In this document: positions 1-64,000 of the stretch, piece after piece
Layout of the letters: the number at the start of each line of letters is the position of its first letter
Position numbering within the stretch: position 1 is the first letter of the stretch
NCBI RefSeq assembly: GCF_013032855.1
Contig: NZ_WQDA01000004.1
Coordinates: forward strand, 310,001 to 374,000
DNA: 64,000 bases
Source: Ruegeria arenilitoris
GTDB taxonomy: Bacteria > Pseudomonadota > Alphaproteobacteria > Rhodobacterales > Rhodobacteraceae
Direction: 5' to 3'
Position numbers and translations under genes: made by a program
The notes under the pieces: generated by a model
What the model saw: only the letters and a program-made list of their open reading frames with translations
Told to the model about the DNA's origin: nothing
The model's database searches: none

Positions 1-33
1 GTGGCCGATCCTTTCCAAGTTGCCCGCGTCCAT
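1..33 (-). CDS. Possible 5' end of a minus-strand gene, perhaps a GntR/FadR-type regulator (partial)
   Basis: An ATG at 33 opens a frame that runs off the left edge after 11 codons (MDAGNLERIGH). The Leu-Glu-Arg-Ile-Gly run resembles the start of the first helix in FadR-type GntR regulators. A GntR-like inverted repeat lies 41 bp upstream at 74-93, which would fit autoregulation. No strong ribosome site is visible and only 33 bases can be read, so both the gene and its family are guesses. Confidence 0.25.
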   Translation of the reverse strand, partial: MDAGNLERIGH

Positions 34-73
34 CGCCGGGCGGTCAGATTTCCTGTCTCAACCCCGCAGTATC

Positions 74-93
74 GGATTTTGTATCCAAAATCC
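74..93. promoter_or_regulatory. Inverted repeat, candidate GntR-type operator
   Basis: Arms GGATTTTG (74-81) and CAAAATCC (86-93) form a perfect 8-bp inverted repeat with spacer TATC. The core TTGTATCCAA is close to the TTGTATACAA-like sites of FadR/VanR-type GntR regulators. It sits between the possible gene start at 33 and the terminator at 116-147, so it would control the gene leaving the window to the left. Confidence 0.4.
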
Positions 94-115
94 ATAGGAT
101 TCGTCTGGCAAAAGG

Positions 116-147
116 AAAACGCGCCAGGCAGAGGGCCCGGCGCGTTT
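116..147 (-). terminator. Rho-independent terminator after the ABC ATPase gene
   Basis: Arms around AACGCGCC and GGCGCGTT (116-125 and 139-147) enclose a 13-nt loop. Read on the minus strand, the stem is followed by a T-rich stretch. It begins 24 nt after the stop codon of the ATPase gene at 171 and would end the iclR-ATPase transcript. Confidence 0.6.
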
Positions 148-170
148 ACATTTTCCAATTGAACAACGGT

Positions 171-1229
171 TCAGCGCAACCGCATCCCGCTTTCCGGGTC
201 AAACAGCATGGCGCGTTCGGGCCGAACCGAGATTCCGATCCGTTCGCCCGTTTTGCTGCGCTGGTCGTCCCGCTCTTCGACGATCAACTTGTCACCGTTG
301 GGCGTCAGCAAATAACTGTAGGAGACGCCGCCAAGCGCTTCGGTCAGATCGACGGTACAGGTGTCGCCGGACCGATCCACGGCAATATGTTCCGGGCGGA
401 TTCCCAGGACCACCTTCTTGGCATCGGTCGGCACGCCATTGGTGACGGGGATCGAGTCCGTCAGAGCCGGGTGGCGCACCGTTCCTTCGACGACATCGCA
501 ATCCAGAAAGTTCATTGCGGGCGAGCCGATGAACCCCGCCACGAACCGGTTGTCGGGGTCCCGATACAGATCCATCGGAGCGCCCACCTGCTCGATCCGG
601 CCATCGCGCAGCACCACGATCTTGTCGGCCATGGTCATAGCTTCGACCTGGTCGTGGGTGACGTAGATCATCGTCGCGCCGATCTCCTGGTGCAGACGGG
701 CGATCTCAACCCGCATTTCCACGCGCAGTTCGGCATCGAGGTTCGACAGCGGCTCGTCGAACAGAAAAACCTCGGGGCCGCGCACGATGGCCCGGCCGAT
801 GGCGACCCGCTGACGCTGGCCACCCGACAAGGCCTTGGGCTTGCGCTTGAGATACTGGTCCAGTTTCAGGATTTCCGACGCTTCGGCGACCTTCTTGTCG
901 ATCTCGGCCTTGGGCACACCGTTCATGCGCAGACCAAAGCCCATGTTCTCGGCCACGGACATGTGCGGATACAGGGCGTAGGTCTGGAACACCATCGCGA
1001 CACCGCGCTTGGCCGGGTCCATGTGGGTCACGTCACGCTGACCGATGCGGATTTCACCCTCGGTGGTTTCTTCCAGCCCGGCGATCATCCGCAACAGGGT
1101 GGATTTGCCACAGCCCGACGGCCCGACAAAAACGCAGAACTCGCCGTCCTCGATTTCCAGATCAATGCCGTGAATGACCTGGGTCTGGCCATAACGCTTG
1201 ATTGCGCCCTTCAGGGTAACGCCTGTCAT
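171..1229 (-). CDS. ABC transporter ATP-binding protein, UgpC/MsmK type (galactoside import)
   Basis: Cytoplasmic ATPase subunit of a CUT1-family sugar importer, 352 aa. Walker A GPSGCGKST is at residues 36-44, the LSGGQRQ signature near 134-140, Walker B VFLFDEP at 154-160 and the switch His at 192. A C-terminal regulatory (TOBE-like) domain follows. The ATG at 1229 overlaps the iclR stop as ATGA, so the two genes are translationally coupled; the frame continues upstream, but that part is not ABC-like. The divergent operon starting at 2163 has a binding protein and two permeases but no ATPase, so this protein most likely energises that importer. The substrate is inferred from the galactosidase genes. 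Confidence 0.9.
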   Translation of the reverse strand: MTGVTLKGAIKRYGQTQVIHGIDLEIEDGEFCVFVGPSGCGKSTLLRMIAGLEETTEGEIRIGQRDVTHMDPAKRGVAMVFQTYALYPHMSVAENMGFGLRMNGVPKAEIDKKVAEASEILKLDQYLKRKPKALSGGQRQRVAIGRAIVRGPEVFLFDEPLSNLDAELRVEMRVEIARLHQEIGATMIYVTHDQVEAMTMADKIVVLRDGRIEQVGAPMDLYRDPDNRFVAGFIGSPAMNFLDCDVVEGTVRHPALTDSIPVTNGVPTDAKKVVLGIRPEHIAVDRSGDTCTVDLTEALGGVSYSYLLTPNGDKLIVEERDDQRSKTGERIGISVRPERAMLFDPESGMRLR

Positions 1230-2020
1230 GATGCTTGCATCCTGTCCTTGCGGCCCTCGGGGAACCGCCATGCTTCGGCTTCGGACCCGATCTGGTCGGC
1301 CGAACGCCGCACCCGAGGGACCCATTTCTTCAATTGGTCAAAATCCATGCGCTGGGTCGATCCGGTGATCGAGATCGCCCCCAGTACCCGCCCGCCCGAT
1401 GTCAGGATCGGACAGGCCACGCAGATGATGCCGGGCTCGTGCTCTTCATCATCCATGGCGAACCCCCGTTCGCGGATCCGGGCCAGATCCGCCCGCAGCA
1501 CCGCCTCCGAGGTCAGCGTCTTGTCGGTAAAGCGGTGAAAGCTTTGCTGCGAAATCGCTTTGTCCAGCCGGTCGTCATCCAGAAAGGCGAGCATCGCCTT
1601 CCCCACACCGGTGCAATAGGCCGGACCAACCTTTCCGGCCTCGGAATACATCTCGACCGGGTTTTTGGCATTGCGCTTGTCCACATACAGAACCTGACTG
1701 GAATCAAGCTGCGCAAGGTGCACCGTCTCGCCGGTTTCCAGGCTCAGCCCATCCAGGATCGGCCGCGCGATCGGCGCGAGCGAGCTTTGCGTCCAGGCCG
1801 AATGCGCCAGCCGCACCAGCCGCAGCCCCGGCGAATAGGTCTGCCGGTCTGGGTCGTAAGACAACATGCCCTGATTGGTCAGCGACTGCAGAAACCGGTA
1901 CAGGGAAGCCTTGGGAAAGCTGCTGCTTTCCAGCAATTCGGCGAACCGCACAGGCCGGCCGAACGCCGCGACCTGTTCCAGCACGTCACATGCCTTGCCG
2001 ATGGTTCCGTCACCTGCCAC
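1226..2020 (-). CDS. IclR-family transcriptional regulator
   Basis: 264-aa regulator with an N-terminal winged helix-turn-helix (about residues 5-65) and an IclR effector domain (about 80-250). It begins with GTG at 2020, with a GGAGGAG Shine-Dalgarno sequence about 11 nt upstream. It is transcribed away from the galactoside operon, and the shared spacer 2021-2162 holds inverted repeats over the promoter. The likely role is local control of galactoside uptake and breakdown, with a sugar or sugar acid as effector. The effector and the direction of control cannot be read from sequence. Confidence 0.9.
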   Translation of the reverse strand: MAGDGTIGKACDVLEQVAAFGRPVRFAELLESSSFPKASLYRFLQSLTNQGMLSYDPDRQTYSPGLRLVRLAHSAWTQSSLAPIARPILDGLSLETGETVHLAQLDSSQVLYVDKRNAKNPVEMYSEAGKVGPAYCTGVGKAMLAFLDDDRLDKAISQQSFHRFTDKTLTSEAVLRADLARIRERGFAMDDEEHEPGIICVACPILTSGGRVLGAISITGSTQRMDFDQLKKWVPRVRRSADQIGSEAEAWRFPEGRKDRMQAS

Positions 2021-2068
2021 GGGTCTGATTTCTCCTCCACTTCCCCTTGCGGACGGGCCGCGAGGGTA

Positions 2069-2135
2069 TTGACAAGCCTAGCCGATTCGATGTGTAGTTT
2101 TCAATATATAAAACTTGGTTTCATTATTTGGAACC
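2069..2135 (+). promoter_or_regulatory. Candidate promoter and IclR operator for the galactoside operon
   Basis: A TTGACA -35 box (2069-2074) and TGTAGT (2093-2098, four of six matches to TATAAT) are spaced 18 nt apart. An inverted repeat, AGTTTT (2096-2101) and AAAACT (2110-2115) with an 8-nt spacer, covers the -10/+1 area. A weaker repeat, GGTT (2117-2120) and AACC (2132-2135), follows. The position suits repression by the divergent IclR protein. Assignment of the protein to the site is inference. Confidence 0.4.
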
Positions 2136-2162
2136 TCAAAATGGAAGCTAAGGGAGGAAACC

Positions 2163-3422
2163 ATGCATTCCATGTTCAAGCGCACTGCGGCGGCACTGGC
2201 GGCCAGTGTGGCACTTGCAGCGCCCGTTTCGGCAGAACTGACCGGCGAGCTGCGAATCTTCCTCGACACATCGAATCCGGCGCCGCGCGCGACGATGGAA
2301 GCGATGATTGAGCGTTTCGCGGCACAGCACCCGGGTCTGGAGATCGAGACCACGGTCATCGACCGTGAGGCGTACAAGACCCAGATCCGCAACTTCCTGA
2401 CGGCGGACACGCCCGACGTCGCGACCTGGTACGCGGCCAACCGCATGAAGCCTTATGTCGAGGCCGGACTGTTCGAAGATGTATCGGACCTGTGGGCCGA
2501 GCCGGAAATCGCCGAAAACCTGGCCTCGACCAAGGGCGCGATGACCATCGACGGCAAGCAGTGGGGCGTGCCCTACACCTACTATCAGTGGGGCGTCTAC
2601 TACCGCAAAGACATCTTTGACGAGCTGGGCCTGTCCGAGCCGACCACCTGGGAAGAAGAGCTGGCCAACTGCCAGAAGATCGTCGACTCGGGTCGCGCCT
2701 GCTATACCATCGGCACCAAGTTCCTGTGGACGGCTGGCGGCTGGTTCGACTACCTGAACATGCGCACCAACGGCTTCGACTTCCACCAGCAACTGGCCAA
2801 TGGCGAAGTCAGCTGGGAAGACGACCGGGTCAAGCAGACCTTCGCCAACTGGAAGCAGCTGATCGACATGGGCGCGTTCATCGACAACCACCAGACCTAC
2901 AGCTGGCAAGAGGCCCTGCCCTTCATGGTTCAGGGTGATGCAGCGGCCTATCTGATGGGCAACTTCGCGGTGGCTCCGCTGCGCGAGGCCGGTCTGACCG
3001 ACGACCAGTTGGACTTCTACCAGTTCGTCGCGATCAACCCCGATGTCGAGCTGGCCGAAGATGCGCCGACCGACACGTTCCACATCCCGGCGAACGCGTC
3101 GAACAAAGAAGCCGCGCGCGAGTTCCTGCGTTTTGTCGTTTCGGCTGACGAGCAGACCGAAATCAACAACGGCAAGAACCTCGGACAACTGCCCGTCAAC
3201 GCCAAATCCTCGGTGGATGACGACAAGTTCCTGCAGGAAGGCTTCAAGATGCTGTCGACCAACAGCCCCGGCGGCGTCGCCCAGTTCTGGGATCGCGACG
3301 CACCGGCGGAAATGGCCAAAGTGTCGATGGAAGGCTTCCAGGAGTTCATGGTCAAGCCGGACAACCTGGACAGCATCCTGGCCAAGCTGGAACGCGCACG
3401 TCAGCGCATCTATGACAACTGA
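2163..3422 (+). CDS. ABC transporter sugar-binding protein (galactoside-type, family 1)
   Basis: Periplasmic binding protein of 419 aa. The N terminus is a Sec signal peptide (Lys-Arg, then an Ala/Leu-rich core, cleavage near VSA-E at about residue 24). The body has the alternating aromatic and acidic pattern of extracellular solute-binding family 1. The ATG at 2163 is chosen because an AGGGAGG site precedes it and the signal peptide starts there; the frame extends 16 codons upstream without such signals. It is first in the operon, and two tandem stem-loops follow it before the permeases, which would favour a high yield of binding protein. The substrate is inferred as an alpha- or beta-galactoside from the downstream hydrolases. 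Confidence 0.9.
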   Translation: MHSMFKRTAAALAASVALAAPVSAELTGELRIFLDTSNPAPRATMEAMIERFAAQHPGLEIETTVIDREAYKTQIRNFLTADTPDVATWYAANRMKPYVEAGLFEDVSDLWAEPEIAENLASTKGAMTIDGKQWGVPYTYYQWGVYYRKDIFDELGLSEPTTWEEELANCQKIVDSGRACYTIGTKFLWTAGGWFDYLNMRTNGFDFHQQLANGEVSWEDDRVKQTFANWKQLIDMGAFIDNHQTYSWQEALPFMVQGDAAAYLMGNFAVAPLREAGLTDDQLDFYQFVAINPDVELAEDAPTDTFHIPANASNKEAAREFLRFVVSADEQTEINNGKNLGQLPVNAKSSVDDDKFLQEGFKMLSTNSPGGVAQFWDRDAPAEMAKVSMEGFQEFMVKPDNLDSILAKLERARQRIYDN

Positions 3423-3429
3423 TCGGGTT

Positions 3430-3491
3430 GTGGCCGGGGCAACCCCGGCCACGCCGTAGCCAAACGCAGGACGGGCACGATCCCGTCCTGC
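3430..3491 (+). other. Two tandem perfect stem-loops between binding-protein and permease genes
   Basis: The first hairpin has 10-bp arms GTGGCCGGGG (3430-3439) and CCCCGGCCAC (3443-3452) with loop CAA. The second has 10-bp arms GCAGGACGGG (3466-3475) and CCCGTCCTGC (3482-3491) with a 6-nt loop. Neither is followed by a U-run, so they look like mRNA-stabilising or partial-termination elements rather than a full terminator. Confidence 0.75.
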
Positions 3492-3513
3492 CCATTCCAA
3501 ACCGGGATTGACC

Positions 3514-4437
3514 ATGACCGCTGTCGACGTCACCGAACACGAAAGCTGGTTCCACAGAAATCAGCAACGTATCGCACCCTGGCTGTTTCTGGCTCCGGGC
3601 GTGCTGTTCTTCATGGTCTACGTGATCATCCCCGTATTCCAGTCCTTCAACCTGTCGCTCTACGAATGGGACGGGCTGGGCGCGGCCGAATATGTCGGAA
3701 TGCGCAACTATGAAGACCTGTATTGGGAATGGGTCGATCGTGACGCCTTCTATGTCTCGCTGAAGAACAACCTGATCTGGCTGATCATGTACCTGCTGGC
3801 GATCCCGGCTGGTCTGTTCATCGCGCTGTTCCTCAACCAGACGGTCTGGGGAATCCGGTTGTACAAATCCCTGTTCTTCTTTCCCTTCGTCATCAGCCAG
3901 GTCGTAGTCGGGCTGGTCTTCACCTGGTTCTACGACCCCACTTTCGGACTGCTGAACGAGCTTTTGGGCTTGGTCGGGTTGGGTCCGCTGAACGTACTGG
4001 GTGATGAACGCTTCGTAACCTACGGCATCATTTTCGCGGGCCTCTGGCCGCAGACCGCCTATTGCATGATCCTGTATCTGACCGGCCTGAACGCCGTGGA
4101 CCCCGAACAGATCGAGGCCGGCCGGCTGGACGGCGCCAAGGGCGGGCGGATGCTGTGGCATATCATCCTGCCGCAACTGCGCCCGGCGACCTTCATCGCC
4201 TTCGTGGTGACCATTATCGGCGCGCTGCGCTCGTTCGACCTGATCTCGATCATGACGCAGGGCGGGCCGTTCGGGTCAAGCCGCGTGCTGGCCTATTACA
4301 TGTTCGAGGTCGCCTTGTCGGAGTACGGGTTCCGCATGGGCTATGGCGCGGCCATCGCCGTGATCCTGTTCCTGATCATGCTGTGCTTCATCGCCTACTT
4401 CCTGTGGTCGATGTACCGCGAAGAAAAGGGGCACTGA
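3514..4437 (+). CDS. ABC transporter permease (MalF/UgpA type)
   Basis: Inner-membrane permease of 307 aa with six predicted hydrophobic segments. The EAA loop, where the ATPase docks, is the stretch EAGRLDGAKG...LPQLRP at about residues 204-228. The ATG at 3514 is preferred over an in-frame TTG two codons earlier. It pairs with the permease at 4439, from which it is separated by one base. It belongs to the CUT1 carbohydrate importer with the binding protein at 2163 and probably the ATPase at 171-1229. Confidence 0.9.
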   Translation: MTAVDVTEHESWFHRNQQRIAPWLFLAPGVLFFMVYVIIPVFQSFNLSLYEWDGLGAAEYVGMRNYEDLYWEWVDRDAFYVSLKNNLIWLIMYLLAIPAGLFIALFLNQTVWGIRLYKSLFFFPFVISQVVVGLVFTWFYDPTFGLLNELLGLVGLGPLNVLGDERFVTYGIIFAGLWPQTAYCMILYLTGLNAVDPEQIEAGRLDGAKGGRMLWHIILPQLRPATFIAFVVTIIGALRSFDLISIMTQGGPFGSSRVLAYYMFEVALSEYGFRMGYGAAIAVILFLIMLCFIAYFLWSMYREEKGH

Positions 4438-4438
4438 G

Positions 4439-5287
4439 ATGTTTCCCAAACCGATCGAAAAACAACCCCGCGCGGCGCAGATTTCCTATCAGGCAATGCT
4501 GCCGGTCGCCCTTCTGCTGTGGCTCGGCCCTCTGCTGGCGGTGGCCCTGTTTTCCATCAAGCCCGAGGCGGATTTCACCAACGCCAACTACTGGGGCCTG
4601 CCCTCCAGCTTTGAAGGCGCCAGGAACTATGGCCAGGTCTTCTTCAACTCGGACATGCCGCGCTATCTGCTGAACTCGTTCCTGATCACGGTTCCCACGG
4701 TGATCGGCGCGGTGGCGCTCAGCTGCATGACCGGGTTCGCGCTGGGGATTTACAAGTTCAAGTCGAACCTGTGGATTTTCTTCATGTTCGTGGCCGGCAA
4801 CTTCGTACCCTTCCAGATCCTGATGGTGCCGGTGCGCGACCTGACGCTGGACTTGGGGCTCTACAATACGAAAACCGGGCTGGTACTGTTCCACATTGCG
4901 TTCCAGACGGGGTTCTGCACCCTGTTCATGCGCAACTTCATCCGCGCCCTGCCCTTTGAGTTGATCGAGGCCGCCCGGGTCGAGGGCATCAGCGAATGGC
5001 GCATCTTCTGGTACGTGGTCCTGCCGCTGATGAAACCCGCAATCGCCGCGCTCAGCGTTCTGATCTTCACCTTCATCTGGAATGACTATTTCTGGGCCGT
5101 CGTGCTGACCCAGGGGGCCGAGAGCCAACCCGTCACCGCCGGCATCACCAGCTTCAACGCGCAGTTCCGCGCAGCGTATCACTTGATGAGTGCCGGCTCG
5201 ATCGTCGCGGCCCTGCCGCCGGTGGCCATGTTCTTTCTGATGCAGAAACACTTCATCGCGGGTCTGACCCTCGGTGCCGTAAAATAA
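4439..5287 (+). CDS. ABC transporter permease (MalG/UgpE type)
   Basis: Second permease of the importer, 282 aa. It has the CUT1 MalG-like layout: an N-terminal membrane segment, a periplasmic loop, a central membrane bundle and the EAA loop (EAARVEGISEW...LPLMKP) about two thirds along. It ends in a short LGAVK-type tail. It begins one base after the stop of the first permease, so translation is coupled. The GH4 gene follows after 22 bases. Confidence 0.9.
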   Translation: MFPKPIEKQPRAAQISYQAMLPVALLLWLGPLLAVALFSIKPEADFTNANYWGLPSSFEGARNYGQVFFNSDMPRYLLNSFLITVPTVIGAVALSCMTGFALGIYKFKSNLWIFFMFVAGNFVPFQILMVPVRDLTLDLGLYNTKTGLVLFHIAFQTGFCTLFMRNFIRALPFELIEAARVEGISEWRIFWYVVLPLMKPAIAALSVLIFTFIWNDYFWAVVLTQGAESQPVTAGITSFNAQFRAAYHLMSAGSIVAALPPVAMFFLMQKHFIAGLTLGAVK

Positions 5288-5309
5288 CGCCTAGTCAAGG
5301 TTTACAGTC

Positions 5310-6650
5310 ATGACCAAGATCACCTTCATCGGTGCAGGTTCCACGATTTTCATGCAAAATATCGTGGGCGATGCCCTGCTGACCCCGTCACTGGCCGACA
5401 GCCATTTTGCCCTGATGGACATTGACCCCGAGCGTCTGGCCGAAAGCGAAACCGTGGCCCGCGCCATGATCCGCTCGGTCGGGACCGGCGCGACCGTGTC
5501 CACCCATACCGACCGCCGCGCGGCGCTGGACGGGGCCGATTTCGTCATCACCGCCTTCCAGATCGGCGGCTACAGACCCTGCACCGTCACCGATTTCGAG
5601 ATCCCCAAGCAATATGGCCTGCGCCAGACCATCGCCGACACGCTGGGCGTGGGCGGCATCATGCGCGGCCTGCGCACCGTGCCGGTCCTGTGGGATGTGG
5701 CACGCGACATGGCGCAACTGTGCCCGAATGCCACGCTGCTGCAATACGTCAACCCGATGGCCATCAACACCTGGGCGCTGGCCGAACGGTTCCCGGCACT
5801 GAAACATGTGGGTCTGTGCCACTCGGTCCAGAACACGGTCGAGGAACTGGCCCATGACCTGGACCTGCCCAAGGATGAAATCCGCTATCGCGTTGCGGGC
5901 GTGAACCATGTGGCGTTTTTCCTGCGGCTGGAACATCAGGGCCGCGACCTGTATCCGGCGCTGCGCCGGGGCTATCACGCGGGCCAGCTGCCCAAGGCGC
6001 CGCTGCTGATGCCGCGCTGCCCCAACAAGGTGCGGTACGAGGTGATGGATCACCTGGGCTATTTCTGCACCGAAAGCTCGGAACACCTGGCCGAGTACGT
6101 CCCGTGGTTCATCAAGGACGGACGTCAGGACCTGATCGACCAATTCCAGATCCCGCTGGACGAATACCCCACCCGTTGCGAGGAGCAGGTCGCGAATTGG
6201 AAGGAACAGGCCAAGACCCTGACCGACGGGCGCGACATTGAAGTGATCCGCAGCCACGAATTCGCCGCCGACCTGATGAACGCCATCGTCACCGACACGC
6301 CCTATGTCGCCTATGGCAACCTGCCCAATACCGGGCAGATTCCGCAGCTACCGCTCGGCGCCGCAGTCGAAACACCCTGCCTGGTCGACAGCAACGGCGT
6401 GCAGCCCTCGGTCGTGACCGGCATCCCGCCGCAGCTGGTCGCCCTGATGCGCAGCCAGATCAACGTGCAGGAACTGACCGTGCGCGCCCTGGTCGAGGAA
6501 AACCCCGAACACATCTACCACGCCGCCATGATGGACCCGCACACCGCCGCCGAACTGGACCTGCGCCAGATCCGCAGCCTGGTCAGTGACCTGCTGACCG
6601 CCCATGCCGACTGGCTGCCGGATTGGTGCCGTCCGGCCCGCGCGGCCTGA
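5310..6650 (+). CDS. GH4 family alpha-galactosidase (MelA-like)
   Basis: 446-aa NAD- and metal-dependent glycosidase of family GH4, which cleaves through a 3-keto intermediate. The dinucleotide-binding GAGS is at residues 8-11. The metal site CHSVQ lies at 170-174 (Cys170 and His171), with the GVNH motif at 197-200 supplying another His. The CHSVQ form is typical of alpha-galactosidases (MelA), whereas alpha-glucosidases of the family usually carry CHN or CDS. It acts in the cytoplasm on imported alpha-galactosides and would release galactose to the oxidative pathway encoded just downstream. Exact substrate (melibiose, galactosylglycerol, raffinose) is not determined. Confidence 0.85.
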   Translation: MTKITFIGAGSTIFMQNIVGDALLTPSLADSHFALMDIDPERLAESETVARAMIRSVGTGATVSTHTDRRAALDGADFVITAFQIGGYRPCTVTDFEIPKQYGLRQTIADTLGVGGIMRGLRTVPVLWDVARDMAQLCPNATLLQYVNPMAINTWALAERFPALKHVGLCHSVQNTVEELAHDLDLPKDEIRYRVAGVNHVAFFLRLEHQGRDLYPALRRGYHAGQLPKAPLLMPRCPNKVRYEVMDHLGYFCTESSEHLAEYVPWFIKDGRQDLIDQFQIPLDEYPTRCEEQVANWKEQAKTLTDGRDIEVIRSHEFAADLMNAIVTDTPYVAYGNLPNTGQIPQLPLGAAVETPCLVDSNGVQPSVVTGIPPQLVALMRSQINVQELTVRALVEENPEHIYHAAMMDPHTAAELDLRQIRSLVSDLLTAHADWLPDWCRPARAA

Positions 6651-6705
6651 TCATCCGGTAAACACACAAGAGAACCACGACCCAATACGAAAAAGAAACA
6701 AAGAC

Positions 6706-8412
6706 ATGAAGAAACGCCGCTCACAGCACTGGTACGGCAAGCTCGACAAGGACGGGTTCATCCATCGGTCGTGGATGAAGAACCAGGGCTTTCCCGATCA
6801 TGCGTTCGACGGACGCCCGATCATCGGCATCTGCAACACATGGTCGGAACTGACGCCGTGCAACTCGGGCCTGCGCGACCTCGCCGAAGGCGTCAAGCGC
6901 GGCGTGTGGGAGGCCGGAGGCTTTCCGGTCGAATTCCCGGTGATGTCGCTGGGCGAAACCCAGATGAAGCCCACCGCCATGCTGTTCCGCAACCTGCTGG
7001 CCATGGATGTCGAGGAATCGATCCGCGCCTATGGCATTGACGGCGTGGTGCTGCTGGGCGGCTGCGACAAGACCACGCCCGGCCAGCTGATGGGCGCGGC
7101 CTCGGTCGATCTGCCCACCATCGTGGTCAGCTCGGGGCCGATGCTGAACGGCAAGTACTGCGGCAAGGATATCGGCTCGGGCACCGATGTCTGGAAGTTC
7201 TCGGAAGCCGTGCGCGCCGGAGAGATGACCTTGCAGGATTTCATGAACGCCGAATCCGGCATGAGCCGGTCCAAGGGCGTGTGCATGACCATGGGCACGG
7301 CCTCGACCATGGCGTCGCTGGTCGAGGCGATGGGCATGAGCCTGCCCACAAACGCCGCCCTGCCCGCCGTCGATGCCCGCCGCATGGCGCTGGCGCACAT
7401 GACCGGCAAGCGCATCGTCGAGATGGTGGACGAGGACCTCAAACCCTCGGACATCCTGACCAAGGCGGCGTTTGAGAACGCCATTTTGGCCAATGCCGCG
7501 GTGGGTGGGTCCACCAACGCCGTGGTGCACCTGCTGGCGCTGGCCGGCCGGGTGGGCGTGGACCTGACCCTGCAGGATTTCGAGATCGGCTCGGACATTC
7601 CGCTGCTGGTCAACTGCATGCCCTCGGGCAAATACCTGATGGAAGATTTCTGCTATGCCGGCGGGATGCCGGTGGTCCTGTCCGAGCTGAAATCGCATCT
7701 GCGCCCGGCCCGCACCGTTCTGAACAAGGACATCTCGGCCCACTATGAGGGCGCGGAATGCTTCAACCGTGACGTGATCCACGCCTTTGACGATCCGGTG
7801 AAACCGGCCGCCGGGCTGCGCGTTCTGCGCGGCAACCTGGCGCCGAACGGGGCCATCGTGAAACCCTCGGCCGCCACAGACAGCCTGCTGGAGACGGAAG
7901 GTGAGGCCTATGTCTTCGACAGCATCGAGGACCTGAAGGCCAATATCGACCGCGACGACCTGCCTGTGACGCCCGAGACCATACTGGTGCTCAAAGGCTG
8001 CGGGCCCAAGGGCTATCCGGGCATGCCCGAGGTCGGCAACATGCCGATCCCCGCCAAACTGGTGAAACAGGGCGTAAGTGACATGATCCGCATTTCCGAC
8101 GCACGCATGTCGGGCACCGCCTTCGGCACCGTGATCCTGCATGTCAGCCCCGAGGCGCAGGCGGGCGGTCCTCTGGCGCTGGTGAAAACCGGTGATCGCA
8201 TCCGCGTCTCGGCCAGCAAGGGCGAGCTGGAACTGCTGGTCGACGAACAGGAACTGGCCGCCCGCCGCGCGGATTGGCAGCCCGACGACCCGCATTACAC
8301 CCGCGGCTATGCCAAACTGTATATCGACCATGTCCTTCAGGCCGACCGCGGCGCTGACCTTGATTTCCTGGTGGGCAAGGACACCCGCCTTGTGACCAGA
8401 GAGAGCCATTGA
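6706..8412 (+). CDS. IlvD/Edd-family sugar-acid dehydratase (probable galactonate dehydratase)
   Basis: 568-aa dehydratase with a [2Fe-2S] cluster. The three cluster cysteines align with the pentonate/hexonate branch: Cys52 (PCN), Cys120 (GGCDKT) and Cys193 (GVCMTMG). The catalytic Ser is in SDARMSGT (464-471, probably Ser469). The L-arabinonate dehydratase of Rhizobium, a known member of this branch, also acts on D-galactonate and D-fuconate. Placed between galactosidases, a sugar dehydrogenase, a lactonase, dgoK and dgoA, it most likely makes 2-dehydro-3-deoxy-galactonate, replacing the enolase-type DgoD. The ATG at 6706 begins the conserved MKKRRSQHWYG start. Its stop overlaps the next start as TGATG. 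Confidence 0.85.
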   Translation: MKKRRSQHWYGKLDKDGFIHRSWMKNQGFPDHAFDGRPIIGICNTWSELTPCNSGLRDLAEGVKRGVWEAGGFPVEFPVMSLGETQMKPTAMLFRNLLAMDVEESIRAYGIDGVVLLGGCDKTTPGQLMGAASVDLPTIVVSSGPMLNGKYCGKDIGSGTDVWKFSEAVRAGEMTLQDFMNAESGMSRSKGVCMTMGTASTMASLVEAMGMSLPTNAALPAVDARRMALAHMTGKRIVEMVDEDLKPSDILTKAAFENAILANAAVGGSTNAVVHLLALAGRVGVDLTLQDFEIGSDIPLLVNCMPSGKYLMEDFCYAGGMPVVLSELKSHLRPARTVLNKDISAHYEGAECFNRDVIHAFDDPVKPAAGLRVLRGNLAPNGAIVKPSAATDSLLETEGEAYVFDSIEDLKANIDRDDLPVTPETILVLKGCGPKGYPGMPEVGNMPIPAKLVKQGVSDMIRISDARMSGTAFGTVILHVSPEAQAGGPLALVKTGDRIRVSASKGELELLVDEQELAARRADWQPDDPHYTRGYAKLYIDHVLQADRGADLDFLVGKDTRLVTRESH

Positions 8413-9179
8413 TGACCCAGCCAGCAACCTTCCATGACCTCGACGGCGCGTCCGTCTTCATCACCGGCGGCGGGTCGGGCGTGGGCGCGGCCCTGACAGA
8501 CGGGTTCCTGGCCCAAGGCGCCAAGGTCGCCTTTATCGGCCGGTCCGACGCCAGCGCGTTCGTCGAAGAGATGCGCGCCAAACACGGCCGCGCGCCCTTG
8601 TTCCTGCAGGGCGACATGACCGACACCGCGCTGCTGCACGAAACAATGACCAAGGCTGCCGAGGCCCACGGTCCGCTGAACGTGCTGGTCAACAATGCCG
8701 CAAACGACAAGCGCCACAGCCTCGAGGAAACCACGACCGAGTTTTGGGACTGGATGATCGAGGTCAACCTCAAGGCCTATTACTTTGCCTGCCAGCAGGC
8801 CGCGCGCCAGATGGCCGAAACCGGCGGGTCGATCATCAACTTCAGTTCGATCAGCTACATGATGGGCAATGCGGGCTATCCGATCTATACGACGGCCAAC
8901 GCCGGAATCACCGGCATGACCCGCTCGCTCGCGCGCGAGCTGGGGCCGAAGAACATCCGCGTCAACGCGCTGGCGCCCGGCTGGGTGCTGACGCAGAAAC
9001 AACTGGACATGTGGGCCACGCCCGAGGATCTGGCCGCGCATATGGATCGACAGTGCCTGAAGGAACATCTGAGCCCGGACGACATGATCGCGCCGACGCT
9101 GTTCCTGGCATCGACGGCCAGCCGCGCCATGACCGGGCAATGCATGGTCGTCGATGGCGGCGTGGTCACAACGGGGTAA
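8412..9179 (+). CDS. SDR-family sugar dehydrogenase (probable galactose dehydrogenase) with Lys-to-Asn change in the active site
   Basis: 255-aa short-chain dehydrogenase. The NAD(P)-binding TGGGSGVG is at 18-25, NNAAN at 94-98, the catalytic Ser at 146 and Tyr at 159. The usual YxxxK lysine is replaced: the motif reads YTTAN, so residue 163 is Asn (codon AAC). The rest of the fold, including RVNALAPG and the C-terminal VDGG, is well kept. Context points to oxidation of D-galactose to galactonolactone. Whether the Asn enzyme is active, uses another base, or has another role is open. The ATG at 8412 shares its A with the upstream stop codon. Confidence 0.8.
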   Translation: MTQPATFHDLDGASVFITGGGSGVGAALTDGFLAQGAKVAFIGRSDASAFVEEMRAKHGRAPLFLQGDMTDTALLHETMTKAAEAHGPLNVLVNNAANDKRHSLEETTTEFWDWMIEVNLKAYYFACQQAARQMAETGGSIINFSSISYMMGNAGYPIYTTANAGITGMTRSLARELGPKNIRVNALAPGWVLTQKQLDMWATPEDLAAHMDRQCLKEHLSPDDMIAPTLFLASTASRAMTGQCMVVDGGVVTTG

Positions 9180-9183
9180 GCAC

Positions 9184-10077
9184 ATGAACACCGAGTGGAT
9201 CGCAGTAGACTGGGGCACCTCGCATCTGCGCGCCTGGGCGATGCAGGGCGACACGGTGCTGGACCACGCCCAATGCGACCGGGGCATGGCGACGCTGGGC
9301 CGGGATCAGTTCCAGGACGCGCTGCTGACGCTGGTTCAGGGCTGGCTGGGCGCGGCGCCCGTCGACGTGATCGCCTGCGGCATGGTCGGTGCCCGGCAAG
9401 GCTGGGTCGAGGCGCCCTATGTGGCGGTTCCGACCAAGCCGATCTCGAACGTGCCGGTGCGCGTGCCCGGCACCGATCCACGCATCCGCGCTTTCGTGGT
9501 ACCCGGCCTGAAACAGGACGACCCCGCCGACGTGATGCGCGGCGAGGAAACCCAGATCGCCGGCTACCTGTCCACGCGCCCGCATTGGGATGGCGTGATC
9601 TGCCTGCCCGGCACCCACACCAAATGGGTGCAGGTCAGCGCCGGCGAGGTCGTCAGCTTCCGCACCTTCATGACGGGTGAACTGTTCGATCTGCTGGGAC
9701 AACACTCGGTGCTGAAACACTCGGTGGGCGAAGGCTGGGACGACGACGCCTTTGCCACGGCCGTGGCCGACACGCTGTCCAAGCCCGAGCAACTGGCCGG
9801 GCGGCTGTTCGGGCTGCGCGCGGCCGACCTGCTGCACGGCCAGGATCCGGCCACCGCCCGCGCCCGCCTGTCGGGCGCTCTGATCGGTGCCGAACTGGCC
9901 GCCACCCGCCCCTATTGGCTGGGTCAGCAACTGGCCATCATCGGGGCCGAGGCCCTGTCGAACATCTATGCCACCGCGCTGCAGCAACAGGGCGCATTCG
10001 TCGAAACCGCCGACGCGACCCAAGCCACGCTGGCCGGTCTGCTGCAGGCCCGCACCCTCACGAGGCAAACCGCATGA
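9184..10077 (+). CDS. dgoK: 2-dehydro-3-deoxygalactonokinase
   Basis: 297-aa DgoK-family kinase that phosphorylates 2-dehydro-3-deoxy-galactonate at O6. Visible family motifs are DWGTSHLRAW near the N terminus, GMVGARQGW around residues 66-74 and LPGTHTKW around 141-148. It starts 4 nt after the SDR stop, and its own stop overlaps the dgoA start as ATGA. Together with the dehydratase and dgoA it defines the lower galactonate pathway, which makes the galactose assignment of the whole operon strong. Confidence 0.93.
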   Translation: MNTEWIAVDWGTSHLRAWAMQGDTVLDHAQCDRGMATLGRDQFQDALLTLVQGWLGAAPVDVIACGMVGARQGWVEAPYVAVPTKPISNVPVRVPGTDPRIRAFVVPGLKQDDPADVMRGEETQIAGYLSTRPHWDGVICLPGTHTKWVQVSAGEVVSFRTFMTGELFDLLGQHSVLKHSVGEGWDDDAFATAVADTLSKPEQLAGRLFGLRAADLLHGQDPATARARLSGALIGAELAATRPYWLGQQLAIIGAEALSNIYATALQQQGAFVETADATQATLAGLLQARTLTRQTA

Positions 10078-10679
10078 GCCGCCCCATCATCGCCATTCTG
10101 CGAGGGCTTGAACCGGCACAGGCCGAGGCCGTCGGCCAAGCCATTTTGGACGCCGGAATCGACCGGATCGAGGTTCCGCTGAACTCGCCCGACCCGCTGG
10201 ACAGCATCGGCCGTCTGGCCCGTTCGATCGGCGACCGCGCGCTGGTCGGGGCCGGAACCGTCCTGACCGTGGACGAAGTCGAACAGGTGGCCGCCGTTGG
10301 CGGCAAGCTGATCGTGTCGCCAAATTGCGATGCCGAGGTTATCGCGCGCACGGTGGATCTGAGCCTTCAAAGCTGGCCCGGGGTCTATACCCCGACCGAA
10401 GCCTTCGTCGCCCTGCGCGCCGGAGCCACCGGGTTGAAACTGTTTCCCGGGGTGATGGCCGGACCGGTGGGGCTGGCGGCCATGCGCCCGATCCTGCCCA
10501 AGGGCACGCAGGTCTATGCCGTGGGCGGCGCGGGGCCCGAGAATTTCGGCGACTGGCTCAAGGCCGGGGCCGACGGTTTCGGCATCGGCTCGGCCCTGTT
10601 CAAACCCGGCATGTCCGTGGACCAGATCGCCGAAAACGCCCGCCAGATCGTCGCCGCCTTTGACGAGGCCGCGCGATGA
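10074..10679 (+). CDS. dgoA: 2-dehydro-3-deoxy-6-phosphogalactonate aldolase
   Basis: 201-aa class I aldolase of the KDPG/KDPGal family, which splits 2-dehydro-3-deoxy-6-phosphogalactonate to pyruvate and glyceraldehyde-3-phosphate. Arg10 (ILRG), Glu33 (IEVPLNSP) and the Schiff-base Lys122 (GLKLFPG) are present. The IEVPLNSP form is typical of DgoA rather than Eda. It overlaps dgoK and the lactonase gene by 4 nt each. Confidence 0.92.
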   Translation: MSRPIIAILRGLEPAQAEAVGQAILDAGIDRIEVPLNSPDPLDSIGRLARSIGDRALVGAGTVLTVDEVEQVAAVGGKLIVSPNCDAEVIARTVDLSLQSWPGVYTPTEAFVALRAGATGLKLFPGVMAGPVGLAAMRPILPKGTQVYAVGGAGPENFGDWLKAGADGFGIGSALFKPGMSVDQIAENARQIVAAFDEAAR

Positions 10680-11536
10680 GCCAGGTCTTTGACGACCGCC
10701 CGTGCGCGTTGGGCGAAGGCCCGCTGTGGCACCCCGAACGGCAACAGCTGTTCTGGTTCGACATCATCAACAAGCGCCTGATGACCCGCGACGCGGGTGG
10801 CCCGCAAAGCTGGGATTTTGCCGAGCACGTCTCGGCCGCAGGCTGGATCGACCGCGACACGCTGCTGATCGCGTCGGAAACCGGCCTGTGGCGGTTCGGG
10901 CTTGAGACCGGTCACAAGGACCGCATCGTCGCGCTCGAGGCCGACAACCCGGTGACCCGCTCGAATGACGGGCGGGCTGATCCGTGGGGCGGGTTCTGGA
11001 TCGGCACAATGGGCAAGCGCGCGGAACGGGGCGCGGGGGCGATCTATCGTTTTTGGCGGGGTGAGCTGCGGCAGCTGGTGCCGGACGTGACCATCTCGAA
11101 CGCGATCAGTTTCGCGCCTGACCGGTCTTGCGCCTATTTTTGCGACACGGCCACCGGGCAGGTGCGGCGCTGGGGCCTGAACCCGGAAACCGGCTGGCCC
11201 GAGGGCGACAGCGCGGTGTTTCTGGACCTGCGCGCCGAGGGGCTGAACCCCGATGGCGCGGTCGTCGATGCCGCGGGCAACCTATGGCTCGCGCAATGGG
11301 GCGCGGCGCGGGTCGCGGTCTATGACGCCGGCGGAACCTTTCTGCGCGCGGTGAACTTCCCGGCGGCCCATACCTCGTGCCCCGCTTTCGGCGGGCCGGA
11401 TCTGACGACGCTGTTCTGCACCTCGGCCCGTGAAGGGCTGGATGCGGACACCATCGCATCGCACCCCACCAACGGAATGACCTTTGCCGCCGAAAACGCG
11501 GGCCAAGGTCAGGCGGAACACAGAGTCATCCTATGA
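10676..11536 (+). CDS. SMP-30/gluconolactonase-family sugar lactonase (probable galactonolactonase)
   Basis: 286-aa beta-propeller lactonase. The divalent metal ligands of the family are in place: Glu14 in GEGPLWH, Asn97 in SNDG, Asn142 and Asp193 in NPDG. In this operon it would open the galactonolactone made by the SDR enzyme. A related protein acts on arabinonolactone in other bacteria, so the specificity is inferred from context. It overlaps dgoA and the GH42 gene by 4 nt each. Confidence 0.85.
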   Translation: MSQVFDDRPCALGEGPLWHPERQQLFWFDIINKRLMTRDAGGPQSWDFAEHVSAAGWIDRDTLLIASETGLWRFGLETGHKDRIVALEADNPVTRSNDGRADPWGGFWIGTMGKRAERGAGAIYRFWRGELRQLVPDVTISNAISFAPDRSCAYFCDTATGQVRRWGLNPETGWPEGDSAVFLDLRAEGLNPDGAVVDAAGNLWLAQWGAARVAVYDAGGTFLRAVNFPAAHTSCPAFGGPDLTTLFCTSAREGLDADTIASHPTNGMTFAAENAGQGQAEHRVIL

Positions 11537-13452
11537 ACCCCGAACTTGGCGTTTGCTATTACCCCGAACATTGGCCCCAGTCGATGTGGGCCGAAGATGC
11601 CGCGCGCATGGTCGAGGCCGGCCTGCGCTGGGTCCGGATCGGCGAATTCGGATGGAGCCGGATGGAGCCGGAACCGGGCCGGCTGACATTCGACTGGCTG
11701 GATCAGGCCATCGAGACCCTTGGTGCGGCTGGGCTGAAGGTGGTGCTGGGAACCCCAACCGCCACGCCGCCGCGCTGGATGCTGGACCGGCACCCGGACA
11801 TGCTGGCGGTGGATGAAAACGGGCAGCCGCGCAAGTTCGGCTCGCGCCGTCACTATTGTTTCAGCCATCCCGGATACGTCGATGAGTGCGTCCGCATCGC
11901 CCGGATCATGGGCGAACTTTATGGCCGCAACCCGCATGTGGCCGGCTGGCAGATCGACAATGAATATGGTTGCCACGACACCACCGTCAGCTACGGCGAG
12001 CCTGCCCGGCAGGCCTTCCGCCGTTGGCTGGCCGAACGCTATGGCTCGGTCGCGGCGCTGAACGCGGCCTGGGGCAACGTGTTCTGGTCGATGGAATACG
12101 GCGACTTCGATCAGATCGACCTGCCCAACCTGACCGTGACCGAACCCAACCCGGCGCATGTGCTGGCCTTCCGCCGGTTTAGCTCGGATCAGGTGGTGGC
12201 CTTCAACCGGGCCCAGGTTCAGGCGCTGCGGCCCCTGACCGACGCGCCGCTGCTACACAACTACATGGGCCGGATTCTGGATTTCGACCATTTCGAAGTG
12301 GGCGCCGATCTGGATATCGCCACCTGGGACAGCTACCCGATCGGGTTCCTGTCCGACCGGCTCGAGGCCGACGCGGCGCACAAGGCGACCTTTCTGCAGC
12401 AGGGCGACCCGGACATGCAGGCCTTTCACCACGATCTGTACCGCGCCGTCGGACGCGGCCGCTGGTGGGTGATGGAACAGCAGCCCGGACCGGTGAACTG
12501 GGCGCCCTACAACCCGGCCCCTCTGCCGGGCATGGTGCGGCTTTGGTCGCTTGAGGCCGTGGCCCACGGGGCCGAGGTGGTCAGCTATTTCCGCTGGCGG
12601 CAGGCGCCTTTTGCGCAGGAACAGATGCACGCGGGCTTGCTGACACCGAACAACCAACCCGCCCCCGGTCTGGCCGAGGCGCAGCAGACGGCCGCGGATC
12701 TGGCCGCGCTGGGACCGGTGGAACCGGTGCAGGCGCGGGTGGCCATCCTGTTCGACTACCCGTCGGACTGGGCCTGGGCGACCCAGCCTCAGGGCGCTGG
12801 GTTCAACTATTTTCGGCTGGTGTTTTCCGCTTATCGCGCCCTGCGCCGCGCCGGGCTGTCGGTCGATGTCGTGCCGGCCTCGGGCTTGGACGACGCCGAC
12901 TATGATCTGATCCTCGCCCCCGGACTGGCCACGCTGGACGACGCGCTGGCCGACCGCCTGCGGGCGGCCGCGAAACTGACGGTTCTGGGCCCGCGTACCG
13001 GGGCAATCACTGCTGATTTCCAGATCCCGGCCCAAGGCCGCCCTGGCCTGCAAGCGCTGGACTGCGACGTGGCGCTGGTGGAATCCCTGCCGCCCGAGAT
13101 CACCCGCCCGGTTCAGGGCGGCGGAGCGGCGCAACACTGGGTCGAGTGGCTGACAGGCGACGCGCCCGATCTGTTGACCTTTGCGGACGGAACCCCGGCG
13201 CTGAAGGGCAGTGACCAGCTTTGGTATCTGGCCAGCTTCCCGGACGAAGACCTGTGGGACCGGATCGTTGGAATGGCCGCGCAGAAGGTCGGGCTGACCC
13301 TGCACCCTATGCCGCCCGGCCTGCGGCGGCGCGAAACCGCGACCCATGACTTCCTGATCAACTACAACGCCACACCGGTGGATTGGAACGGCCACAGCAT
13401 CGCTGCCTGCGGGGTCGCCATCCTGAAGCGCAATCCGCCCGGCCAGGAATGA
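11533..13452 (+). CDS. GH42 beta-galactosidase
   Basis: 639-aa family 42 glycosidase. The acid/base Glu144 sits in DNEYGC and the nucleophile Glu315 in WVMEQQPGP. A trimerisation-like middle domain and a small C-terminal domain follow, giving the usual family length. No signal peptide is seen, so it acts in the cytoplasm on imported beta-galactosides. It is the last gene of the operon. With the GH4 enzyme, the cell can take galactose from both alpha- and beta-linked donors. Confidence 0.92.
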   Translation: MNPELGVCYYPEHWPQSMWAEDAARMVEAGLRWVRIGEFGWSRMEPEPGRLTFDWLDQAIETLGAAGLKVVLGTPTATPPRWMLDRHPDMLAVDENGQPRKFGSRRHYCFSHPGYVDECVRIARIMGELYGRNPHVAGWQIDNEYGCHDTTVSYGEPARQAFRRWLAERYGSVAALNAAWGNVFWSMEYGDFDQIDLPNLTVTEPNPAHVLAFRRFSSDQVVAFNRAQVQALRPLTDAPLLHNYMGRILDFDHFEVGADLDIATWDSYPIGFLSDRLEADAAHKATFLQQGDPDMQAFHHDLYRAVGRGRWWVMEQQPGPVNWAPYNPAPLPGMVRLWSLEAVAHGAEVVSYFRWRQAPFAQEQMHAGLLTPNNQPAPGLAEAQQTAADLAALGPVEPVQARVAILFDYPSDWAWATQPQGAGFNYFRLVFSAYRALRRAGLSVDVVPASGLDDADYDLILAPGLATLDDALADRLRAAAKLTVLGPRTGAITADFQIPAQGRPGLQALDCDVALVESLPPEITRPVQGGGAAQHWVEWLTGDAPDLLTFADGTPALKGSDQLWYLASFPDEDLWDRIVGMAAQKVGLTLHPMPPGLRRRETATHDFLINYNATPVDWNGHSIAACGVAILKRNPPGQE

Positions 13453-13469
13453 ACCTGAACCGGGCGGAT
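13433..13469 (+). terminator. Stem-loop at the end of the galactoside operon
   Basis: Arms ATCCGCCCGG (13433-13442) and CCGGGCGGAT (13460-13469) form a perfect 10-bp stem that spans the GH42 stop codon, with a 17-nt loop. A run of five T lies about 20 nt further on (13489-13493), so it is an imperfect intrinsic terminator. It lies in the convergent gap before the minus-strand permease gene. Confidence 0.45.
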
Positions 13470-13494
13470 GTGGTGCTCTGGTAGGCGCTTTTTC

Positions 13495-14751
13495 CTACTC
13501 GTCGGTCTTCAGACTGTTTGGATCGAAGACGTTGCCGAACCCACTGTTGCCCGAAGGCTGATTGTCAGGCTCGGCTGAGCTTTCGTCGTCCTGACCACCC
13601 AATGTGTTCGGAGCGAACACATTGCCAAAACCGCTGTTGTTCGACGGTTTGGGCGTGGATTGCTGCGCGTCGCCTTGCTCGGCTTCGCGCTGCTTGCGCT
13701 GCTCCTCGCGTTGCTTGCGCAATTCCTGAATGCGCTGTTCGGCTTCCAGACGCTTTTCTTCCTTGACGTCCGCGATGCACTGGGCCGGGTTGTAGGCCAT
13801 GGCCGTCCCGACGACAGTGATCGTTGCCACGGCAAACATGACCAGCAGCACGGCCGCCATGTTCCCCGAGAAAAAGCTGGGCAACTTGATCTTGCCCGCC
13901 AGCTCCTCGACCGTGGCTTCCTTGCGCGCGGCAGCGACCAGTTCCTGACGCTTCAACTTGGCTTCGTTCAACAGGGCGAAGAACACGGTCAGCGCCACGA
14001 TGATAAAGGCCAGCGCCGAAATCGCAGGTGTAATGCCGTAGCGCACCTTCTGAGCCAGTTCGATTGTCAGTGTCGGGTATTCGCCGAACGTGAAGGTGGT
14101 GGTGTTGTAGTTCTCGAACGAGGCAAGAAACGCAAGCACCGCCGCCGAAGCAATCGCCGGGCGCATGAACGGGAGCAGGATCTTGCGAAACGCCTGTGCA
14201 TGCGTTGCGCCAAGGTCCAGTGCCGCCTCGGTCAGCGCCAGGTCATATCGCTGCAGCCGGGCCACCAGAACCAACATGCAATAGCTGGCGATGAAGGTGG
14301 ATTGGCCAATCACGGTCAGGAAAATACCGTTCGACAAAAAGCTGTCGGCGCCCAGCCCCAGCATCCGGTTGATCCGGTCCCAGAAGACCAGCGTCGAGAT
14401 ACCCAGAACAACGCCCGGGATCAGGATCGGAGCGATGATGATCGTATAGTAGGTGGCGCGCAGCTTGGGCCAGATCTGGGTCAACATCAGCGCTCCGGCC
14501 AAGCCCATCGCCACCGACAGAACCACGGTTCCCGCGCCGATGATCAACGAGTTCTTGATGCCGTTCAGGATGCGTTGGTCCTGAAACAACTCGCCAAACC
14601 ACTGGAAGGTCAGGCATTCCCACGGGCTCATGCGCGGGAAACCGGACGAGTTGAAGGCGGTGATCGACATGATCACCAGGGGACCCAGCAGGTAGGCGAA
14701 GAAGATCGCCAGATAGACCCAGATGCTGATACGGAGGAAGGACATGTTCAT
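13495..14751 (-). CDS. ABC transporter permease (PotC type) with an unusual C-terminal tail
   Basis: 418-aa permease of the spermidine/putrescine family. Residues 1-265 are a normal PotC-like bundle with the EAA loop at about 175-198 (EAALDLGATHAQ). Beyond this lies a tail of about 150 residues: a basic segment, an extra hydrophobic helix (about 298-319), a highly charged Glu/Lys/Arg/Gln helix (about 326-360) and a Pro/Asn/Ser-rich end with two copies of NSGFGNVFxPNxL (372-384 and 402-414). PotC proteins usually end near 265-280 residues. The tail may bind a partner or regulate transport. It overlaps the upstream permease by 4 nt. Confidence 0.88.
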   Translation of the reverse strand: MNMSFLRISIWVYLAIFFAYLLGPLVIMSITAFNSSGFPRMSPWECLTFQWFGELFQDQRILNGIKNSLIIGAGTVVLSVAMGLAGALMLTQIWPKLRATYYTIIIAPILIPGVVLGISTLVFWDRINRMLGLGADSFLSNGIFLTVIGQSTFIASYCMLVLVARLQRYDLALTEAALDLGATHAQAFRKILLPFMRPAIASAAVLAFLASFENYNTTTFTFGEYPTLTIELAQKVRYGITPAISALAFIIVALTVFFALLNEAKLKRQELVAAARKEATVEELAGKIKLPSFFSGNMAAVLLVMFAVATITVVGTAMAYNPAQCIADVKEEKRLEAEQRIQELRKQREEQRKQREAEQGDAQQSTPKPSNNSGFGNVFAPNTLGGQDDESSAEPDNQPSGNSGFGNVFDPNSLKTDE

Positions 14752-15668
14752 TTCCCGATATCCCCCATGTTCACCTTGAACAGGCGCATCATTGCCAGCA
14801 CGAACAGGATACAGGTGACCAGCAGAACGATGGCGTAGGCTGCGCCTTGTGGCCAGTCGTTGTTGTCATTGAACTGCTGATAGATCAGTTGCGTGAACCA
14901 CAGACTGGACGGCCCACCCAGGATTTGAGGTGCGGCCAGCGCACCGGCCGACAGCATGAACACCATCGTACAGCCAGAACTGATGCCAGGCTTGGCATAG
15001 GGAATGACCACCCTCCAGTGGATCCGCCACCACGGAGCGCCCAAGTCGCGCGCCGCTTCGATCTGGTTTCCATCCAGGCTTTCGATGACGTTGTACATCG
15101 GGAAGATCATCAGCAGGATGTACGCGTAGCCGAGGCCCGCATAGAGCGCGATGTCGTTGCGGATGAAATCAAACGGCGTGTCCCAGATCCCCAATCCGAC
15201 GAACAGCGTGTTCAAAACACCCGTCTCTCCGAAGATGATACGCAGCGCAAAGGCGCGCAGGATCTCGTTGATCCAATAGGGGATGATCAGCATGATCGCG
15301 AAGATACGGATGTGATTGCCCTTGGACTGACCCAGGTAATAGGCAATCGGATAGCAAATGATCAGGTTGAAGATCGTCACGCAGACCGCAGCGATCAACG
15401 TCCGGAAGAACACGCGCAGATCAACGGCGTTGTAGGACTGGCTACCGCCTTCCGGCCCGTAGATCAGGTATTTGTAGTTCTCTAGAGTGTACACGTCCTT
15501 GGGGCCGCCGATTTCCGGGGGCGGCAGGTTGGGACGGAAGGAAAAGTCCAGCATCGACAGCTGCGGCAGGATGATCAGGCCGATCGTCCAGAACAGGACA
15601 AGCCCCAGAATCGCGAGCCCCATGCCGAAACCGTTGCGGTTGAAGAAGTCCCTGAGGAAGCCAGGCAT
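14748..15668 (-). CDS. ABC transporter permease (PotB type)
   Basis: 306-aa inner-membrane permease of the spermidine/putrescine family. There are six hydrophobic segments and an EAA loop near residues 205-228 (EAARDLGAPWWR...IPYAKP). It lies between the ATPase gene (12-nt gap) and the PotC-type permease (4-nt overlap) and forms the importer with them. The substrate could be a polyamine or another cationic or betaine-like compound. Confidence 0.9.
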   Translation of the reverse strand: MPGFLRDFFNRNGFGMGLAILGLVLFWTIGLIILPQLSMLDFSFRPNLPPPEIGGPKDVYTLENYKYLIYGPEGGSQSYNAVDLRVFFRTLIAAVCVTIFNLIICYPIAYYLGQSKGNHIRIFAIMLIIPYWINEILRAFALRIIFGETGVLNTLFVGLGIWDTPFDFIRNDIALYAGLGYAYILLMIFPMYNVIESLDGNQIEAARDLGAPWWRIHWRVVIPYAKPGISSGCTMVFMLSAGALAAPQILGGPSSLWFTQLIYQQFNDNNDWPQGAAYAIVLLVTCILFVLAMMRLFKVNMGDIGK

Positions 15669-15680
15669 CGTCGGGCCTCC

Positions 15681-16793
15681 TTATTCCGCAGCCAGCTCAC
15701 CCGCCGGAACGACGACCGCGTTGCGGGTTTCGTATTCCAACGTGATGTTCTGCCCGGTGTGATCTTTGAACGACTGCCCGTGGTTCGGGATCGAGACCTT
15801 AATCTCCTTGCCGCCCTCTCCTTCGGTGAAGATGTTGAAGACGTTGCCTTCGAATTCCTCGTGGGTCACCCGTGCCGTGACGAAATGATCGCCGCTCGTC
15901 CCCTCGGGTGCAATCGAGAACGCCTCGGGTCGGATGAACATCATGGCGTCGTCACCTTCGGCCAACTTGCCCTGATTGGCGGTCGATATCCGCGCCACCA
16001 GATCGCCGGACCGGTTGGTCGAGATCAGGGCCTCTTCGCCCATCACTCTTTTGACCTTGCCGCGGAAGACGTTGTTTTCGCCCACGAACGAGGCGGCAAA
16101 AGCGGTTGTCGGGTCGTTGTAGATGGTCTTGCCATCGGCGATCTGGTCAATCACGCCAGCACGCATCACGGCGATGTTGTCAGACATGGTCAGGGCCTCG
16201 CCCTGGTCATGGGTGATGTAGATGAATGTGATGCCCACACGCTTTTGGATTTCGCGCAGCTCGGTGCGCATGTGCTGGCGCAGCTTGAGATCCAGCGCCG
16301 ACAGCGGTTCGTCCAGCAGCAGCACGTCTGGCTCGGCGCATAGAGCGCGCGCGATGGCCACTCGTTGGCGCTGACCGCCCGACAACTCGCTGGGCAGCTT
16401 GTCGCCCTGATCCGGCAGGGCGATCATGTCCAGCAGCTCGTCCGCGCGTTTGCGCCGTTCGGCGGCGCTGGCCCCTTTGATCTCCATCGAAAAAGTTATG
16501 TTCTCCCACACCTTCATGAGCGGAAACAGCGCGAGGTTCTGAAAGATCAGAGCAGTAGGACGCTTGTTCGGCCCGATGCCCTTCATGTTCTTGCCGCCGA
16601 TCAGGACATTGCCTTCGCTGGGCTCGAGGAACCCCGAGACCGCTCGAAGGATCGTGGTCTTGCCGCAGCCCGAAGGCCCAAGGAACGAAAAGAAATCGCC
16701 CCCGTTGATGTTCACGTTCGCATCTCGCACAGCGACAAAATCGCCGAAGCGGATCCACAGGTTTTCCAGATCAACTCCGATCCCTGCACTCAT
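15681..16793 (-). CDS. ABC transporter ATP-binding protein (PotA type)
   Basis: 370-aa ATPase. Walker A GPSGCGKTT is at residues 39-47, followed by the LSGGQRQRVAIARAL signature and the LLLDEPLSALD Walker B. The C-terminal TOBE domain ends the protein. The ATG at 16793 has a GGAGAT site 8 nt before it; the longer frame to 16835 lacks one. It is the second gene of the operon, and a stem-loop lies between it and the binding-protein gene. Confidence 0.9.
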   Translation of the reverse strand: MSAGIGVDLENLWIRFGDFVAVRDANVNINGGDFFSFLGPSGCGKTTILRAVSGFLEPSEGNVLIGGKNMKGIGPNKRPTALIFQNLALFPLMKVWENITFSMEIKGASAAERRKRADELLDMIALPDQGDKLPSELSGGQRQRVAIARALCAEPDVLLLDEPLSALDLKLRQHMRTELREIQKRVGITFIYITHDQGEALTMSDNIAVMRAGVIDQIADGKTIYNDPTTAFAASFVGENNVFRGKVKRVMGEEALISTNRSGDLVARISTANQGKLAEGDDAMMFIRPEAFSIAPEGTSGDHFVTARVTHEEFEGNVFNIFTEGEGGKEIKVSIPNHGQSFKDHTGQNITLEYETRNAVVVPAGELAAE

Positions 16794-16863
16794 TTTTGGT
16801 ATCTCCCTGTGATGCAGCCTCAGGCCGCACCGCATCGTTGTCCGTCACGCGGGGCAAACGCGT

Positions 16864-16885
16864 GCGGGGTCCAAAGGCCCCCCGC
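16864..16885 (-). other. Stem-loop between binding-protein and ATPase genes
   Basis: Arms GCGGGG (16864-16869) and CCCCGC (16880-16885) enclose a loop that can itself pair TCC with GG. It lies in the 124-nt gap after the binding-protein gene (minus strand). No U-run follows, so an mRNA-stability or attenuation role is more likely than full termination. Confidence 0.45.
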
Positions 16886-16917
16886 GCGACAACGCGAGGG
16901 GCGCGATCTCAAGGCGA

Positions 16918-18042
16918 TCAGGCGCTCTTGAACTTGTTGACGAACTCGGTCCGGGTCTCGGCATACCACGGTGCTTCGGCAGGCCACGGGTTCAGGTTGG
17001 CCAGCGAGTCGCCCGGATAGGCCTCGGCAAAGTTCTTCTTGTAGGTGTCGCCCGAATACTGGTCGGCACCCAGAACCGGCGAGTTGTAGCCGTGGCTGTC
17101 GATTGCGACACCGGCCGGCTTGGCCTGATAGGCGAAGTCAATGAAGGCGTAGACCTGGTCGATATTGGTTGCGCCGGTCGGCATCGAAATACCGTCGACC
17201 CAAGCCATCGCACCCTCGACCGGAGCCTGGTAGTGCACCGGTTCGCCAGCGGATTTCAGTGCCAGCGGCGGACCATCCCAAGTCTGTCCGACGACAACCC
17301 CTTCGTTCAGCAGGCCGTTCTTCTGGGTGTCGGCATCGTTCCAGATCAGTTTGATCCGGTCCTTGCGGGCGATGCACCAGTCGGTGATCTGACCCCAGAC
17401 CTTGCGCATGGTGTCTTCGTCGCCATATGCGGCCCAGACCGAGCCGGGCTCCATCTCGCCGATGCGCTCCATGTACAGACCCGCGCCCAACATCATCGAA
17501 TGCGCGCGACCCATGGTCTTGCCGGCGTTTTCTTCCGACCAGACGTCACCATAGGACGGAGCGTCGCCCTCGGGCAGCCACAGGTCGGTGCGATAGGCAA
17601 TGCCTTCGGTACCCCAGATATGCGGCAGCCAATGCGCGCCGCTGTCACCAAAGTTCCAGGCATCGGTGCCGATCTTGGCCATCGCCGGGTTGACCTTGTC
17701 GATCGGGACCCTGTTCATGTCGAACGGCTGCAGAAGCTCCAGCGGCTCCCACTGCAGCGAGCGGTTGTTGGTCGGCGAAACGATATCAAAGCCCTGGCCC
17801 TTGGTGGCCTTCATCTTGTTGATGATCTCTTCGTTCGAGCCAATTCCGGTGTAGTTCACCTTGATCCCGGTCAGGGTTTCGAACTCTTCGATGAAGCTGG
17901 GCGGCAGGTAATCCGACCACATCAGGATGTTGACTTCGCCCGAAGATGCAAGGGCGCTTTTGCTGTACAGAGGTGCCGCCAGCGCAGCTGCGCCGGCCCC
18001 TTTCAACACCGTACGACGGCTGAAGTTTGACGATTTGGTCAT
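16918..18042 (-). CDS. Spermidine/putrescine-type ABC binding protein with Tat signal
   Basis: 374-aa PotD-like periplasmic protein. The N terminus has a twin-arginine signal (SRRTVLKG at residues 8-15) followed by an Ala-rich core, so it is probably exported folded. The mature part starts with the VNILMWSDYLPPSFIEEF segment typical of PotD/PotF. The start has GGGAGAA 7 nt upstream. It is the first gene of the four-gene importer. The ligand is probably a polyamine or similar cation but is not fixed by sequence. Confidence 0.88.
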   Translation of the reverse strand: MTKSSNFSRRTVLKGAGAAALAAPLYSKSALASSGEVNILMWSDYLPPSFIEEFETLTGIKVNYTGIGSNEEIINKMKATKGQGFDIVSPTNNRSLQWEPLELLQPFDMNRVPIDKVNPAMAKIGTDAWNFGDSGAHWLPHIWGTEGIAYRTDLWLPEGDAPSYGDVWSEENAGKTMGRAHSMMLGAGLYMERIGEMEPGSVWAAYGDEDTMRKVWGQITDWCIARKDRIKLIWNDADTQKNGLLNEGVVVGQTWDGPPLALKSAGEPVHYQAPVEGAMAWVDGISMPTGATNIDQVYAFIDFAYQAKPAGVAIDSHGYNSPVLGADQYSGDTYKKNFAEAYPGDSLANLNPWPAEAPWYAETRTEFVNKFKSA

Positions 18043-18393
18043 TCGTGTTTCTCCCGTGTTTGGACTGAGTTTTGTTTTTTATCCGTGCGTCACGTTAGAG
18101 TTTTGCGGTCGCCCCGTCAGTCCAAAAAGTGACAGTTTGCGAAATTCTTAGGTCCAGTTCCCTCGGAAGCCCAAGCCCGGAGCCTGCCCAAACAGCACGC
18201 GACTCTGCGGGAATTCGCGCAAGGATCATATATCAAAAGGGCCGACGATACCTAACGGCGCATCGGAACTGGCCTCATGTCGCGAAGGGAGATCACGCGA
18301 ATTTTTTACGCAGCCGCCTAATCGATGCGCACCATTTCAGCCGCAAAAATCAATTTGCGACGAATTCAGACCAGAATCACGACGCGGTCGGAG
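18043..18393. other. Intergenic region between the polyamine-type and alpha-glucoside loci
   Basis: No gene is supported in these 351 bases. The right part follows the aglK stop and holds only a weak inverted repeat, CGCAAA (18342-18347) and TTTGCG (18354-18359), which could mark the end of the agl transcript. The left part must hold the promoter of the binding-protein gene starting at 18042. I see no convincing -35/-10 pair or strong operator. Confidence 0.5.
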
Positions 18394-19476
18394 CTATTTG
18401 CGCATTGACCGGCCGTCATGAAACAGGTGGATCTTCTCCGGCGCGGCAGTCACCGAAACCGTCTGACCACGCAAGCCACGATGGATGCCCGGCAGTTTGC
18501 CGATCACCGACTCAGCGCCGGGGGCTTTCGCGAAATAGAGCAGCGTTACCTCGCCCAACGCTTCGGTAAAGTCCACGGTCCCGGTCACGATGGGGTCACC
18601 GTCGGCGACCACCAGATCCTCGGGCCGCACACCCACATTGACCTTCTTGCCGGCGTCGGCGTCCCGGGTCGGAATGGCCGAAACTGCCGTGCCGCCACAG
18701 TCCAGCGCAACGGTCGTGGTGGCACCGGTGCCGGTGATCGTGCCCGGCAGCAGGTTCATGGCGGGCGAGCCGATGAACTGGGCCACGAATTCATTGTCGG
18801 GCGTCTCGTACAGTTCCAGCGGCGTGCCGACCTGCGCGATGCCCTTGTTGGCCAGAACCACGATCCGGCTGGCCAGGGTCATTGCCTCGACCTGATCGTG
18901 GGTGACATAGATCATCGTGCTGTCGGGCATCGCCTCTTTCAGGCGCGCGATCTCGATCCGCGTGGCCACCCGCAGCGCGGCATCCAGGTTCGACAGCGGC
19001 TCGTCGAACAGATAGACCTTGGGGTCGCGCACGATGGCCCGGCCGATGGCCACCCGCTGACGCTGACCGCCCGACAGAGCCTTGGGCAGCCGGTCCAGAA
19101 ACGGTTCCAGCTGCAGGATCTGCGCCGCGCGGTTCACCGACGCGTCGATCTGATCGGCAGGCATCTTGGCGATCTTCAGGGCAAAGGCCATGTTCTCGCG
19201 CACGGTCATATGCGGATACAGCGCATAGCTTTGGAACACCATGGCGATGCCCCGCTGTGCCGGGGGCACATCGTTCATCACCTGCCCCTCGATCTCCAGC
19301 GTTCCGCCCGAAATACGTTCCAGCCCCGCGATCATCCGAAGCAGGGTGGACTTGCCGCAGCCCGAGGGGCCGACGAACACGATCAACTCGCCGCGCTCGA
19401 TCTCGAGGTTGATGTCCTTCAGGACATCAACATTGCCATAGGTCTTGGCGACATCGGTCAACTTGAGCTCGGACAT
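18394..19476 (-). CDS. aglK: Alpha-glucoside ABC transporter ATP-binding protein AglK
   Basis: 360-aa ATPase of the CUT1 family. Walker A GPSGCGKST is at residues 36-44, and LSGGQRQRVAIGRAIV and VYLFDEPLSNLD are both present. A C-terminal TOBE domain follows. It is the last gene of aglEFGAK, 3 nt after aglA. It powers uptake of alpha-glucosides such as sucrose, maltose or trehalose, as known for the Sinorhizobium agl system. Confidence 0.9.
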   Translation of the reverse strand: MSELKLTDVAKTYGNVDVLKDINLEIERGELIVFVGPSGCGKSTLLRMIAGLERISGGTLEIEGQVMNDVPPAQRGIAMVFQSYALYPHMTVRENMAFALKIAKMPADQIDASVNRAAQILQLEPFLDRLPKALSGGQRQRVAIGRAIVRDPKVYLFDEPLSNLDAALRVATRIEIARLKEAMPDSTMIYVTHDQVEAMTLASRIVVLANKGIAQVGTPLELYETPDNEFVAQFIGSPAMNLLPGTITGTGATTTVALDCGGTAVSAIPTRDADAGKKVNVGVRPEDLVVADGDPIVTGTVDFTEALGEVTLLYFAKAPGAESVIGKLPGIHRGLRGQTVSVTAAPEKIHLFHDGRSMRK

Positions 19477-19479
19477 GGG

Positions 19480-21135
19480 TTACCCTTTCTCTCGGACCAT
19501 CAGGCAAAATTGCGACGGCGCCAGCGTGGCGCGGCCCTGCGCCTCGACTGCGCCCAGATCCTGACCGATGCAGCGCCAGTTGCCTTCGGGCAGGTCGATT
19601 TCCGCGGTGCCATCGCCTAGGTTGAAGGCACAGAACACCTGTTGGGTGTCATCCTCGCGCAGGAAGCTGAGGATCGGGCCGGTTTCGCGCATGTCGGACT
19701 GGGTGCCCGACATCAGCGCCGGATATTCATGGTGCAAAGCGATGGCACGGCGATAGTGGTTCAGAACCGACTGCGGGTCGGCGTCCATCCGGTCCACGGC
19801 GCGTTCGGCCTGCGCGGTGCTGACGGGCAGCCAGGGCGCACCGGTGGTAAAGCCCGACTGTTCGTCCTGCGCGGCCCAGACCATGGGCGTACGGCAGCCG
19901 TCGCGGCCCTTGTATTCAGGCCAGAACTCGATGCCATAGGGGTCCTGCAGGTGCTCAAAGGGCACGTCGGCCTCGGGCAGGCCCAGCTCTTCGCCCTGAT
20001 ACAGGCAGGCCGAGCCGCGCAGGCACATCATCAGAACCGCGTGCTGCCGGATGCCTGCGTCGTCCAGATCCCAGCGCGAGGCGTGGCGCTGCACGTCGTG
20101 GTTGGAGAACGCCCAGCACGGCCAGGCGTCGCCGGCCTTGGACAAAAGCTGGTCGAACACATGCTTGGTGTATTCTGCCGTCAGGCGGCGTTTTTCTAGA
20201 AATTCAAAGGCATAGCACATGTGCATGCGCTTGTCGCCACGGGTGTATTCGCCCATGATCTCGAGCCCGCGCTGTGCGTCGCCCACCTCGCCCAGACAGG
20301 CGCGACCGTCATATTGATCGGTCAGGGCGCGCAGCCGTTCCAGGAAGGCGATGTTTTCCGGCTGGCTCTTGGAATACAGGTGGTCCTGATGGTTGTAGGG
20401 GTTGACCATCGGCGCGATCGTGGCGTTGCGCTGATCCAGCGGCAGCGCCGGGTTGTCGCGCAGTTGCGCGTCGTGGAAGTAGAAGTTGATTGTGTCCAGC
20501 CGGAACCCGTCAACGCCCATGTCCAGCCAGAACCGCGCCACGTCCAGCAGCGCGTCCTGCACGTCGGGGTTGTGGAAATTCAGGTCCGGCTGCGAGGTCA
20601 GGAAGTTGTGCAGGTAGTACTGCTGCCGGCGCGTATCCCACTGCCAGGCCGAGCCGCCGAAGATCGACAGCCAGTTGTTGGGCGGGGTCCCGTCGGGCTT
20701 GGGGTCGGCCCAGACATACCAGTCGGCCTTGGGGTTTTCGCGGTTTCTGCGGCTTTCGACGAACCACGGATGCTGGTCCGAAGTATGCGACAGCACAAGG
20801 TCGATCATCACCCGCAGACCCAGACCATGGGCGCGGTCCAGCAACGTCTGGAAATCCTCCATCGTGCCGAACATCGGATCGATGGCGCGATAGTCGCTGA
20901 CATCGTACCCGAAATCCTTCATCGGCGACTTGAAGAAGGGCGAGATCCAGATCGCATCGACCCCCAGACCGGCGATGTAATCCAGCCGCTGGGTAATGCC
21001 TCGCAGGTCTCCGATGCCGTCGCCGTTGCTGTCCTGAAAGCTGCGCGGGTAGATCTGATAGATCACACCGCCGCGCCACCAGTCGGACGCCGTCTTGGTT
21101 GAGTGCTTGAGGTCCACGTTGTTCTGCACGTTCAT
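19480..21135 (-). CDS. aglA: Alpha-glucosidase AglA (GH13)
   Basis: 551-aa cytoplasmic GH13 enzyme that hydrolyses imported alpha-glucosides. Conserved regions are DLVLSHTS (112-119), nucleophile Asp214 in GFRLD, acid/base Glu283 in LGEVGD and Asp347 in FSNHD. The length and the QIYPRSFQDSNGDGIGDL start match oligo-1,6-glucosidase/alpha-glucosidase subfamilies. The ATG at 21135 has AAGGG upstream; an in-frame GTG one codon earlier is also possible. It lies between aglG and aglK as in other agl operons. Confidence 0.92.
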   Translation of the reverse strand: MNVQNNVDLKHSTKTASDWWRGGVIYQIYPRSFQDSNGDGIGDLRGITQRLDYIAGLGVDAIWISPFFKSPMKDFGYDVSDYRAIDPMFGTMEDFQTLLDRAHGLGLRVMIDLVLSHTSDQHPWFVESRRNRENPKADWYVWADPKPDGTPPNNWLSIFGGSAWQWDTRRQQYYLHNFLTSQPDLNFHNPDVQDALLDVARFWLDMGVDGFRLDTINFYFHDAQLRDNPALPLDQRNATIAPMVNPYNHQDHLYSKSQPENIAFLERLRALTDQYDGRACLGEVGDAQRGLEIMGEYTRGDKRMHMCYAFEFLEKRRLTAEYTKHVFDQLLSKAGDAWPCWAFSNHDVQRHASRWDLDDAGIRQHAVLMMCLRGSACLYQGEELGLPEADVPFEHLQDPYGIEFWPEYKGRDGCRTPMVWAAQDEQSGFTTGAPWLPVSTAQAERAVDRMDADPQSVLNHYRRAIALHHEYPALMSGTQSDMRETGPILSFLREDDTQQVFCAFNLGDGTAEIDLPEGNWRCIGQDLGAVEAQGRATLAPSQFCLMVREKG

Positions 21136-21144
21136 CACACGCCC

Positions 21145-22293
21145 TTATTTGACTGAACCGGCCAGCAATCCGCGGACCAGGTATTTCTGCATTGCAAAGA
21201 AGACGACCAGCGGCACCGCGATCGACACGAACGCGGCCGTGGCCAGGATTTCCCAATTGCCGCCCCGCGTGCCCAGAAGCTCGACGATACTGTTGGTCAT
21301 CACGGTGGTTTCGCCGGACGCGTCGATCAGGAACACCTTGGCCACCAGCAGGTCGTTCCATGTCCACAGGAACTGGAAGATGGCGAACGAGGCCAGCGCC
21401 GGAAAGCTCAGCGGCAGGATCAGCTTGGTGAAGATTTGAAACTCGGTGGCGCCATCGACCCGCGCATTCTCGATCAGGTCGCGGGGCAGCCCGGCCATGT
21501 AGTTGCGCAGAAGATAGATCGCCAGCGGCATGCCAAAGCCGGTATGGGCCAGCCAGACGCCCAGATACCCTTTGCCGATGCCGATGTTCAGGTGGAATTT
21601 CAGCAGCGGGATCAGCGCCAACTGCAAGGGAACCACCAGCAGACCGACCACCGCGGCGATCAACAGCGCACGGCCCGGGAAATCCATCCAGGCCAGCGCA
21701 TAGGCCGCGAAAGCCGCCACCAGGATCGGAATGATCGTGGCCGGAATCGTGACTGTCAACGTGTTGAAGAACGCCTTGGCCATGCTGTCAGTGCTGTCCT
21801 CGGCCAGCAGGACCTTGTGGTAGTTGTCCAGCGTGAACTCGGGCGGCAACTCGGCGGTCACGAAGACGCGCGACCCACGGCTGCCGGTGAATTCCTCGGT
21901 GTTCTCCATCCGGTAGTCGCCATTGGCCTGAACGGTGATCGCACCGCCCTTGCGCAGTTCGGCGGTCTGGCCCGGCTCAAACGCATCGATCTCGCGCGAG
22001 CTGATGCCCCATTTCGAGATGCGCGCCTTGGTTCCGGCGTCGAACAGGTTGCCCTCGATCACATACAGGCCGTTTTTCTGCATCTGGGTGTCGGGCGCGG
22101 CGCTGCGCAGCGTCAGGTTCTGCTCGGACGGGAAAATCGCCCGCCACCAGCCGCTGGTCGCGATCTGGTCCGCCGTGCGAAACGACGAGATGAACAGGCC
22201 CAGCGTGGGCACCACCCACAGCACCACCAGAAACAGAACCGAGGCATGTACGGCCCATCTGAGCGCCGGGCGGGTTCCTGCGATCTCACTCAT
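21145..22293 (-). CDS. aglG: Alpha-glucoside ABC transporter permease AglG
   Basis: 382-aa permease. Between its first and second membrane segments lies a soluble insert of roughly 120 residues (about 40-160) that would project into the periplasm; such an insert is characteristic of AglG. The EAA loop (ENARVDGATEF...LPLSFP) is near residues 280-305. The ATG at 22293 follows the aglF stop by 10 nt. The longer frame upstream overlaps aglF and is not needed. Confidence 0.9.
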   Translation of the reverse strand: MSEIAGTRPALRWAVHASVLFLVVLWVVPTLGLFISSFRTADQIATSGWWRAIFPSEQNLTLRSAAPDTQMQKNGLYVIEGNLFDAGTKARISKWGISSREIDAFEPGQTAELRKGGAITVQANGDYRMENTEEFTGSRGSRVFVTAELPPEFTLDNYHKVLLAEDSTDSMAKAFFNTLTVTIPATIIPILVAAFAAYALAWMDFPGRALLIAAVVGLLVVPLQLALIPLLKFHLNIGIGKGYLGVWLAHTGFGMPLAIYLLRNYMAGLPRDLIENARVDGATEFQIFTKLILPLSFPALASFAIFQFLWTWNDLLVAKVFLIDASGETTVMTNSIVELLGTRGGNWEILATAAFVSIAVPLVVFFAMQKYLVRGLLAGSVK

Positions 22294-22303
22294 GACGCAC
22301 CCC

Positions 22304-23311
22304 CTATTCCATTTCCTTGCGCGCGTTGCGCACGTTCCAGACAAGGATCGGCGTCACCAGCAGCATGATGACCATGGCCGAGGCCGAACCCACGCCCCAG
22401 TCATTGGCGCGGAACAGCTTGTCGAACATGTAGTTGGCCAACACCTGTGTCTCCCACTGGCCGTTGGTCATGGCGAAAACGATGTCGAACACCTTCAGCA
22501 CGACGATGGTGATCGTGGTCCACACCACCAGAATCGTCGTCTTGATCTGCGGCACCTTGATCTTGAAGAAGATCTGGAACGGGCTGGCGCCATCCAGAAT
22601 GGCGGCCTCGACCGTTTCTTCGGGAATGCCGCGCAGGGCCGCCGACAGGATCACCATGGCAAAGCCCGTCTGAATCCAGACCAGCACGATCATCAGGAAG
22701 AAATTGTTCCAGAACGGGATCGTCAGCCAGGTCTGCGGGTCGGTTCCGCCAAAGAAGATGTACAGGGCATTCAGCATGCCGATCTGGTCCTGCTCGACCG
22801 GACGGGTGTCATAGACAAGCTTCCAGATCACCGATGCGCCCACGAACGAGATCGCCATCGGCATGAAGATCAGAGATTTGGCGACATTGCCCCATCGGAT
22901 GCGGTCGGTCAGCTGGGCGACCAACAGGCCAAATGCTGTCGACAGCGCCGGGACCACGATCAGCCACAGCATGTTGTTACGCATCGCTTCCCAGAATTTG
23001 GGCTCTCCCATCATCTGGGAGTAGTTGTCCAGACCCACCCACTCGTATCCGCCGCCAGGCACCCGGTCGGTCAGGGACAGGCGCAGCGTTTCCACCACAG
23101 GATAGGCCAGGTACAGCCCCAGCGCGACCAGAGCGGGCAAAAGAAACAACCATGGCCGGACCATGTTTGCCCGATTGATGTTGCGTCCGGCGTTCGGGCC
23201 GCGCGGCGGGAACAGAATCTTGTCCAGAAACTGGTTGGACAAGTAGAAGTAACCAACACAGCCGGATACGCCGATGGCGATCGTCAGCAGACCTTGCAAT
23301 GCGGGATGCAT
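22304..23311 (-). CDS. aglF: Alpha-glucoside ABC transporter permease AglF
   Basis: 335-aa permease. An extra N-terminal hydrophobic segment precedes the standard six-helix bundle, as in other AglF proteins. The EAA loop (EAAILDGASPFQ...VPQIKT) is near residues 235-258. It lies downstream of aglE, from which it is separated by a 63-nt gap with a stem-loop. Confidence 0.9.
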   Translation of the reverse strand: MHPALQGLLTIAIGVSGCVGYFYLSNQFLDKILFPPRGPNAGRNINRANMVRPWLFLLPALVALGLYLAYPVVETLRLSLTDRVPGGGYEWVGLDNYSQMMGEPKFWEAMRNNMLWLIVVPALSTAFGLLVAQLTDRIRWGNVAKSLIFMPMAISFVGASVIWKLVYDTRPVEQDQIGMLNALYIFFGGTDPQTWLTIPFWNNFFLMIVLVWIQTGFAMVILSAALRGIPEETVEAAILDGASPFQIFFKIKVPQIKTTILVVWTTITIVVLKVFDIVFAMTNGQWETQVLANYMFDKLFRANDWGVGSASAMVIMLLVTPILVWNVRNARKEME

Positions 23312-23336
23312 GTCACCCTCCCTGGCGACAATGGGT

Positions 23337-23363
23337 CGGGCAACCCTGAGGTCGGATTGCCCG
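23337..23363 (-). other. Stem-loop between aglE and aglF
   Basis: CGGGCAA (23337-23343) and TTGCCCG (23357-23363) are perfect 7-bp arms. Two more pairs form inside after one mismatch. It lies 11 nt beyond the aglE stop and lacks a U-run. The position matches the stem-loops behind the other binding-protein genes in this window. Confidence 0.55.
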
Positions 23364-23374
23364 GTTTCATGGCT

Positions 23375-24643
23375 TTATTGGATCGCGTCCCAAGACGCCT
23401 GGATCTCGTCCGCCACGTCTTGCGCGGGTTTGCCACCGGCATAGTCGACCATGCCCGTCCAGAACGTGCCTGCGCCAACCGCGCCCGGCATCAGGTCAGA
23501 CCCGTCAAAACGGAAGGTGGTCGCACCCAGAAGAATGTCGTTCATCTTCTTCAGGGTCGGATCCGAGAAGGCCGAGGTATCGACACCCTTGTGCGGCGTC
23601 AAAAAGCCGCTGAGCGCCATCCAGGTCTCATGCGCCTCGGGGGTCTGCAGATAGGCGATCAGGTCATGCGCTGCGGGGCTGTCATTGGTGATCGCCCACA
23701 GGGTGCCAGCGCCCAGTACCGGGCTGCCCAGATCCTTGCTTTCATAAGCCGGGAAGTAGAAGAAATCGGCATCTTCACCCACGACCGTGCCTTCGGGGAA
23801 GAAGGCCGGGATGAACGAGGCCTGACGGTGCATGTAGCACTGCGGCGGCGAGCTGAACATGCCTTTGGGGCTGTCGCGGAAATCCGTGGTTGCAACCGCA
23901 CCGGCCCCACCGGCGACGTAGTCGTCATTGCGGGCGAATGCGCCGAATTCCTCGATCGCGGCCACGACCTTGGGATCGTTGAACTTCAGCTCGTTGGCAA
24001 CCCACGCGTCATAATCCTCGGGGGATTGGGTGCGCAGCATCATATCCTCGACCCAGTCGGTCGCAGGCCAGCCGGTTGCGCCACCCGACCCCAGACCGAT
24101 GCACCAGGGCGTGCCGCCATCGGCGACGATCTGGTCGGTCAGGGCCTTGAGCTCTTCCATCGTGGTTGGAACTTCATATCCCGCGTCCTCAAAGTTCTCG
24201 GGCACGTACCAGACCAGCGATTTCACATCGACCTTGTAGAAGAAGCCGTACAGGTGGTCCTGACCGTCCGGGCCGGCATAGGTGCCCAGATCAACCCAAG
24301 ACTGGCCCGCGGCATAGTTGTCCCGGATCCAGTCGGCGGTCCCGTCAGCAAGCGGTGTCAGAAACCCGGCCTTGGCCATATCGGCTGCAAGACCCGGCTG
24401 GGGGAACACGGCGATGTTCGGGGCCGACCCGGCCTCGGCGTCGATGCGGATCTGCTGCTCGAAGCTGTCCGACCCGACATAGGCATATTCATGACCGGTG
24501 GCCGCGGCAAAGCCGTCCAGCACCTTTTCGACATTCTCCTGGTCCGGGCCAAGCCACGGGCCGAACACGGTGACCTTTTCGGCCTGGGCCGCGCCCGCCA
24601 TCAGGGCAAACGTGGCCGCACCTGCCAAAAGCGAGTGTTTCAT
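23375..24643 (-). CDS. aglE: Alpha-glucoside ABC transporter binding protein AglE
   Basis: 422-aa periplasmic binding protein with a Sec signal peptide (cleavage near AQA-E, residue 21). The mature protein has the family 1 fold and the paired Cys positions typical of AglE. The ATG at 24643 has GGGAGG upstream; the frame extends five more codons without support. It is the first gene of aglEFGAK, driven by the promoter and operator at 24686-24737. Confidence 0.9.
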   Translation of the reverse strand: MKHSLLAGAATFALMAGAAQAEKVTVFGPWLGPDQENVEKVLDGFAAATGHEYAYVGSDSFEQQIRIDAEAGSAPNIAVFPQPGLAADMAKAGFLTPLADGTADWIRDNYAAGQSWVDLGTYAGPDGQDHLYGFFYKVDVKSLVWYVPENFEDAGYEVPTTMEELKALTDQIVADGGTPWCIGLGSGGATGWPATDWVEDMMLRTQSPEDYDAWVANELKFNDPKVVAAIEEFGAFARNDDYVAGGAGAVATTDFRDSPKGMFSSPPQCYMHRQASFIPAFFPEGTVVGEDADFFYFPAYESKDLGSPVLGAGTLWAITNDSPAAHDLIAYLQTPEAHETWMALSGFLTPHKGVDTSAFSDPTLKKMNDILLGATTFRFDGSDLMPGAVGAGTFWTGMVDYAGGKPAQDVADEIQASWDAIQ

Positions 24644-24685
24644 TGATTTTCCTCCCAACTGTATCCGCGCGTGTGAGACTCAGTT

Positions 24686-24737
24686 TTCAAAGCGCTTTGA
24701 ATGCGGCCGTTATCCGCTAACATGTTGGCCCTGTCAA
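24686..24737 (-). promoter_or_regulatory. aglE promoter with AglR operator
   Basis: On the minus strand a -35 box TTGACA (24732-24737) and a -10 box GATAAC (24709-24714) are separated by exactly 17 nt. The predicted start is near 24702. A perfect 16-bp palindrome TTCAAAGCGCTTTGAA fills 24686-24701, directly over the start point. Its centre (AAAGCGCTTT) is the standard LacI-family operator core. The geometry fits repression by the adjacent AglR. Confidence 0.8.
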
Positions 24738-24874
24738 TGGCTAGATTTTGACATGGGCCGTCCGTGTCCATGTTTTATTGACATATAGCAAAGAATGGCA
24801 AAACAACTTGACGCAAGCCGCAAATCCCCACACAACAGGGCGCACACAAGCATTGAAAGCCTTTTGAAACCGCT

Positions 24875-25906
24875 ATGAACCTCAAACAGCTCTCTCAGAT
24901 CCTGGGTCTGTCACAGACAACGGTCAGCCGCGCGCTGAACGGTTACCCAGAGGTGAACGAAGAGACTCGCATGCGGGTTCAGGCGGCGGCGGCCAAACAT
25001 GGCTATCGGCCGAACGCCCGCGCCAAGGGGCTGGCGACGGGTCGTTCGATGGTGATCGGCCACGTGATCCCCAGCTCGTCGCGCCACGAGATGGTGAACC
25101 CGATCTTCGGCGATTTCGTCGCCGGCGCGGTCAAGAAATATGCCGAGCACGGCTACGACATGATGTTCACCAATGCCGACGACACCTCGATCGAAGACGC
25201 CTATCGCAGCCTGTTCCAACGCGGTGCGGTCGACGGCGTGGTGCTGCAGGGCCCCAAAGTGAACGAGCCGCGGATCGAGGTTCTGACTCGGATGCAGGTG
25301 CCGTTCATCGTGCATGGCCGGTCGACCGGCGTCAGCGTGCCCTATGACTGGATCGACGTGAACAACAAAAGCTCGTTCCTGCGTGCGACCCGCTTTCTGA
25401 TCGACCTGGGCCACCGGCGGATCGCGCTGATCAACGGTCTGGAAGACATGGATTTTGCCCAAAGGCGCCGCGACGGGTATCTTGAGGCGCTGAAACAAGC
25501 CGGTCTGTCGCCCGACCCGGCCCTGATGCGCAGCGCCGAGATGACCGAAGTCTATGGCCATCACGAAACCCGCGACATGCTGCGGCTGGACGATCCGCCG
25601 ACCGCGATCCTGACCTCGTCGATGATCTCGGCGATCGGGGTGCGGCGCGCGCTGGACGAGGCCGGGCTGAAAATGGGCCGCGACGTGTCGGTGATCGCAC
25701 ATGACGACGACCTGTCCTATCTGAAGAACGGGCAGGACGTTCCGATCTTTACCGCCACCCGGTCTTCGGTGCGCCACGCCGGCGAACTGGCCGCCGAGAT
25801 GCTGATCGAGCGCATCCGCGCGCCCCACGACCCGGCCAAGACTAGATTGCTCGAGGCCGAACTGGTAGTCGGCGGCTCGACTGGTCCCGCCCCCAACAGG
25901 TTCTGA
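24875..25906 (+). CDS. aglR: LacI-family regulator of alpha-glucoside use, AglR
   Basis: 343-aa repressor. The LacI helix-turn-helix is at residues 1-30 (SQILGLSQTTVSRALNG), followed by the hinge helix and a periplasmic-binding-protein-like effector domain. It diverges from aglE, and its likely operator is the palindrome at 24686-24701. No clear Shine-Dalgarno sequence precedes the ATG. A half-matching AAAGCCTTTT motif at 24856-24865 could be a second operator for autoregulation. The next gene starts 2 nt after its stop. Confidence 0.88.
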   Translation: MNLKQLSQILGLSQTTVSRALNGYPEVNEETRMRVQAAAAKHGYRPNARAKGLATGRSMVIGHVIPSSSRHEMVNPIFGDFVAGAVKKYAEHGYDMMFTNADDTSIEDAYRSLFQRGAVDGVVLQGPKVNEPRIEVLTRMQVPFIVHGRSTGVSVPYDWIDVNNKSSFLRATRFLIDLGHRRIALINGLEDMDFAQRRRDGYLEALKQAGLSPDPALMRSAEMTEVYGHHETRDMLRLDDPPTAILTSSMISAIGVRRALDEAGLKMGRDVSVIAHDDDLSYLKNGQDVPIFTATRSSVRHAGELAAEMLIERIRAPHDPAKTRLLEAELVVGGSTGPAPNRF

Positions 25907-25908
25907 AC

Positions 25909-28236
25909 ATGAAGTACACCCGCGCTGATTTCCCCAAAGACTTTCTCTTTGGTGTCGCAACCTCTGCCTATCAGATCGAAGGCCACGCACAGGGCGGCGC
26001 CGGCCCGACCCATTGGGACAGTTTCGCAGCCACGCCCGGCAACGTGGTGCGCGCCGAAAACGGCGATCTCGCCTGCGACCACCTGCACCGGTACGAACAG
26101 GATTTCGACCTGATCCGCGAGGCCGGGTTCGACTGCTATCGTTTTTCCACCAGCTGGGCGCGCGTGCTGCCCGAAGGGCGCGGGCCGGTGAATCAGGCCG
26201 GGCTGGACTATTATGACCGGTTGGCCGACGCCCTGCTGGAACGCGGCATCCGCCCCTGCGCCACCCTGTATCATTGGGAACTGCCCTCGCCGCTGGTTGA
26301 TCTGGGCGGTTGGCGCAACCGTGACATCGCCCACTGGTTCGCCGATTTCACCGAGATCATCATGGGCCGCATCGGCGACCGCATGTACAGCGTCGCCCCG
26401 ATAAACGAGCCCTGGTGCGTCAGCTGGCTGAGCCATTTCGAAGGCCACCATGCCCCCGGCCTGCGCGACATCCGCGCCACGGCCCGCGCCATGCATCACG
26501 TCCTTCTGGCCCACGGCCGCGCGATTCAGGCGATGCGGGGCCTTGGCATGTCGAACCTGGGCGCGGTGTTCAACCTTGAATGGGCCGAACCTGCCGATGA
26601 CACCCCCGAGGCCCGCGAAGCCGCCGATCTGTACGACGGCATCTACAACCGGTTCTTCCTGGGCGGCGTTTTCAACAAGGCCTACCCCGAGAATGTCCTG
26701 CAGGGGCTGCAGGCCCACCTGCCCGACGGGTGGCAGGATGATTTCGACACGATCGGCACGCCGGTCGACTGGTGCGGGCTGAACTACTATACCCGCAAGC
26801 TGATCGCGCCCGCCGACACGCCCTGGCCCAGCCTCCAAGAGATCCCCGGCCCCCTGCCCAAGACGCAGATGGGCTGGGAGATCGAGCCAAGCGCGCTGAC
26901 TCGGTTCCTGACCCGTACGGCCCGGGACTACACGGGCGATCTGCCGATCTATGTCACCGAAAACGGCATGGCCAGCCCCGAGCGGCAGCAGGATGACGAC
27001 CGCATCGACTATCTGAATCAGCATCTGGCCGCGGTGCAGGACGCGCTGGATCAGGGCGTCCCGGTCACGGGCTATTTCATCTGGTCGCTGCTGGACAATT
27101 ACGAATGGGCGCTGGGATACGAGAAGCGGTTCGGCCTGGTCGATGTCGATTTCGACACGCTGGAACGGCGCCCCAAGGCCTCGTTCCGGGCGATGCAGGC
27201 CGCTTTGGCCCAGGGCGATCCGGTCTCGGTGCCGATGGCGCAGCCCAAGGGCGCGATGCACGACCACTGGAACCTGGTGGCCGATATCGGCGGCACCAAC
27301 ACGCGGCTGGGGGTCGTCACCAATGGCACGCTCACCGATCTGCGCAAATCGCCCACCGGCACGCTGCCCGAGTTTCTGGCCGCCCTGCACGACCTGTACG
27401 CCGAGATAGGAACCCCGCCGCGCGCCGTGGTCGCCGCGGGCGCGGGCCCGGTGCGCAATGGCACGATCCGTCTGACCAATGCCAATCTGGACCTGTCCGA
27501 GGCTGACATCGCCTCGGCCACCGGCGCGGACCACACCTTTGTCATCAACGACTTCACCGCCGCCGCCTGGTCGGTGGCCGAGATCACCGGCGACGACGTG
27601 CAGGCCCTGCAGGGCGACCCGACCCCGCCCAAGGGCACCCGACTGGTGGTCGGCCCCGGCACCGGGCTGGGCGTCGGCGCGCTTTTGTATTCCGAAGGCC
27701 ACTATCACACCGTCTCGGGCGAGGGCGGCCATGTCGGTCTGTCGCCCCGTACCCGCGACGAGGTGGACGTGTTCGAAGCCGCCCGCCGGATCGCGCCCGA
27801 GTGTTTCTTCGGCGACAGCCTGACGCTCGAGGCCGAGATGTTCCTCAGCGGCACGGGCCTGCCGATCCTGTATCGTGCCGTGGGCATGGCCGCAGGCCAG
27901 CCCGAAACGCCCGTCCTGCCCGCCAAGGACATCCTGCAGGCCGCGCGCGACGGGTCCGATCCGCTCGCCATACGCGCCGCGCAGATCTTCACCACCCATC
28001 TGGGCGCCGTGATGGGCGACATGGCCGTCACCGTGATGCCCACAGGCGGCGTCTTCTTGGTGGGCGGCGTGGCCGAGAAGAACCGCTGGCTGTTCGGCGA
28101 CGACTTCCTGGCGGCCTTCAACGCCGGAGGCCGGTTCGACGCGCTGCGGCAGGGCTTTGGCGTTTATGTGTCGGAACAGGCCGAATTTGGCATTGTTGGC
28201 GCTAACAACTTCTGCAAAAATGCGCTCGCGCGGTAA
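25909..28236 (+). CDS. Fusion protein: GH1 beta-glucosidase joined to glucokinase
   Basis: A single 775-aa frame with two complete enzymes. Residues 1 to about 432 are a GH1 beta-glucosidase, with acid/base Glu167 in INEPW and nucleophile Glu351 in VTENG. After a linker of about 20 residues, residues about 453-775 are an E. coli-type glucokinase, with phosphate-binding DIGGTNTR (459-466), catalytic Asp548 in INDFTA, GPGTGLGVG (582-590) and GEGGHVGLSP (604-613). The second part begins where a free glucokinase would start: Met450 (ATG at 27256) has AAGGG four bases before it, so a separate kinase could also be made. Hydrolysis and phosphorylation of glucose would be coupled. A lost stop codon or a sequencing error is the main alternative. 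Confidence 0.9.
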   Translation: MKYTRADFPKDFLFGVATSAYQIEGHAQGGAGPTHWDSFAATPGNVVRAENGDLACDHLHRYEQDFDLIREAGFDCYRFSTSWARVLPEGRGPVNQAGLDYYDRLADALLERGIRPCATLYHWELPSPLVDLGGWRNRDIAHWFADFTEIIMGRIGDRMYSVAPINEPWCVSWLSHFEGHHAPGLRDIRATARAMHHVLLAHGRAIQAMRGLGMSNLGAVFNLEWAEPADDTPEAREAADLYDGIYNRFFLGGVFNKAYPENVLQGLQAHLPDGWQDDFDTIGTPVDWCGLNYYTRKLIAPADTPWPSLQEIPGPLPKTQMGWEIEPSALTRFLTRTARDYTGDLPIYVTENGMASPERQQDDDRIDYLNQHLAAVQDALDQGVPVTGYFIWSLLDNYEWALGYEKRFGLVDVDFDTLERRPKASFRAMQAALAQGDPVSVPMAQPKGAMHDHWNLVADIGGTNTRLGVVTNGTLTDLRKSPTGTLPEFLAALHDLYAEIGTPPRAVVAAGAGPVRNGTIRLTNANLDLSEADIASATGADHTFVINDFTAAAWSVAEITGDDVQALQGDPTPPKGTRLVVGPGTGLGVGALLYSEGHYHTVSGEGGHVGLSPRTRDEVDVFEAARRIAPECFFGDSLTLEAEMFLSGTGLPILYRAVGMAAGQPETPVLPAKDILQAARDGSDPLAIRAAQIFTTHLGAVMGDMAVTVMPTGGVFLVGGVAEKNRWLFGDDFLAAFNAGGRFDALRQGFGVYVSEQAEFGIVGANNFCKNALAR

Positions 28237-28275
28237 ACTCACCGCCAGATCTTTGCAGAAGGAAGGAGCCGGGAC

Positions 28276-29202
28276 ATGATCCTGTGCTGTGGCGAGGCCC
28301 TGATCGACATGATCGCGGAACCGACGGTTTCGGGCGCGCAAGGTTTTGTGCCGCATTCGGGTGGCGCGGTGTTCAACACCGCCATCGCCCTGGGCCGGCT
28401 GGGTGCGCCTGCCGGAATGCTGACCGGGTTGTCGCGCGACATGTTCGGCCAGCAACTGGCGCAGGCCCTGAAAGACAGTCATGTGGATGGCTCGCAGGTT
28501 GTTCTTTCGGACCGTCCGACCACGTTGGCCTTCGTACAACTGCAGGACGGGCACGCCACCTATTCCTTCGTCGATGAAAACTCGGCCGGGCGGATGCTGC
28601 GCCCCGAGGACATGCCGGACCAGCTGACCGCGACCTCGGCGCTGTATTTCGGCGGCATCAGCCTGGCCTGCGAGCCCTGCGCCGATGCCTATGCCGCCCT
28701 GCTGGACCGTCACGGGGCCGAGCGCGCGGTGATGATCGACCCCAACATCCGCCCCGGCTTCATCCAGGACCAGACCCGCTATCGCACCCGGCTGAACCGG
28801 ATGATCGCGCAGGCCGACATCGTCAAAGTCTCGGACGAAGATCTGGACTGGATCGTCCCCGGCCCCGAAACGCTGGAGGAAAAGGTGCCGCTGCTGCTGC
28901 AGGCCGGTCCCGCCGTGGTGATCGTCACGCGCGGCAGCCAGGGCGCGACCGGGTATCTGGCCGATGGCCGCACGGTTTCAGTGCCGGTCACGCCGGTTCA
29001 GGTGGTCGATACGGTGGGCGCGGGCGACACGTTCAACGCCGGAGTGCTGGCGCAACTGCACCGCGCCGGGCTGCTGACCAAACAGGCGCTCCGCGCGATC
29101 TCGCCCGACGACCTGCGCGCCGCGCTGGAACTGGGCGGCAAGGTCGCCGCCGTCACCGTATCCCGCGCCGGGGCCAACCCGCCCTGGGCGCACGAGCTGT
29201 AA
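28276..29202 (+). CDS. PfkB-family sugar kinase (probable fructokinase)
   Basis: 308-aa ribokinase-fold kinase. The N-terminal GEALIDMI start and GGAVFN motif (29-34) bind the sugar. The signature DTVGAGDTFNAG is at 245-256, with catalytic base Asp251. In a sucrose or alpha-glucoside operon, a fructokinase would consume the fructose released from sucrose or made by the isomerase encoded next. Other ketose or deoxyketose substrates are possible. Confidence 0.85.
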   Translation: MILCCGEALIDMIAEPTVSGAQGFVPHSGGAVFNTAIALGRLGAPAGMLTGLSRDMFGQQLAQALKDSHVDGSQVVLSDRPTTLAFVQLQDGHATYSFVDENSAGRMLRPEDMPDQLTATSALYFGGISLACEPCADAYAALLDRHGAERAVMIDPNIRPGFIQDQTRYRTRLNRMIAQADIVKVSDEDLDWIVPGPETLEEKVPLLLQAGPAVVIVTRGSQGATGYLADGRTVSVPVTPVQVVDTVGAGDTFNAGVLAQLHRAGLLTKQALRAISPDDLRAALELGGKVAAVTVSRAGANPPWAHEL

Positions 29203-29220
29203 GTCATCGAAAGCACCGAT

Positions 29221-29886
29221 ATGAAACGATCCGAGATCAACCGCATCAAGGCCGAGGCGCAAGCCTTCATCAATTCGTTCGGCTTTGCCCTGCCGCCCTT
29301 TGCCGACTGGACGCCCGAGCAGATGCGCAGCCCGCAGGCCGCCGGCATCCGCGCCCGTGGCCTTGGCTGGGACATCACCGATTACGGCCAGGGCAGGTTC
29401 GACGAACTGGGCCTGTTCCTGTTCACCCTGCGCAATGGCGACGAAAAGGACCTGAGCGCAGGGCGGGGCATGCTCTATGCCGAGAAGTTGTTGATTTCGC
29501 GTGACAAACAGCTGTCGCCGATGCATCGCCACATCGTCAAGGCCGAAGACATCATCAACCGCGGCGGCGGCGATCTGGTGATGGAGATCTACGCCTCGGC
29601 CCCCGATGGCAGCATCGACCGCGACACCCCCGTCACCGTGCCCAGCGACGCCTGCCCGGTGACCATCCAGCCCGGCGAGCATCTGCGCCTGAAACCGGGC
29701 GAAAGCGTCACGCTCATGCCCGGCATCTGGCACGCCTTCTGGGCGGAAAAGGGCGATTGTCTGATCGGCGAGGTCTCGACCGTCAATGACGACCGCACCG
29801 ACAACGTGTTCGAACAGCCGATCCCGCGCTTTGCCACGATCGAGGAAGACACCGCGCCCGAATTCCTGCTGGTCGCCGATTACTGA
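29221..29886 (+). CDS. D-lyxose/D-mannose ketol-isomerase (cupin)
   Basis: 221-aa protein of the D-lyxose ketol-isomerase family, which converts D-lyxose to xylulose and D-mannose to fructose. The metal ligands are visible: His102 and His104 in MHRH, Glu109, and His171 in GIWH. Beside a fructokinase, the mannose-to-fructose reaction is the more likely role. Its 3' end overlaps the convergent cation-efflux gene by 7 nt. Confidence 0.85.
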   Translation: MKRSEINRIKAEAQAFINSFGFALPPFADWTPEQMRSPQAAGIRARGLGWDITDYGQGRFDELGLFLFTLRNGDEKDLSAGRGMLYAEKLLISRDKQLSPMHRHIVKAEDIINRGGGDLVMEIYASAPDGSIDRDTPVTVPSDACPVTIQPGEHLRLKPGESVTLMPGIWHAFWAEKGDCLIGEVSTVNDDRTDNVFEQPIPRFATIEEDTAPEFLLVADY

Positions 29887-30809
29887 GCGCGCGGGGCCGG
29901 ACCAAAGGGCGGATCCGAGGCCAGCGTCAACGCGACCCGGCCCGGGCTTGCGGCCTGGGCCAGCCGGTTGCGGACGGCCTCGAAGGCTTCGATCGTCACG
30001 GGTTCGGCGGGTTTCAGATAGACAAGGTGGAACAGCGCCCGCCCGCTGCGCACCGTCGCCACGTCCAGCACCTGAAACTGGCTGTCTGCACAGATCCGGC
30101 GGGCCTGCTCAATGATCTCGGCCCGGGCATCGGCCGGCAGCGCCACACCCACGATATCGCGCAGCGCGCCCAGAAACACCTTGATGGGCTGCGGCAGCAG
30201 CGCCAGGCACAGCAACAACACCACCAGCGCATCCGACACCGGAACCAGACCGGCAAGCGGCCCGCCCTCAAGCAGGTTGATCGCGAAAAACGCCGCCCCG
30301 GCCCCAAGGCTCAGCACCCCGTCGACCATCGCGGCCCGGGACTCGACCCGCAGCAGATCGCTGGTTTTGCCGGTGCGGCGCCAGTTCCAGCGATGATAGG
30401 CGAACAGCGTCAGACAGATCGCCGCCATCGAGCCGGCATAGATCAGGATCCATTCCAGAACCACCGGCGCGGCTTCGCCCGTCTTGGCATAGGCCAGCAG
30501 ACGGTTCACCGCCGAACCGGCTGCCATCAGGATGATCCCGAACAACAGCAGGCTGCGGAACATTACGAAGACGGATTCGTCGATCTCGTATCCAAAGGGG
30601 GGGTTCTGGTCCGGAGCGCGCCGGATCGAGGCGGCGACCCATCCCGCCACCACAGCCGTTGCGAAATTGAGCCCCGAAAACAGCCCATCCAGCAACAGCG
30701 CATCGGAGTTTGCCAGCAACCCGGCCACAACCCCGGCGCCCGCCATGAACAGGCTGGCCCATTTTGCCGCGTTCAGCGACCGGCGTTCAAAAATCAATGT
30801 GTCCTGCAT
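29880..30809 (-). CDS. Cation diffusion facilitator family transporter
   Basis: Inner-membrane cation/proton antiporter of the CDF family, 309 aa from the ATG at 30809. Six hydrophobic segments are followed by a cytoplasmic C-terminal domain. The first transmembrane pair carries the SDALLLDGLFSGLN motif with its metal-binding Asp residues, and DGVLSLG lies in helix 5. An in-frame ATG at 30845 would add 12 residues; neither start has a good ribosome site. The protein is shorter in the His-rich loop than zinc exporters, and the metal is unknown. It appears unrelated to its sugar and amine neighbours. Confidence 0.8.
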   Translation of the reverse strand: MQDTLIFERRSLNAAKWASLFMAGAGVVAGLLANSDALLLDGLFSGLNFATAVVAGWVAASIRRAPDQNPPFGYEIDESVFVMFRSLLLFGIILMAAGSAVNRLLAYAKTGEAAPVVLEWILIYAGSMAAICLTLFAYHRWNWRRTGKTSDLLRVESRAAMVDGVLSLGAGAAFFAINLLEGGPLAGLVPVSDALVVLLLCLALLPQPIKVFLGALRDIVGVALPADARAEIIEQARRICADSQFQVLDVATVRSGRALFHLVYLKPAEPVTIEAFEAVRNRLAQAASPGRVALTLASDPPFGPAPRAQ

Positions 30810-30886
30810 CGGTTCAGCTTTTCGGTTGATGAGGCTGGCGGTCATTTATGTTCGGCAGGCCAAGCCGCAAGCCCCGTGTGCCGTGC

Positions 30887-32512
30887 TCATGCCCGTCCGC
30901 GTATCATGTCGGCAGCCTTCTCCGCGATCATGATCACCGGCGAGGCGGTATTGCCCGAGACGATCTTAGGCATGACCGAGGCATCGACCACCCGCAGCCC
31001 CTCCAGACCCCGAACGCGCAACCGTGGATCGACCACCGCGGCGGCGTCACTGCCCATGCGGCAGGTGCCGACCGGGTGAAAGATCGTGGTGGCGATGTCG
31101 CCCACCGCATCCAGCAGGCCCTGTTGGTCGTTGATCTCAGGGCCCGGCAGAACCTCTTGCGGGTGGTAGGGTGCCAGCGCCCGCGCAGCCATCACCTGTC
31201 GGGCCTGCTGCACGGATGTGACCGCCACCTGCCGGTCACGCTCGGCCGAGAGGTAGTTCAACCTGATCTCGGGCTGGGCCTTCGGATCGGGCGTGGTGAT
31301 ATGGCAGTGCCCCCGGCTTTCGGGCCGCAGATTGCAAACCGAGACGGTGATCGCGGGGAACGGATGCAGCGGATCGCCCAGCCGGTCGGTCGACAGCGGC
31401 TGCACGTGATATTCCAGATCCGGCGTGGCCAGCATCGGGTCGGATTTGGTGAACATGCCAAACTGGCTGGGCGCCATCGCCATCGGGCCTGACCGGGTCA
31501 GGGCGTATTGCGCCGCGATGCGCACCTTGCCCCACAGGCTGTTGGCCATGGTGTTCAGAGTTTTGGCATTTTGCACCTTGAACACGGTTCGGATCTGCAG
31601 GTGGTCCTGCAGGTTCGCCCCCACGCCCGCGCTTTCATGCTGAACCGCGATTCCGTGCGCCGCCAGCACCTGTGGATCACCGATCCCCGACAGTTCCAGC
31701 AGCTTGGGCGAGTTGATCGACCCCGCCGCCAGCAGAACCTCGGCCCGGGCCAGGGCCCGGTATTCGATGCCGCCACGGGCAAAGCGCACGCCACGCACGG
31801 TCTTGCCTTCGAGGATCAGGCCCAGCGTCTCGGCCTCGGTCAGGACCCGCAGGTTGGGCCGTTTCATCGCCGGGCGCAGAAATCCCTTGGCCGTGTTCCA
31901 GCGCACGCCGTTCTTCTGGTTGACCTCGAAAAACCCCGAGCCTTCGTTGTTGCCGTCATTGAAATCGGCGCGCGGCTGGATGCCGATCTCGCGCGCGCCG
32001 TCCTGCACGGCCTTCAGGATCTCCCAGCTCAGCCGCTGTTTCTGAACCTTCCACTCGCCGCCGGCCCGGTGCATTTCGCTGTCGCCGGCGTGATGATCTT
32101 CGGATTTCAGGAAATAGGGCAGCACATCGTCCCAACCCCAGCCCGCGTTGCCAAGTTGCCGCCAATGGTCATAGTCGGCCGCCTGCCCGCGCATGTAGAT
32201 CATCCCGTTGACCGAGCTGCACCCGCCCAGCACCTTGCCGCGCGGATAGACCAGCGACCGCCCGTTCAGACCCGGCTCGGGCGCGGTTTTCATCATCCAG
32301 TCGGTGCGCGGATTGCCGATGCAGTACAGATACCCCACCGGGATGTGGACCCAGTGGTAGTTGTCCGACTTGCCCGCCTCGAGCAGCAGAACCCGTGTCT
32401 TGGGGTCCTCGGTCAGCCGGTTGGCCAGCACGCAGCCCGCGGTACCCGCGCCTATGATGATATAGTCGTATTCGCCCTCAAGCCGGGCGGTTTCAGATGT
32501 GGCGGAATTCAT
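30887..32512 (-). CDS. GMC-family dehydrogenase (choline dehydrogenase-like)
   Basis: 541-aa FAD-dependent alcohol dehydrogenase. The ADP-binding GAGTAG is at residues 21-26. The GMC signatures [20 protein letters not shown] (about 89-108) and the [13 protein letters not shown] type follow. The active-site pair is His479 ([10 protein letters not shown]) and Asn521 (SGNTASP). It oxidises a primary alcohol to an aldehyde. It diverges from the MttB-like gene across a 161-bp spacer that must hold both promoters; two TTYCGCAA repeats there (32600-32626 area) are the only motif I see. BetA would be the closest known type, but the substrate is not certain. Confidence 0.88.
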
Positions 32513-32673
32513 TCTCGGTCTGCTCTGTGCATTGTTTCTGATCCTGCGGAGCGCAGCTTAGCAGCTGTCGCCGGCAATGCACGGGCTCGATGTCGCATTC
32601 CGCAACAGTATTTCGCAATCCTGCAGGTCGCGCCCACGGTCGGTGGTCAGACTGGTGTCAAAGGAGGCCCAGA

Positions 32674-34224
32674 ATGACCCAGACCGCCACCCGTGTCCGA
32701 ACCGGAGGCCGCGCCGCCCGCCGCGCCCTGCGTACCGCGCCCAGCTTTGACATGTTGCCGGGCCTGACCCGCAACATCCCGCTGTGCGAGGTGATGGACG
32801 GGTCACAGGTCGAGCGGATCGACGCGGCCTCGATGGACATCCTCGAAAACGTGGGCGTGCAGTTCCGCGACCCGATCGCGCTGGCCGACTGGAAGGCGGC
32901 TGGAGCCAAGGTTGCCGGCGAGCGGGTGTATCTTGATCGCGGGCTGGTCCGCGACTTGATCGCGACGATCCCCTCGGATTTCACCTATCACGCCCGTGAC
33001 CCGCGCAAGAATGTGCGCCTGGGCGGTCCGCACGCGATCTTCGTGCCGATGACCGGCGCGCCGTTTCTGCGCGATCTGGAGGACGTGCGCCGCAATCCGA
33101 CACTGGACGACCTGGCGATGTTCCACAAGCTCAGCCACATGCTGCCCGCGCTGCATTCCTCGGCTCACCACATCGTGGAACCCTATGATCACCCGATCAG
33201 CCAGCGCCACCTGCGCATCACCTATTCGTCGATCAAATATTCCGACAAGACCTTCATGGGCATGACCACCTCGCCCAGAAACGCCGAGGACGTGATGGAG
33301 ATGTGCGCGATCCTGTTCGGCGAAGAGTTCATGGAGGATCACCCCGTCACCACCGGCAACTGCAACGGCAACTCGCCGCTGGTCTGGGACGAGACCATGC
33401 TGGGGGCGATGCGCGCCTTCTGCCGCCGCAACCAGCCGGTGCTGTGCTCGCCCTTCGTGCTGGGCGGGGCCAACACGCCGGCCAGCGTGCCGGCGACGGT
33501 CGCGCAGCTGAACGCCGAGGCGCTGAGCGCGCTGGCCTATACGCAGGTGATCCGGCGTGGCTGTCCGGCGATCTATGGGCATTACCTGTCGACCGTCTGC
33601 ATGAAGTCCGGCGCGCCGATGGCGGGCACGCCCGAGATCAGCCTGATGAACTTCATGATCGGCCAGATGGCCCGGCACTACGGCGTGCCGTGGCGCAGTT
33701 CGAACACGCTGGGCGGGGCCAAGACATTCGATGCGCAGGCGGGATATGAATCCGCCACCACGCTGTCGGCGGTGATCCATGCCGGGGCCAACTATATCTG
33801 GCATTCGGCGGGCTGGAACGAGGCCGGGATGCATTGTTCGACCGCCAAGTTCGTTGTCGATGCCGAGCAATGCGCCATGGCCTACCGCATGGCCGAGGGC
33901 CCGAAGTGGCACGATTTCGACGAGGCCGTTGCGGCCGTATCCGATATCGGCCCCGGCGGGCATTACCTGGGCCATCCGCACACGCAGGACAAATTCCAGG
34001 AGGCGTTCTTCATGCCCGAACTGTTCGACAACAACTCGATCGAACAATGGGTGGCCGAGGGCGAAGTCGAGATCACCGAGCGCGCCCTGAACCACGCCCG
34101 CAAGCTGCTGGCCGAGTATCAAGAGCCCCGCCTGGACCCGGCCACCGACGAGGCATTGCGCGACTACATCGCCCGGCGCGAGCGGGAGATCCCCGCCGCC
34201 GACGAGTTGAACCAGCACTGTTAG
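32674..34224 (+). CDS. MttB-family corrinoid methyltransferase, non-pyrrolysine type
   Basis: 516-aa protein of the trimethylamine methyltransferase (MttB) superfamily. The frame contains no in-frame amber codon, so it lacks pyrrolysine and falls with homologues such as the glycine-betaine methyltransferase MtgB. Family members move a methyl group from a quaternary amine to a corrinoid protein. The N-terminal RAARR segment and the IPLCEVMDG start are usual for the alphaproteobacterial branch. AAGGAGG lies 6 nt before the ATG at 32674. No corrinoid-binding protein gene is in the window. Neighbouring dehydrogenases suggest betaine or choline-like catabolism. Confidence 0.85.
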   Translation: MTQTATRVRTGGRAARRALRTAPSFDMLPGLTRNIPLCEVMDGSQVERIDAASMDILENVGVQFRDPIALADWKAAGAKVAGERVYLDRGLVRDLIATIPSDFTYHARDPRKNVRLGGPHAIFVPMTGAPFLRDLEDVRRNPTLDDLAMFHKLSHMLPALHSSAHHIVEPYDHPISQRHLRITYSSIKYSDKTFMGMTTSPRNAEDVMEMCAILFGEEFMEDHPVTTGNCNGNSPLVWDETMLGAMRAFCRRNQPVLCSPFVLGGANTPASVPATVAQLNAEALSALAYTQVIRRGCPAIYGHYLSTVCMKSGAPMAGTPEISLMNFMIGQMARHYGVPWRSSNTLGGAKTFDAQAGYESATTLSAVIHAGANYIWHSAGWNEAGMHCSTAKFVVDAEQCAMAYRMAEGPKWHDFDEAVAAVSDIGPGGHYLGHPHTQDKFQEAFFMPELFDNNSIEQWVAEGEVEITERALNHARKLLAEYQEPRLDPATDEALRDYIARREREIPAADELNQHC

Positions 34225-34238
34225 GAAACACTCCACTT

Positions 34239-34267
34239 GCCCGCCTGCCTGTCAGGCGGGCCTTTTT
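34239..34267 (+). terminator. Rho-independent terminator after the MttB-like gene
   Basis: GCCCGCCTG (34239-34247) and CAGGCGGGC (34253-34261) form a 9-bp stem with a 5-nt loop, followed by five T. It starts 14 nt after the stop codon. The T-run touches the stop codon of the convergent oxidoreductase gene. Confidence 0.9.
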
Positions 34268-35607
34268 CATTCGTTGCGCGCGCGCCATTCCTTCCAGCGC
34301 AGCACCATGTTGGCGCCGACCTCAGACAACGGTCGGGGCGGCAGGCGTTTGGGACGGTCCTCGGCTCCGAAATGCTCGCTGATCCCGGACCGCACGCCAC
34401 AGGCCATTTCGGCCGCGGCGATCCCGGTCAGGGTGCCGCGCGCGGTACCCAACCCGTTCTGGACGCAGGCGGAATAAACGCCGGTCTCGATCTCGCGGGT
34501 GACCGAGACGCCGTTCAGGCTCAGGCACAGATGACCGGCCCATTCGTACTCCATCGCGATGCCCCGAAGCTGCGGAAATCGCCGGTCGAATTTGCGCCGC
34601 ATCACAGCAGCTGCGCGCCGCAGGTCCGCTGCCCGCGCCTCCATGCCCGGGCGCAGCACGGCGCAGGTGCGGGTGATGATACGGTTGCCGCCCTGCCCGG
34701 TGTCGATCAGGCGCATGGTGGTGCCCATCGGATCGGACGGAGTCACGCCCCAGCGCGGCTGGCCACCCACCCGGGCCAGCGCATCGGCCTCCAGTTCTCG
34801 CGTCATCGCCGCGAACAGAAACAGCTGCATCAGCCGGCCACGTTCGACACCAAAACTTTCCAGATGGCCGTTCACCGACAGGATCAGCCGGCCGGTCGAG
34901 ACCTGCCCACGCGCGGTCTGCACGCGCCAGCCCGCCCCGTCGCGCTGGAACCCAGTGACCGCGCCGTGCTCAAAAATCTGCACCCCATCGGCCGCCAACC
35001 CCGCCGCCAAACCGCGCACATAGCCCGCCGGCTGCAGCATGACCGTGCCCGGCGTATACAGCCCCGAGACATAGTGCCCGGACCCGGTGAGTTCCTGCAT
35101 CTGTTGCCGGTCCAGCATCTCGGACCGCTCGCCGAGGCTGTCCAGATGGCGGGCATAGCTTTGGTTGTGCGCATGTCCCGCCGGGCTGGCCGCGCCGTTC
35201 ACCTTGCCCGCCGGATCGAAATAATTGGGGTCAATGCCGTATTCCTCGACCGCCGCACGGGCAAAGGCGATAGCCTGCCGGTTCAGCCTGATCATCGCCC
35301 GGTCATCGCCCGCCCCGGCATAGTCGTCCGAGGCCAGATCATGCGGCAGATCGATCATGAAGCCCGAGTTGCGCCCCGCCGCTCCTTCCGCCACTCGCCC
35401 AGCTTCAAGCACCACAATCCGCGCATCGGGAACCAGCTGCCGCAGACGCCGCGCCGCAGACAGGCCGGAAAAGCCTGCGCCCACGATGGTGAAATCTGCG
35501 GTGATTTTGTCCGAAAGCTGACGCGCGGCAGGTTGCGGGTCCAGCAGGGCATTCCACGCCGCCGGGCCGCGCTGCACCGGCAGGCGGCAAGCGGTGAACC
35601 GCGTCAA
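34267..35607 (-). CDS. DAO-family FAD-dependent oxidoreductase (amine oxidase-like)
   Basis: 446-aa flavoprotein of the DAO fold (PuuB, sarcosine and glycine-betaine oxidase relatives). The FAD-binding VGAGFSGLSAARRL lies at residues 42-55 and the AGRNSGF motif shortly after. The start is a TTG at 35607 that overlaps the aldehyde dehydrogenase stop as TTGA; 37 residues precede the Rossmann motif, as in relatives, so a later start is unlikely. It probably oxidises a secondary or methylated amine, giving an aldehyde for the enzyme encoded upstream in the operon. Confidence 0.85.
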   Translation of the reverse strand: MTRFTACRLPVQRGPAAWNALLDPQPAARQLSDKITADFTIVGAGFSGLSAARRLRQLVPDARIVVLEAGRVAEGAAGRNSGFMIDLPHDLASDDYAGAGDDRAMIRLNRQAIAFARAAVEEYGIDPNYFDPAGKVNGAASPAGHAHNQSYARHLDSLGERSEMLDRQQMQELTGSGHYVSGLYTPGTVMLQPAGYVRGLAAGLAADGVQIFEHGAVTGFQRDGAGWRVQTARGQVSTGRLILSVNGHLESFGVERGRLMQLFLFAAMTRELEADALARVGGQPRWGVTPSDPMGTTMRLIDTGQGGNRIITRTCAVLRPGMEARAADLRRAAAVMRRKFDRRFPQLRGIAMEYEWAGHLCLSLNGVSVTREIETGVYSACVQNGLGTARGTLTGIAAAEMACGVRSGISEHFGAEDRPKRLPPRPLSEVGANMVLRWKEWRARNE

Positions 35608-37100
35608 TCCACCGCCTCGTCGGCATCATCCGACAGGTCGATCCACAGCGTCTTCAGCTGCGTGTACTGGTCGTGCGCGTACAGCCCGTTGTCCCGCCCG
35701 CCAAAGCCCGACTGCTTGTAGCCGCCGAACGGGGTCGAGATGTCGCCCTCGCCAAAGCTGTTCACCGTCACGGTTCCGGCCCGGATCGCGCGGGCACCGC
35801 GCAGGGCACGCTTGGCATTGGCGGTGAATAGCGACGCGCACAGCCCATATGGCGTGTCATTGGCCATCGCGATGGCCTCATCGAACCCCGCGACCTCGAT
35901 CACCGACAGGACCGGCCCAAAGATTTCCTCGCGCGCCAGCAGCGCGTCATTGTCCGGAATCTCGACCACGGTTGCTTCGACGAGCCCGTTCTCGGCCTTG
36001 CCGCCCAGAAGAACTGACGGTGCCGTGTCCAGATAGCCGCAGACCTTGTTGAAATGGTCTTTGCTGACCAGCGCGCCCAGCCGGGTTGCAGGGTCCAGCG
36101 GATCGCCCACAGTCCACTGGCGGGCGTGATGGGCGATGCGCTCCAGCAACTCGGGTTTGACCGCGCGGTGCACGATCAGGCGCGACGTGGCCGAGCAATT
36201 CTCGCCCATGTTCCAGAACGCCCCGTTCACCACATGGGCGGCAACCCGGTCGAGGTTCTCGGCATCCTCCAGCACGATGGCCGGGTTCTTGCCGCCCATC
36301 TCCAGCACCACCTCCTTGGCGTTGCTTTCGGCGGCATAGGACAGGAATTTCTTGCCCGTTACGGTCGAGCCGGTGAAGGACACCATGTCGACATCCATAT
36401 GCCGCCCGATGGGTTCGCCCACCTCGGCGCCGCCACCCGGAACCACGTTCAGAACCCCGCGCGGCAGCCCGGCCTCGGCCGCCAGTTCGGCCAGACGCAG
36501 GGCGGTCAGCGGGGTTTCCGTCGCCGGCTTCACAACAACCGAGCACCCGGCCGCCAGCGCCGGGCCGATCTTCCAGGCCAGCATCAGCAGGGGGAAGTTC
36601 CACGGCAGCACCAGCCCCACCACCCCGATCGGCTCGCGCAGGATCATCGCAATGTGGTCGTCGCTGGCGGGCGCGACCTGGTCATAGATCTTGTCGATCG
36701 CCTCGGCATGCCATTTCAGGCAGTGGATCGCCTCGGGCACATCCACGGTTTCGCAGTCAAAGATGGTCTTGCCGCTGTCGATGCTTTCCATCACCGCCAG
36801 TTCGCGGGCATTGCGGGTCATCAGCTTGGCCAGGCGGATCAACACGTCCTTTCGCGCCGACGGGTGCAGGCGCGACCAGCGGCCGTCGTCGAAGGACTCG
36901 CGCGCCTTTTCCACAGCCAGGTCCACATCGGCGGCGGCGCAGGCCGCGACCTCGGTCAGCATCGCGCCGGTGGCCGGGTTCACGGTGGGAAACACCGCGC
37001 CCGAGATCGCCGGGCGATAGCCGCCGTCGATGAAGGCGCCTGCGGGCAGGTCCAGCCCGGCGGCGATGGATGCGTATTCGTCCCGTGTCAGCAAGCCCAT
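35604..37100 (-). CDS. NAD-dependent aldehyde dehydrogenase (PuuC/betaine-aldehyde type)
   Basis: 498-aa aldehyde dehydrogenase. Asn168 (PWNFP), Glu267 (LEMGGKNP) and catalytic Cys302 (GENCSATSR) are all in place, and the GSTVTGK nucleotide-binding turn is at about 244-250. Family resemblance is to gamma-glutamyl-gamma-aminobutyraldehyde and betaine aldehyde dehydrogenases. It overlaps the FAD oxidoreductase gene by 4 nt and begins 3 nt after the lyase gene. It would turn an amino- or trimethylammonio-aldehyde into the acid. Confidence 0.9.
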   Translation of the reverse strand: MGLLTRDEYASIAAGLDLPAGAFIDGGYRPAISGAVFPTVNPATGAMLTEVAACAAADVDLAVEKARESFDDGRWSRLHPSARKDVLIRLAKLMTRNARELAVMESIDSGKTIFDCETVDVPEAIHCLKWHAEAIDKIYDQVAPASDDHIAMILREPIGVVGLVLPWNFPLLMLAWKIGPALAAGCSVVVKPATETPLTALRLAELAAEAGLPRGVLNVVPGGGAEVGEPIGRHMDVDMVSFTGSTVTGKKFLSYAAESNAKEVVLEMGGKNPAIVLEDAENLDRVAAHVVNGAFWNMGENCSATSRLIVHRAVKPELLERIAHHARQWTVGDPLDPATRLGALVSKDHFNKVCGYLDTAPSVLLGGKAENGLVEATVVEIPDNDALLAREEIFGPVLSVIEVAGFDEAIAMANDTPYGLCASLFTANAKRALRGARAIRAGTVTVNSFGEGDISTPFGGYKQSGFGGRDNGLYAHDQYTQLKTLWIDLSDDADEAVD

Positions 37101-37103
37101 GCC

Positions 37104-38021
37104 TCAGCCCTCCGCCATGATGTCTGCGATCTTGCGTTTCAGCACGCGGGTCACCTGTTCCAGCGCGCGCTTGTCATCCTTGTTCAGCCCCTTCAGAGGC
37201 GGCCGAACCGCGCCCGCCGGGATGCCGTTCATCGTGACCCCATGCTTGATGGTCTGGATGAACTTGCCGCCCTGTTCGAGGACCCGCATCAACGGCATCA
37301 GCGCCGACATAATCCGGCGGCCCTTGGCGAAATCGCCTTGCAGCGCGCAGGTCTCATACAGCGCTACATGCTCACGCGGCAGAAAATTCGACCCGCCACA
37401 GACCCAGAACGGCGCACCCCAGGCGAAGAATTCCAACGCCTGATCGTCCATGCCGCAGCCCAGCTGGATATGCGGATAGTCCCGCGCCAGCATGTGTACG
37501 CGGTTGATGTCGCCCGAGCTTTCCTTGATGCCGCAGAAATTGCGGCTGCGCCCCACACGGTCGAGGAACTCAGCCCCCATCATCGTGCCGGTGCGGTGCG
37601 GATAATTGTACAGCATCACCGGCAGATCGGCTGCCTTGTCGATGGCCAGCGCATTAAGGGCGTTTTCCCGGTCGGTCGGCACCGAATAGGGCGGGCTGGC
37701 CAGCAGGATGGCATCGGTCCCGATCTGGCGCGCGCCTTGGGCCAACGCGATCGAATCCGGCGTCAACATCGCGCCGGTCCCGACCACCAAAGGCAGCCGA
37801 CCCTTCAGTCGTTGGTGGGTAAAACGCGCCAGTTCCAGCCTTTCATCGACGGTCTGGGCATAGTTTTCGCCGGTGGATCCGCCCGAGATCAGACCGTGCA
37901 CGCCATTCTCGACCAGGTATTCGATCACCTCGGCCAAGGCATCCCAATCGACGCTATAATCATCCGCATAGGGCGTCACCACCGGGGTATAGATCCCCTG
38001 AAATCTGAACACGGGCGTCAT
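37104..38021 (-). CDS. DapA-family aldolase/lyase (dihydrodipicolinate synthase-like)
   Basis: 305-aa TIM-barrel enzyme of the DapA/NAL superfamily. The Schiff-base Lys166 is in GIKESSGD, Tyr138 in YNYP and the GGSTGE loop at 47-52. The ATG at 38021 has AGAGGA upstream; the frame extends seven codons further. As first gene of the operon with an aldehyde dehydrogenase and an amine oxidase it is unlikely to be the lysine-biosynthesis enzyme. A catabolic lyase or deaminase (keto-acid, hydroxyproline or sugar-acid type) is more plausible. Confidence 0.82.
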   Translation of the reverse strand: MTPVFRFQGIYTPVVTPYADDYSVDWDALAEVIEYLVENGVHGLISGGSTGENYAQTVDERLELARFTHQRLKGRLPLVVGTGAMLTPDSIALAQGARQIGTDAILLASPPYSVPTDRENALNALAIDKAADLPVMLYNYPHRTGTMMGAEFLDRVGRSRNFCGIKESSGDINRVHMLARDYPHIQLGCGMDDQALEFFAWGAPFWVCGGSNFLPREHVALYETCALQGDFAKGRRIMSALMPLMRVLEQGGKFIQTIKHGVTMNGIPAGAVRPPLKGLNKDDKRALEQVTRVLKRKIADIMAEG

Positions 38022-38080
38022 CTCAATCCTCTTGCCGGGCACGCGTGAAGCTTGCGCCCGACACCAAGGCTAAGAAAAAT

Positions 38081-38100
38081 ACAAGATGTGCACAATGTAG
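38081..38100. promoter_or_regulatory. Palindrome upstream of the lyase operon
   Basis: TGTGCACA at 38087-38094 is a perfect 8-bp palindrome, flanked more loosely by TACA and TGTA. It lies about 65 nt upstream of the lyase start in the 152-nt gap behind nagA. It could be an operator for a GntR-type regulator. The regulator is not in the adjacent genes. Confidence 0.3.
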
Positions 38101-38173
38101 ATTCCCGACATGAACGGCCCAGGGTCCGACATGTCGAGGAAAATCAGACGACCATGGGTCGCCGTGGACATCG

Positions 38174-39325
38174 TCAGTCCAGTGCCTGACCTTCCTGCCA
38201 GACCCGGAGAAGCCCATGATCGGAGACATGCAGCACATTGGCGCGGGCACCGGCCGCCAAACGGCCAAGATCTGATCTACCGATCAAGTCCGCAGGCAAC
38301 CGGGTCGCCATGTCGAAAGCAGCTTGCAAAGGCAGTTGCGCAAATGCAACCACGTTGCGAACCGCGTCCAACAGCTCGAGATGCGCACCGGCGAGCGTTC
38401 CATCGGCGAGGGTCAACCGGTTGCCGTCGCGCAAGATCTGCCGTCCGTTCAGCAGGAAGCTGTCGATATCCGACCCGGCGGTCGCCATCGCGTCGCTAAC
38501 AAGGAAGACACTACCCGGCCCATTTTTTGCCCGGATGGCATTGCGCACTGAAACCGGGTGGACGTGAATTCCATCAGCGATCAGGCCCGCAGACAGCTCG
38601 CCAAGCGCCAGCGCCGCGCCTACGACGCCGGGCTCTCGGTTACCCATCTGGCTCTGAGCATTGAACAAATGTGTGACGCAACGCGCCCCGGCCTGAGCCG
38701 CTTTCTGACAGGTTTCAAAACTCGCATCCGTATGGCCCAGCGAGACGACGATCCCCGCTTGGGTCATGGCGTGTATCTGATCATCCGTCACGCTTTCCGG
38801 CGCCACCGTAACCTTGAGAATCGGCAACCGCGCGACTGTATCCAGCAACAAATCCAGATCAGCCTGCGCCATCGGTCGGATCAGGGCAGCATCATGTGCG
38901 CCCTTACGGGCTTGGGACAGGTGCGGGCCTTCCAGATGAAGCCCGACAATGCCGGCAATACCTTTGTTCACGGCGGCAATCGTGGCCGCGATGGCCCGCC
39001 GCGTGACCCCAGGCGTATCCGTGATCAGCGTTGGCAAGATCGACGTTGCTCCGATACGCGCATGTGCCACCGACATCGTGCGGAGCGTTTCCAGATCGGG
39101 GGCGTTGTTCAGCATTGCCCCGCCGCCGCCATTCACCTGCAGATCGACGAAGCCCGGAACCAGCAGGCCACCGTCCAGCCGCGACACCCTCGCTGTTCCA
39201 GGAGTGTTCGAGAGAGGCGTCACGCCCTCGATACGCCCTTCCGCGAACAGAAGGGCATGATCCTGCAGGATACCTGCAGGGGTCAGAATGTCCGCGCCCG
39301 CCAGAGCCTGCAGTTCGCTGGTCAT
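38174..39325 (-). CDS. nagA: N-acetylglucosamine-6-phosphate deacetylase
   Basis: 383-aa amidohydrolase that removes acetate from GlcNAc-6-phosphate. Metal and catalytic residues are visible: Glu132 (HLEGPH), His198 (LGHTD), His219 (THLFNA) and Asp278 (SDAMATAG). The N-terminal metal motif is DLQVNG, with Gln, as in other NagA proteins. Last gene of the minus-strand nag operon, it overlaps the deaminase gene by 4 nt. Confidence 0.92.
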   Translation of the reverse strand: MTSELQALAGADILTPAGILQDHALLFAEGRIEGVTPLSNTPGTARVSRLDGGLLVPGFVDLQVNGGGGAMLNNAPDLETLRTMSVAHARIGATSILPTLITDTPGVTRRAIAATIAAVNKGIAGIVGLHLEGPHLSQARKGAHDAALIRPMAQADLDLLLDTVARLPILKVTVAPESVTDDQIHAMTQAGIVVSLGHTDASFETCQKAAQAGARCVTHLFNAQSQMGNREPGVVGAALALGELSAGLIADGIHVHPVSVRNAIRAKNGPGSVFLVSDAMATAGSDIDSFLLNGRQILRDGNRLTLADGTLAGAHLELLDAVRNVVAFAQLPLQAAFDMATRLPADLIGRSDLGRLAAGARANVLHVSDHGLLRVWQEGQALD

Positions 39326-40353
39326 ACGGTTTCCGTCACCTTGTTCAGATGCCGCGGTGCGTCCGGATCGATCCCGCGCGAGGCGGCAAAGGCCTCGACC
39401 ATCGCGTAGAAGGAGACGATCAGGCTCAGCGGATCAGTCAGGGAATGCCCCGTGCGGACATGCGGAATGCGGGTCGCGGAAGTAACCCTGTCCGTGGTTG
39501 CAAAGACCCGTGCACCCTTGGCGCTGATTGCGTCGGCCACCTCCGCCAACGCAGGCTCCGCCGCATCTGCCGCTGCAAAGCTGAGTACCGGAAAGCCGTC
39601 CTCGACGATGGACACCGGTCCGTGCAGAACCTCGGCCGAGGAATAGCTTTCAGCGTGCAACTGGCAGGTCTCCTTGAACTTCAGTGCAGCTTCGTTCGAT
39701 ACGGCCAGTGCCTGGCCCCGGCCAAGCGTGAACAAGGACGGGTGAGCACCGATTGCGTCACGCACTTCGGGCCAATCGATCCGGGCCGCCTGATCCAACT
39801 GCTCGGGCAGGTCGCGCAACGCGGCCAGCAACGCCGCATCCTGCCCCCACTCTGCCAACAGCCACAAGCCGGCCACCGCCGAAGTGACGAAGGTCTTGGT
39901 GGCCGCAACACTCAGTTCGGGGCCGGCCTGTATATCTATGGCGTGATCGCTGACTTCGGCCAACGGTGAAGCCGCGTCGTTGGTCAACGCTACTGTCAAT
40001 GCGCCGTCGCGTCGGGCATTGCGGGCCATGGCCACGATGTCGGGGCTTTTGCCGGATTGCGACACCGACAGGCACATCGCCTGGCGCATGCGCAGAACCG
40101 AGTCGTAGATCGATCCGATCGACGGCCCGACCGAGGCCACCGGCACACCCAACAGGATTTCCGAGGCGTATTTGAGATAGGTGCAGACGTGATCGGAAGA
40201 CCCGCGTGCGACCGTCACGACAAATGTAGGGTCCAGTTCGCGGGCAACCGAGGCGACCGCCTCAATATCTGCCTGACCCCGGCTCAGAAGCCGCTCTACG
40301 GCCAAGGGGATTTCATCAATTTCCCGGCGCATCCGGGTGATCTGCTGTTGCAT
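39322..40353 (-). CDS. SIS-domain glucosamine-6-phosphate deaminase (NagB-II/AgaS type)
   Basis: 343-aa protein with two SIS sugar-phosphate isomerase domains, related to the isomerase half of GlmS but without the glutaminase part. The sugar-phosphate loops RGSSDH (about 50-55) and SVSQSGKSPD (about 96-105) are clear, as is the KFKETCQLHAES region. With NagA it would convert glucosamine-6-phosphate to fructose-6-phosphate and ammonia. The classical NagB fold is absent here. It lies between nagA and the GntR gene. Confidence 0.88.
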   Translation of the reverse strand: MQQQITRMRREIDEIPLAVERLLSRGQADIEAVASVARELDPTFVVTVARGSSDHVCTYLKYASEILLGVPVASVGPSIGSIYDSVLRMRQAMCLSVSQSGKSPDIVAMARNARRDGALTVALTNDAASPLAEVSDHAIDIQAGPELSVAATKTFVTSAVAGLWLLAEWGQDAALLAALRDLPEQLDQAARIDWPEVRDAIGAHPSLFTLGRGQALAVSNEAALKFKETCQLHAESYSSAEVLHGPVSIVEDGFPVLSFAAADAAEPALAEVADAISAKGARVFATTDRVTSATRIPHVRTGHSLTDPLSLIVSFYAMVEAFAASRGIDPDAPRHLNKVTETV

Positions 40354-40361
40354 GATGTGTC

Positions 40362-41129
40362 CTAGCTGTTGGCCAACCGCAACTCGGCGACAAAATCATA
40401 GGCGTCGCCGCGATAGATCGACCGAGTGAATTCAACGACCCGCCGGTTGGACAGGTATGATGTTCGAACGATGCGCAGCCCGGCCGCACCGGGTTCGACC
40501 CCAAGCAAACCCGCGTCGGCGATGTCCAGATTGATCGCCGAAATCCGCTGCAGCGCCCGTACCGGCCGGTTTCCATCCCGTTCCAGGACTTCGTACAATG
40601 AGGCTTCGACCTCCTGCGGGCGCGGCAGAATGTCGATCGGCAGCGAGGCCCGTTCGATAGCCATGGGCCGATCATTGGCCATACGCAGGCGCGAGATGCG
40701 CGCAACCGCTTCGCCCGAGGACAGGGCCAGCGCCATCACCTCCTCGGGCGACGGAGTGTGCACGCCGCGCTCAAGCCACTCGCTTGAGGATTCAAGACCG
40801 CGTCGATTCATGTCCTCGGTGAACGAGGTCAGCCGTGACAGAGATTGCTCGACCCGAGGCGTGCCGTCGGCCACGAAACTGCCCGAGCCCTGGCGCTGAA
40901 TGACGATTCCCCGATCTACCAGATCCTGCATCGCCCGACGCACGGTGACGCGGGAAAGGCCCGTCAGGTTTGCAATCTCGCGTTCGGCCGGCAGCGGTGC
41001 ACTTTCCGCCAACAAACCGTTCTCGATGCCCTCTTCGATCCGCTTGCGCAACCGAACGTACCGCGGCCCAACGGCCCGCTGCATCCAGTCACCGGTCCTG
41101 AGGAAGGTTTCGATCGTTTCGGCGGTCAT
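40362..41129 (-). CDS. GntR/HutC-family regulator of amino-sugar use
   Basis: 255-aa regulator with a GntR winged helix (about residues 22-85, with AEREIANLTGLSRVTVRRAM) and a C-terminal UTRA effector domain (about 100-245). NagR/NagQ-type regulators of this subfamily sense phosphorylated amino sugars. The paired direct-repeat elements at 42017-42037 and 42125-42145 are likely targets. It overlaps the kinase gene as ATGA. Confidence 0.88.
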   Translation of the reverse strand: MTAETIETFLRTGDWMQRAVGPRYVRLRKRIEEGIENGLLAESAPLPAEREIANLTGLSRVTVRRAMQDLVDRGIVIQRQGSGSFVADGTPRVEQSLSRLTSFTEDMNRRGLESSSEWLERGVHTPSPEEVMALALSSGEAVARISRLRMANDRPMAIERASLPIDILPRPQEVEASLYEVLERDGNRPVRALQRISAINLDIADAGLLGVEPGAAGLRIVRTSYLSNRRVVEFTRSIYRGDAYDFVAELRLANS

Positions 41130-42013
41130 GCTGCCCCCAATCTGGCGCGCTCGGCCAGCTGTGCGGCGAGCTGCAGCGCCCCGTCAAGGGCGGAGCCCTC
41201 CGGTTCGATCATCGCGCTCTGCACCTCGGCGGAAAGATAGGCGATGTAATGCGATGCCACCCCGCCCACTGCACAGACCGGCTCGGCATCATCTCGACCA
41301 AGGGCCTGAAGCCCTGCAGCGACATAGTCGGCGCCCTCGCGCATCAGGGCCACGGCCACCACATCGCCTTTTTGAGCCGCCGCAATGATTTCGGGTGCGA
41401 AGTCTGCGATTTCGGCTGGCCGCGCCTGCCCCGCAAATCGCACGATCTGCATCGGGTCTTCGTCAAAACGTCTGCATACGGATCGTGTCAGCGCGCTGTC
41501 GGGGGCTATTCCGTCCGCTGCAAGCAACACCCGCCGCAGCAGCTGCTGCCCCAGCCAATACCCGGACGCATCATCACCGATGAGCGCCCCGTATCCGCCA
41601 AGCAACCGGATTGAGCCATCGCTTTGTCGCGCCAAGAACGATCCAGTGCCGATCCCGATCAAACATCCATCGACCGGCCCCAAAGCTCCAACCACGGCCG
41701 AGCGGCGGTCATCCTCGACCTGCACAATGCGCGATGGCAGGTGCCGCGCGATTTCAGCGCCTGTGTTCGCGTCGGTCACGCCCGCCAACCCAGCGTAGAC
41801 CGGAATCCCGGTCAAAGCCGCTTCGGGCATCGCAGCACGCTCGGCCAGAGCCCGCAGCCCGGCATTCAGCGTTGAGATAGCCGCCGCACGATCGGAATAG
41901 ACATTGGCGCTTCCCAGAACCAGATCATGCCGCCCGGTGGGGCCGGCCATGGCAAACCGGCAGCGCGTACCGCCACCGTCAATTGCAATGAGATATGGGA
42001 GGGACTCATCCAT
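41126..42013 (-). CDS. BadF/BadG-family amino-sugar kinase (GlcNAc and possibly MurNAc kinase)
   Basis: 295-aa ASKHA-fold kinase of the BadF/NAGK family. The N-terminal phosphate-binding IDGGGTRCRFA is at residues 11-21, and GIGTGSF and GDDASGYWLG follow in the middle. It phosphorylates imported amino sugars with ATP, which fits an ABC rather than PTS uptake route. Since murQ stands opposite, the kinase probably accepts MurNAc as well as GlcNAc, as known for the clostridial MurK. First gene of the minus operon; the operator-like element begins 3 nt before its ATG. Confidence 0.85.
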   Translation of the reverse strand: MDESLPYLIAIDGGGTRCRFAMAGPTGRHDLVLGSANVYSDRAAAISTLNAGLRALAERAAMPEAALTGIPVYAGLAGVTDANTGAEIARHLPSRIVQVEDDRRSAVVGALGPVDGCLIGIGTGSFLARQSDGSIRLLGGYGALIGDDASGYWLGQQLLRRVLLAADGIAPDSALTRSVCRRFDEDPMQIVRFAGQARPAEIADFAPEIIAAAQKGDVVAVALMREGADYVAAGLQALGRDDAEPVCAVGGVASHYIAYLSAEVQSAMIEPEGSALDGALQLAAQLAERARLGAA

Positions 42014-42016
42014 ACA

Positions 42017-42037
42017 GATACCTTTACAATACCTTTT
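42017..42037 (-). promoter_or_regulatory. Operator-like direct repeat before the amino-sugar kinase gene
   Basis: Read on the minus strand, AAAAGGTATT is followed by GTAA and then AGGTATC, so AGGTAT recurs with an 11-bp period. It is an inverted copy of the element at 42125-42145. It ends 3 nt before the start codon and supplies the likely Shine-Dalgarno AAAGG, so a bound regulator could block transcription through the start region. Confidence 0.6.
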
Positions 42038-42106
42038 GCCTGAAAAAAAGACCTCTTATGGCCAAGACTTGCTATTTTTTGCGCTTTTCGGTGGTTAGTT
42101 GACGAT

Positions 42107-42145
42107 TTGAAACGAATGGTGGACAAAAGGTATTATATAGGTATT
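42107..42145 (+). promoter_or_regulatory. murQ promoter with overlapping direct-repeat operator
   Basis: TTGAAA (42107-42112) and TATTAT (42131-42136) make a plausible promoter with an 18-nt spacer. AAAAGGTATT (42125-42134) and AGGTATT (42139-42145) repeat AGGTATT with an 11-bp period across the -10 box. The same 21-bp element lies inverted at 42017-42037. The GntR-family protein encoded nearby is the best candidate ligand. Confidence 0.6.
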
Positions 42146-42170
42146 ATCTTCGGTGCCAAAGGGGAATCAC

Positions 42171-43064
42171 ATGACGCCGCACATGCTGCCGCAAACCGAA
42201 ATGCTGCGCGACGAATCCGAGGGGCTGGACCTGCGCCCGGACACCGAAGTTCTGCGCCTGCTGCTGGATGCGCAGAAAGCCGCGCTGAACGGGCTGGATG
42301 CCTGCCTTCCGGATATATCGAAAGGTGCGGTATTGATGGCAGAAACCATCCGCGCCGGGGGGCGGCTCTATTATGCCGCCGCCGGGTCGTCCGGGCTGAT
42401 GGGCTTGGCCGACGGGGCGGAAATACCGGGGACATTCGGCCTGTCGCCAGATTCGATCGCCATCTGCATGGCCGGCGGCATACCAACCGGGGCAGAGATG
42501 CCGGGCCACACCGAAGATGACACTCGGACGGCCGAAATCGCCGCTGCCGACCTCCGCCCAACGGACACGGTGATCGCGATATCCGCCAGCGGCACCACGC
42601 CCTACCCGTTGACCTTTGCCGGAATTGCAAGGTCCCGCGGCGCCAAAACCATCTGCATCGCCAACAACGCCGACGCACCGCTGTTCGAGCACGCCGATTG
42701 CGCAATTTGCCTGAACACCCCGCCCGAAGTCATTGCCGGATCGACCCGACTGGGCGCCGCAACCGCGCAAAAGGTGGCGCTCAACATGCTCTCGACCCTC
42801 ATGGGTGTCAGGTTGGGCCATGTACATGACGGGATGATGGTCAACGTGGTCGCCGACAATGCCAAGCTGCGTCAGCGTGCAGAAGGAATCATCCGGAACA
42901 TAACCGGCGCCACAGCTCAGCACGCCGCTGCTGCCCTGGATCGTGCCGAAGGCAACCTGAAGCTTGCCGTACTTTTGGCTGCCGGTACCGCAACACCGGC
43001 GCAGGCCAGTGAACTGCTGACGGCATCGGGCGGCCATCTGCGCCCTGCGTTGGACCAGGTTTGA
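42171..43064 (+). CDS. murQ: N-acetylmuramic acid 6-phosphate etherase
   Basis: 297-aa SIS-domain lyase that removes lactate from MurNAc-6-phosphate to give GlcNAc-6-phosphate. The substrate loop AAGSSGLMGLADGAEIPGTFG (70-90) holds the catalytic Glu84. The EVIAGSTRLGAATAQK segment (186-201) is a second MurQ hallmark. The ATG at 42171 has AAAGGGG upstream and replaces a longer frame. It is first in the plus-strand transporter operon, indicating that muropeptide sugar is among the imported substrates. Confidence 0.9.
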   Translation: MTPHMLPQTEMLRDESEGLDLRPDTEVLRLLLDAQKAALNGLDACLPDISKGAVLMAETIRAGGRLYYAAAGSSGLMGLADGAEIPGTFGLSPDSIAICMAGGIPTGAEMPGHTEDDTRTAEIAAADLRPTDTVIAISASGTTPYPLTFAGIARSRGAKTICIANNADAPLFEHADCAICLNTPPEVIAGSTRLGAATAQKVALNMLSTLMGVRLGHVHDGMMVNVVADNAKLRQRAEGIIRNITGATAQHAAAALDRAEGNLKLAVLLAAGTATPAQASELLTASGGHLRPALDQV

Positions 43065-43096
43065 ACCAAGAAGAAGACCAAAAGGGAGAATACATC

Positions 43097-44347
43097 ATGA
43101 GAACAACCACACTGACCGCCGTGCTGCTGGCGTCATCGGCCCTGGCCGGTGCGGCAATGGCCGAAACCACGCTGACCATCGAGAGCTGGCGCAACGACGA
43201 CCTGGCCTTGTGGCAGGAAAAGATCATTCCGGCCTTCGAAGCCCAGAACCCCGACATCAAGATCAAGTTCACCCCATCGGCCCCCGCGGAATACAATGCC
43301 GCCCTGAATGCCAAACTGGATGCCGGTTCGGCCGGAGACCTGATTACCTGCCGTCCCTTCGACACCTCACTTGGCCTGTACGAGGCGGGCAAGCTGGCCG
43401 ATCTTTCTGATCTGGAAGGCATGGCGAATTTCTCGGACGTCGCCAAATCAGCGTGGCAGACCGATGACGGCTCGGCCACCTTCTGCGTACCGATGGCCTC
43501 GGTGATCCATGGGTTCATCTACAACAAGGACGCGTTCGACGAACTGGGCCTGTCGGTTCCGGAAACCGAAGCCGAGTTCTTTGCCGTTCTGGACAAGATC
43601 AAGGAAGACGGCACCTATATCCCCATGGCCATGGGCACCAATGACCAATGGGAAGCGGCCACCATGGGTTACAACAACATCGGGCCGAACTACTGGAAGG
43701 GCGAAGAAGGTCGCCTCTCCCTGATCGAAGGTTCTCAGAAACTGACGGACGAGCCGTGGGTCGCCCCCTACCGCCAGCTGGCAAAATGGGGTGCCTATCT
43801 GGGCGACGGGTTCGAAGCGCAGACCTATCCCGACAGCCAGAACCTGTTCACACTGGGCCGCGCCGCCATCTATCCGGCCGGCAGCTGGGAGATCAGCGGC
43901 TTCAACAACCTGGCCGATTTCGAGATGGGCGCTTTCAAGCCGCCGGTCCAGAATGCCGGGGACGAGTGCTATATCTCGGATCACACCGACATCGCCATTG
44001 GCCTGAACGCAGCGTCGCCCAACGCCGATGCAGCACGCACCTTCCTGAACTGGGTCGGGTCCGAGGAATTCGCGCAGATCTATGCAAATGCGCTGCCCGG
44101 CTTCTTCTCGCTCTCCAGCTTCGATGTGGCGATGGAGGACCCATTGGCACAGGAATTCGTCAGCTGGAGGAACGAGTGCAACTCGACCATCCGGTCCACC
44201 TATCAGATCCTGTCGCGTGGAACGCCCAACCTTGAGAACGAGACCTGGAACGCATCGGCTCAGGTGATCAAGGGCGAGGAATCGCCCGAGGACGCCGGCA
44301 AGCGCCTGCAGGACGGGTTGGCCAGCTGGTACGCCCCGCACCAGTAA
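43097..44347 (+). CDS. ABC transporter binding protein for amino sugar
   Basis: 416-aa periplasmic binding protein of family 1. The Sec signal peptide (residues 1 to about 22, AMA-E cleavage) starts at the ATG at 43097, which has AAGGGAG upstream. It follows murQ by 32 nt and is followed by a perfect stem-loop before the permease genes. The ligand is inferred as GlcNAc, MurNAc or a related disaccharide. Confidence 0.88.
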   Translation: MRTTTLTAVLLASSALAGAAMAETTLTIESWRNDDLALWQEKIIPAFEAQNPDIKIKFTPSAPAEYNAALNAKLDAGSAGDLITCRPFDTSLGLYEAGKLADLSDLEGMANFSDVAKSAWQTDDGSATFCVPMASVIHGFIYNKDAFDELGLSVPETEAEFFAVLDKIKEDGTYIPMAMGTNDQWEAATMGYNNIGPNYWKGEEGRLSLIEGSQKLTDEPWVAPYRQLAKWGAYLGDGFEAQTYPDSQNLFTLGRAAIYPAGSWEISGFNNLADFEMGAFKPPVQNAGDECYISDHTDIAIGLNAASPNADAARTFLNWVGSEEFAQIYANALPGFFSLSSFDVAMEDPLAQEFVSWRNECNSTIRSTYQILSRGTPNLENETWNASAQVIKGEESPEDAGKRLQDGLASWYAPHQ

Positions 44348-44368
44348 CCCGTCTTTCGTGACGCAAAC

Positions 44369-44392
44369 GGCTCTGGCCAGACGGCCAGAGCC
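44369..44392 (+). other. Perfect stem-loop between binding-protein and permease genes
   Basis: GGCTCTGGCC (44369-44378) and GGCCAGAGCC (44383-44392) form a 10-bp perfect stem with loop AGAC. No U-run follows. It lies 21 nt after the stop codon and 23 nt before the permease start. Confidence 0.75.
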
Positions 44393-44415
44393 ACCCTGAG
44401 CTTTCGAGGAACAAC

Positions 44416-45330
44416 ATGGGCAATCGCCGGATCAAATGGCACATCGTGGTGTTTCTGGCACCCGCAGTGCTGGTCTACTCGGCCGTCATGGTCTTTCCGC
44501 TGTTCAACACGCTGCGGCTGGCGCTTTACACCGAGGTCGATCAGGCCCGTGTGTTCGTAGGCCTGGACAACTTCCGCACCCTGTTCGGCGACCCGATTTG
44601 GTCGGATGCGTTCTGGAACGCACTGGGCAACAATTTCTGGTTCTTCTTCATCCACATGCTGGTGCAGAATCCGATCGGGATCGCACTGGCGGCGATCCTC
44701 AGCCACCCACGCCTGCGCTTTGCGGCGTTTTACCGTTCGGCCATCTTCATCCCGACGATCCTGTCCTTCGTGATCGTTGGCTTCGCCTGGAAGCTGATCC
44801 TGTCGCCGATCTGGGGCATCGCCCCCGATATGCTGGCCGCGGTCGGACTCAAATCTCTGTTCGCGCCTTGGCTGGGCAAGGAGGAATACGCGCTGACCAC
44901 GCTGGCGCTGATTTCGGTCTGGCAGTTCGTGGGTATTCCAATGATGTTGATCTATGCCGCCCTGCTGTCGATCCCCGAAGAAATCCTCGAAGCTGCCGAG
45001 GTTGAAGGCATCACCGGCATGTCCGCCTTCTGGAAGATCAAGCTGCCGCTGATCCTGCCGTCGATCGGTATCATCTCGATCCTGACATTTGTCGGCAATT
45101 TCAATGCGTTCGACCTGATCTACGCATCCCAGGGTGCGCTGGCGGGGCCGGACTTCTCGACCGACATCCTTGGCACGTTCATGTACCGGACCTTCTTCGG
45201 GTTCCAATTGCAACTCGGTGACCCGCATATGGGATCGGCCATCGCAACGGGCATGTTCGCCATCATCCTGACGGGGGTCTGCATCTATCTGTTCCTGATC
45301 CAGACCCGCATCCGCCGGTATCAGTTCTGA
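44416..45330 (+). CDS. ABC transporter permease (MalF/UgpA type, amino sugar)
   Basis: 304-aa permease with six hydrophobic segments. The EAA loop (EAAEVEGITGMS...LPLILP) is at about residues 194-217. It forms the channel with the permease encoded at 45345 and is energised by the ATPase encoded at 47211. A 14-nt gap separates it from its partner. Confidence 0.88.
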   Translation: MGNRRIKWHIVVFLAPAVLVYSAVMVFPLFNTLRLALYTEVDQARVFVGLDNFRTLFGDPIWSDAFWNALGNNFWFFFIHMLVQNPIGIALAAILSHPRLRFAAFYRSAIFIPTILSFVIVGFAWKLILSPIWGIAPDMLAAVGLKSLFAPWLGKEEYALTTLALISVWQFVGIPMMLIYAALLSIPEEILEAAEVEGITGMSAFWKIKLPLILPSIGIISILTFVGNFNAFDLIYASQGALAGPDFSTDILGTFMYRTFFGFQLQLGDPHMGSAIATGMFAIILTGVCIYLFLIQTRIRRYQF

Positions 45331-45344
45331 GGGGCCCGAAGAGC

Positions 45345-46184
45345 ATGAACAAAGCCCGCAGAAACCCCTTCAATATCGCCGCCATGCATGGCGCACTGAT
45401 TCTCTATACGCTGATAGCCCTGTTTCCTGTCTTCGTGATCGTGATCAACAGCTTCAAATCGCGCAAGGCGATCTTCCGTGAACCGTTGGCGCTGCCGGAT
45501 GCCGACTCGTTCTCGATGATCGGATACCAGACGGTAATGAAACAGGGCGACTTCTTCCTGTATTTCCAGAATTCGATGATTGTCACCGTCGTGTCGCTGT
45601 TCCTGATCCTGCTGTTCGGCGCAATGGCGGCTTTCGCGCTCAGCGAATACCGGTTCAAGGGCAATACGCTGATGGGCCTGTACCTTGCGTTGGGCATCAT
45701 GATTCCAATCCGCATCGGCACGGTTGCGATCCTGGACATGATGGTGGCGACCGGTCTGGTCAACACGCTGATGGCGCTGATCCTCGTCTACACCGCACAG
45801 GGCCTGCCGCTGGCCGTATTCATCCTGTCCGAATTCATGCGGCAAGTCAGCGACGACCTCAAGAATGCAGGCCGCATCGACGGGCTGAGCGAATATACCA
45901 TCTTCTTCCGCCTTGTTCTGCCGCTGGTACGTCCGGCGATGGCGACCGTGGCCGTGTTCAACATGATACCTATCTGGAACGATCTTTGGTTCCCGCTGAT
46001 CCTGGCCCCGGCCGAAGAGACCAAGACCCTGACCCTCGGTAGCCAGGTCTTTATCGGGCAGTTCGTCACCGACTGGAACGCGGTGCTTTCCGCGCTCAGC
46101 ATGGCGATCCTGCCGGTCATGGTTCTGTATGTCATCTTCTCGCGGCAACTGATCCGCGGGATCACTTCGGGGGCGGTCAAATGA
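45345..46184 (+). CDS. ABC transporter permease (MalG/UgpE type, amino sugar)
   Basis: 279-aa permease. The EAA-like loop reads KNAGRIDGLSEYT...LPLVRP at about residues 173-198, and the C terminus ends GITSGAVK as in MalG-type proteins. It overlaps the oxidoreductase gene by 4 nt, showing that the oxidoreductase belongs to the transport operon. Confidence 0.88.
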   Translation: MNKARRNPFNIAAMHGALILYTLIALFPVFVIVINSFKSRKAIFREPLALPDADSFSMIGYQTVMKQGDFFLYFQNSMIVTVVSLFLILLFGAMAAFALSEYRFKGNTLMGLYLALGIMIPIRIGTVAILDMMVATGLVNTLMALILVYTAQGLPLAVFILSEFMRQVSDDLKNAGRIDGLSEYTIFFRLVLPLVRPAMATVAVFNMIPIWNDLWFPLILAPAEETKTLTLGSQVFIGQFVTDWNAVLSALSMAILPVMVLYVIFSRQLIRGITSGAVK

Positions 46185-47209
46185 TCCGGGTTCTGATCGC
46201 AGGTTTGGGCAACATGGGTCTCAGCCACGCGCTGGCGCATCATCACCATCCCGACGCCCAGATCGTGGGTCTGGTGAACCGATCCGGGACAGTGGATCAC
46301 CCGGATTTGCAGGGGTATCCGGTCTTCACCGATTTCCATACGGCGCTTGCGGACACCAACCCTGATCTGGCCGTGATTGCCACCTATTCCGACAGCCATG
46401 CCGATTATGCCTGTGCCGCAATGGACGCCGGTGCGCATGTGTTCGTCGAGAAACCCTTGGCCACCACCGTCGCGGACGCACGCCGTGTCGTCGAGAAGGC
46501 CACTGAAGCCAACCGCAAGCTGGTGGTTGGGTACATCCTTCGGCATCACCCCTCTTGGATGCGGCTGATATCCGAGGCGCGCGACCTGGGCGGCCCCTAT
46601 GTCTTTCGCCTAAACCTGAATCAGCAGTCCGACGGCCCGACATGGGAGACGCACAAGGCGCTGATGCAAACCACCTCACCCATCGTTGACTGCGGTGTGC
46701 ATTACGTCGACGTCATGTGCCAGATTACCGATGCCCGGCCCGTTCGGGTCAACGGCATGGGCCTGCGTTTGTCGGATGAGATCGCGCCCGACATGTACAA
46801 TTACGGCCAGTTCCAGGTGGTGTTCGAAGATGGCTCGGTTGGTTGGTACGAGGCTGGTTGGGGTCCTATGATGTCCGAAACGGCGTTCTTCGTGAAAGAT
46901 ATCGTTTCACCCAATGGCGCGGTTTCCATAACCGAGGGCAACAAGGGCGCATCCGACGATGTGGACGGCCACACGAAGGTAGGCGGCATTCTGGTGCACA
47001 AAGCCAGCGGCGACACCATGATCGAGATGGATGGCGAACCCGGCCACCAGGAACTGTGCGACGCCGAACAAGCCTACATGCTGCAAACCATCGCGCAGAA
47101 CATCGACCTGACCCGCCATATGAATGACGCGGTGCAATCCCTGCGGATCTGCTTTGCCGCCGACCAAAGCATTCGATCCGGCCAGCCGGTCGACCTGAAG
47201 GAGACGTGA
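46181..47209 (+). CDS. Gfo/Idh/MocA-family oxidoreductase
   Basis: 342-aa NAD(P)-dependent oxidoreductase. The Rossmann motif GLGNMG is at residues 8-13 and EKP at 90-92, with a C-terminal alpha/beta domain carrying DCGVHYVD (about 170-177). Family members oxidise sugars or open anhydro-sugars and glycosides. In this operon it might act on an amino-sugar derivative such as anhydroMurNAc or a 3-keto sugar. It overlaps the permease gene and is followed one base later by the ATPase gene. Substrate unknown. Confidence 0.85.
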   Translation: MIRVLIAGLGNMGLSHALAHHHHPDAQIVGLVNRSGTVDHPDLQGYPVFTDFHTALADTNPDLAVIATYSDSHADYACAAMDAGAHVFVEKPLATTVADARRVVEKATEANRKLVVGYILRHHPSWMRLISEARDLGGPYVFRLNLNQQSDGPTWETHKALMQTTSPIVDCGVHYVDVMCQITDARPVRVNGMGLRLSDEIAPDMYNYGQFQVVFEDGSVGWYEAGWGPMMSETAFFVKDIVSPNGAVSITEGNKGASDDVDGHTKVGGILVHKASGDTMIEMDGEPGHQELCDAEQAYMLQTIAQNIDLTRHMNDAVQSLRICFAADQSIRSGQPVDLKET

Positions 47210-47210
47210 C

Positions 47211-48206
<996 letters not shown>

Positions 48207-48209
48207 CCG

Positions 48210-48226
48210 GGCGCGTTCAGCGCCCC
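48210..48226. terminator. Small hairpin in the convergent gap
   Basis: GGGCGC (48210-48215) and GCGCCC (48221-48226) with loop GTTCA sit at the meeting point of the ATPase gene and the Crp/Fnr gene, covering the latter's stop codon. It could serve as a weak two-way terminator. No clear T-run is present. Confidence 0.35.
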
Positions 48227-48957
48227 CAATTGTCGGCCGGGTCGCTGTCGGCATAGTCTCGCAGCTGCGGAATGTTCGAGATTTCCGCGTGGTTGCGGTT
48301 GATCTTTACTCCCACCGCCTTGAGCCGTGAAAACGCACGGCTCAGGCTTTCGGGCTTCATGCCCAGACGCCCGGCGATCAGCATCTTGTCATAAGGCAGC
48401 TCGACTTCGCAGGCGCCTTCGTCGCAATCACACAGGTTCAGCAGGAACTCGGCCACCCGCTGCGCCCCGGTCTGGGCCTTGAGCTGTTCCAGCTGGGACA
48501 CCAGCGAATGCAGATGGGTGAAGGTCGAAGCCAGGATCGAGATCCCGATCTCGGGGTCGGTCTTCATCAAGGAAATCAGCACCGGGCTGGGAATGTGCAT
48601 GATCTCGCAGGCCGAGACCGCCTCGGCCGAAACCGGATAGGGCACGTTGCGCAGCGCTACCGCTTCGCCAAAGCTTTCGCCGCGGGTAAAGACGCTGACC
48701 ACGGCCTCAGCCCCGGTGGGCGACATGCGGAACAGCTTGACCCATCCGGCCAGCACCACATGCACGGCCTGGGCGCTTTCTTCCTGCACAAAGATCGTCT
48801 CGCCACGGTCATACTGACGCCAGATCGCGTGGCTCAGCAACGTTTCGACATGCTGATCCGGCAGGCTTTTGAGCAGCAGCGACTGCCGCGCAATGGCTTT
48901 TTGTGCTTCATGCGCCACGAAGGCATCCCCTTTTGTCCGGCCGAAAACCCGGCCCAT
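48217..48957 (-). CDS. Crp/Fnr-family regulator (NnrR/Dnr-like, probable NO or redox regulator)
   Basis: 246-aa regulator from the ATG at 48957: a cyclic-nucleotide-binding-like sensor domain (about residues 20-150), a long dimer helix and a winged helix. The recognition helix holds ESLSR, the E-x-x-S-R pattern that reads TTGA half-sites. The N-terminal cysteine cluster of true FNR is missing, so it should not sense oxygen by a 4Fe-4S centre; a Cys cluster CDCDEGAC lies before the winged helix. It lies between hemA and the denitrification genes that carry matching boxes. A GTG at 49002 would add 15 residues, but it lies upstream of the start site predicted from the box at 49020-49033. Confidence 0.82.
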   Translation of the reverse strand: MGRVFGRTKGDAFVAHEAQKAIARQSLLLKSLPDQHVETLLSHAIWRQYDRGETIFVQEESAQAVHVVLAGWVKLFRMSPTGAEAVVSVFTRGESFGEAVALRNVPYPVSAEAVSACEIMHIPSPVLISLMKTDPEIGISILASTFTHLHSLVSQLEQLKAQTGAQRVAEFLLNLCDCDEGACEVELPYDKMLIAGRLGMKPESLSRAFSRLKAVGVKINRNHAEISNIPQLRDYADSDPADNWGR

Positions 48958-49019
48958 CCATCCCTGCGCCAGCCTATGCCAAACCCGCGCGCCGCGCACC
49001 ACCCTTTTCCCGGCGTCGC

Positions 49020-49033
49020 TTGACTATTGTCAT
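49020..49033. promoter_or_regulatory. FNR/Dnr-type box between crp/fnr and hemA
   Basis: TTGAC-TATT-GTCAT differs from a perfect TTGAC-N4-GTCAA palindrome at one base. A class II site centred at 49026.5 predicts a start near 49068 for hemA, 30 nt before its ATG. It equally predicts one near 48985 for the regulator, 28 nt before the ATG at 48957. One box may therefore serve both genes. Confidence 0.7.
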
Positions 49034-49097
49034 GTTCCCGGCGTGCGCGCACCCATAGTCTGCCCGCCAACAGCCAGTTTTCCGGGGAGATCGAGAC

Positions 49098-50321
49098 ATG
49101 GATTACGAGCGTTTTTTCAGCCAGAGCCTCAGCAACCTGAAGGCCGAGGGCAACTATCGTGTCTTCATCGACCTGCAGCGCAAATGCGGCGCCTTTCCCA
49201 ATGCCCGCCAGACCGATGGCGCGGCGGCACGGGACGTGCGCATCTGGTGTTCGAACGACTATCTGGGCATGGGCCAGCACCCGTCGGTTCTGGCGGCGAT
49301 GCATGATGCGCTGGACCGCTGCGGCGCCGGTGCGGGCGGCACCCGCAACATTTCCGGCACCACCCATGACCACGTCCTGTTGGAACACGAACTGGCTGAC
49401 CTGCACGGGAAAGAGGCGGCGCTGCTGTTCACCTCCGGCTACGTCTCGAACTGGGCGGCGCTGGGGACGCTAGCGGCAAAGATCCCCGGCCTGATCGTGT
49501 TCTCGGACGCGCTGAACCATGCCTCGATGATCGAGGGCATCCGCCATTCGCGGGCGCAGAAGGTGATCTGGAAGCACAACGATCTGGACGACCTGCGCGC
49601 CAAGCTGGCCGCCGCCGACCCCGAGGCGCCCAAGATGATCGCCTTTGAATCAGTCTATTCGATGGATGGCGACATCGCACCGATCAAGGAAATCTGCGAC
49701 CTGGCCGATGAATTCGGCGCCATGACCTATCTGGACGAGGTCCATGCCGTCGGCCTCTATGGTCCCCGCGGCGGCGGCATCGCCGAGCGCGAGGGTCTGA
49801 TGGACCGCCTGACCGTGATCGAGGGTACGCTGGGCAAGGCCTTCGGTGTGGTGGGCGGCTATATCGCCGCGTCGGCCGCGCTGTGCGATTTCGTGCGCAG
49901 CTTTGCCAGCGGGTTCATCTTCACCACCGCCCTGCCCCCGGCAATCGCCGCCGGAGCGGCGGCCTCGATCCGGCATCTGAAGCAGTCGAATGCGGAACGC
50001 GACCTGCAGAAGGCGCGCGTGGCCCAGGTGCGCGCCCGGCTCGACGCCGAGGGCATCCCGCATCTGCCCAACCCCAGCCACATCATCCCGGTGATGGTGG
50101 GCGACCCGGTCAAGTGCAAGTTCATCTCGGACACGCTGCTGGAAGAGTTCGGCATCTACATCCAGCCGATCAACTATCCCACCGTGCCCAAAGGAACCGA
50201 GCGGCTGCGCATCACGCCCTCACCCGTGCACACCGATGCCGATATCGACCATCTGGTCGGCGCGCTCTCGGCGCTGTGGCAACGGTGCCAGATCGCCCGG
50301 ATGCCGATGGCCGCGCAATAG
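49098..50321 (+). CDS. hemA: 5-aminolevulinate synthase
   Basis: 407-aa PLP enzyme that condenses glycine and succinyl-CoA, the first step of the C4 haem pathway of alphaproteobacteria. The PLP lysine is Lys247 in EGTLGKAFG, with Asp213 and His216 in YLDEVHAVG. Length matches the family. An FNR-type box upstream suggests raised expression at low oxygen or with nitrogen oxides, when haem c, b and d1 are needed for NirS and NorCB. Confidence 0.95.
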
Positions 50322-50343
50322 ATTTCTGTCCCTGAACTGGCAA

Positions 50344-50377
50344 GCCGCCGTGCCCCTGTGCGCGGCGGTTCTTTTTT
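50344..50377 (+). terminator. Rho-independent terminator after hemA
   Basis: CCGCCG (50345-50350) and CGGCGG (50363-50368) pair, with further pairs inside, and are followed by TTC and six T (50372-50377). It lies 23 nt after the hemA stop, just before the convergent end of norF. Confidence 0.8.
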
Positions 50378-50380
50378 GCC

Positions 50381-50656
50381 TCAGACCAGGTAGAGCGCAA
50401 AGATGAGTGCCGCAAAGGTGCTCAGCACCAGGGTGAAGCCGCGCAGCCAGGCCGGGCTGCGTTCAAGGTCGAGATACCGCGCCAGGATGACGCGGGCCTT
50501 GAACAGGGCCAACAGCAGGATACCGCCCCCGACCGGTCGGGACCCTACGGGCATGAGGGTCAGCAGGGCCGAGGCCAGGCTGAGCGCGATCAGGCCGGCC
50601 CAGGCGCGCGTCAGGCGATCCGCTTGGGTGGGTCGAGCAAAGAAGAACCTCGGCAT
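50381..50656 (-). CDS. norF: NorF-like small membrane protein of nitric oxide reductase
   Basis: 91-aa protein with about three hydrophobic segments, resembling the bacterial cytochrome oxidase subunit IV-like family. Small size and position as last gene of norCBQDEF identify it as NorF. In other denitrifiers NorF supports full Nor activity without being part of the catalytic pair. It starts 4 nt after norE. Confidence 0.8.
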   Translation of the reverse strand: MPRFFFARPTQADRLTRAWAGLIALSLASALLTLMPVGSRPVGGGILLLALFKARVILARYLDLERSPAWLRGFTLVLSTFAALIFALYLV

Positions 50657-50660
50657 CGCG

Positions 50661-51209
50661 TCACCCCAGCAGGTAGATCACGGGAAACAGCAGGATCCAG
50701 ACCAGATCGACCATGTGCCAGAACTGGCCGCCGGCCTCGATATTGCGGGGATCGTCGCGCCAGGCGACAAGCAGCAGAATGGCGACCCCGGCCAGCACAT
50801 GCGCGGCGTGAAACCCGGTGAGAAGGTAGTAGAACAGGAAAAACGGGTGGGTTTCGTAGCTGATGCCCTGCGCGGCCTTGCCCGCATATTCCGCGCCCTT
50901 GATGATCAGGAAAACCACCCCCAGCAGGGCCGCGCCGATCAGGGCCAGCCGCGCGGCACCGCGTCGCGCCGCGTGCCGCCAGCGCAGCGCCCGCGCCGCC
51001 AGAAAGCCTGATGTGACCAGAACGCCGGTGTTGAGCGCGGCCCCGGTTCGGTAGAGATGGGATTGCGCCTCGGCAAAGCCTGCCGGGTCGGTCAGGCGGA
51101 CGCCCATGAAGGCGGTCAGCCCGGCCCCGAACACCAGCAGTTCCGAGACGATCAGAACCCACATCAGCAATTCGCCGGGCAGCTCGTCGATCAGCGAAGC
51201 ATCACTCAT
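50661..51209 (-). CDS. norE: NorE, cytochrome c oxidase subunit III-like protein
   Basis: 182-aa integral membrane protein of the haem-copper oxidase subunit III family, with five hydrophobic segments. The FxxHAAHVLAG region and the FWHMVDLVWILLFPVIYLL end are typical. It lacks the first two helices of full subunit III, as other NorE proteins do. It overlaps norD by 4 nt. It probably assists assembly or stability of the NorCB complex. Confidence 0.88.
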   Translation of the reverse strand: MSDASLIDELPGELLMWVLIVSELLVFGAGLTAFMGVRLTDPAGFAEAQSHLYRTGAALNTGVLVTSGFLAARALRWRHAARRGAARLALIGAALLGVVFLIIKGAEYAGKAAQGISYETHPFFLFYYLLTGFHAAHVLAGVAILLLVAWRDDPRNIEAGGQFWHMVDLVWILLFPVIYLLG

Positions 51210-53140
51210 GCGCCGACCAGTTGGCGATAGATCTGCGGCAGGGCCATGGTCAGGCGGTTGGGGTCGGGGATCACCGCGAACCCGCCTTGCCCGAACATGC
51301 GCGGGAACCAGCTTTTGCCGGTCTTGTCGATGGTGACGCCAAAGACCGACTGCCCCGCCCGGCGCGCCTCGCGCACGGCCATGCAGGTGTCTTCGATGCC
51401 GTGGCGGCCCTCGTAGTGGTCCAGATCGTTGGGCTTGCCGTCGGTGATCACCAGCAGCAGCCGGCGTTTGCGCGCCTGCGCCGCCAGATCGGCCGAGGCA
51501 TGACGGATCGCCGCCCCCAGCCGCGTGTAATGGCCCGGCCGCAGCGACGCGATGCGCTGCTCGACGGTGGCGGTCATGGGCTCATTGAACTTTTTGCAGC
51601 GCTGCACATAGACCCGCTGGCGTTTCAGCGAACTGAAAGCGTGGATGGCAAAATCGTCGCCGCAGGCGTTCAGACCCCAGGCCAGCGCCGCCAGTGCCTC
51701 GCGTTCGATATCGATCACCGCACGCCCCGCGACCGCGCTTTCGGTCGAGCGGCTGATGTCCAGCAGGATCGACACCGCCAGGTCGCGCGCCTCGGGACGG
51801 GATTGCATCCAGACGCGCTCGTTGCCCTCGCCATTTGCGTGGCGGTCCACGGCGCTGCGCACGGCGGCCTCGATATCCAGCTGGTCGCCGTCCAGATGGC
51901 CGCGGGTCATCACGCGGCCCGGGCGCAGGGCCTCGAACTGGCGTTTGACGGCGCGGATGCGGCGGGCGGTGGCCGGGTCCTTGCCGAAATCGGCGGCATC
52001 CTCGCGAATCTCGGCATCCGAAGTCAGAACGTTGACGTGATCGGGCAGATACTGCCCCGTGCGCACATCCCATTCCGGGTAAAGCACACGCCCCGAAAGG
52101 CGCTCGCGGTTCACGTCTTCGGGCGCGAGATCGAGATGCAGCTTCAGCCGCGTCGGCGGCGCCTTCGTTATCTGGCCCAGCCCGATTTCGTCCTGATCGT
52201 CGGCGGCCTTTTTTGCGTTGTCCGGGTCGTCATCGTCGATCCGGCGGTTGAGGTTCAGGAATTCAGCCCAGCTGAGGATCGCCTCGAACTTGTGCAGGAT
52301 CAAACTGTCCTGCCGCTCGGCCTGGTCGGATTTGCGGCGGCGGGCGCGGTGGGTCTTTTCCCCTGATTCCTCGGGTGGGCCGTCGGTGTCGCGGCTTTCG
52401 ACCTCGGTGTGTTCGGAAAACGCGACCGCGCGCAGTTCGGGCCACAGAGGCACCGGGCGGAACGGCTGGTACCCGCGCGGGGCGGCCACGTCGTCACCCA
52501 GGGCGTCGTAGGCCTGGGCGCGGGCGGACAGGGGGGCGGGGTCGCCCAGCATCCTGCGGATCAGGTCCTCGACGGCGGCCTCGGCCGGGGGCAGGCCGGG
52601 CAGGTCGCGCTGATACAGCACGCCCTTGCACAGTTCGGTGTAAAGCGGGCGCAGACCCGGCGCATCTTCGAGCGTTGCGGCGACCATCGCGCGGGCCGCC
52701 TGCAGGGCGCGCAGATCGGCGCGCAGGGGATCGTCCTCGTCGATGCGGGTTCCGGCATGGGCCGCCACCGCCGCCAGCCAGACATAAAGCGCGCCGTTGG
52801 CTTCGCGCGCGGGAAACACCGCCAGCCGGTCGGGCAGGCGCAGGACCTCGCCGTCGAAACTGGCGCGTGGGATCAGTTCGGCCTCGGTGGCCAGCTTGCG
52901 CCGCCAGCCCAGCCGGTGGCGCGAGAGCTCGGGCGAAACCGGGCGCAGTTCGACGCCCGGACTGCCGCCCAACCCCCGGAAAAGAACGGCCAGCCGCCCC
53001 GCGACCTGCGACAGGTCGACCGCGGCTCCTTCGTGCACCTCTGGTGCATCAAGGCGGCTGGCAAGGCTGTGCCACAGTTTCCCGATGGTTTCTTCGGGTT
53101 CCCATGGCTCAAAGTCGATCCTGACCATCGCCGGCCTCAC
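51206..53140 (-). CDS. norD: NorD, VWA-domain protein for nitric oxide reductase activation
   Basis: 644-aa cytoplasmic protein. The C-terminal third is a von Willebrand factor A domain with the metal-binding DISRSTES motif (DxSxS). The N-terminal part is a helical CbbO-like region with a charged middle stretch. It works with the MoxR-type ATPase NorQ to activate NorCB, probably by inserting the non-haem iron. The GTG start at 53140 overlaps the norQ stop as GTGA; an ATG four codons later is an alternative. Confidence 0.9.
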   Translation of the reverse strand: MRPAMVRIDFEPWEPEETIGKLWHSLASRLDAPEVHEGAAVDLSQVAGRLAVLFRGLGGSPGVELRPVSPELSRHRLGWRRKLATEAELIPRASFDGEVLRLPDRLAVFPAREANGALYVWLAAVAAHAGTRIDEDDPLRADLRALQAARAMVAATLEDAPGLRPLYTELCKGVLYQRDLPGLPPAEAAVEDLIRRMLGDPAPLSARAQAYDALGDDVAAPRGYQPFRPVPLWPELRAVAFSEHTEVESRDTDGPPEESGEKTHRARRRKSDQAERQDSLILHKFEAILSWAEFLNLNRRIDDDDPDNAKKAADDQDEIGLGQITKAPPTRLKLHLDLAPEDVNRERLSGRVLYPEWDVRTGQYLPDHVNVLTSDAEIREDAADFGKDPATARRIRAVKRQFEALRPGRVMTRGHLDGDQLDIEAAVRSAVDRHANGEGNERVWMQSRPEARDLAVSILLDISRSTESAVAGRAVIDIEREALAALAWGLNACGDDFAIHAFSSLKRQRVYVQRCKKFNEPMTATVEQRIASLRPGHYTRLGAAIRHASADLAAQARKRRLLLVITDGKPNDLDHYEGRHGIEDTCMAVREARRAGQSVFGVTIDKTGKSWFPRMFGQGGFAVIPDPNRLTMALPQIYRQLVGA

Positions 53141-53952
53141 CCAAAGACGGCGGTGACAAGATCGAGGAGCCCGCGTTTGATATCCTCGTCATCAGTCAGA
53201 GGTTCGATCATGGCGGCAAGGATGGCGCGGTCGGTGGACATGCCCTGCGCGATCAGAGTCGCGGCATAGACGACCAGGCGGGTGGATACGCCTTCCTCGA
53301 GGTCCTGACCCTTGAGCCCGCGCAGCTTGCCCGCCAGCCGCACCAGCGGCTTGCAGCGCTCCAGCGGCAGACCGCTTTCCTGCGCGACCACCTCGGCCTC
53401 CATCTGAGGCGAGGGGAAGTCGAATTCCAGCGAGATGAACCGTTGCCGGGTCGAGGGTTTGAGGGTTTTCAGAATGTTCTGATAGCCGGGGTTGTAGGAG
53501 GCCACCAGCATGAAGCCGGGCGCGGCCTCAAGCTCTTCCCCGGTGCGATCGATCGGCAGGATGCGCCGGTCGTCGGTCAGCGGGTGCAGCACCACGGTCA
53601 CGTCCTTGCGCGCCTCGACCACCTCGTCCAGGTAACAGATCGCGCCCTCGCGCACCGCGCGGGTCAGGGGACCATCGACCCAGACGGTCTCGCCGCCTTT
53701 CAGCAGGTAGCGCCCGATCAGGTCGGCGGCGGCCAGGTCGTCGTGGCAGGCCACGGTATAGAGCGGCCGACCCAGACTGGCGGCCATATGGGACACGAAG
53801 CGGGTCTTGCCGCAACCTGTCGGGCCTTTCAGCAGGACCGGCAGCTTGTTGGTATAGGCGGCGGCGAACACGTCGCATTCGTCGCCCTGGGGCAGGTAGA
53901 AGGGGGCCTCTGCCGCCCCCGTTCCCAGTTTCATGGAGCCGTCCATATTCAT
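53137..53952 (-). CDS. norQ: NorQ, MoxR-family AAA+ ATPase for nitric oxide reductase activation
   Basis: 271-aa AAA+ ATPase. Walker A GPTGCGKT is at residues 43-50, Walker B is in ICYLDEV and the sensor Asn in VASYNPGYQ. With NorD it forms the chaperone pair that activates cNor. The ATG at 53952 overlaps the norB stop as TGATG; a GTG one codon earlier is also possible. Confidence 0.92.
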   Translation of the reverse strand: MNMDGSMKLGTGAAEAPFYLPQGDECDVFAAAYTNKLPVLLKGPTGCGKTRFVSHMAASLGRPLYTVACHDDLAAADLIGRYLLKGGETVWVDGPLTRAVREGAICYLDEVVEARKDVTVVLHPLTDDRRILPIDRTGEELEAAPGFMLVASYNPGYQNILKTLKPSTRQRFISLEFDFPSPQMEAEVVAQESGLPLERCKPLVRLAGKLRGLKGQDLEEGVSTRLVVYAATLIAQGMSTDRAILAAMIEPLTDDEDIKRGLLDLVTAVFG

Positions 53953-55319
53953 CACTCCGCCGGGGTTTCCGCGACGCCGGGTTCGATGACCTCTTTGCGC
54001 GGAACCCAGATCGAGTAGATGAACAGCAGCGCACCGATGACCACGACCAGACCGGAGCCGAAGCGCATCCAGTAGAAGATCGCGACCTGATCCTGCACAT
54101 CCATGTAGTAGTCACCCACCACGCGCTGCATGTGCGTCTGGACGGTGCCGGCAAAGGTCAGCACGAAGGTCATGAAGACCATGCCGCCGGTCATCAGCCA
54201 GAACGAGGCCATGTTCAGCACCTGATTGTACGGATCACGGTTCTTCAGGATCGGCATCGCATAGGTGAAGATCGCCAGGTTGAGGCAGACATAGGCGCCG
54301 TAGAAGGCCAGGTGCCCGTGGGCCGCCGTGATCTGCGTGCCGTGGGTGTAATAGTTCACCCCGTGCAGCGTGTGCAGGAAGCCCCAGACGCCGGCGCCGA
54401 AGAAGGCCAGCGTGGCACAGCCCAGCGACCACAGCAGCGCGGCCTTGTTGGGGTGGTCCCGACGGCCCTTCCAGACCATGACGAACGCAAAGGCCATCAT
54501 CGCAAAGAACGGGATCACCTCGAGGCTTGAGAAGATCGACCCGATCCACTGCCAGTAACCCGGCGTACCGATCCAATAGTAGTGGTGGCCGGTGCCCAAA
54601 ATGCCCGAGAACAACGCGGCGGCGACGATGACATACAGCCATTTCTCGACCACCTCGCGGTCAACTCCGGTCAGCTTGAGCATCAGGTAGGCCAGGATCG
54701 AGGCCATGATCAGCTCCCACACGCCTTCGACCCACAGGTGAACGACGTACCACCAGTACTGCTTGTCGAGGCTCAGGTTGCCCGGGTTGTAGAAGGCGAA
54801 CAGGAACAGCAGCGCCAGACCCCAGAGGCCCAGCAGCAGGATGTTGGTGATGGCGGTCTTCTTGCCCTTCAGAACGGTCAACGACACGTTGTAGAGGAAG
54901 ATCAGCGCCGCCACGACGATGCCGGCCTTGACCCATTTGGGTTGTTCAAGGAACTCGCGCCCCTCTTTGCCCAGCAGCCAGTTGCCTTCGAACAGGTTGA
55001 AGACATAGGTCAGCACCGCACCCAGCGTACCCAAGATCAGGATCGCCAGCTGGATATAGGCCAGCTTGGTCGAGTGGATCTCGCGTTCGGCCTCTTCGGG
55101 GATCAGGAAATAGGCCGCGCCGAAAAAGCCGGTGATCAGCCACACGATCAGCGCGTTGGTGTGCAGCATCCGCACGATGTTGAACGGCAGAAGCTCGCTC
55201 AGAAAATTGGGGGATACATAGATCCAGCCGGCCAGCAGACCGCCGATCACCTGGATCGCGAACAGGCCCATTGCGAATGCGAAATAGGCATAGGCCACTT
55301 TTTGGGATTCGTATTTCAT
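53952..55319 (-). CDS. norB: Nitric oxide reductase catalytic subunit NorB
   Basis: 455-aa membrane protein with 12 helices, the short cNor form rather than the long quinol type. Metal ligands are visible: His53 for haem b, His194 with Glu198 (HLWVEGVWE) and His245-His246 for the non-haem iron, and His334/His336 for the b3 and b haems. It reduces NO to N2O in the inner membrane with electrons from NorC. It follows norC by 15 nt. Confidence 0.95.
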   Translation of the reverse strand: MKYESQKVAYAYFAFAMGLFAIQVIGGLLAGWIYVSPNFLSELLPFNIVRMLHTNALIVWLITGFFGAAYFLIPEEAEREIHSTKLAYIQLAILILGTLGAVLTYVFNLFEGNWLLGKEGREFLEQPKWVKAGIVVAALIFLYNVSLTVLKGKKTAITNILLLGLWGLALLFLFAFYNPGNLSLDKQYWWYVVHLWVEGVWELIMASILAYLMLKLTGVDREVVEKWLYVIVAAALFSGILGTGHHYYWIGTPGYWQWIGSIFSSLEVIPFFAMMAFAFVMVWKGRRDHPNKAALLWSLGCATLAFFGAGVWGFLHTLHGVNYYTHGTQITAAHGHLAFYGAYVCLNLAIFTYAMPILKNRDPYNQVLNMASFWLMTGGMVFMTFVLTFAGTVQTHMQRVVGDYYMDVQDQVAIFYWMRFGSGLVVVIGALLFIYSIWVPRKEVIEPGVAETPAE

Positions 55320-55334
55320 TGCTCCGTTCCCTTC

Positions 55335-55784
55335 TCAGCCCGCGTCATTCGGGGGCCAGTCCTGAGCGTCGATGTTGTCCGTCCAGATCAGGAAGTTGGC
55401 CAGATCACGGATCTCTTCGTCGCTGAGGTTGAACCTTGGCATCTGCCGGCGACCGGGAATGCCGGTGGGTTGCGCCTCCATCCAGCCCTTGAGGGACTCA
55501 AAGGCCGATTCCGGGTCGTCCAGAACGCCCCAGCGGGTCATCACGTTGGCGACCTCGGGGGCGAAATAGGCACCCTCACCCATGATCGAGTGACAATTGA
55601 TGCAGGCGTGTTTTTCCCAGACGTGTTTGCCCCGGATCACGCTCTCATCCAGCTTCGCCGAGTTCGGCGAATTGACGATGTACAGGTGTGAGTGGGCCGA
55701 CAGGGCCAGAAAGATTAAAATGAAGAACAGTGACCCGCCATAGAATATGTTGCGGGCCATGCTCTTGGTCATGACTTCTCGCAT
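55335..55784 (-). CDS. norC: Nitric oxide reductase cytochrome c subunit NorC
   Basis: 149-aa membrane-anchored cytochrome c. One N-terminal helix (about residues 13-33) is followed by a periplasmic haem domain with CINCH at 61-65 and a Met ligand in RRQMPRF. The ATG at 55784 has AAAGGAG upstream and matches family length. First gene of norCBQDEF; the predicted start from the box at 55848-55861 is 29 nt upstream. Confidence 0.93.
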   Translation of the reverse strand: MREVMTKSMARNIFYGGSLFFILIFLALSAHSHLYIVNSPNSAKLDESVIRGKHVWEKHACINCHSIMGEGAYFAPEVANVMTRWGVLDDPESAFESLKGWMEAQPTGIPGRRQMPRFNLSDEEIRDLANFLIWTDNIDAQDWPPNDAG

Positions 55785-55847
55785 TGCGCTCTCCTTTGCG
55801 CCGCTTTGCTGGTGGGGGGACAATGGCGGGATGGGCGGTTTGCCGCC

Positions 55848-55861
55848 TTAACGAAAGTCAA
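55848..55861. promoter_or_regulatory. FNR/Dnr-type box of the nor operon
   Basis: On the plus strand TTAAC-GAAA-GTCAA, on the minus strand TTGAC-TTTC-GTTAA. The centre at 55854.5 predicts a class II start near 55813, 29 nt before the norC ATG. It fits NO-dependent control of nor. Confidence 0.8.
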
Positions 55862-56028
55862 GACTCTGTCCTGGCACTCGGCCAATAGGCTACATTCCCT
55901 TAAAATAAGCGTGAAATGCCCCGAAATCGCCTTGAACCGCTGTTATCAGGGTGCGAAGTCAGATGGAGTTTCCGGGTCCGTGATGTGCTGTTCCGGTGTC
56001 TTTGATTGAGCGAGTGAACGAGTAAGAG

Positions 56029-57135
56029 ATGGCGAACTATTCCTATATCGGCTACGCGCCAGGGGTGATTTCACTTAGTTTTACCGGGTTTAACTCCGGT
56101 ACCATCACTCTGAGTTCAGGCTATGATCCGAACACCGATCGCCGGGTATTTGACGTAACCGACGCGGCCGGTGGAACGCTGGTGAACGGAGATCCGGACA
56201 ACGGAACTGATTTCAACGGCGACCGTTTCAACAACGAAGTCGGCGATGACCTGACACAGACAGGCGTCGTCACCAGCCTTGACGGATCAACCACCTTTGA
56301 TTCCGGCGCTATCTATCTGGAAGAATCCTATGCCCTGACCAAACCGGGCGGCGGTACGATCGATGTTTTCCGGGTCGAGGTTGAAGGAAATCTTGTCGGA
56401 TACATCACGTCCGAACCTTTGGTACCCGGTACCGCCTATTCCTTCATTCGTTCGAATGTGACCCCTTCAAACGCTCCGGACACCACCGATCCCACAGCCA
56501 TTGTCGACGTGCCCTGTTTTACCGCCGGTACGCTGATCGAAACACCCACCGGCGCCAAGGCGATAGAAGATCTGGCCGAAGGCGACCTGGTTCTGACGCT
56601 CGATCACGGCTCGCAACCGATTCGCTGGATCGGCTCGCGCACCCTGACGTCGATCGATTTGCAGGCCAACCCACGCCTGCGTCCGATCTGTGTATCAGCC
56701 GGAGCGCTGGGGGCGGGTCTACCGCGGCGCGACCTGCGGGTCTCTCCGCAGCACCGGATGCTGGTTCGCTCGGCGATTGCCGTGCGCATGTTCGACGCCC
56801 AAGAGGTGCTGATCCCAGCCCACAAGCTGGTCGGCGTTCCCGGCGTTCATGCCGATGAAACCGCCAGCAGCGTGACGTACTACCACATTCTGTTCGACCG
56901 CCATGAAATCGTGACCGCCGAAGGGGCTCCGTCGGAAAGCCTGTACACCGGGCCCGAAGCACTCAAAAGCATTGGCCGCGATGCCCGAGACGAGATCTTC
57001 GAGATTTTCCCCGAGCTTGACGACCCGGATCATGTCCCGATCGCCGCTCGGCCCATTCCCGAAACCGGCAAGCGTGCGCGGCACATGATCCATCGGCATG
57101 TCAAAAACGCGCGACCTTTGATCGACCGGGCCTGA
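56029..57135 (+). CDS. Hint-domain protein of unknown role
   Basis: 368-aa protein. Residues 1 to about 155 are a Gly/Asp/Thr/Asn-rich region with beta-repeat character and no Cys or signal peptide. A Hint (hedgehog/intein) domain starts at Cys163 (VPCFTAGTLIETP) and runs to about residue 305. A basic tail ends the protein. Hint domains of this type can cut themselves at the Cys, and many Rhodobacterales carry them in possibly secreted proteins. The gene sits between norC and nnrS on the opposite strand and is converged on by nnrS 5 nt after its stop. No link to denitrification is known. Confidence 0.82.
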   Translation: MANYSYIGYAPGVISLSFTGFNSGTITLSSGYDPNTDRRVFDVTDAAGGTLVNGDPDNGTDFNGDRFNNEVGDDLTQTGVVTSLDGSTTFDSGAIYLEESYALTKPGGGTIDVFRVEVEGNLVGYITSEPLVPGTAYSFIRSNVTPSNAPDTTDPTAIVDVPCFTAGTLIETPTGAKAIEDLAEGDLVLTLDHGSQPIRWIGSRTLTSIDLQANPRLRPICVSAGALGAGLPRRDLRVSPQHRMLVRSAIAVRMFDAQEVLIPAHKLVGVPGVHADETASSVTYYHILFDRHEIVTAEGAPSESLYTGPEALKSIGRDARDEIFEIFPELDDPDHVPIAARPIPETGKRARHMIHRHVKNARPLIDRA

Positions 57136-57140
57136 GCCGC

Positions 57141-58334
57141 TCAGGACGGTACCGCACGCGGACCCACCAAGGCCGGCCACATCGCCACCACATACAGCGC
57201 CATCGCGCTGATCCACAGCCCGTCGGCAACCAGCATGGCGGTCAAGAATTGCGCGTCCAACCCGGACCCAATCCAGCGCAAAATCGCGGCCAGAGCCATC
57301 GCGCCGTAGGCGACGACCACCGGCGCGGGGGCGACCAGCGCCCGTCCGCTATGGCCAAGCGCCGCGCGGCTCATGACCGCCAGCGTCATGCCACCGACGC
57401 AGCCGATGCCCAACACATGCAGCGCACCAAGTTCACTGCCGAGGCCCAACAAGCCCATTCCCCACAGAACCAGTCCAAGGCCCAGCATCCCCAAGGCCAG
57501 ATGCAGCGCAAACAGAATCGGCTGCCGGACAGCCCAAGCCCCCCGCCAACCTGACAGGCGCAAGCCCTGTATCGCTCCGAGGACCAGCGCCAAAATCGCG
57601 ACCGCGTGCCCGGCCCCGAAGATCAGCATCACAGCGGGCAGCAACAGGGCCAGCACCATGTTGCTTTTTTCCATCCAATCGCGACTGACAGGCCAGTCAG
57701 CTTCGGGCACGCCTGCGCGCTTCATTGCGTTGCGCGTAAAGGCCGGAGTGATCCGACCACCCAGAATGGAGATCATGGAACACAAGGCCAGCAGTCCTGT
57801 ACGCAGACCGACATCCAGGGTTCCGACCGTCACACCGATCCAGTCCAGATGGGTCAACAGGTTGGACACCCAGATGTAGGCCAGCAACAGAAGAAAGATC
57901 ATGTTCTGCGGTTTTGGTCGCCGGATCAGCTGGGTGGCGATCTTGGCCGCAAGAACCGGCACGAAGGCGAGGTCGAGCACCGCGACAATCACCGGGTCGA
58001 TCACACCCGAAAACCACAGCGCCACGCGCCCGGCCAACCACAGCGCCGCTGCAGCGGCAATAAACAAACGCCGCGCCTCAGGGGCACCGGTCCAGTTGGG
58101 AACGGCGGTCAGAAAGAACCCGCCCAGTGCGGCACTGGCATAGCCGAAAATCATCTCGTGCGCGTGCCACATCGGCGGGCTCATGGCAGAGGGCGCTTCG
58201 GTCCACATTTCAATCCCGGCCAACGTTGCCAGCCACCCCCCCCAGGCCAGACCGGCAAACACGCCGTAAAGACCTGCAAACAGAAAAAAGACCCGGAACC
58301 CCTCACCCATAACGCGCGTGATTGCCGATGGCAT
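57141..58334 (-). CDS. nnrS: NnrS-family haem-copper membrane protein
   Basis: 397-aa membrane protein with about 12 hydrophobic segments. His residues in WHAHEMIFGYASAALGGF (about residues 55-72) are typical of NnrS, a haem- and copper-containing protein that relieves NO stress. The ATG at 58334 has AAGGAG 8 nt upstream; an open frame continues to 58379 without support. Its promoter box (58398-58411) faces away from that of nirS. Confidence 0.88.
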   Translation of the reverse strand: MPSAITRVMGEGFRVFFLFAGLYGVFAGLAWGGWLATLAGIEMWTEAPSAMSPPMWHAHEMIFGYASAALGGFFLTAVPNWTGAPEARRLFIAAAAALWLAGRVALWFSGVIDPVIVAVLDLAFVPVLAAKIATQLIRRPKPQNMIFLLLLAYIWVSNLLTHLDWIGVTVGTLDVGLRTGLLALCSMISILGGRITPAFTRNAMKRAGVPEADWPVSRDWMEKSNMVLALLLPAVMLIFGAGHAVAILALVLGAIQGLRLSGWRGAWAVRQPILFALHLALGMLGLGLVLWGMGLLGLGSELGALHVLGIGCVGGMTLAVMSRAALGHSGRALVAPAPVVVAYGAMALAAILRWIGSGLDAQFLTAMLVADGLWISAMALYVVAMWPALVGPRAVPS

Positions 58335-58397
58335 GCCTGCTCTCCTTGGCCAAGCTGTTCGTTTCCCAAGCACTAGCAACCGCTGGGCTCGCGCCCC

Positions 58398-58411
58398 TTA
58401 ACCAAAATCAA
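58398..58411. promoter_or_regulatory. FNR/Dnr-type box of nnrS
   Basis: TTAAC-CAAA-ATCAA on the plus strand. The centre at 58404.5 predicts an nnrS start near 58363, 29 nt before the ATG at 58334. The right half-site is the FNR form ATCAA. Confidence 0.65.
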
Positions 58412-58492
58412 GCGTCGGCGAAAACATGACCCCAAAAAGCACTTATTTTCATGGCTTCTTTCGGCCCCATTTCCGTCTGAACACCCCCTCCG

Positions 58493-58506
58493 TTGACTTT
58501 CGTCAA
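58493..58506. promoter_or_regulatory. FNR/Dnr-type box of nirS
   Basis: TTGAC-TTTC-GTCAA, with perfectly symmetric half-sites. The centre at 58499.5 predicts a start near 58541, 27 nt before the nirS ATG. It is the best-matching box in the window. Confidence 0.85.
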
Positions 58507-58567
58507 GGAGAAGACGCCCGTCCCGGCGCAGTGTCCGGCCTGCCTCACCAGCAAACGGAGAGTGATC

Positions 58568-60244
58568 ATGTCACTTGGAATCAGCTATCACACCACCAGC
58601 CGCGCCTTCGGGGTCGGTCTGGCCATGTTGTTGGGCAGCGTCGCTGCTCCGACATTCGCCGAAGAGCCAACCCTGAGCGACGAGGCCTTCGAGGCTTCGA
58701 AACAGCTCTACTTCGAACAATGTGCCGGCTGCCACGGCGTGCTGCGCAAGGGCGCCACCGGCAAGAACCTCGAGCCGCAATGGAAGAAAACCGCAGCCGA
58801 CGGCACCGTGACCGAAGGCGGCACCCTGCAACTGGGCCAGGAGCGCCTTGAAAAGATCATCGCGTGGGGCACCGAAGGCGGCATGAACAACTTCTCGGAC
58901 ATCATGACCGAGGAAGAAATCCGCGACATGGCGACCTACATCATGATGGAGCCGCCCAAGCCGCCGGAAATGTCGCTGGAACAGATGAAGGCGACCCGCA
59001 AGGTCTATGTCGAAGAGGCAGACTATCCGACCGAACCGCTGCACGGTCGCAACTGGGAGAACTTCTTCGTCGTCATCGAACGTGACGTGGGCAAGGTGGC
59101 CGTAATCGACGGCGACACCAAAGAGGTGCTGACCCACATCCCCACCGGCTATGCCGTGCACGTTCTGAAAGCGTCCGAACACCATAGCCTGACCGAACCG
59201 GAACATCCCGGCCGCTTCTGGTACACCATGGGTCGCGACGGCAAGATGACCAAAATCGACCTCTGGCAGACTCCGGACAAGATGTTGGTCTCTGAGGTCA
59301 AGATCGCCTATGACGCCCGCGACGTCGCAGTTTCCGGCGATGGCAAATACGTCATCGGTGGTGGTTACTGGCCGCCGCACTTCGCGATCGTTGACGCCAA
59401 AACCATGGAACCGCTCAAGGTCGTTTCGACCCGCGGCGTGAACGTGGACGGCGACTATGTCGAAGAAAGCCGCGTGGCCGCGATCTACACGACACCGAAC
59501 GAACCGACCTGGATCGTCGCCGTGAAAGAGTTGGGCCAGTTGTGGCAGGTCGATTACACGGACCTCGACAACCTGCGCATCGACAAGATCGACAGCGCCA
59601 AGTTCCTGCATGACGGTTTCTTTGACCCGACGGGCCGCTATTTTCAGATCGCCGCGAACGCGTCGAACAAAATGGTGGTCGTCGATACCGAGACCCACAA
59701 GCTGGAGGCGATGATCGACACCGCTGCCCTGCCGCACCCCGGACCGGGCGCAAACTGGGTCGATCCGAACTGTGGACCGGTTGCCGGCACGACCCACCTG
59801 GGTGTGGGTACCGTGACCGTTTGGGGCAACGACCCCGAAGGCCACCCGGATCAGGCTTGGAAGGTCTGCTACGAAGTAGAGACGGACGGCCCCGGCCTGT
59901 TTGTCCGCACCCACCCGAACTCAGACTACATCTGGGCTGACCAGACCAAACACCCCGAGCCGGAAATCCAGCAGTCGGTGCAAGTCATCTCGAAAGAGAC
60001 CGGCGAGATCGTGAAAACGATCCAGATCACCGAAGACGAAGGCAGTGCCGCCGTTCACTTTGAATTCAATGCCGACGGCACCGAGGTCTGGGTCTCCAAG
60101 TGGAACCTGTCGGACTCCAAGGAGCCCAACGGTCAAATCGTGATCTTCGACGCCAAGACGCTGGAAGAGATCGGCCGTATCGACGGGCTCTATGCGCCGA
60201 CCGGCAAGTTCAACGTCTACAACCGCTCGAACCACGTCACCTGA
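58568..60244 (+). CDS. nirS: Cytochrome cd1 nitrite reductase
   Basis: 558-aa periplasmic enzyme that reduces nitrite to NO. A signal peptide (about residues 1-31) is followed by a haem c domain with CAGCH at 52-56 and a Met ligand further on, then the eight-bladed d1 propeller that holds the conserved HFA, GRYF and GAGHGS-type positions of the family. The ATG at 58568 has a GGAGAG site; an upstream frame to 58493 overlaps the promoter box and is not used. First gene of the nir operon. Confidence 0.95.
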   Translation: MSLGISYHTTSRAFGVGLAMLLGSVAAPTFAEEPTLSDEAFEASKQLYFEQCAGCHGVLRKGATGKNLEPQWKKTAADGTVTEGGTLQLGQERLEKIIAWGTEGGMNNFSDIMTEEEIRDMATYIMMEPPKPPEMSLEQMKATRKVYVEEADYPTEPLHGRNWENFFVVIERDVGKVAVIDGDTKEVLTHIPTGYAVHVLKASEHHSLTEPEHPGRFWYTMGRDGKMTKIDLWQTPDKMLVSEVKIAYDARDVAVSGDGKYVIGGGYWPPHFAIVDAKTMEPLKVVSTRGVNVDGDYVEESRVAAIYTTPNEPTWIVAVKELGQLWQVDYTDLDNLRIDKIDSAKFLHDGFFDPTGRYFQIAANASNKMVVVDTETHKLEAMIDTAALPHPGPGANWVDPNCGPVAGTTHLGVGTVTVWGNDPEGHPDQAWKVCYEVETDGPGLFVRTHPNSDYIWADQTKHPEPEIQQSVQVISKETGEIVKTIQITEDEGSAAVHFEFNADGTEVWVSKWNLSDSKEPNGQIVIFDAKTLEEIGRIDGLYAPTGKFNVYNRSNHVT

Positions 60245-60263
60245 CGGGTTGGCAGCAAGCACA

Positions 60264-60294
60264 GGAAAGGGCGGGCCCCTCGCCCGCCCTTTCC
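60264..60294 (+). other. Long stem-loop after nirS
   Basis: GGAAAGGGCGGGC (60264-60276) and GCCCGCCCTTTCC (60282-60294) form a perfect 13-bp stem with a 5-nt loop, 19 nt after the nirS stop. Only TTT follows some bases later, so part of transcription may stop here or the nirS message may be protected. Confidence 0.7.
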
Positions 60295-60389
60295 ACGTTT
60301 GTCCGCGGCGCCCTGCCCGGCATCCCAACCACCATTCCAACCGGCCTGAAATCCAAGGCCAGACATGACAGCCAAAACGGAGCCTGGAC

Positions 60390-62177
60390 ATGACCCAGTC
60401 CGAACCGGAAAAGAAAAAACCGATCTGGCGCCGGTATTTCCTGTGGGGAATGCCCGTGGCCGGCATCGCCGCGGCCTTTGTCGCCGGCATCATCTTCTGG
60501 GGCGGGTTCAACACCGCCATGGAAGCCACCAACACCGAGAAATTCTGTGTCTCGTGCCATGAGATGCGCGACTATATCTACACCGAGTACAAGGGAACGA
60601 TCCATGACGTGAACCGCTCGGGCGTGGGCGCGGTCTGTTCGGACTGCCACGTGCCCAAGGACTGGACGCACAAGATCATCCGCAAGATCAAAGCCTCGAG
60701 AGAGCTGTACGGCAAGATGGTTGGCTCGATCAGCACGCCCGAGAAATTCGAGGCCAAGCGCATCCATCTGGCCATGAACGAATGGCAGCGGATGAAAAAG
60801 ACCGACTCGCGCGAGTGCCGCAACTGCCACGATTTCGAGTCGATGATGCCCGAGTTCCAGAAGCCACGCGCGCGGCAGCAGCACCTGAACGCGATGGAGG
60901 TGGGCCAGACCTGCATCGACTGCCACAAGGGTATCGCACACTCGAACATCCGTGACCGCGCACCCGAAGATTTTCTGGAAGAGCTCGAAGCCCCGAACCC
61001 GGCCTTCGCCCGTCCGATCCCGCCGGAATACCTGGCCAGCCTGGAGCGGATCGAAGCCAAGGAGGCCGCCGAGGCCGAAGCCGAGAAAGCCGCCCGCAAA
61101 GCCCAGCAGGAGGCGGTGCAGGCGCAGATCGCTGCAGCGGTCGACACCGCCTTGGCCGAGGAACGCGCCAAGGCCGATGGCACAGCAACCGACGCCGCGG
61201 CCTCGGGCGGCAGCGACGTTGGTGGCAACATCGACTGGAACGCCGTGGCCAGCACCGATCTGAAACTGTTCTATCCGGGACAGGCTTCGTTCGAATGGGT
61301 GCAGAACGGCAAGACCCACGGTGGCGCACGCCCTCTGACCAAGGGTGGCGACCAGTGCTCGACCTGCCACGCCAAGGAGCTGGACGCGATCGGCAACAAG
61401 ATCGTCGCTGGCGGTGATCTCGAACCGACCCCCATCCCCGGCAAGCGCGGGGTGATCGACGCTACGGTTCAGGCCGCGCATGACGACGAAATCCTGTATA
61501 TCCGGCTGCAATGGGCGGATGCGGGCCACAATCCCGCGCCCTTCGTCGACGGCGGTAAGATGGACCCGGACAACCCGATCAAGGTCGCCATGATGATCAC
61601 CGGCACCGGGATCGAGCTGGGCGAACAGGTGGGGTGCTGGGCCTCGTGCCACGCCGACAACACCTATATGCCCTTTGCGCCCGATGCCGAAACCATCGCC
61701 GCCAACCCGGACGTGGCCGCACGCCTGACGGCCAAGGACACCGTCACCAAGTACATCAGCGAAAGCCGCACCGAGGTCGAAGTCAAAGGCCGGCGCGGCA
61801 AGCCGCTAGGCGGCTGGGACAAGCTGCAGGCCGAAGAGCAGATCGCGCAATACCTGCAGGACGGCACATTCCTTGACCTGATGCGCGTCTATGCCGACGG
61901 CAGCGCCACCAATGGCTATCTGCTGGAACAGCGCGTGGTCAACGATGGCGAGATCTCGGCCTCGGCCAGCCTGTCGGGCGGCATGTGGACGGTGGTGTTC
62001 TCGCGGCCGCTGAACTCGGGCGCACCGGGCGACGTGCCGCTGGAGCCGGGCAAGACCTACACGGTGGGCTTTGCCATCCACGATGACCACTCGGCCGCAC
62101 GGTTCCACCACGTCACGCTGAACACCAGCCTCGCGCTGGATGACGACAGCGCCGACATCAACGTGGTCAAACAGTAA
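60390..62177 (+). CDS. NapC/NirT-type tetrahaem cytochrome fused to an ethylbenzene-dehydrogenase-like haem domain
   Basis: 595-aa multihaem protein. Residues 1-190 are a NapC/NirT quinol dehydrogenase: a membrane anchor (about 17-40) and four haem motifs, CVSCH (53-57), CSDCH (83-87), CRNCH (143-147) and CIDCH (175-179). An Ala/Glu-rich helix (about 215-265) links this to a domain of about 310 residues with CSTCH (323-327) and an unusual CX3CH (Cys416, Cys420, His421) that resembles haem-binding subunits of ethylbenzene and DMSO dehydrogenases. It could pass electrons from quinol to NirS or another periplasmic partner, bypassing bc1. NirT proteins are usually near 200 aa. The ATG at 60390 has GGAG upstream. 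Confidence 0.85.
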   Translation: MTQSEPEKKKPIWRRYFLWGMPVAGIAAAFVAGIIFWGGFNTAMEATNTEKFCVSCHEMRDYIYTEYKGTIHDVNRSGVGAVCSDCHVPKDWTHKIIRKIKASRELYGKMVGSISTPEKFEAKRIHLAMNEWQRMKKTDSRECRNCHDFESMMPEFQKPRARQQHLNAMEVGQTCIDCHKGIAHSNIRDRAPEDFLEELEAPNPAFARPIPPEYLASLERIEAKEAAEAEAEKAARKAQQEAVQAQIAAAVDTALAEERAKADGTATDAAASGGSDVGGNIDWNAVASTDLKLFYPGQASFEWVQNGKTHGGARPLTKGGDQCSTCHAKELDAIGNKIVAGGDLEPTPIPGKRGVIDATVQAAHDDEILYIRLQWADAGHNPAPFVDGGKMDPDNPIKVAMMITGTGIELGEQVGCWASCHADNTYMPFAPDAETIAANPDVAARLTAKDTVTKYISESRTEVEVKGRRGKPLGGWDKLQAEEQIAQYLQDGTFLDLMRVYADGSATNGYLLEQRVVNDGEISASASLSGGMWTVVFSRPLNSGAPGDVPLEPGKTYTVGFAIHDDHSAARFHHVTLNTSLALDDDSADINVVKQ

Positions 62178-62179
62178 CG

Positions 62180-62207
62180 AAAAGGGGCCGGCGATACGGC
62201 CCCTTTT
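62180..62207 (+). other. Stem-loop between the cytochrome and cupredoxin genes
   Basis: AAAAGGGGCCG (62180-62190) and CGGCCCCTTTT (62197-62207) form a perfect 11-bp stem with a 6-nt loop. The TTTT of the right arm gives it terminator shape on both strands. It starts 2 nt after the stop codon and ends 24 nt before the cupredoxin start, so read-through must occur if the genes share one message. Confidence 0.7.
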
Positions 62208-62231
62208 CCACGGCCGAGGAGACACGCGACC

Positions 62232-62639
62232 ATGACGACCAAGCCCCTTCTGACCGCAGTCCTGACCCTAGCGATGGTTCTGCCAGCCCTAGCCGATGAA
62301 GCCGACCAGATCTGCGCCGAGGCCGAGGAAAGCTATGTCGAACTCTTCGGCGATCCTTCCGACGCCGTGCTGGATGCCGAGGTGGTGCTGATGTACAAGT
62401 ACCACTTCTGCCCGGCCCAGATCACGGTCAAGCCCGGCACCACGGTGCGCTGGGTCAACGTGGACAAGCGCACCAGCCATTCGGTGCTTTTGAAGGACGG
62501 CAGCCAGCCCGAATCCGACCGCATCTTCCCCGAGGAATCGGTCGAGATGACGTTCCTTGAACCCGGCCCGCAGAACTATCTGTGCGGCCCGCATTGGGAA
62601 ACGCAGAACATGGTCGGCATGGTCACCGTCGAGCCCTGA
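62232..62639 (+). CDS. Periplasmic cupredoxin (type 1 copper protein)
   Basis: 135-aa exported protein with a Sec signal peptide (residues 1 to about 21). The type 1 copper ligands are His83 (TSHSV), Cys118 and His121 (YLCGPH) and probably Met127. The spacing Cys-x2-His-x5-Met is one longer than in pseudoazurin. An extra HFC stretch is at residues 58-60. It is probably an electron donor to NirS, as pseudoazurin or cytochrome c551 are elsewhere. Confidence 0.82.
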   Translation: MTTKPLLTAVLTLAMVLPALADEADQICAEAEESYVELFGDPSDAVLDAEVVLMYKYHFCPAQITVKPGTTVRWVNVDKRTSHSVLLKDGSQPESDRIFPEESVEMTFLEPGPQNYLCGPHWETQNMVGMVTVEP

Positions 62640-62667
62640 ACGCAGGCAGACATACAGGCAAACTAAA

Positions 62668-62694
62668 GGAGCGCGGGCGCAAATCCCGCGCTCC
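62668..62694 (+). terminator. Stem-loop ending the nirS-cupredoxin segment
   Basis: GGAGCGCGGG (62668-62677) and CCCGCGCTCC (62685-62694) form a 10-bp stem with a 7-nt loop, 28 nt after the cupredoxin stop. It is followed directly by TTAACTTAT, which is also the left part of the next promoter box. The T content is modest, so termination is probably incomplete. Confidence 0.6.
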
Positions 62695-62708
62695 TTAACT
62701 TATGTCAA
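62695..62708. promoter_or_regulatory. FNR/Dnr-type box upstream of nirE
   Basis: TTAAC-TTAT-GTCAA, abutting the preceding stem-loop. The centre at 62701.5 predicts a start near 62743. This leaves a leader of about 110 nt before nirE, much longer than the 27-30 nt at the other four boxes. Confidence 0.75.
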
Positions 62709-62852
62709 GGAGGCCTCTTTGCGAATGCGCCAGTCTGCGGCCATGACACGCCCGGCCATCCCAGCAACGTCCCGATCCGCCGCTCTGTCCGCGCTCGGAA
62801 CCGACCGGAACACCCGGGTCCCGATGACATTCAGACCAAGCGAGATTGCACC

Positions 62853-63614
62853 ATGAGCGGTAAGGTTTTTCTGATCGGCGCCGGACCCGGAGACCCCGAA
62901 TTGATGACCCTGCGCGCCTTGCGTATGCTGCGCGAGGCGGATGTGGTGGTCTACGACCGTCTGGTCTCGGAGGAGATCCTGGCCATGCACGCCCCCGGTG
63001 CGCGGCTGATCCCCGTGGGCAAGGCGCCCAAATGCCATACCGTGCCGCAGGACCGGATCAACCAGATCCTGCTGGAACAGGCCCGCGCGGGCCACAGGGT
63101 TGCCCGCCTCAAGGGGGGCGATCCGATGATCTTTGGCCGCGGCTCGGAAGAGGCGGCGTTTCTGATGGACCATGGCATTGCGGTTGAATACGCGCCCGGC
63201 ATCACCGCGGCGCAGGGGGCAAGCTGTTCGACCGGCGTGCCGCTGACCCATCGCGGGCTGGCCACCTCGGTTCAATATGTCACCGGCCATCGTCAGGCCG
63301 ACAAGGTGCTGGACCTCGACTGGAAGCGCCTGGCGGACCCTGACACCACCTTGGTCATCTACATGGGCGTCGCCAATATCGGCCAGATCGCCATGGGCCT
63401 GATGACGGAAAACCTGCCGGGATCGACCTCCGTCCTGGCCGTCGGCAAGGCGACCACCCCGGACGAGCGCCGCCTTGTCTCGCGTCTGGACCGTGTCGCC
63501 GCCGACGTGCGCGCGGCCGGTCTGGCCGCCCCTACCCTGTTCATCATCGGCAAGGTCGTGTCGCTTTATGCCGAACGGCCGGTTGCCGAGTTGCTGGAGC
63601 ATGCTCATGGCTAG
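62853..63614 (+). CDS. nirE: Uroporphyrinogen-III C-methyltransferase for haem d1 (NirE)
   Basis: 253-aa SAM-dependent methyltransferase that converts uroporphyrinogen III to precorrin-2, the entry step to haem d1. The SAM-binding GAGPGDPELMT is at residues 9-19 and the family signature with RLKGGDPMIFGRG lies near 84-96. CobA of cobalamin synthesis has the same activity; the position between nirS and nirC indicates NirE. Its 3' end overlaps nirC. Confidence 0.9.
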   Translation: MSGKVFLIGAGPGDPELMTLRALRMLREADVVVYDRLVSEEILAMHAPGARLIPVGKAPKCHTVPQDRINQILLEQARAGHRVARLKGGDPMIFGRGSEEAAFLMDHGIAVEYAPGITAAQGASCSTGVPLTHRGLATSVQYVTGHRQADKVLDLDWKRLADPDTTLVIYMGVANIGQIAMGLMTENLPGSTSVLAVGKATTPDERRLVSRLDRVAADVRAAGLAAPTLFIIGKVVSLYAERPVAELLEHAHG

Positions 63615-63957
63615 GACTCTGCCCCTTGAACCGGCCCGCCGGGACTGGCCCGGGCGCGCGGTGCTGACCGCCGCCGTGCTGGTGGCCACCTCAGCCTTTG
63701 CCGCCGACACGCTGGACCCCAACGCGCTGAAGCGTCTGGTGCATCAGGATTGCGGGTCCTGCCACGGCCTGACCCTGAAAGGCGGGCTGGGCCCCGATCT
63801 GCGGGCGGGAAACCTGCAGCACTATGACCCCGAAATCCTGACCGGCGTAATCCTGGACGGCATCCCCGACACGGCCATGCCGCCGTGGCGGCCCCTCATC
63901 AGCGAGGAAGAGGCCGAATGGATCGCCCGTTATCTGCTGAAACCGGAGGCCCAATGA
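63607..63957 (+). CDS. nirC: Cytochrome c55x NirC
   Basis: 116-aa periplasmic monohaem cytochrome. The signal region (about residues 1-33) is followed by CGSCH (49-53) and a Met ligand in DTAMPPW (Met91). NirC donates electrons to NirS or takes part in d1 maturation. The ATG at 63607 lies within the end of nirE and has GGAG 8 nt upstream; an ATG at 63601 is too close to it. Confidence 0.85.
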   Translation: MARTLPLEPARRDWPGRAVLTAAVLVATSAFAADTLDPNALKRLVHQDCGSCHGLTLKGGLGPDLRAGNLQHYDPEILTGVILDGIPDTAMPPWRPLISEEEAEWIARYLLKPEAQ

Positions 63958-64000
63958 AACAGTTTGTCCTTGGCCTCGCGGCCTCGTTGCTGATGACCGC
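63954..64000 (+). CDS. 5' end of an exported protein, possibly NirF (partial)
   Basis: An ATG at 63954 overlaps the nirC stop as ATGA. The 15 visible residues (MKQFVLGLAASLLMT) look like the start of a signal peptide. NirF, which follows nirC in many nirS clusters and acts in haem d1 synthesis in the periplasm, is the likely identity. The gene runs off the right edge, so this rests on position only. Confidence 0.55.
   Translation, partial: MKQFVLGLAASLLMT

Follow-up and report, generated by a model that had tools for sequence, protein, structure and literature searches.

Can a bacterial beta-glucosidase and the kinase that acts on its product be encoded as one protein, or does such a reading frame merely reflect a misread base between two adjacent genes? 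The question is raised by a locus of Ruegeria arenilitoris (assembly GCF_013032855.1), located in a stretch of 64,000 nucleotides of contig NZ_WQDA01000004.1 that we call the window. A first-pass annotation of this DNA had described one uninterrupted frame of 775 residues, holding a complete family 1 glycoside hydrolase (GH1) followed by a complete glucokinase, and the description was borne out (Table 1). The fused gene is the single match in its own genome, where it is unbroken. Comparison of the sequences indicates that it is a real two-enzyme fusion, genus-wide in Ruegeria, and a new architecture built of known parts. We found no paper on a GH1-glucokinase fusion in the open-licence PMC literature, and the accessible part of PMC13313319, a paper on proteomes of Ruegeria that differ by strain, does not mention glucokinase or glucosidase.

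Table 1. Features of the fused gene and its neighbours, in coordinates of the window.
Feature	Position	Strand	Remarks
Fused GH1-glucokinase gene	25909..28236	+	ATG to TAA, 775 codons plus stop, no internal stop
GH1 beta-glucosidase domain	25924..27195	+	Residues 6-429; acid/base Glu167, nucleophile Glu351; Pfam and TIGR03356
Junction	27196..27273	+	Residues 430-455; order predicted, pLDDT averaging about 88-91 in blocks of ten
Glucokinase domain	27274..28218	+	Residues 456-770; Asp548, Glu605, His608, Glu643; Pfam
Shine-Dalgarno-like box (ACAGG) 5' of the fused gene	25896..25900	+	Inside the end of lacI
Internal ATG, codon 450	27256..27258	+	AAGG upstream; possible second glucokinase start, not conserved
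LacI-type regulator	24875..25906	+	Two bases 5' of the fused gene
PfkB-family sugar kinase	28276..29202	+	Fructokinase is the top NCBIfam model, its 139 bits falling short of the cut-off of 450
D-lyxose/D-mannose isomerase family protein	29221..29886	+	
Solute-binding protein of agl-like ABC importer (aglE position)	23375..24658	-	
ABC permease (aglF position)	22304..23311	-	Marker of the agl locus in genome searches
ABC permease (aglG position)	21145..22344	-	
GH13-type alpha-glucosidase (aglA position)	19480..21138	-	Labelled alpha-glucosidase in the B32 record
ABC ATPase (aglK position)	18397..19479	-	UgpC model 443.8 bits, cut-off 432

Two known enzyme families in one frame

The GH1 half of the window protein scores 451 bits against the Pfam family Glyco_hydro_1 (PF00232) and 542.3 bits against the NCBIfam model TIGR03356 (BGL), above its cut-off of 478.5. 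The N-terminal 436 residues match the whole fold of known GH1 beta-glucosidases (Thermotoga maritima, 1od0 and 6m6l), with the catalytic glutamates Glu167 and Glu351 at the places where the first-pass annotation had put them. The C-terminal half matches the Pfam family Glucokinase (PF02685) with 224.4 bits against a cut-off of 22.1. The glucokinase motifs that had been named from the letters are likewise in place: DIGGTNTR from residue 459, Asp548, and GPGTGLGVG from residue 582. The whole domain is shared with bacterial glucokinases such as E. coli Glk (1sz2, 1q18), including INDF, GEGGH and the glutamate of E..LSG. Unlike E. coli Glk, it makes up the C-terminal half of the fused protein and falls below the cut-offs of the NCBI glucokinase equivalog models, the best whole-protein scores being 183.5 against 333 for NF001415 and 163 against 225 for TIGR00749. 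The window protein has no match to the ROK family (PF00480) at 1e-3; weak matches of 33-36 bits are found in two of seven shortened homologues described below and in the unfused glucokinase L118 of genome G430. The bifunctional regulator/glucokinase (NF010701, HexR-type plus Glk) is also a glucokinase fusion, but its N-terminal partner is a regulator; this model, whose cut-off is 920, gives the window protein 136.8 bits, over the glucokinase part only.

The AlphaFold2 model of the window protein has a mean pLDDT of 89.5 and a pTM of 0.82, with an ordered junction. In this predicted structure, residues 2-438 align with the GH1 structure 6m6l_B with a Z of 51.9 and an rmsd of 1.6 over 433 residues. 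Inspection of the window protein by eye shows no evident signal peptide.

Distribution in Ruegeria and beyond

We identified a full one-frame fusion in 31 of 54 Ruegeria genomes and a reduced one-frame fusion in 19. In one genome (G430) no GH1 precedes the glucokinase, and a stand-alone GH1 is also present; another (G437) has a fragment only, at a contig edge; two (G418, G421) have no match to the fusion at 1e-30. Glu167 and Glu351 are present in all 31 full-length fusions. All 50 fused genes, full and reduced, exhibit D548, E605, H608 and E643, aligned with E. coli-type Glk and presumably serving as sugar-site and catalytic residues. The sequences from Ruegeria intermedia and Silicibacter (Ruegeria) lacuscaerulensis are 97-98% identical to the window protein, and a plasmid of Ruegeria sp. 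B32, in a record marked complete sequence, carries a 98.7% identical fusion with no stop. The median pairwise dN/dS (Nei-Gojobori) of the full fusions is 0.046 for the GH1 half and 0.069 for the glucokinase (392 and 324 pairs), for pairs with computable dS, many of whose dS values are near saturation.

In related genera of Rhodobacteraceae bgl and glk are separate genes and often adjacent, as had been supposed in the first-pass annotation, with the same gene order as the fusion and in many cases sharing one frame that a single stop interrupts. A single misread base at such a pair could mimic a fusion. We give a sequencing or assembly artefact practically no credence, and regard it as refuted by the same unbroken frame in 31 of the 54 genomes and on the B32 plasmid, both halves also being under selection. 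The vicinity of 27200, where a stop or a frameshift had been thought conceivable, exhibits neither, and the frame runs through the interval 27190-27260 in each of the 50 fused genes. Unlike the fusion, the pairs of Rhodobacteraceae are two genes, with a glucokinase 28-46% identical.

A sample of 394 genomes of the family (about one per genus) yielded a match in 251; among the matches listed, an unbroken full-length fusion is found only in two genomes of Ruegeria. Searches with the glucokinase alone gave matches in 242 of the 394 family genomes and 281 of 390 order genomes, and those with the whole protein in 65 of 327 class genomes and 128 of 349 phylum genomes. Among the matches listed for these overlapping sets, with few candidates scored per genome, there is no second GH1-glucokinase fusion. 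Long-frame candidates in many genomes (G154, G363, G207, G142, G358, G331, G292, G193, G799, G736, G983, G726, G716, G994, G837, G1246, G1266, G1256) were rejected, GH1 and glucokinase not being in one frame; reading of the DNA identified their long frames as chance extensions. For G799 and G736, open frames of 813 and 1066 by the search measure 336 and 322 by direct reading of the DNA. The G1256 locus (L246) belongs to another class of the phylum; there bgl and glk lie side by side in one frame, separated by stops.

A sugar locus and the proposed reaction

The window locus is one for the uptake and catabolism of sugar. The lacI gene, the fused gene, the PfkB-family kinase and the isomerase form one run, and the agl-like cluster, for which we assume the agl and aglEFGAK names used in Sinorhizobium, is divergent from it. 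A second ABC cluster of four proteins lies beyond aglK, at 14002-18078. The agl neighbourhood of the full fusions was viewed directly in five loci plus the B32 plasmid. In NCBIfam the GH13-type protein of the agl-like cluster scores best with a model named for the beta-galactosidase BglA (861 bits; the cut-off is 900), and that name is at odds with the Pfam family of the protein.

A coupled hydrolase-kinase, as first proposed, is the best reading of the window protein: most likely it would turn imported glucosides into glucose-6-phosphate, with both presumed activities and a putative channelling between them. In the mechanism that we favour, and hold with considerable confidence, a single cytoplasmic chain would carry the beta-glucosidase and the glucokinase joined by the short ordered junction. 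Sugars imported by the neighbouring agl-like ABC importer would be cut by the GH1 half, and the glucokinase half would convert the released glucose to glucose-6-phosphate by phosphorylation. Phosphorylation would draw off the product of GH1 at a fixed 1:1 enzyme ratio, a coupling that we infer, as we do the substrate. The fusion itself is a stable feature of the genus. Once its linkage to agl was broken, or agl itself disappeared, the GH1 half would be without work and would decay. This decay would be limited to changes that keep the frame, since the glucokinase would be reached only by translating the long chain to its end.

Reduced fusions with a dead GH1 half

The 19 reduced fusions, here called relics, are 611-707 codons long, each in one frame with an intact glucokinase and with 68-164 residues missing from the GH1 half. 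Glu167 is kept in one of them and Glu351 in four, both together in none. Judging from these residues, the GH1 half is catalytically dead in all 19 relics. The glucokinase family PF02685 was matched in each of seven relics scanned. Their glucokinase is 72-80% identical to that of the window (70-98% in the full fusions), and their GH1 part 32-52% identical over BLAST segments. Compared with the full genes, the relics exhibit 60 distinct deletion intervals, with all frames still open. As far as the alignment determines such counts, relics keep 288-384 of the 452 positions up to the glucokinase, and the 31 full genes have a single shared one-residue gap.

From intact GH1s (13 stand-alone sequences of the genus, 37 of the outgroup and 31 fused ones) we defined 156 conserved positions, 91 of which are lost in most relics. 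Among the lost ones are Gln22, Trp123, Asn166, Glu167, Tyr294, Glu351, Trp392, Glu399 and Trp400, to which we ascribe active-site roles in GH1. The median dN/dS (Nei-Gojobori, pairs with computable dS, many dS values near saturation) of the GH1 part is 0.20 and 0.24 in relic groups A and B, against 0.06 and 0.07 for the glucokinase (39, 19, 45 and 29 pairs). The closest relic pair, L105/L107, exhibits 0.59 for GH1 versus 0.03 for the glucokinase. Purifying selection on the relic GH1 appears relaxed and not absent, because its dN/dS of 0.20 and 0.24 compares with 0.046 in the full fusions.

Relics and separation from the agl locus

Gene order indicates that relics go with separation from the agl uptake locus. 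Twelve of the 19 relic genomes have an intact stand-alone GH1 behind lacI at an agl locus that lacks a glucokinase, and carry the relic elsewhere. In the other seven no stand-alone GH1 (at 1e-3) and no match to the AglF permease (at 1e-60) was found. At two relic loci out of 20 examined, L104 (genome G402) and L108 (genome G420), the second ABC cluster of the window lies directly beside the relic gene, at about 800-4900, its four proteins being 89-97% identical to those of the window. Because this cluster directly abuts the relic gene, aglKAGFE and lacI are absent there from their original place. The overall pattern suggests that the GH1 is kept together with agl uptake, and the glucokinase for its own sake. 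In two public plasmids (L232, L236) the relic gene is directly downstream of a gene labelled beta-galactosidase, so that the glucokinase would again stand beside a sugar-releasing enzyme. The cluster of L232 and L236 also contains a gene of the SMP-30/gluconolactonase family and, in L232, one for a 2-dehydro-3-deoxygalactonokinase.

One chain or two

The ACAGG box before the initial ATG is found in 30 of the 31 full fusions and 17 of the 19 relics, and CAGG in all 19 relics. Within the 20 codons before DIGGTN, some ATG occurs in 18 of the 31 full genes (window gene included) and in eight of the 19 relics. Six relics have only GTG or TTG there, several of these inside the first strand, and in five ATG, GTG and TTG are all absent. 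Recognisable Shine-Dalgarno boxes before the glucokinase domain are rare. The glucokinase is probably synthesised as the rear part of the fused protein, because the start region is kept and no internal start is conserved; if it is made only in this way, presumably with no separate products, the upstream frame cannot be broken.

The internal ATG of the window gene, with its AAGG, makes a second, shorter product possible, and the public gene tables for plasmids of Ruegeria sp. B32, THAF33 and AD91A begin a 'ROK family protein' within the intact fused frame, at codon 427-429. Both would fit the making of two proteins, the glucokinase starting inside the fused gene. We nevertheless consider this unlikely: besides the lack of a conserved internal start, relics would then be free to acquire stops and frameshifts, yet none of the 19 has any. 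The GH1 half has no gene entry in L231 (NZ_CP081107.1), L234 (NZ_CP045385.1) and L235 (NZ_CP031947.1). The fused protein is not shown as one gene in these three public plasmid gene tables, which omit pseudogenes and some genes. By their coordinates THAF33 and AD91A are our genomes G428 and G427, and they provide no extra evidence. The tables of L232 and L236 list their relics whole, as 'family 1 glycosylhydrolase'.

Leftover or working part

The relic barrels could be plain neutral leftovers, each an open leader that delivers ribosomes to the glucokinase, with the barrel idle and on its way out. Such a state would fit the relic GH1 evolving several times faster than its own glucokinase and shrinking step by step. 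The relic is moreover not indispensable, because G430 has a glucokinase without it. This explanation is a serious one, although we stop short of calling it probable. It does not readily account for the dN/dS below 1 in the relic pairs listed (dS being near saturation in many), nor for the 69 GH1 positions kept in at least 80% of relics, nor for the 41 so kept among the 156 conserved positions.

The predicted structure of the shortest relic (L114, 611 residues; AlphaFold2 mean pLDDT 90.5, pTM 0.74) also bears on this point. Residues 1-278 align with the GH1 structure 6rk2_B (Z 28.4, rmsd 2.1 over 277 residues), and residues 289-611 with E. coli glucokinase 1sz2_A (Z 36.4, rmsd 2.1 over 313). 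All eight strands of the barrel are present in the predicted secondary structure, and the loops between them are gone. The relic is thus predicted to fold as an eight-strand barrel, in a model whose alignment included intact GH1s, favouring such an outcome; folding in the cell is what we would expect by extension. It is conceivable, and we advance it tentatively, that the dead barrel is a selected working part, a pseudo-glycosidase stabilising, dimerising or regulating the glucokinase, which was slimmed to a loop-free barrel after the loss of activity, probably in more than one lineage. The kept residues were also considered as an interface with the glucokinase specific to the fusion, with little to show for it: Arg115 is the single one of the 69 that outgroup GH1s seldom have (3%), and it is also present in 54% of the stand-alone GH1s of the genus.

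Fusions of consecutive enzymes are common; here the need for one half would have vanished many times and the other half persists. Unlike known GH1 enzymes, the window GH1 is joined to a kinase, and in 19 relatives it is dead and shortened. Klotho proteins are GH1 barrels without catalysis that serve as binding scaffolds; they are animal receptors and have no kinase. With the relics, bacteria would offer an example of a GH1 pseudoenzyme. Full fusions and ever slimmer relics, together with the intact stand-alone copy that 12 species also have, can show which parts of a TIM barrel serve folding and which serve catalysis, and test whether fused partners become mutually dependent.

Evolutionary history

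At 26 of 28 loci from outside the genus (L003-L030), picked by a score favouring such pairs, glk is in the same frame as bgl. These loci do not establish an origin of the fusion by simple loss of a stop codon; the closer glucokinase relatives L030 and L152 are in another frame.

In the glucokinase tree, relic group B is a single clade (99/93) neighboured by L099; the remaining nine relics cluster with 14 full fusions (94/88, unstarred). The rpoB tree, which has weak support, places full and relic species interleaved, with 9 changes by parsimony. GH1 decay probably happened twice or more, a number resting mainly on the glucokinase tree. In the GH1 tree the stand-alone copies are mixed with the fused ones, except that of G430, which lies outside (98/87); a tree with all full fusions held together is not rejected (AU p 0.237), and the stand-alone copies may either descend from the fusion or be older than it. 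The glucokinase of G430 without a GH1 relic is located at 5875-6840 of L118, and this genome may represent either the unfused ancestor or a later complete loss of the relic.
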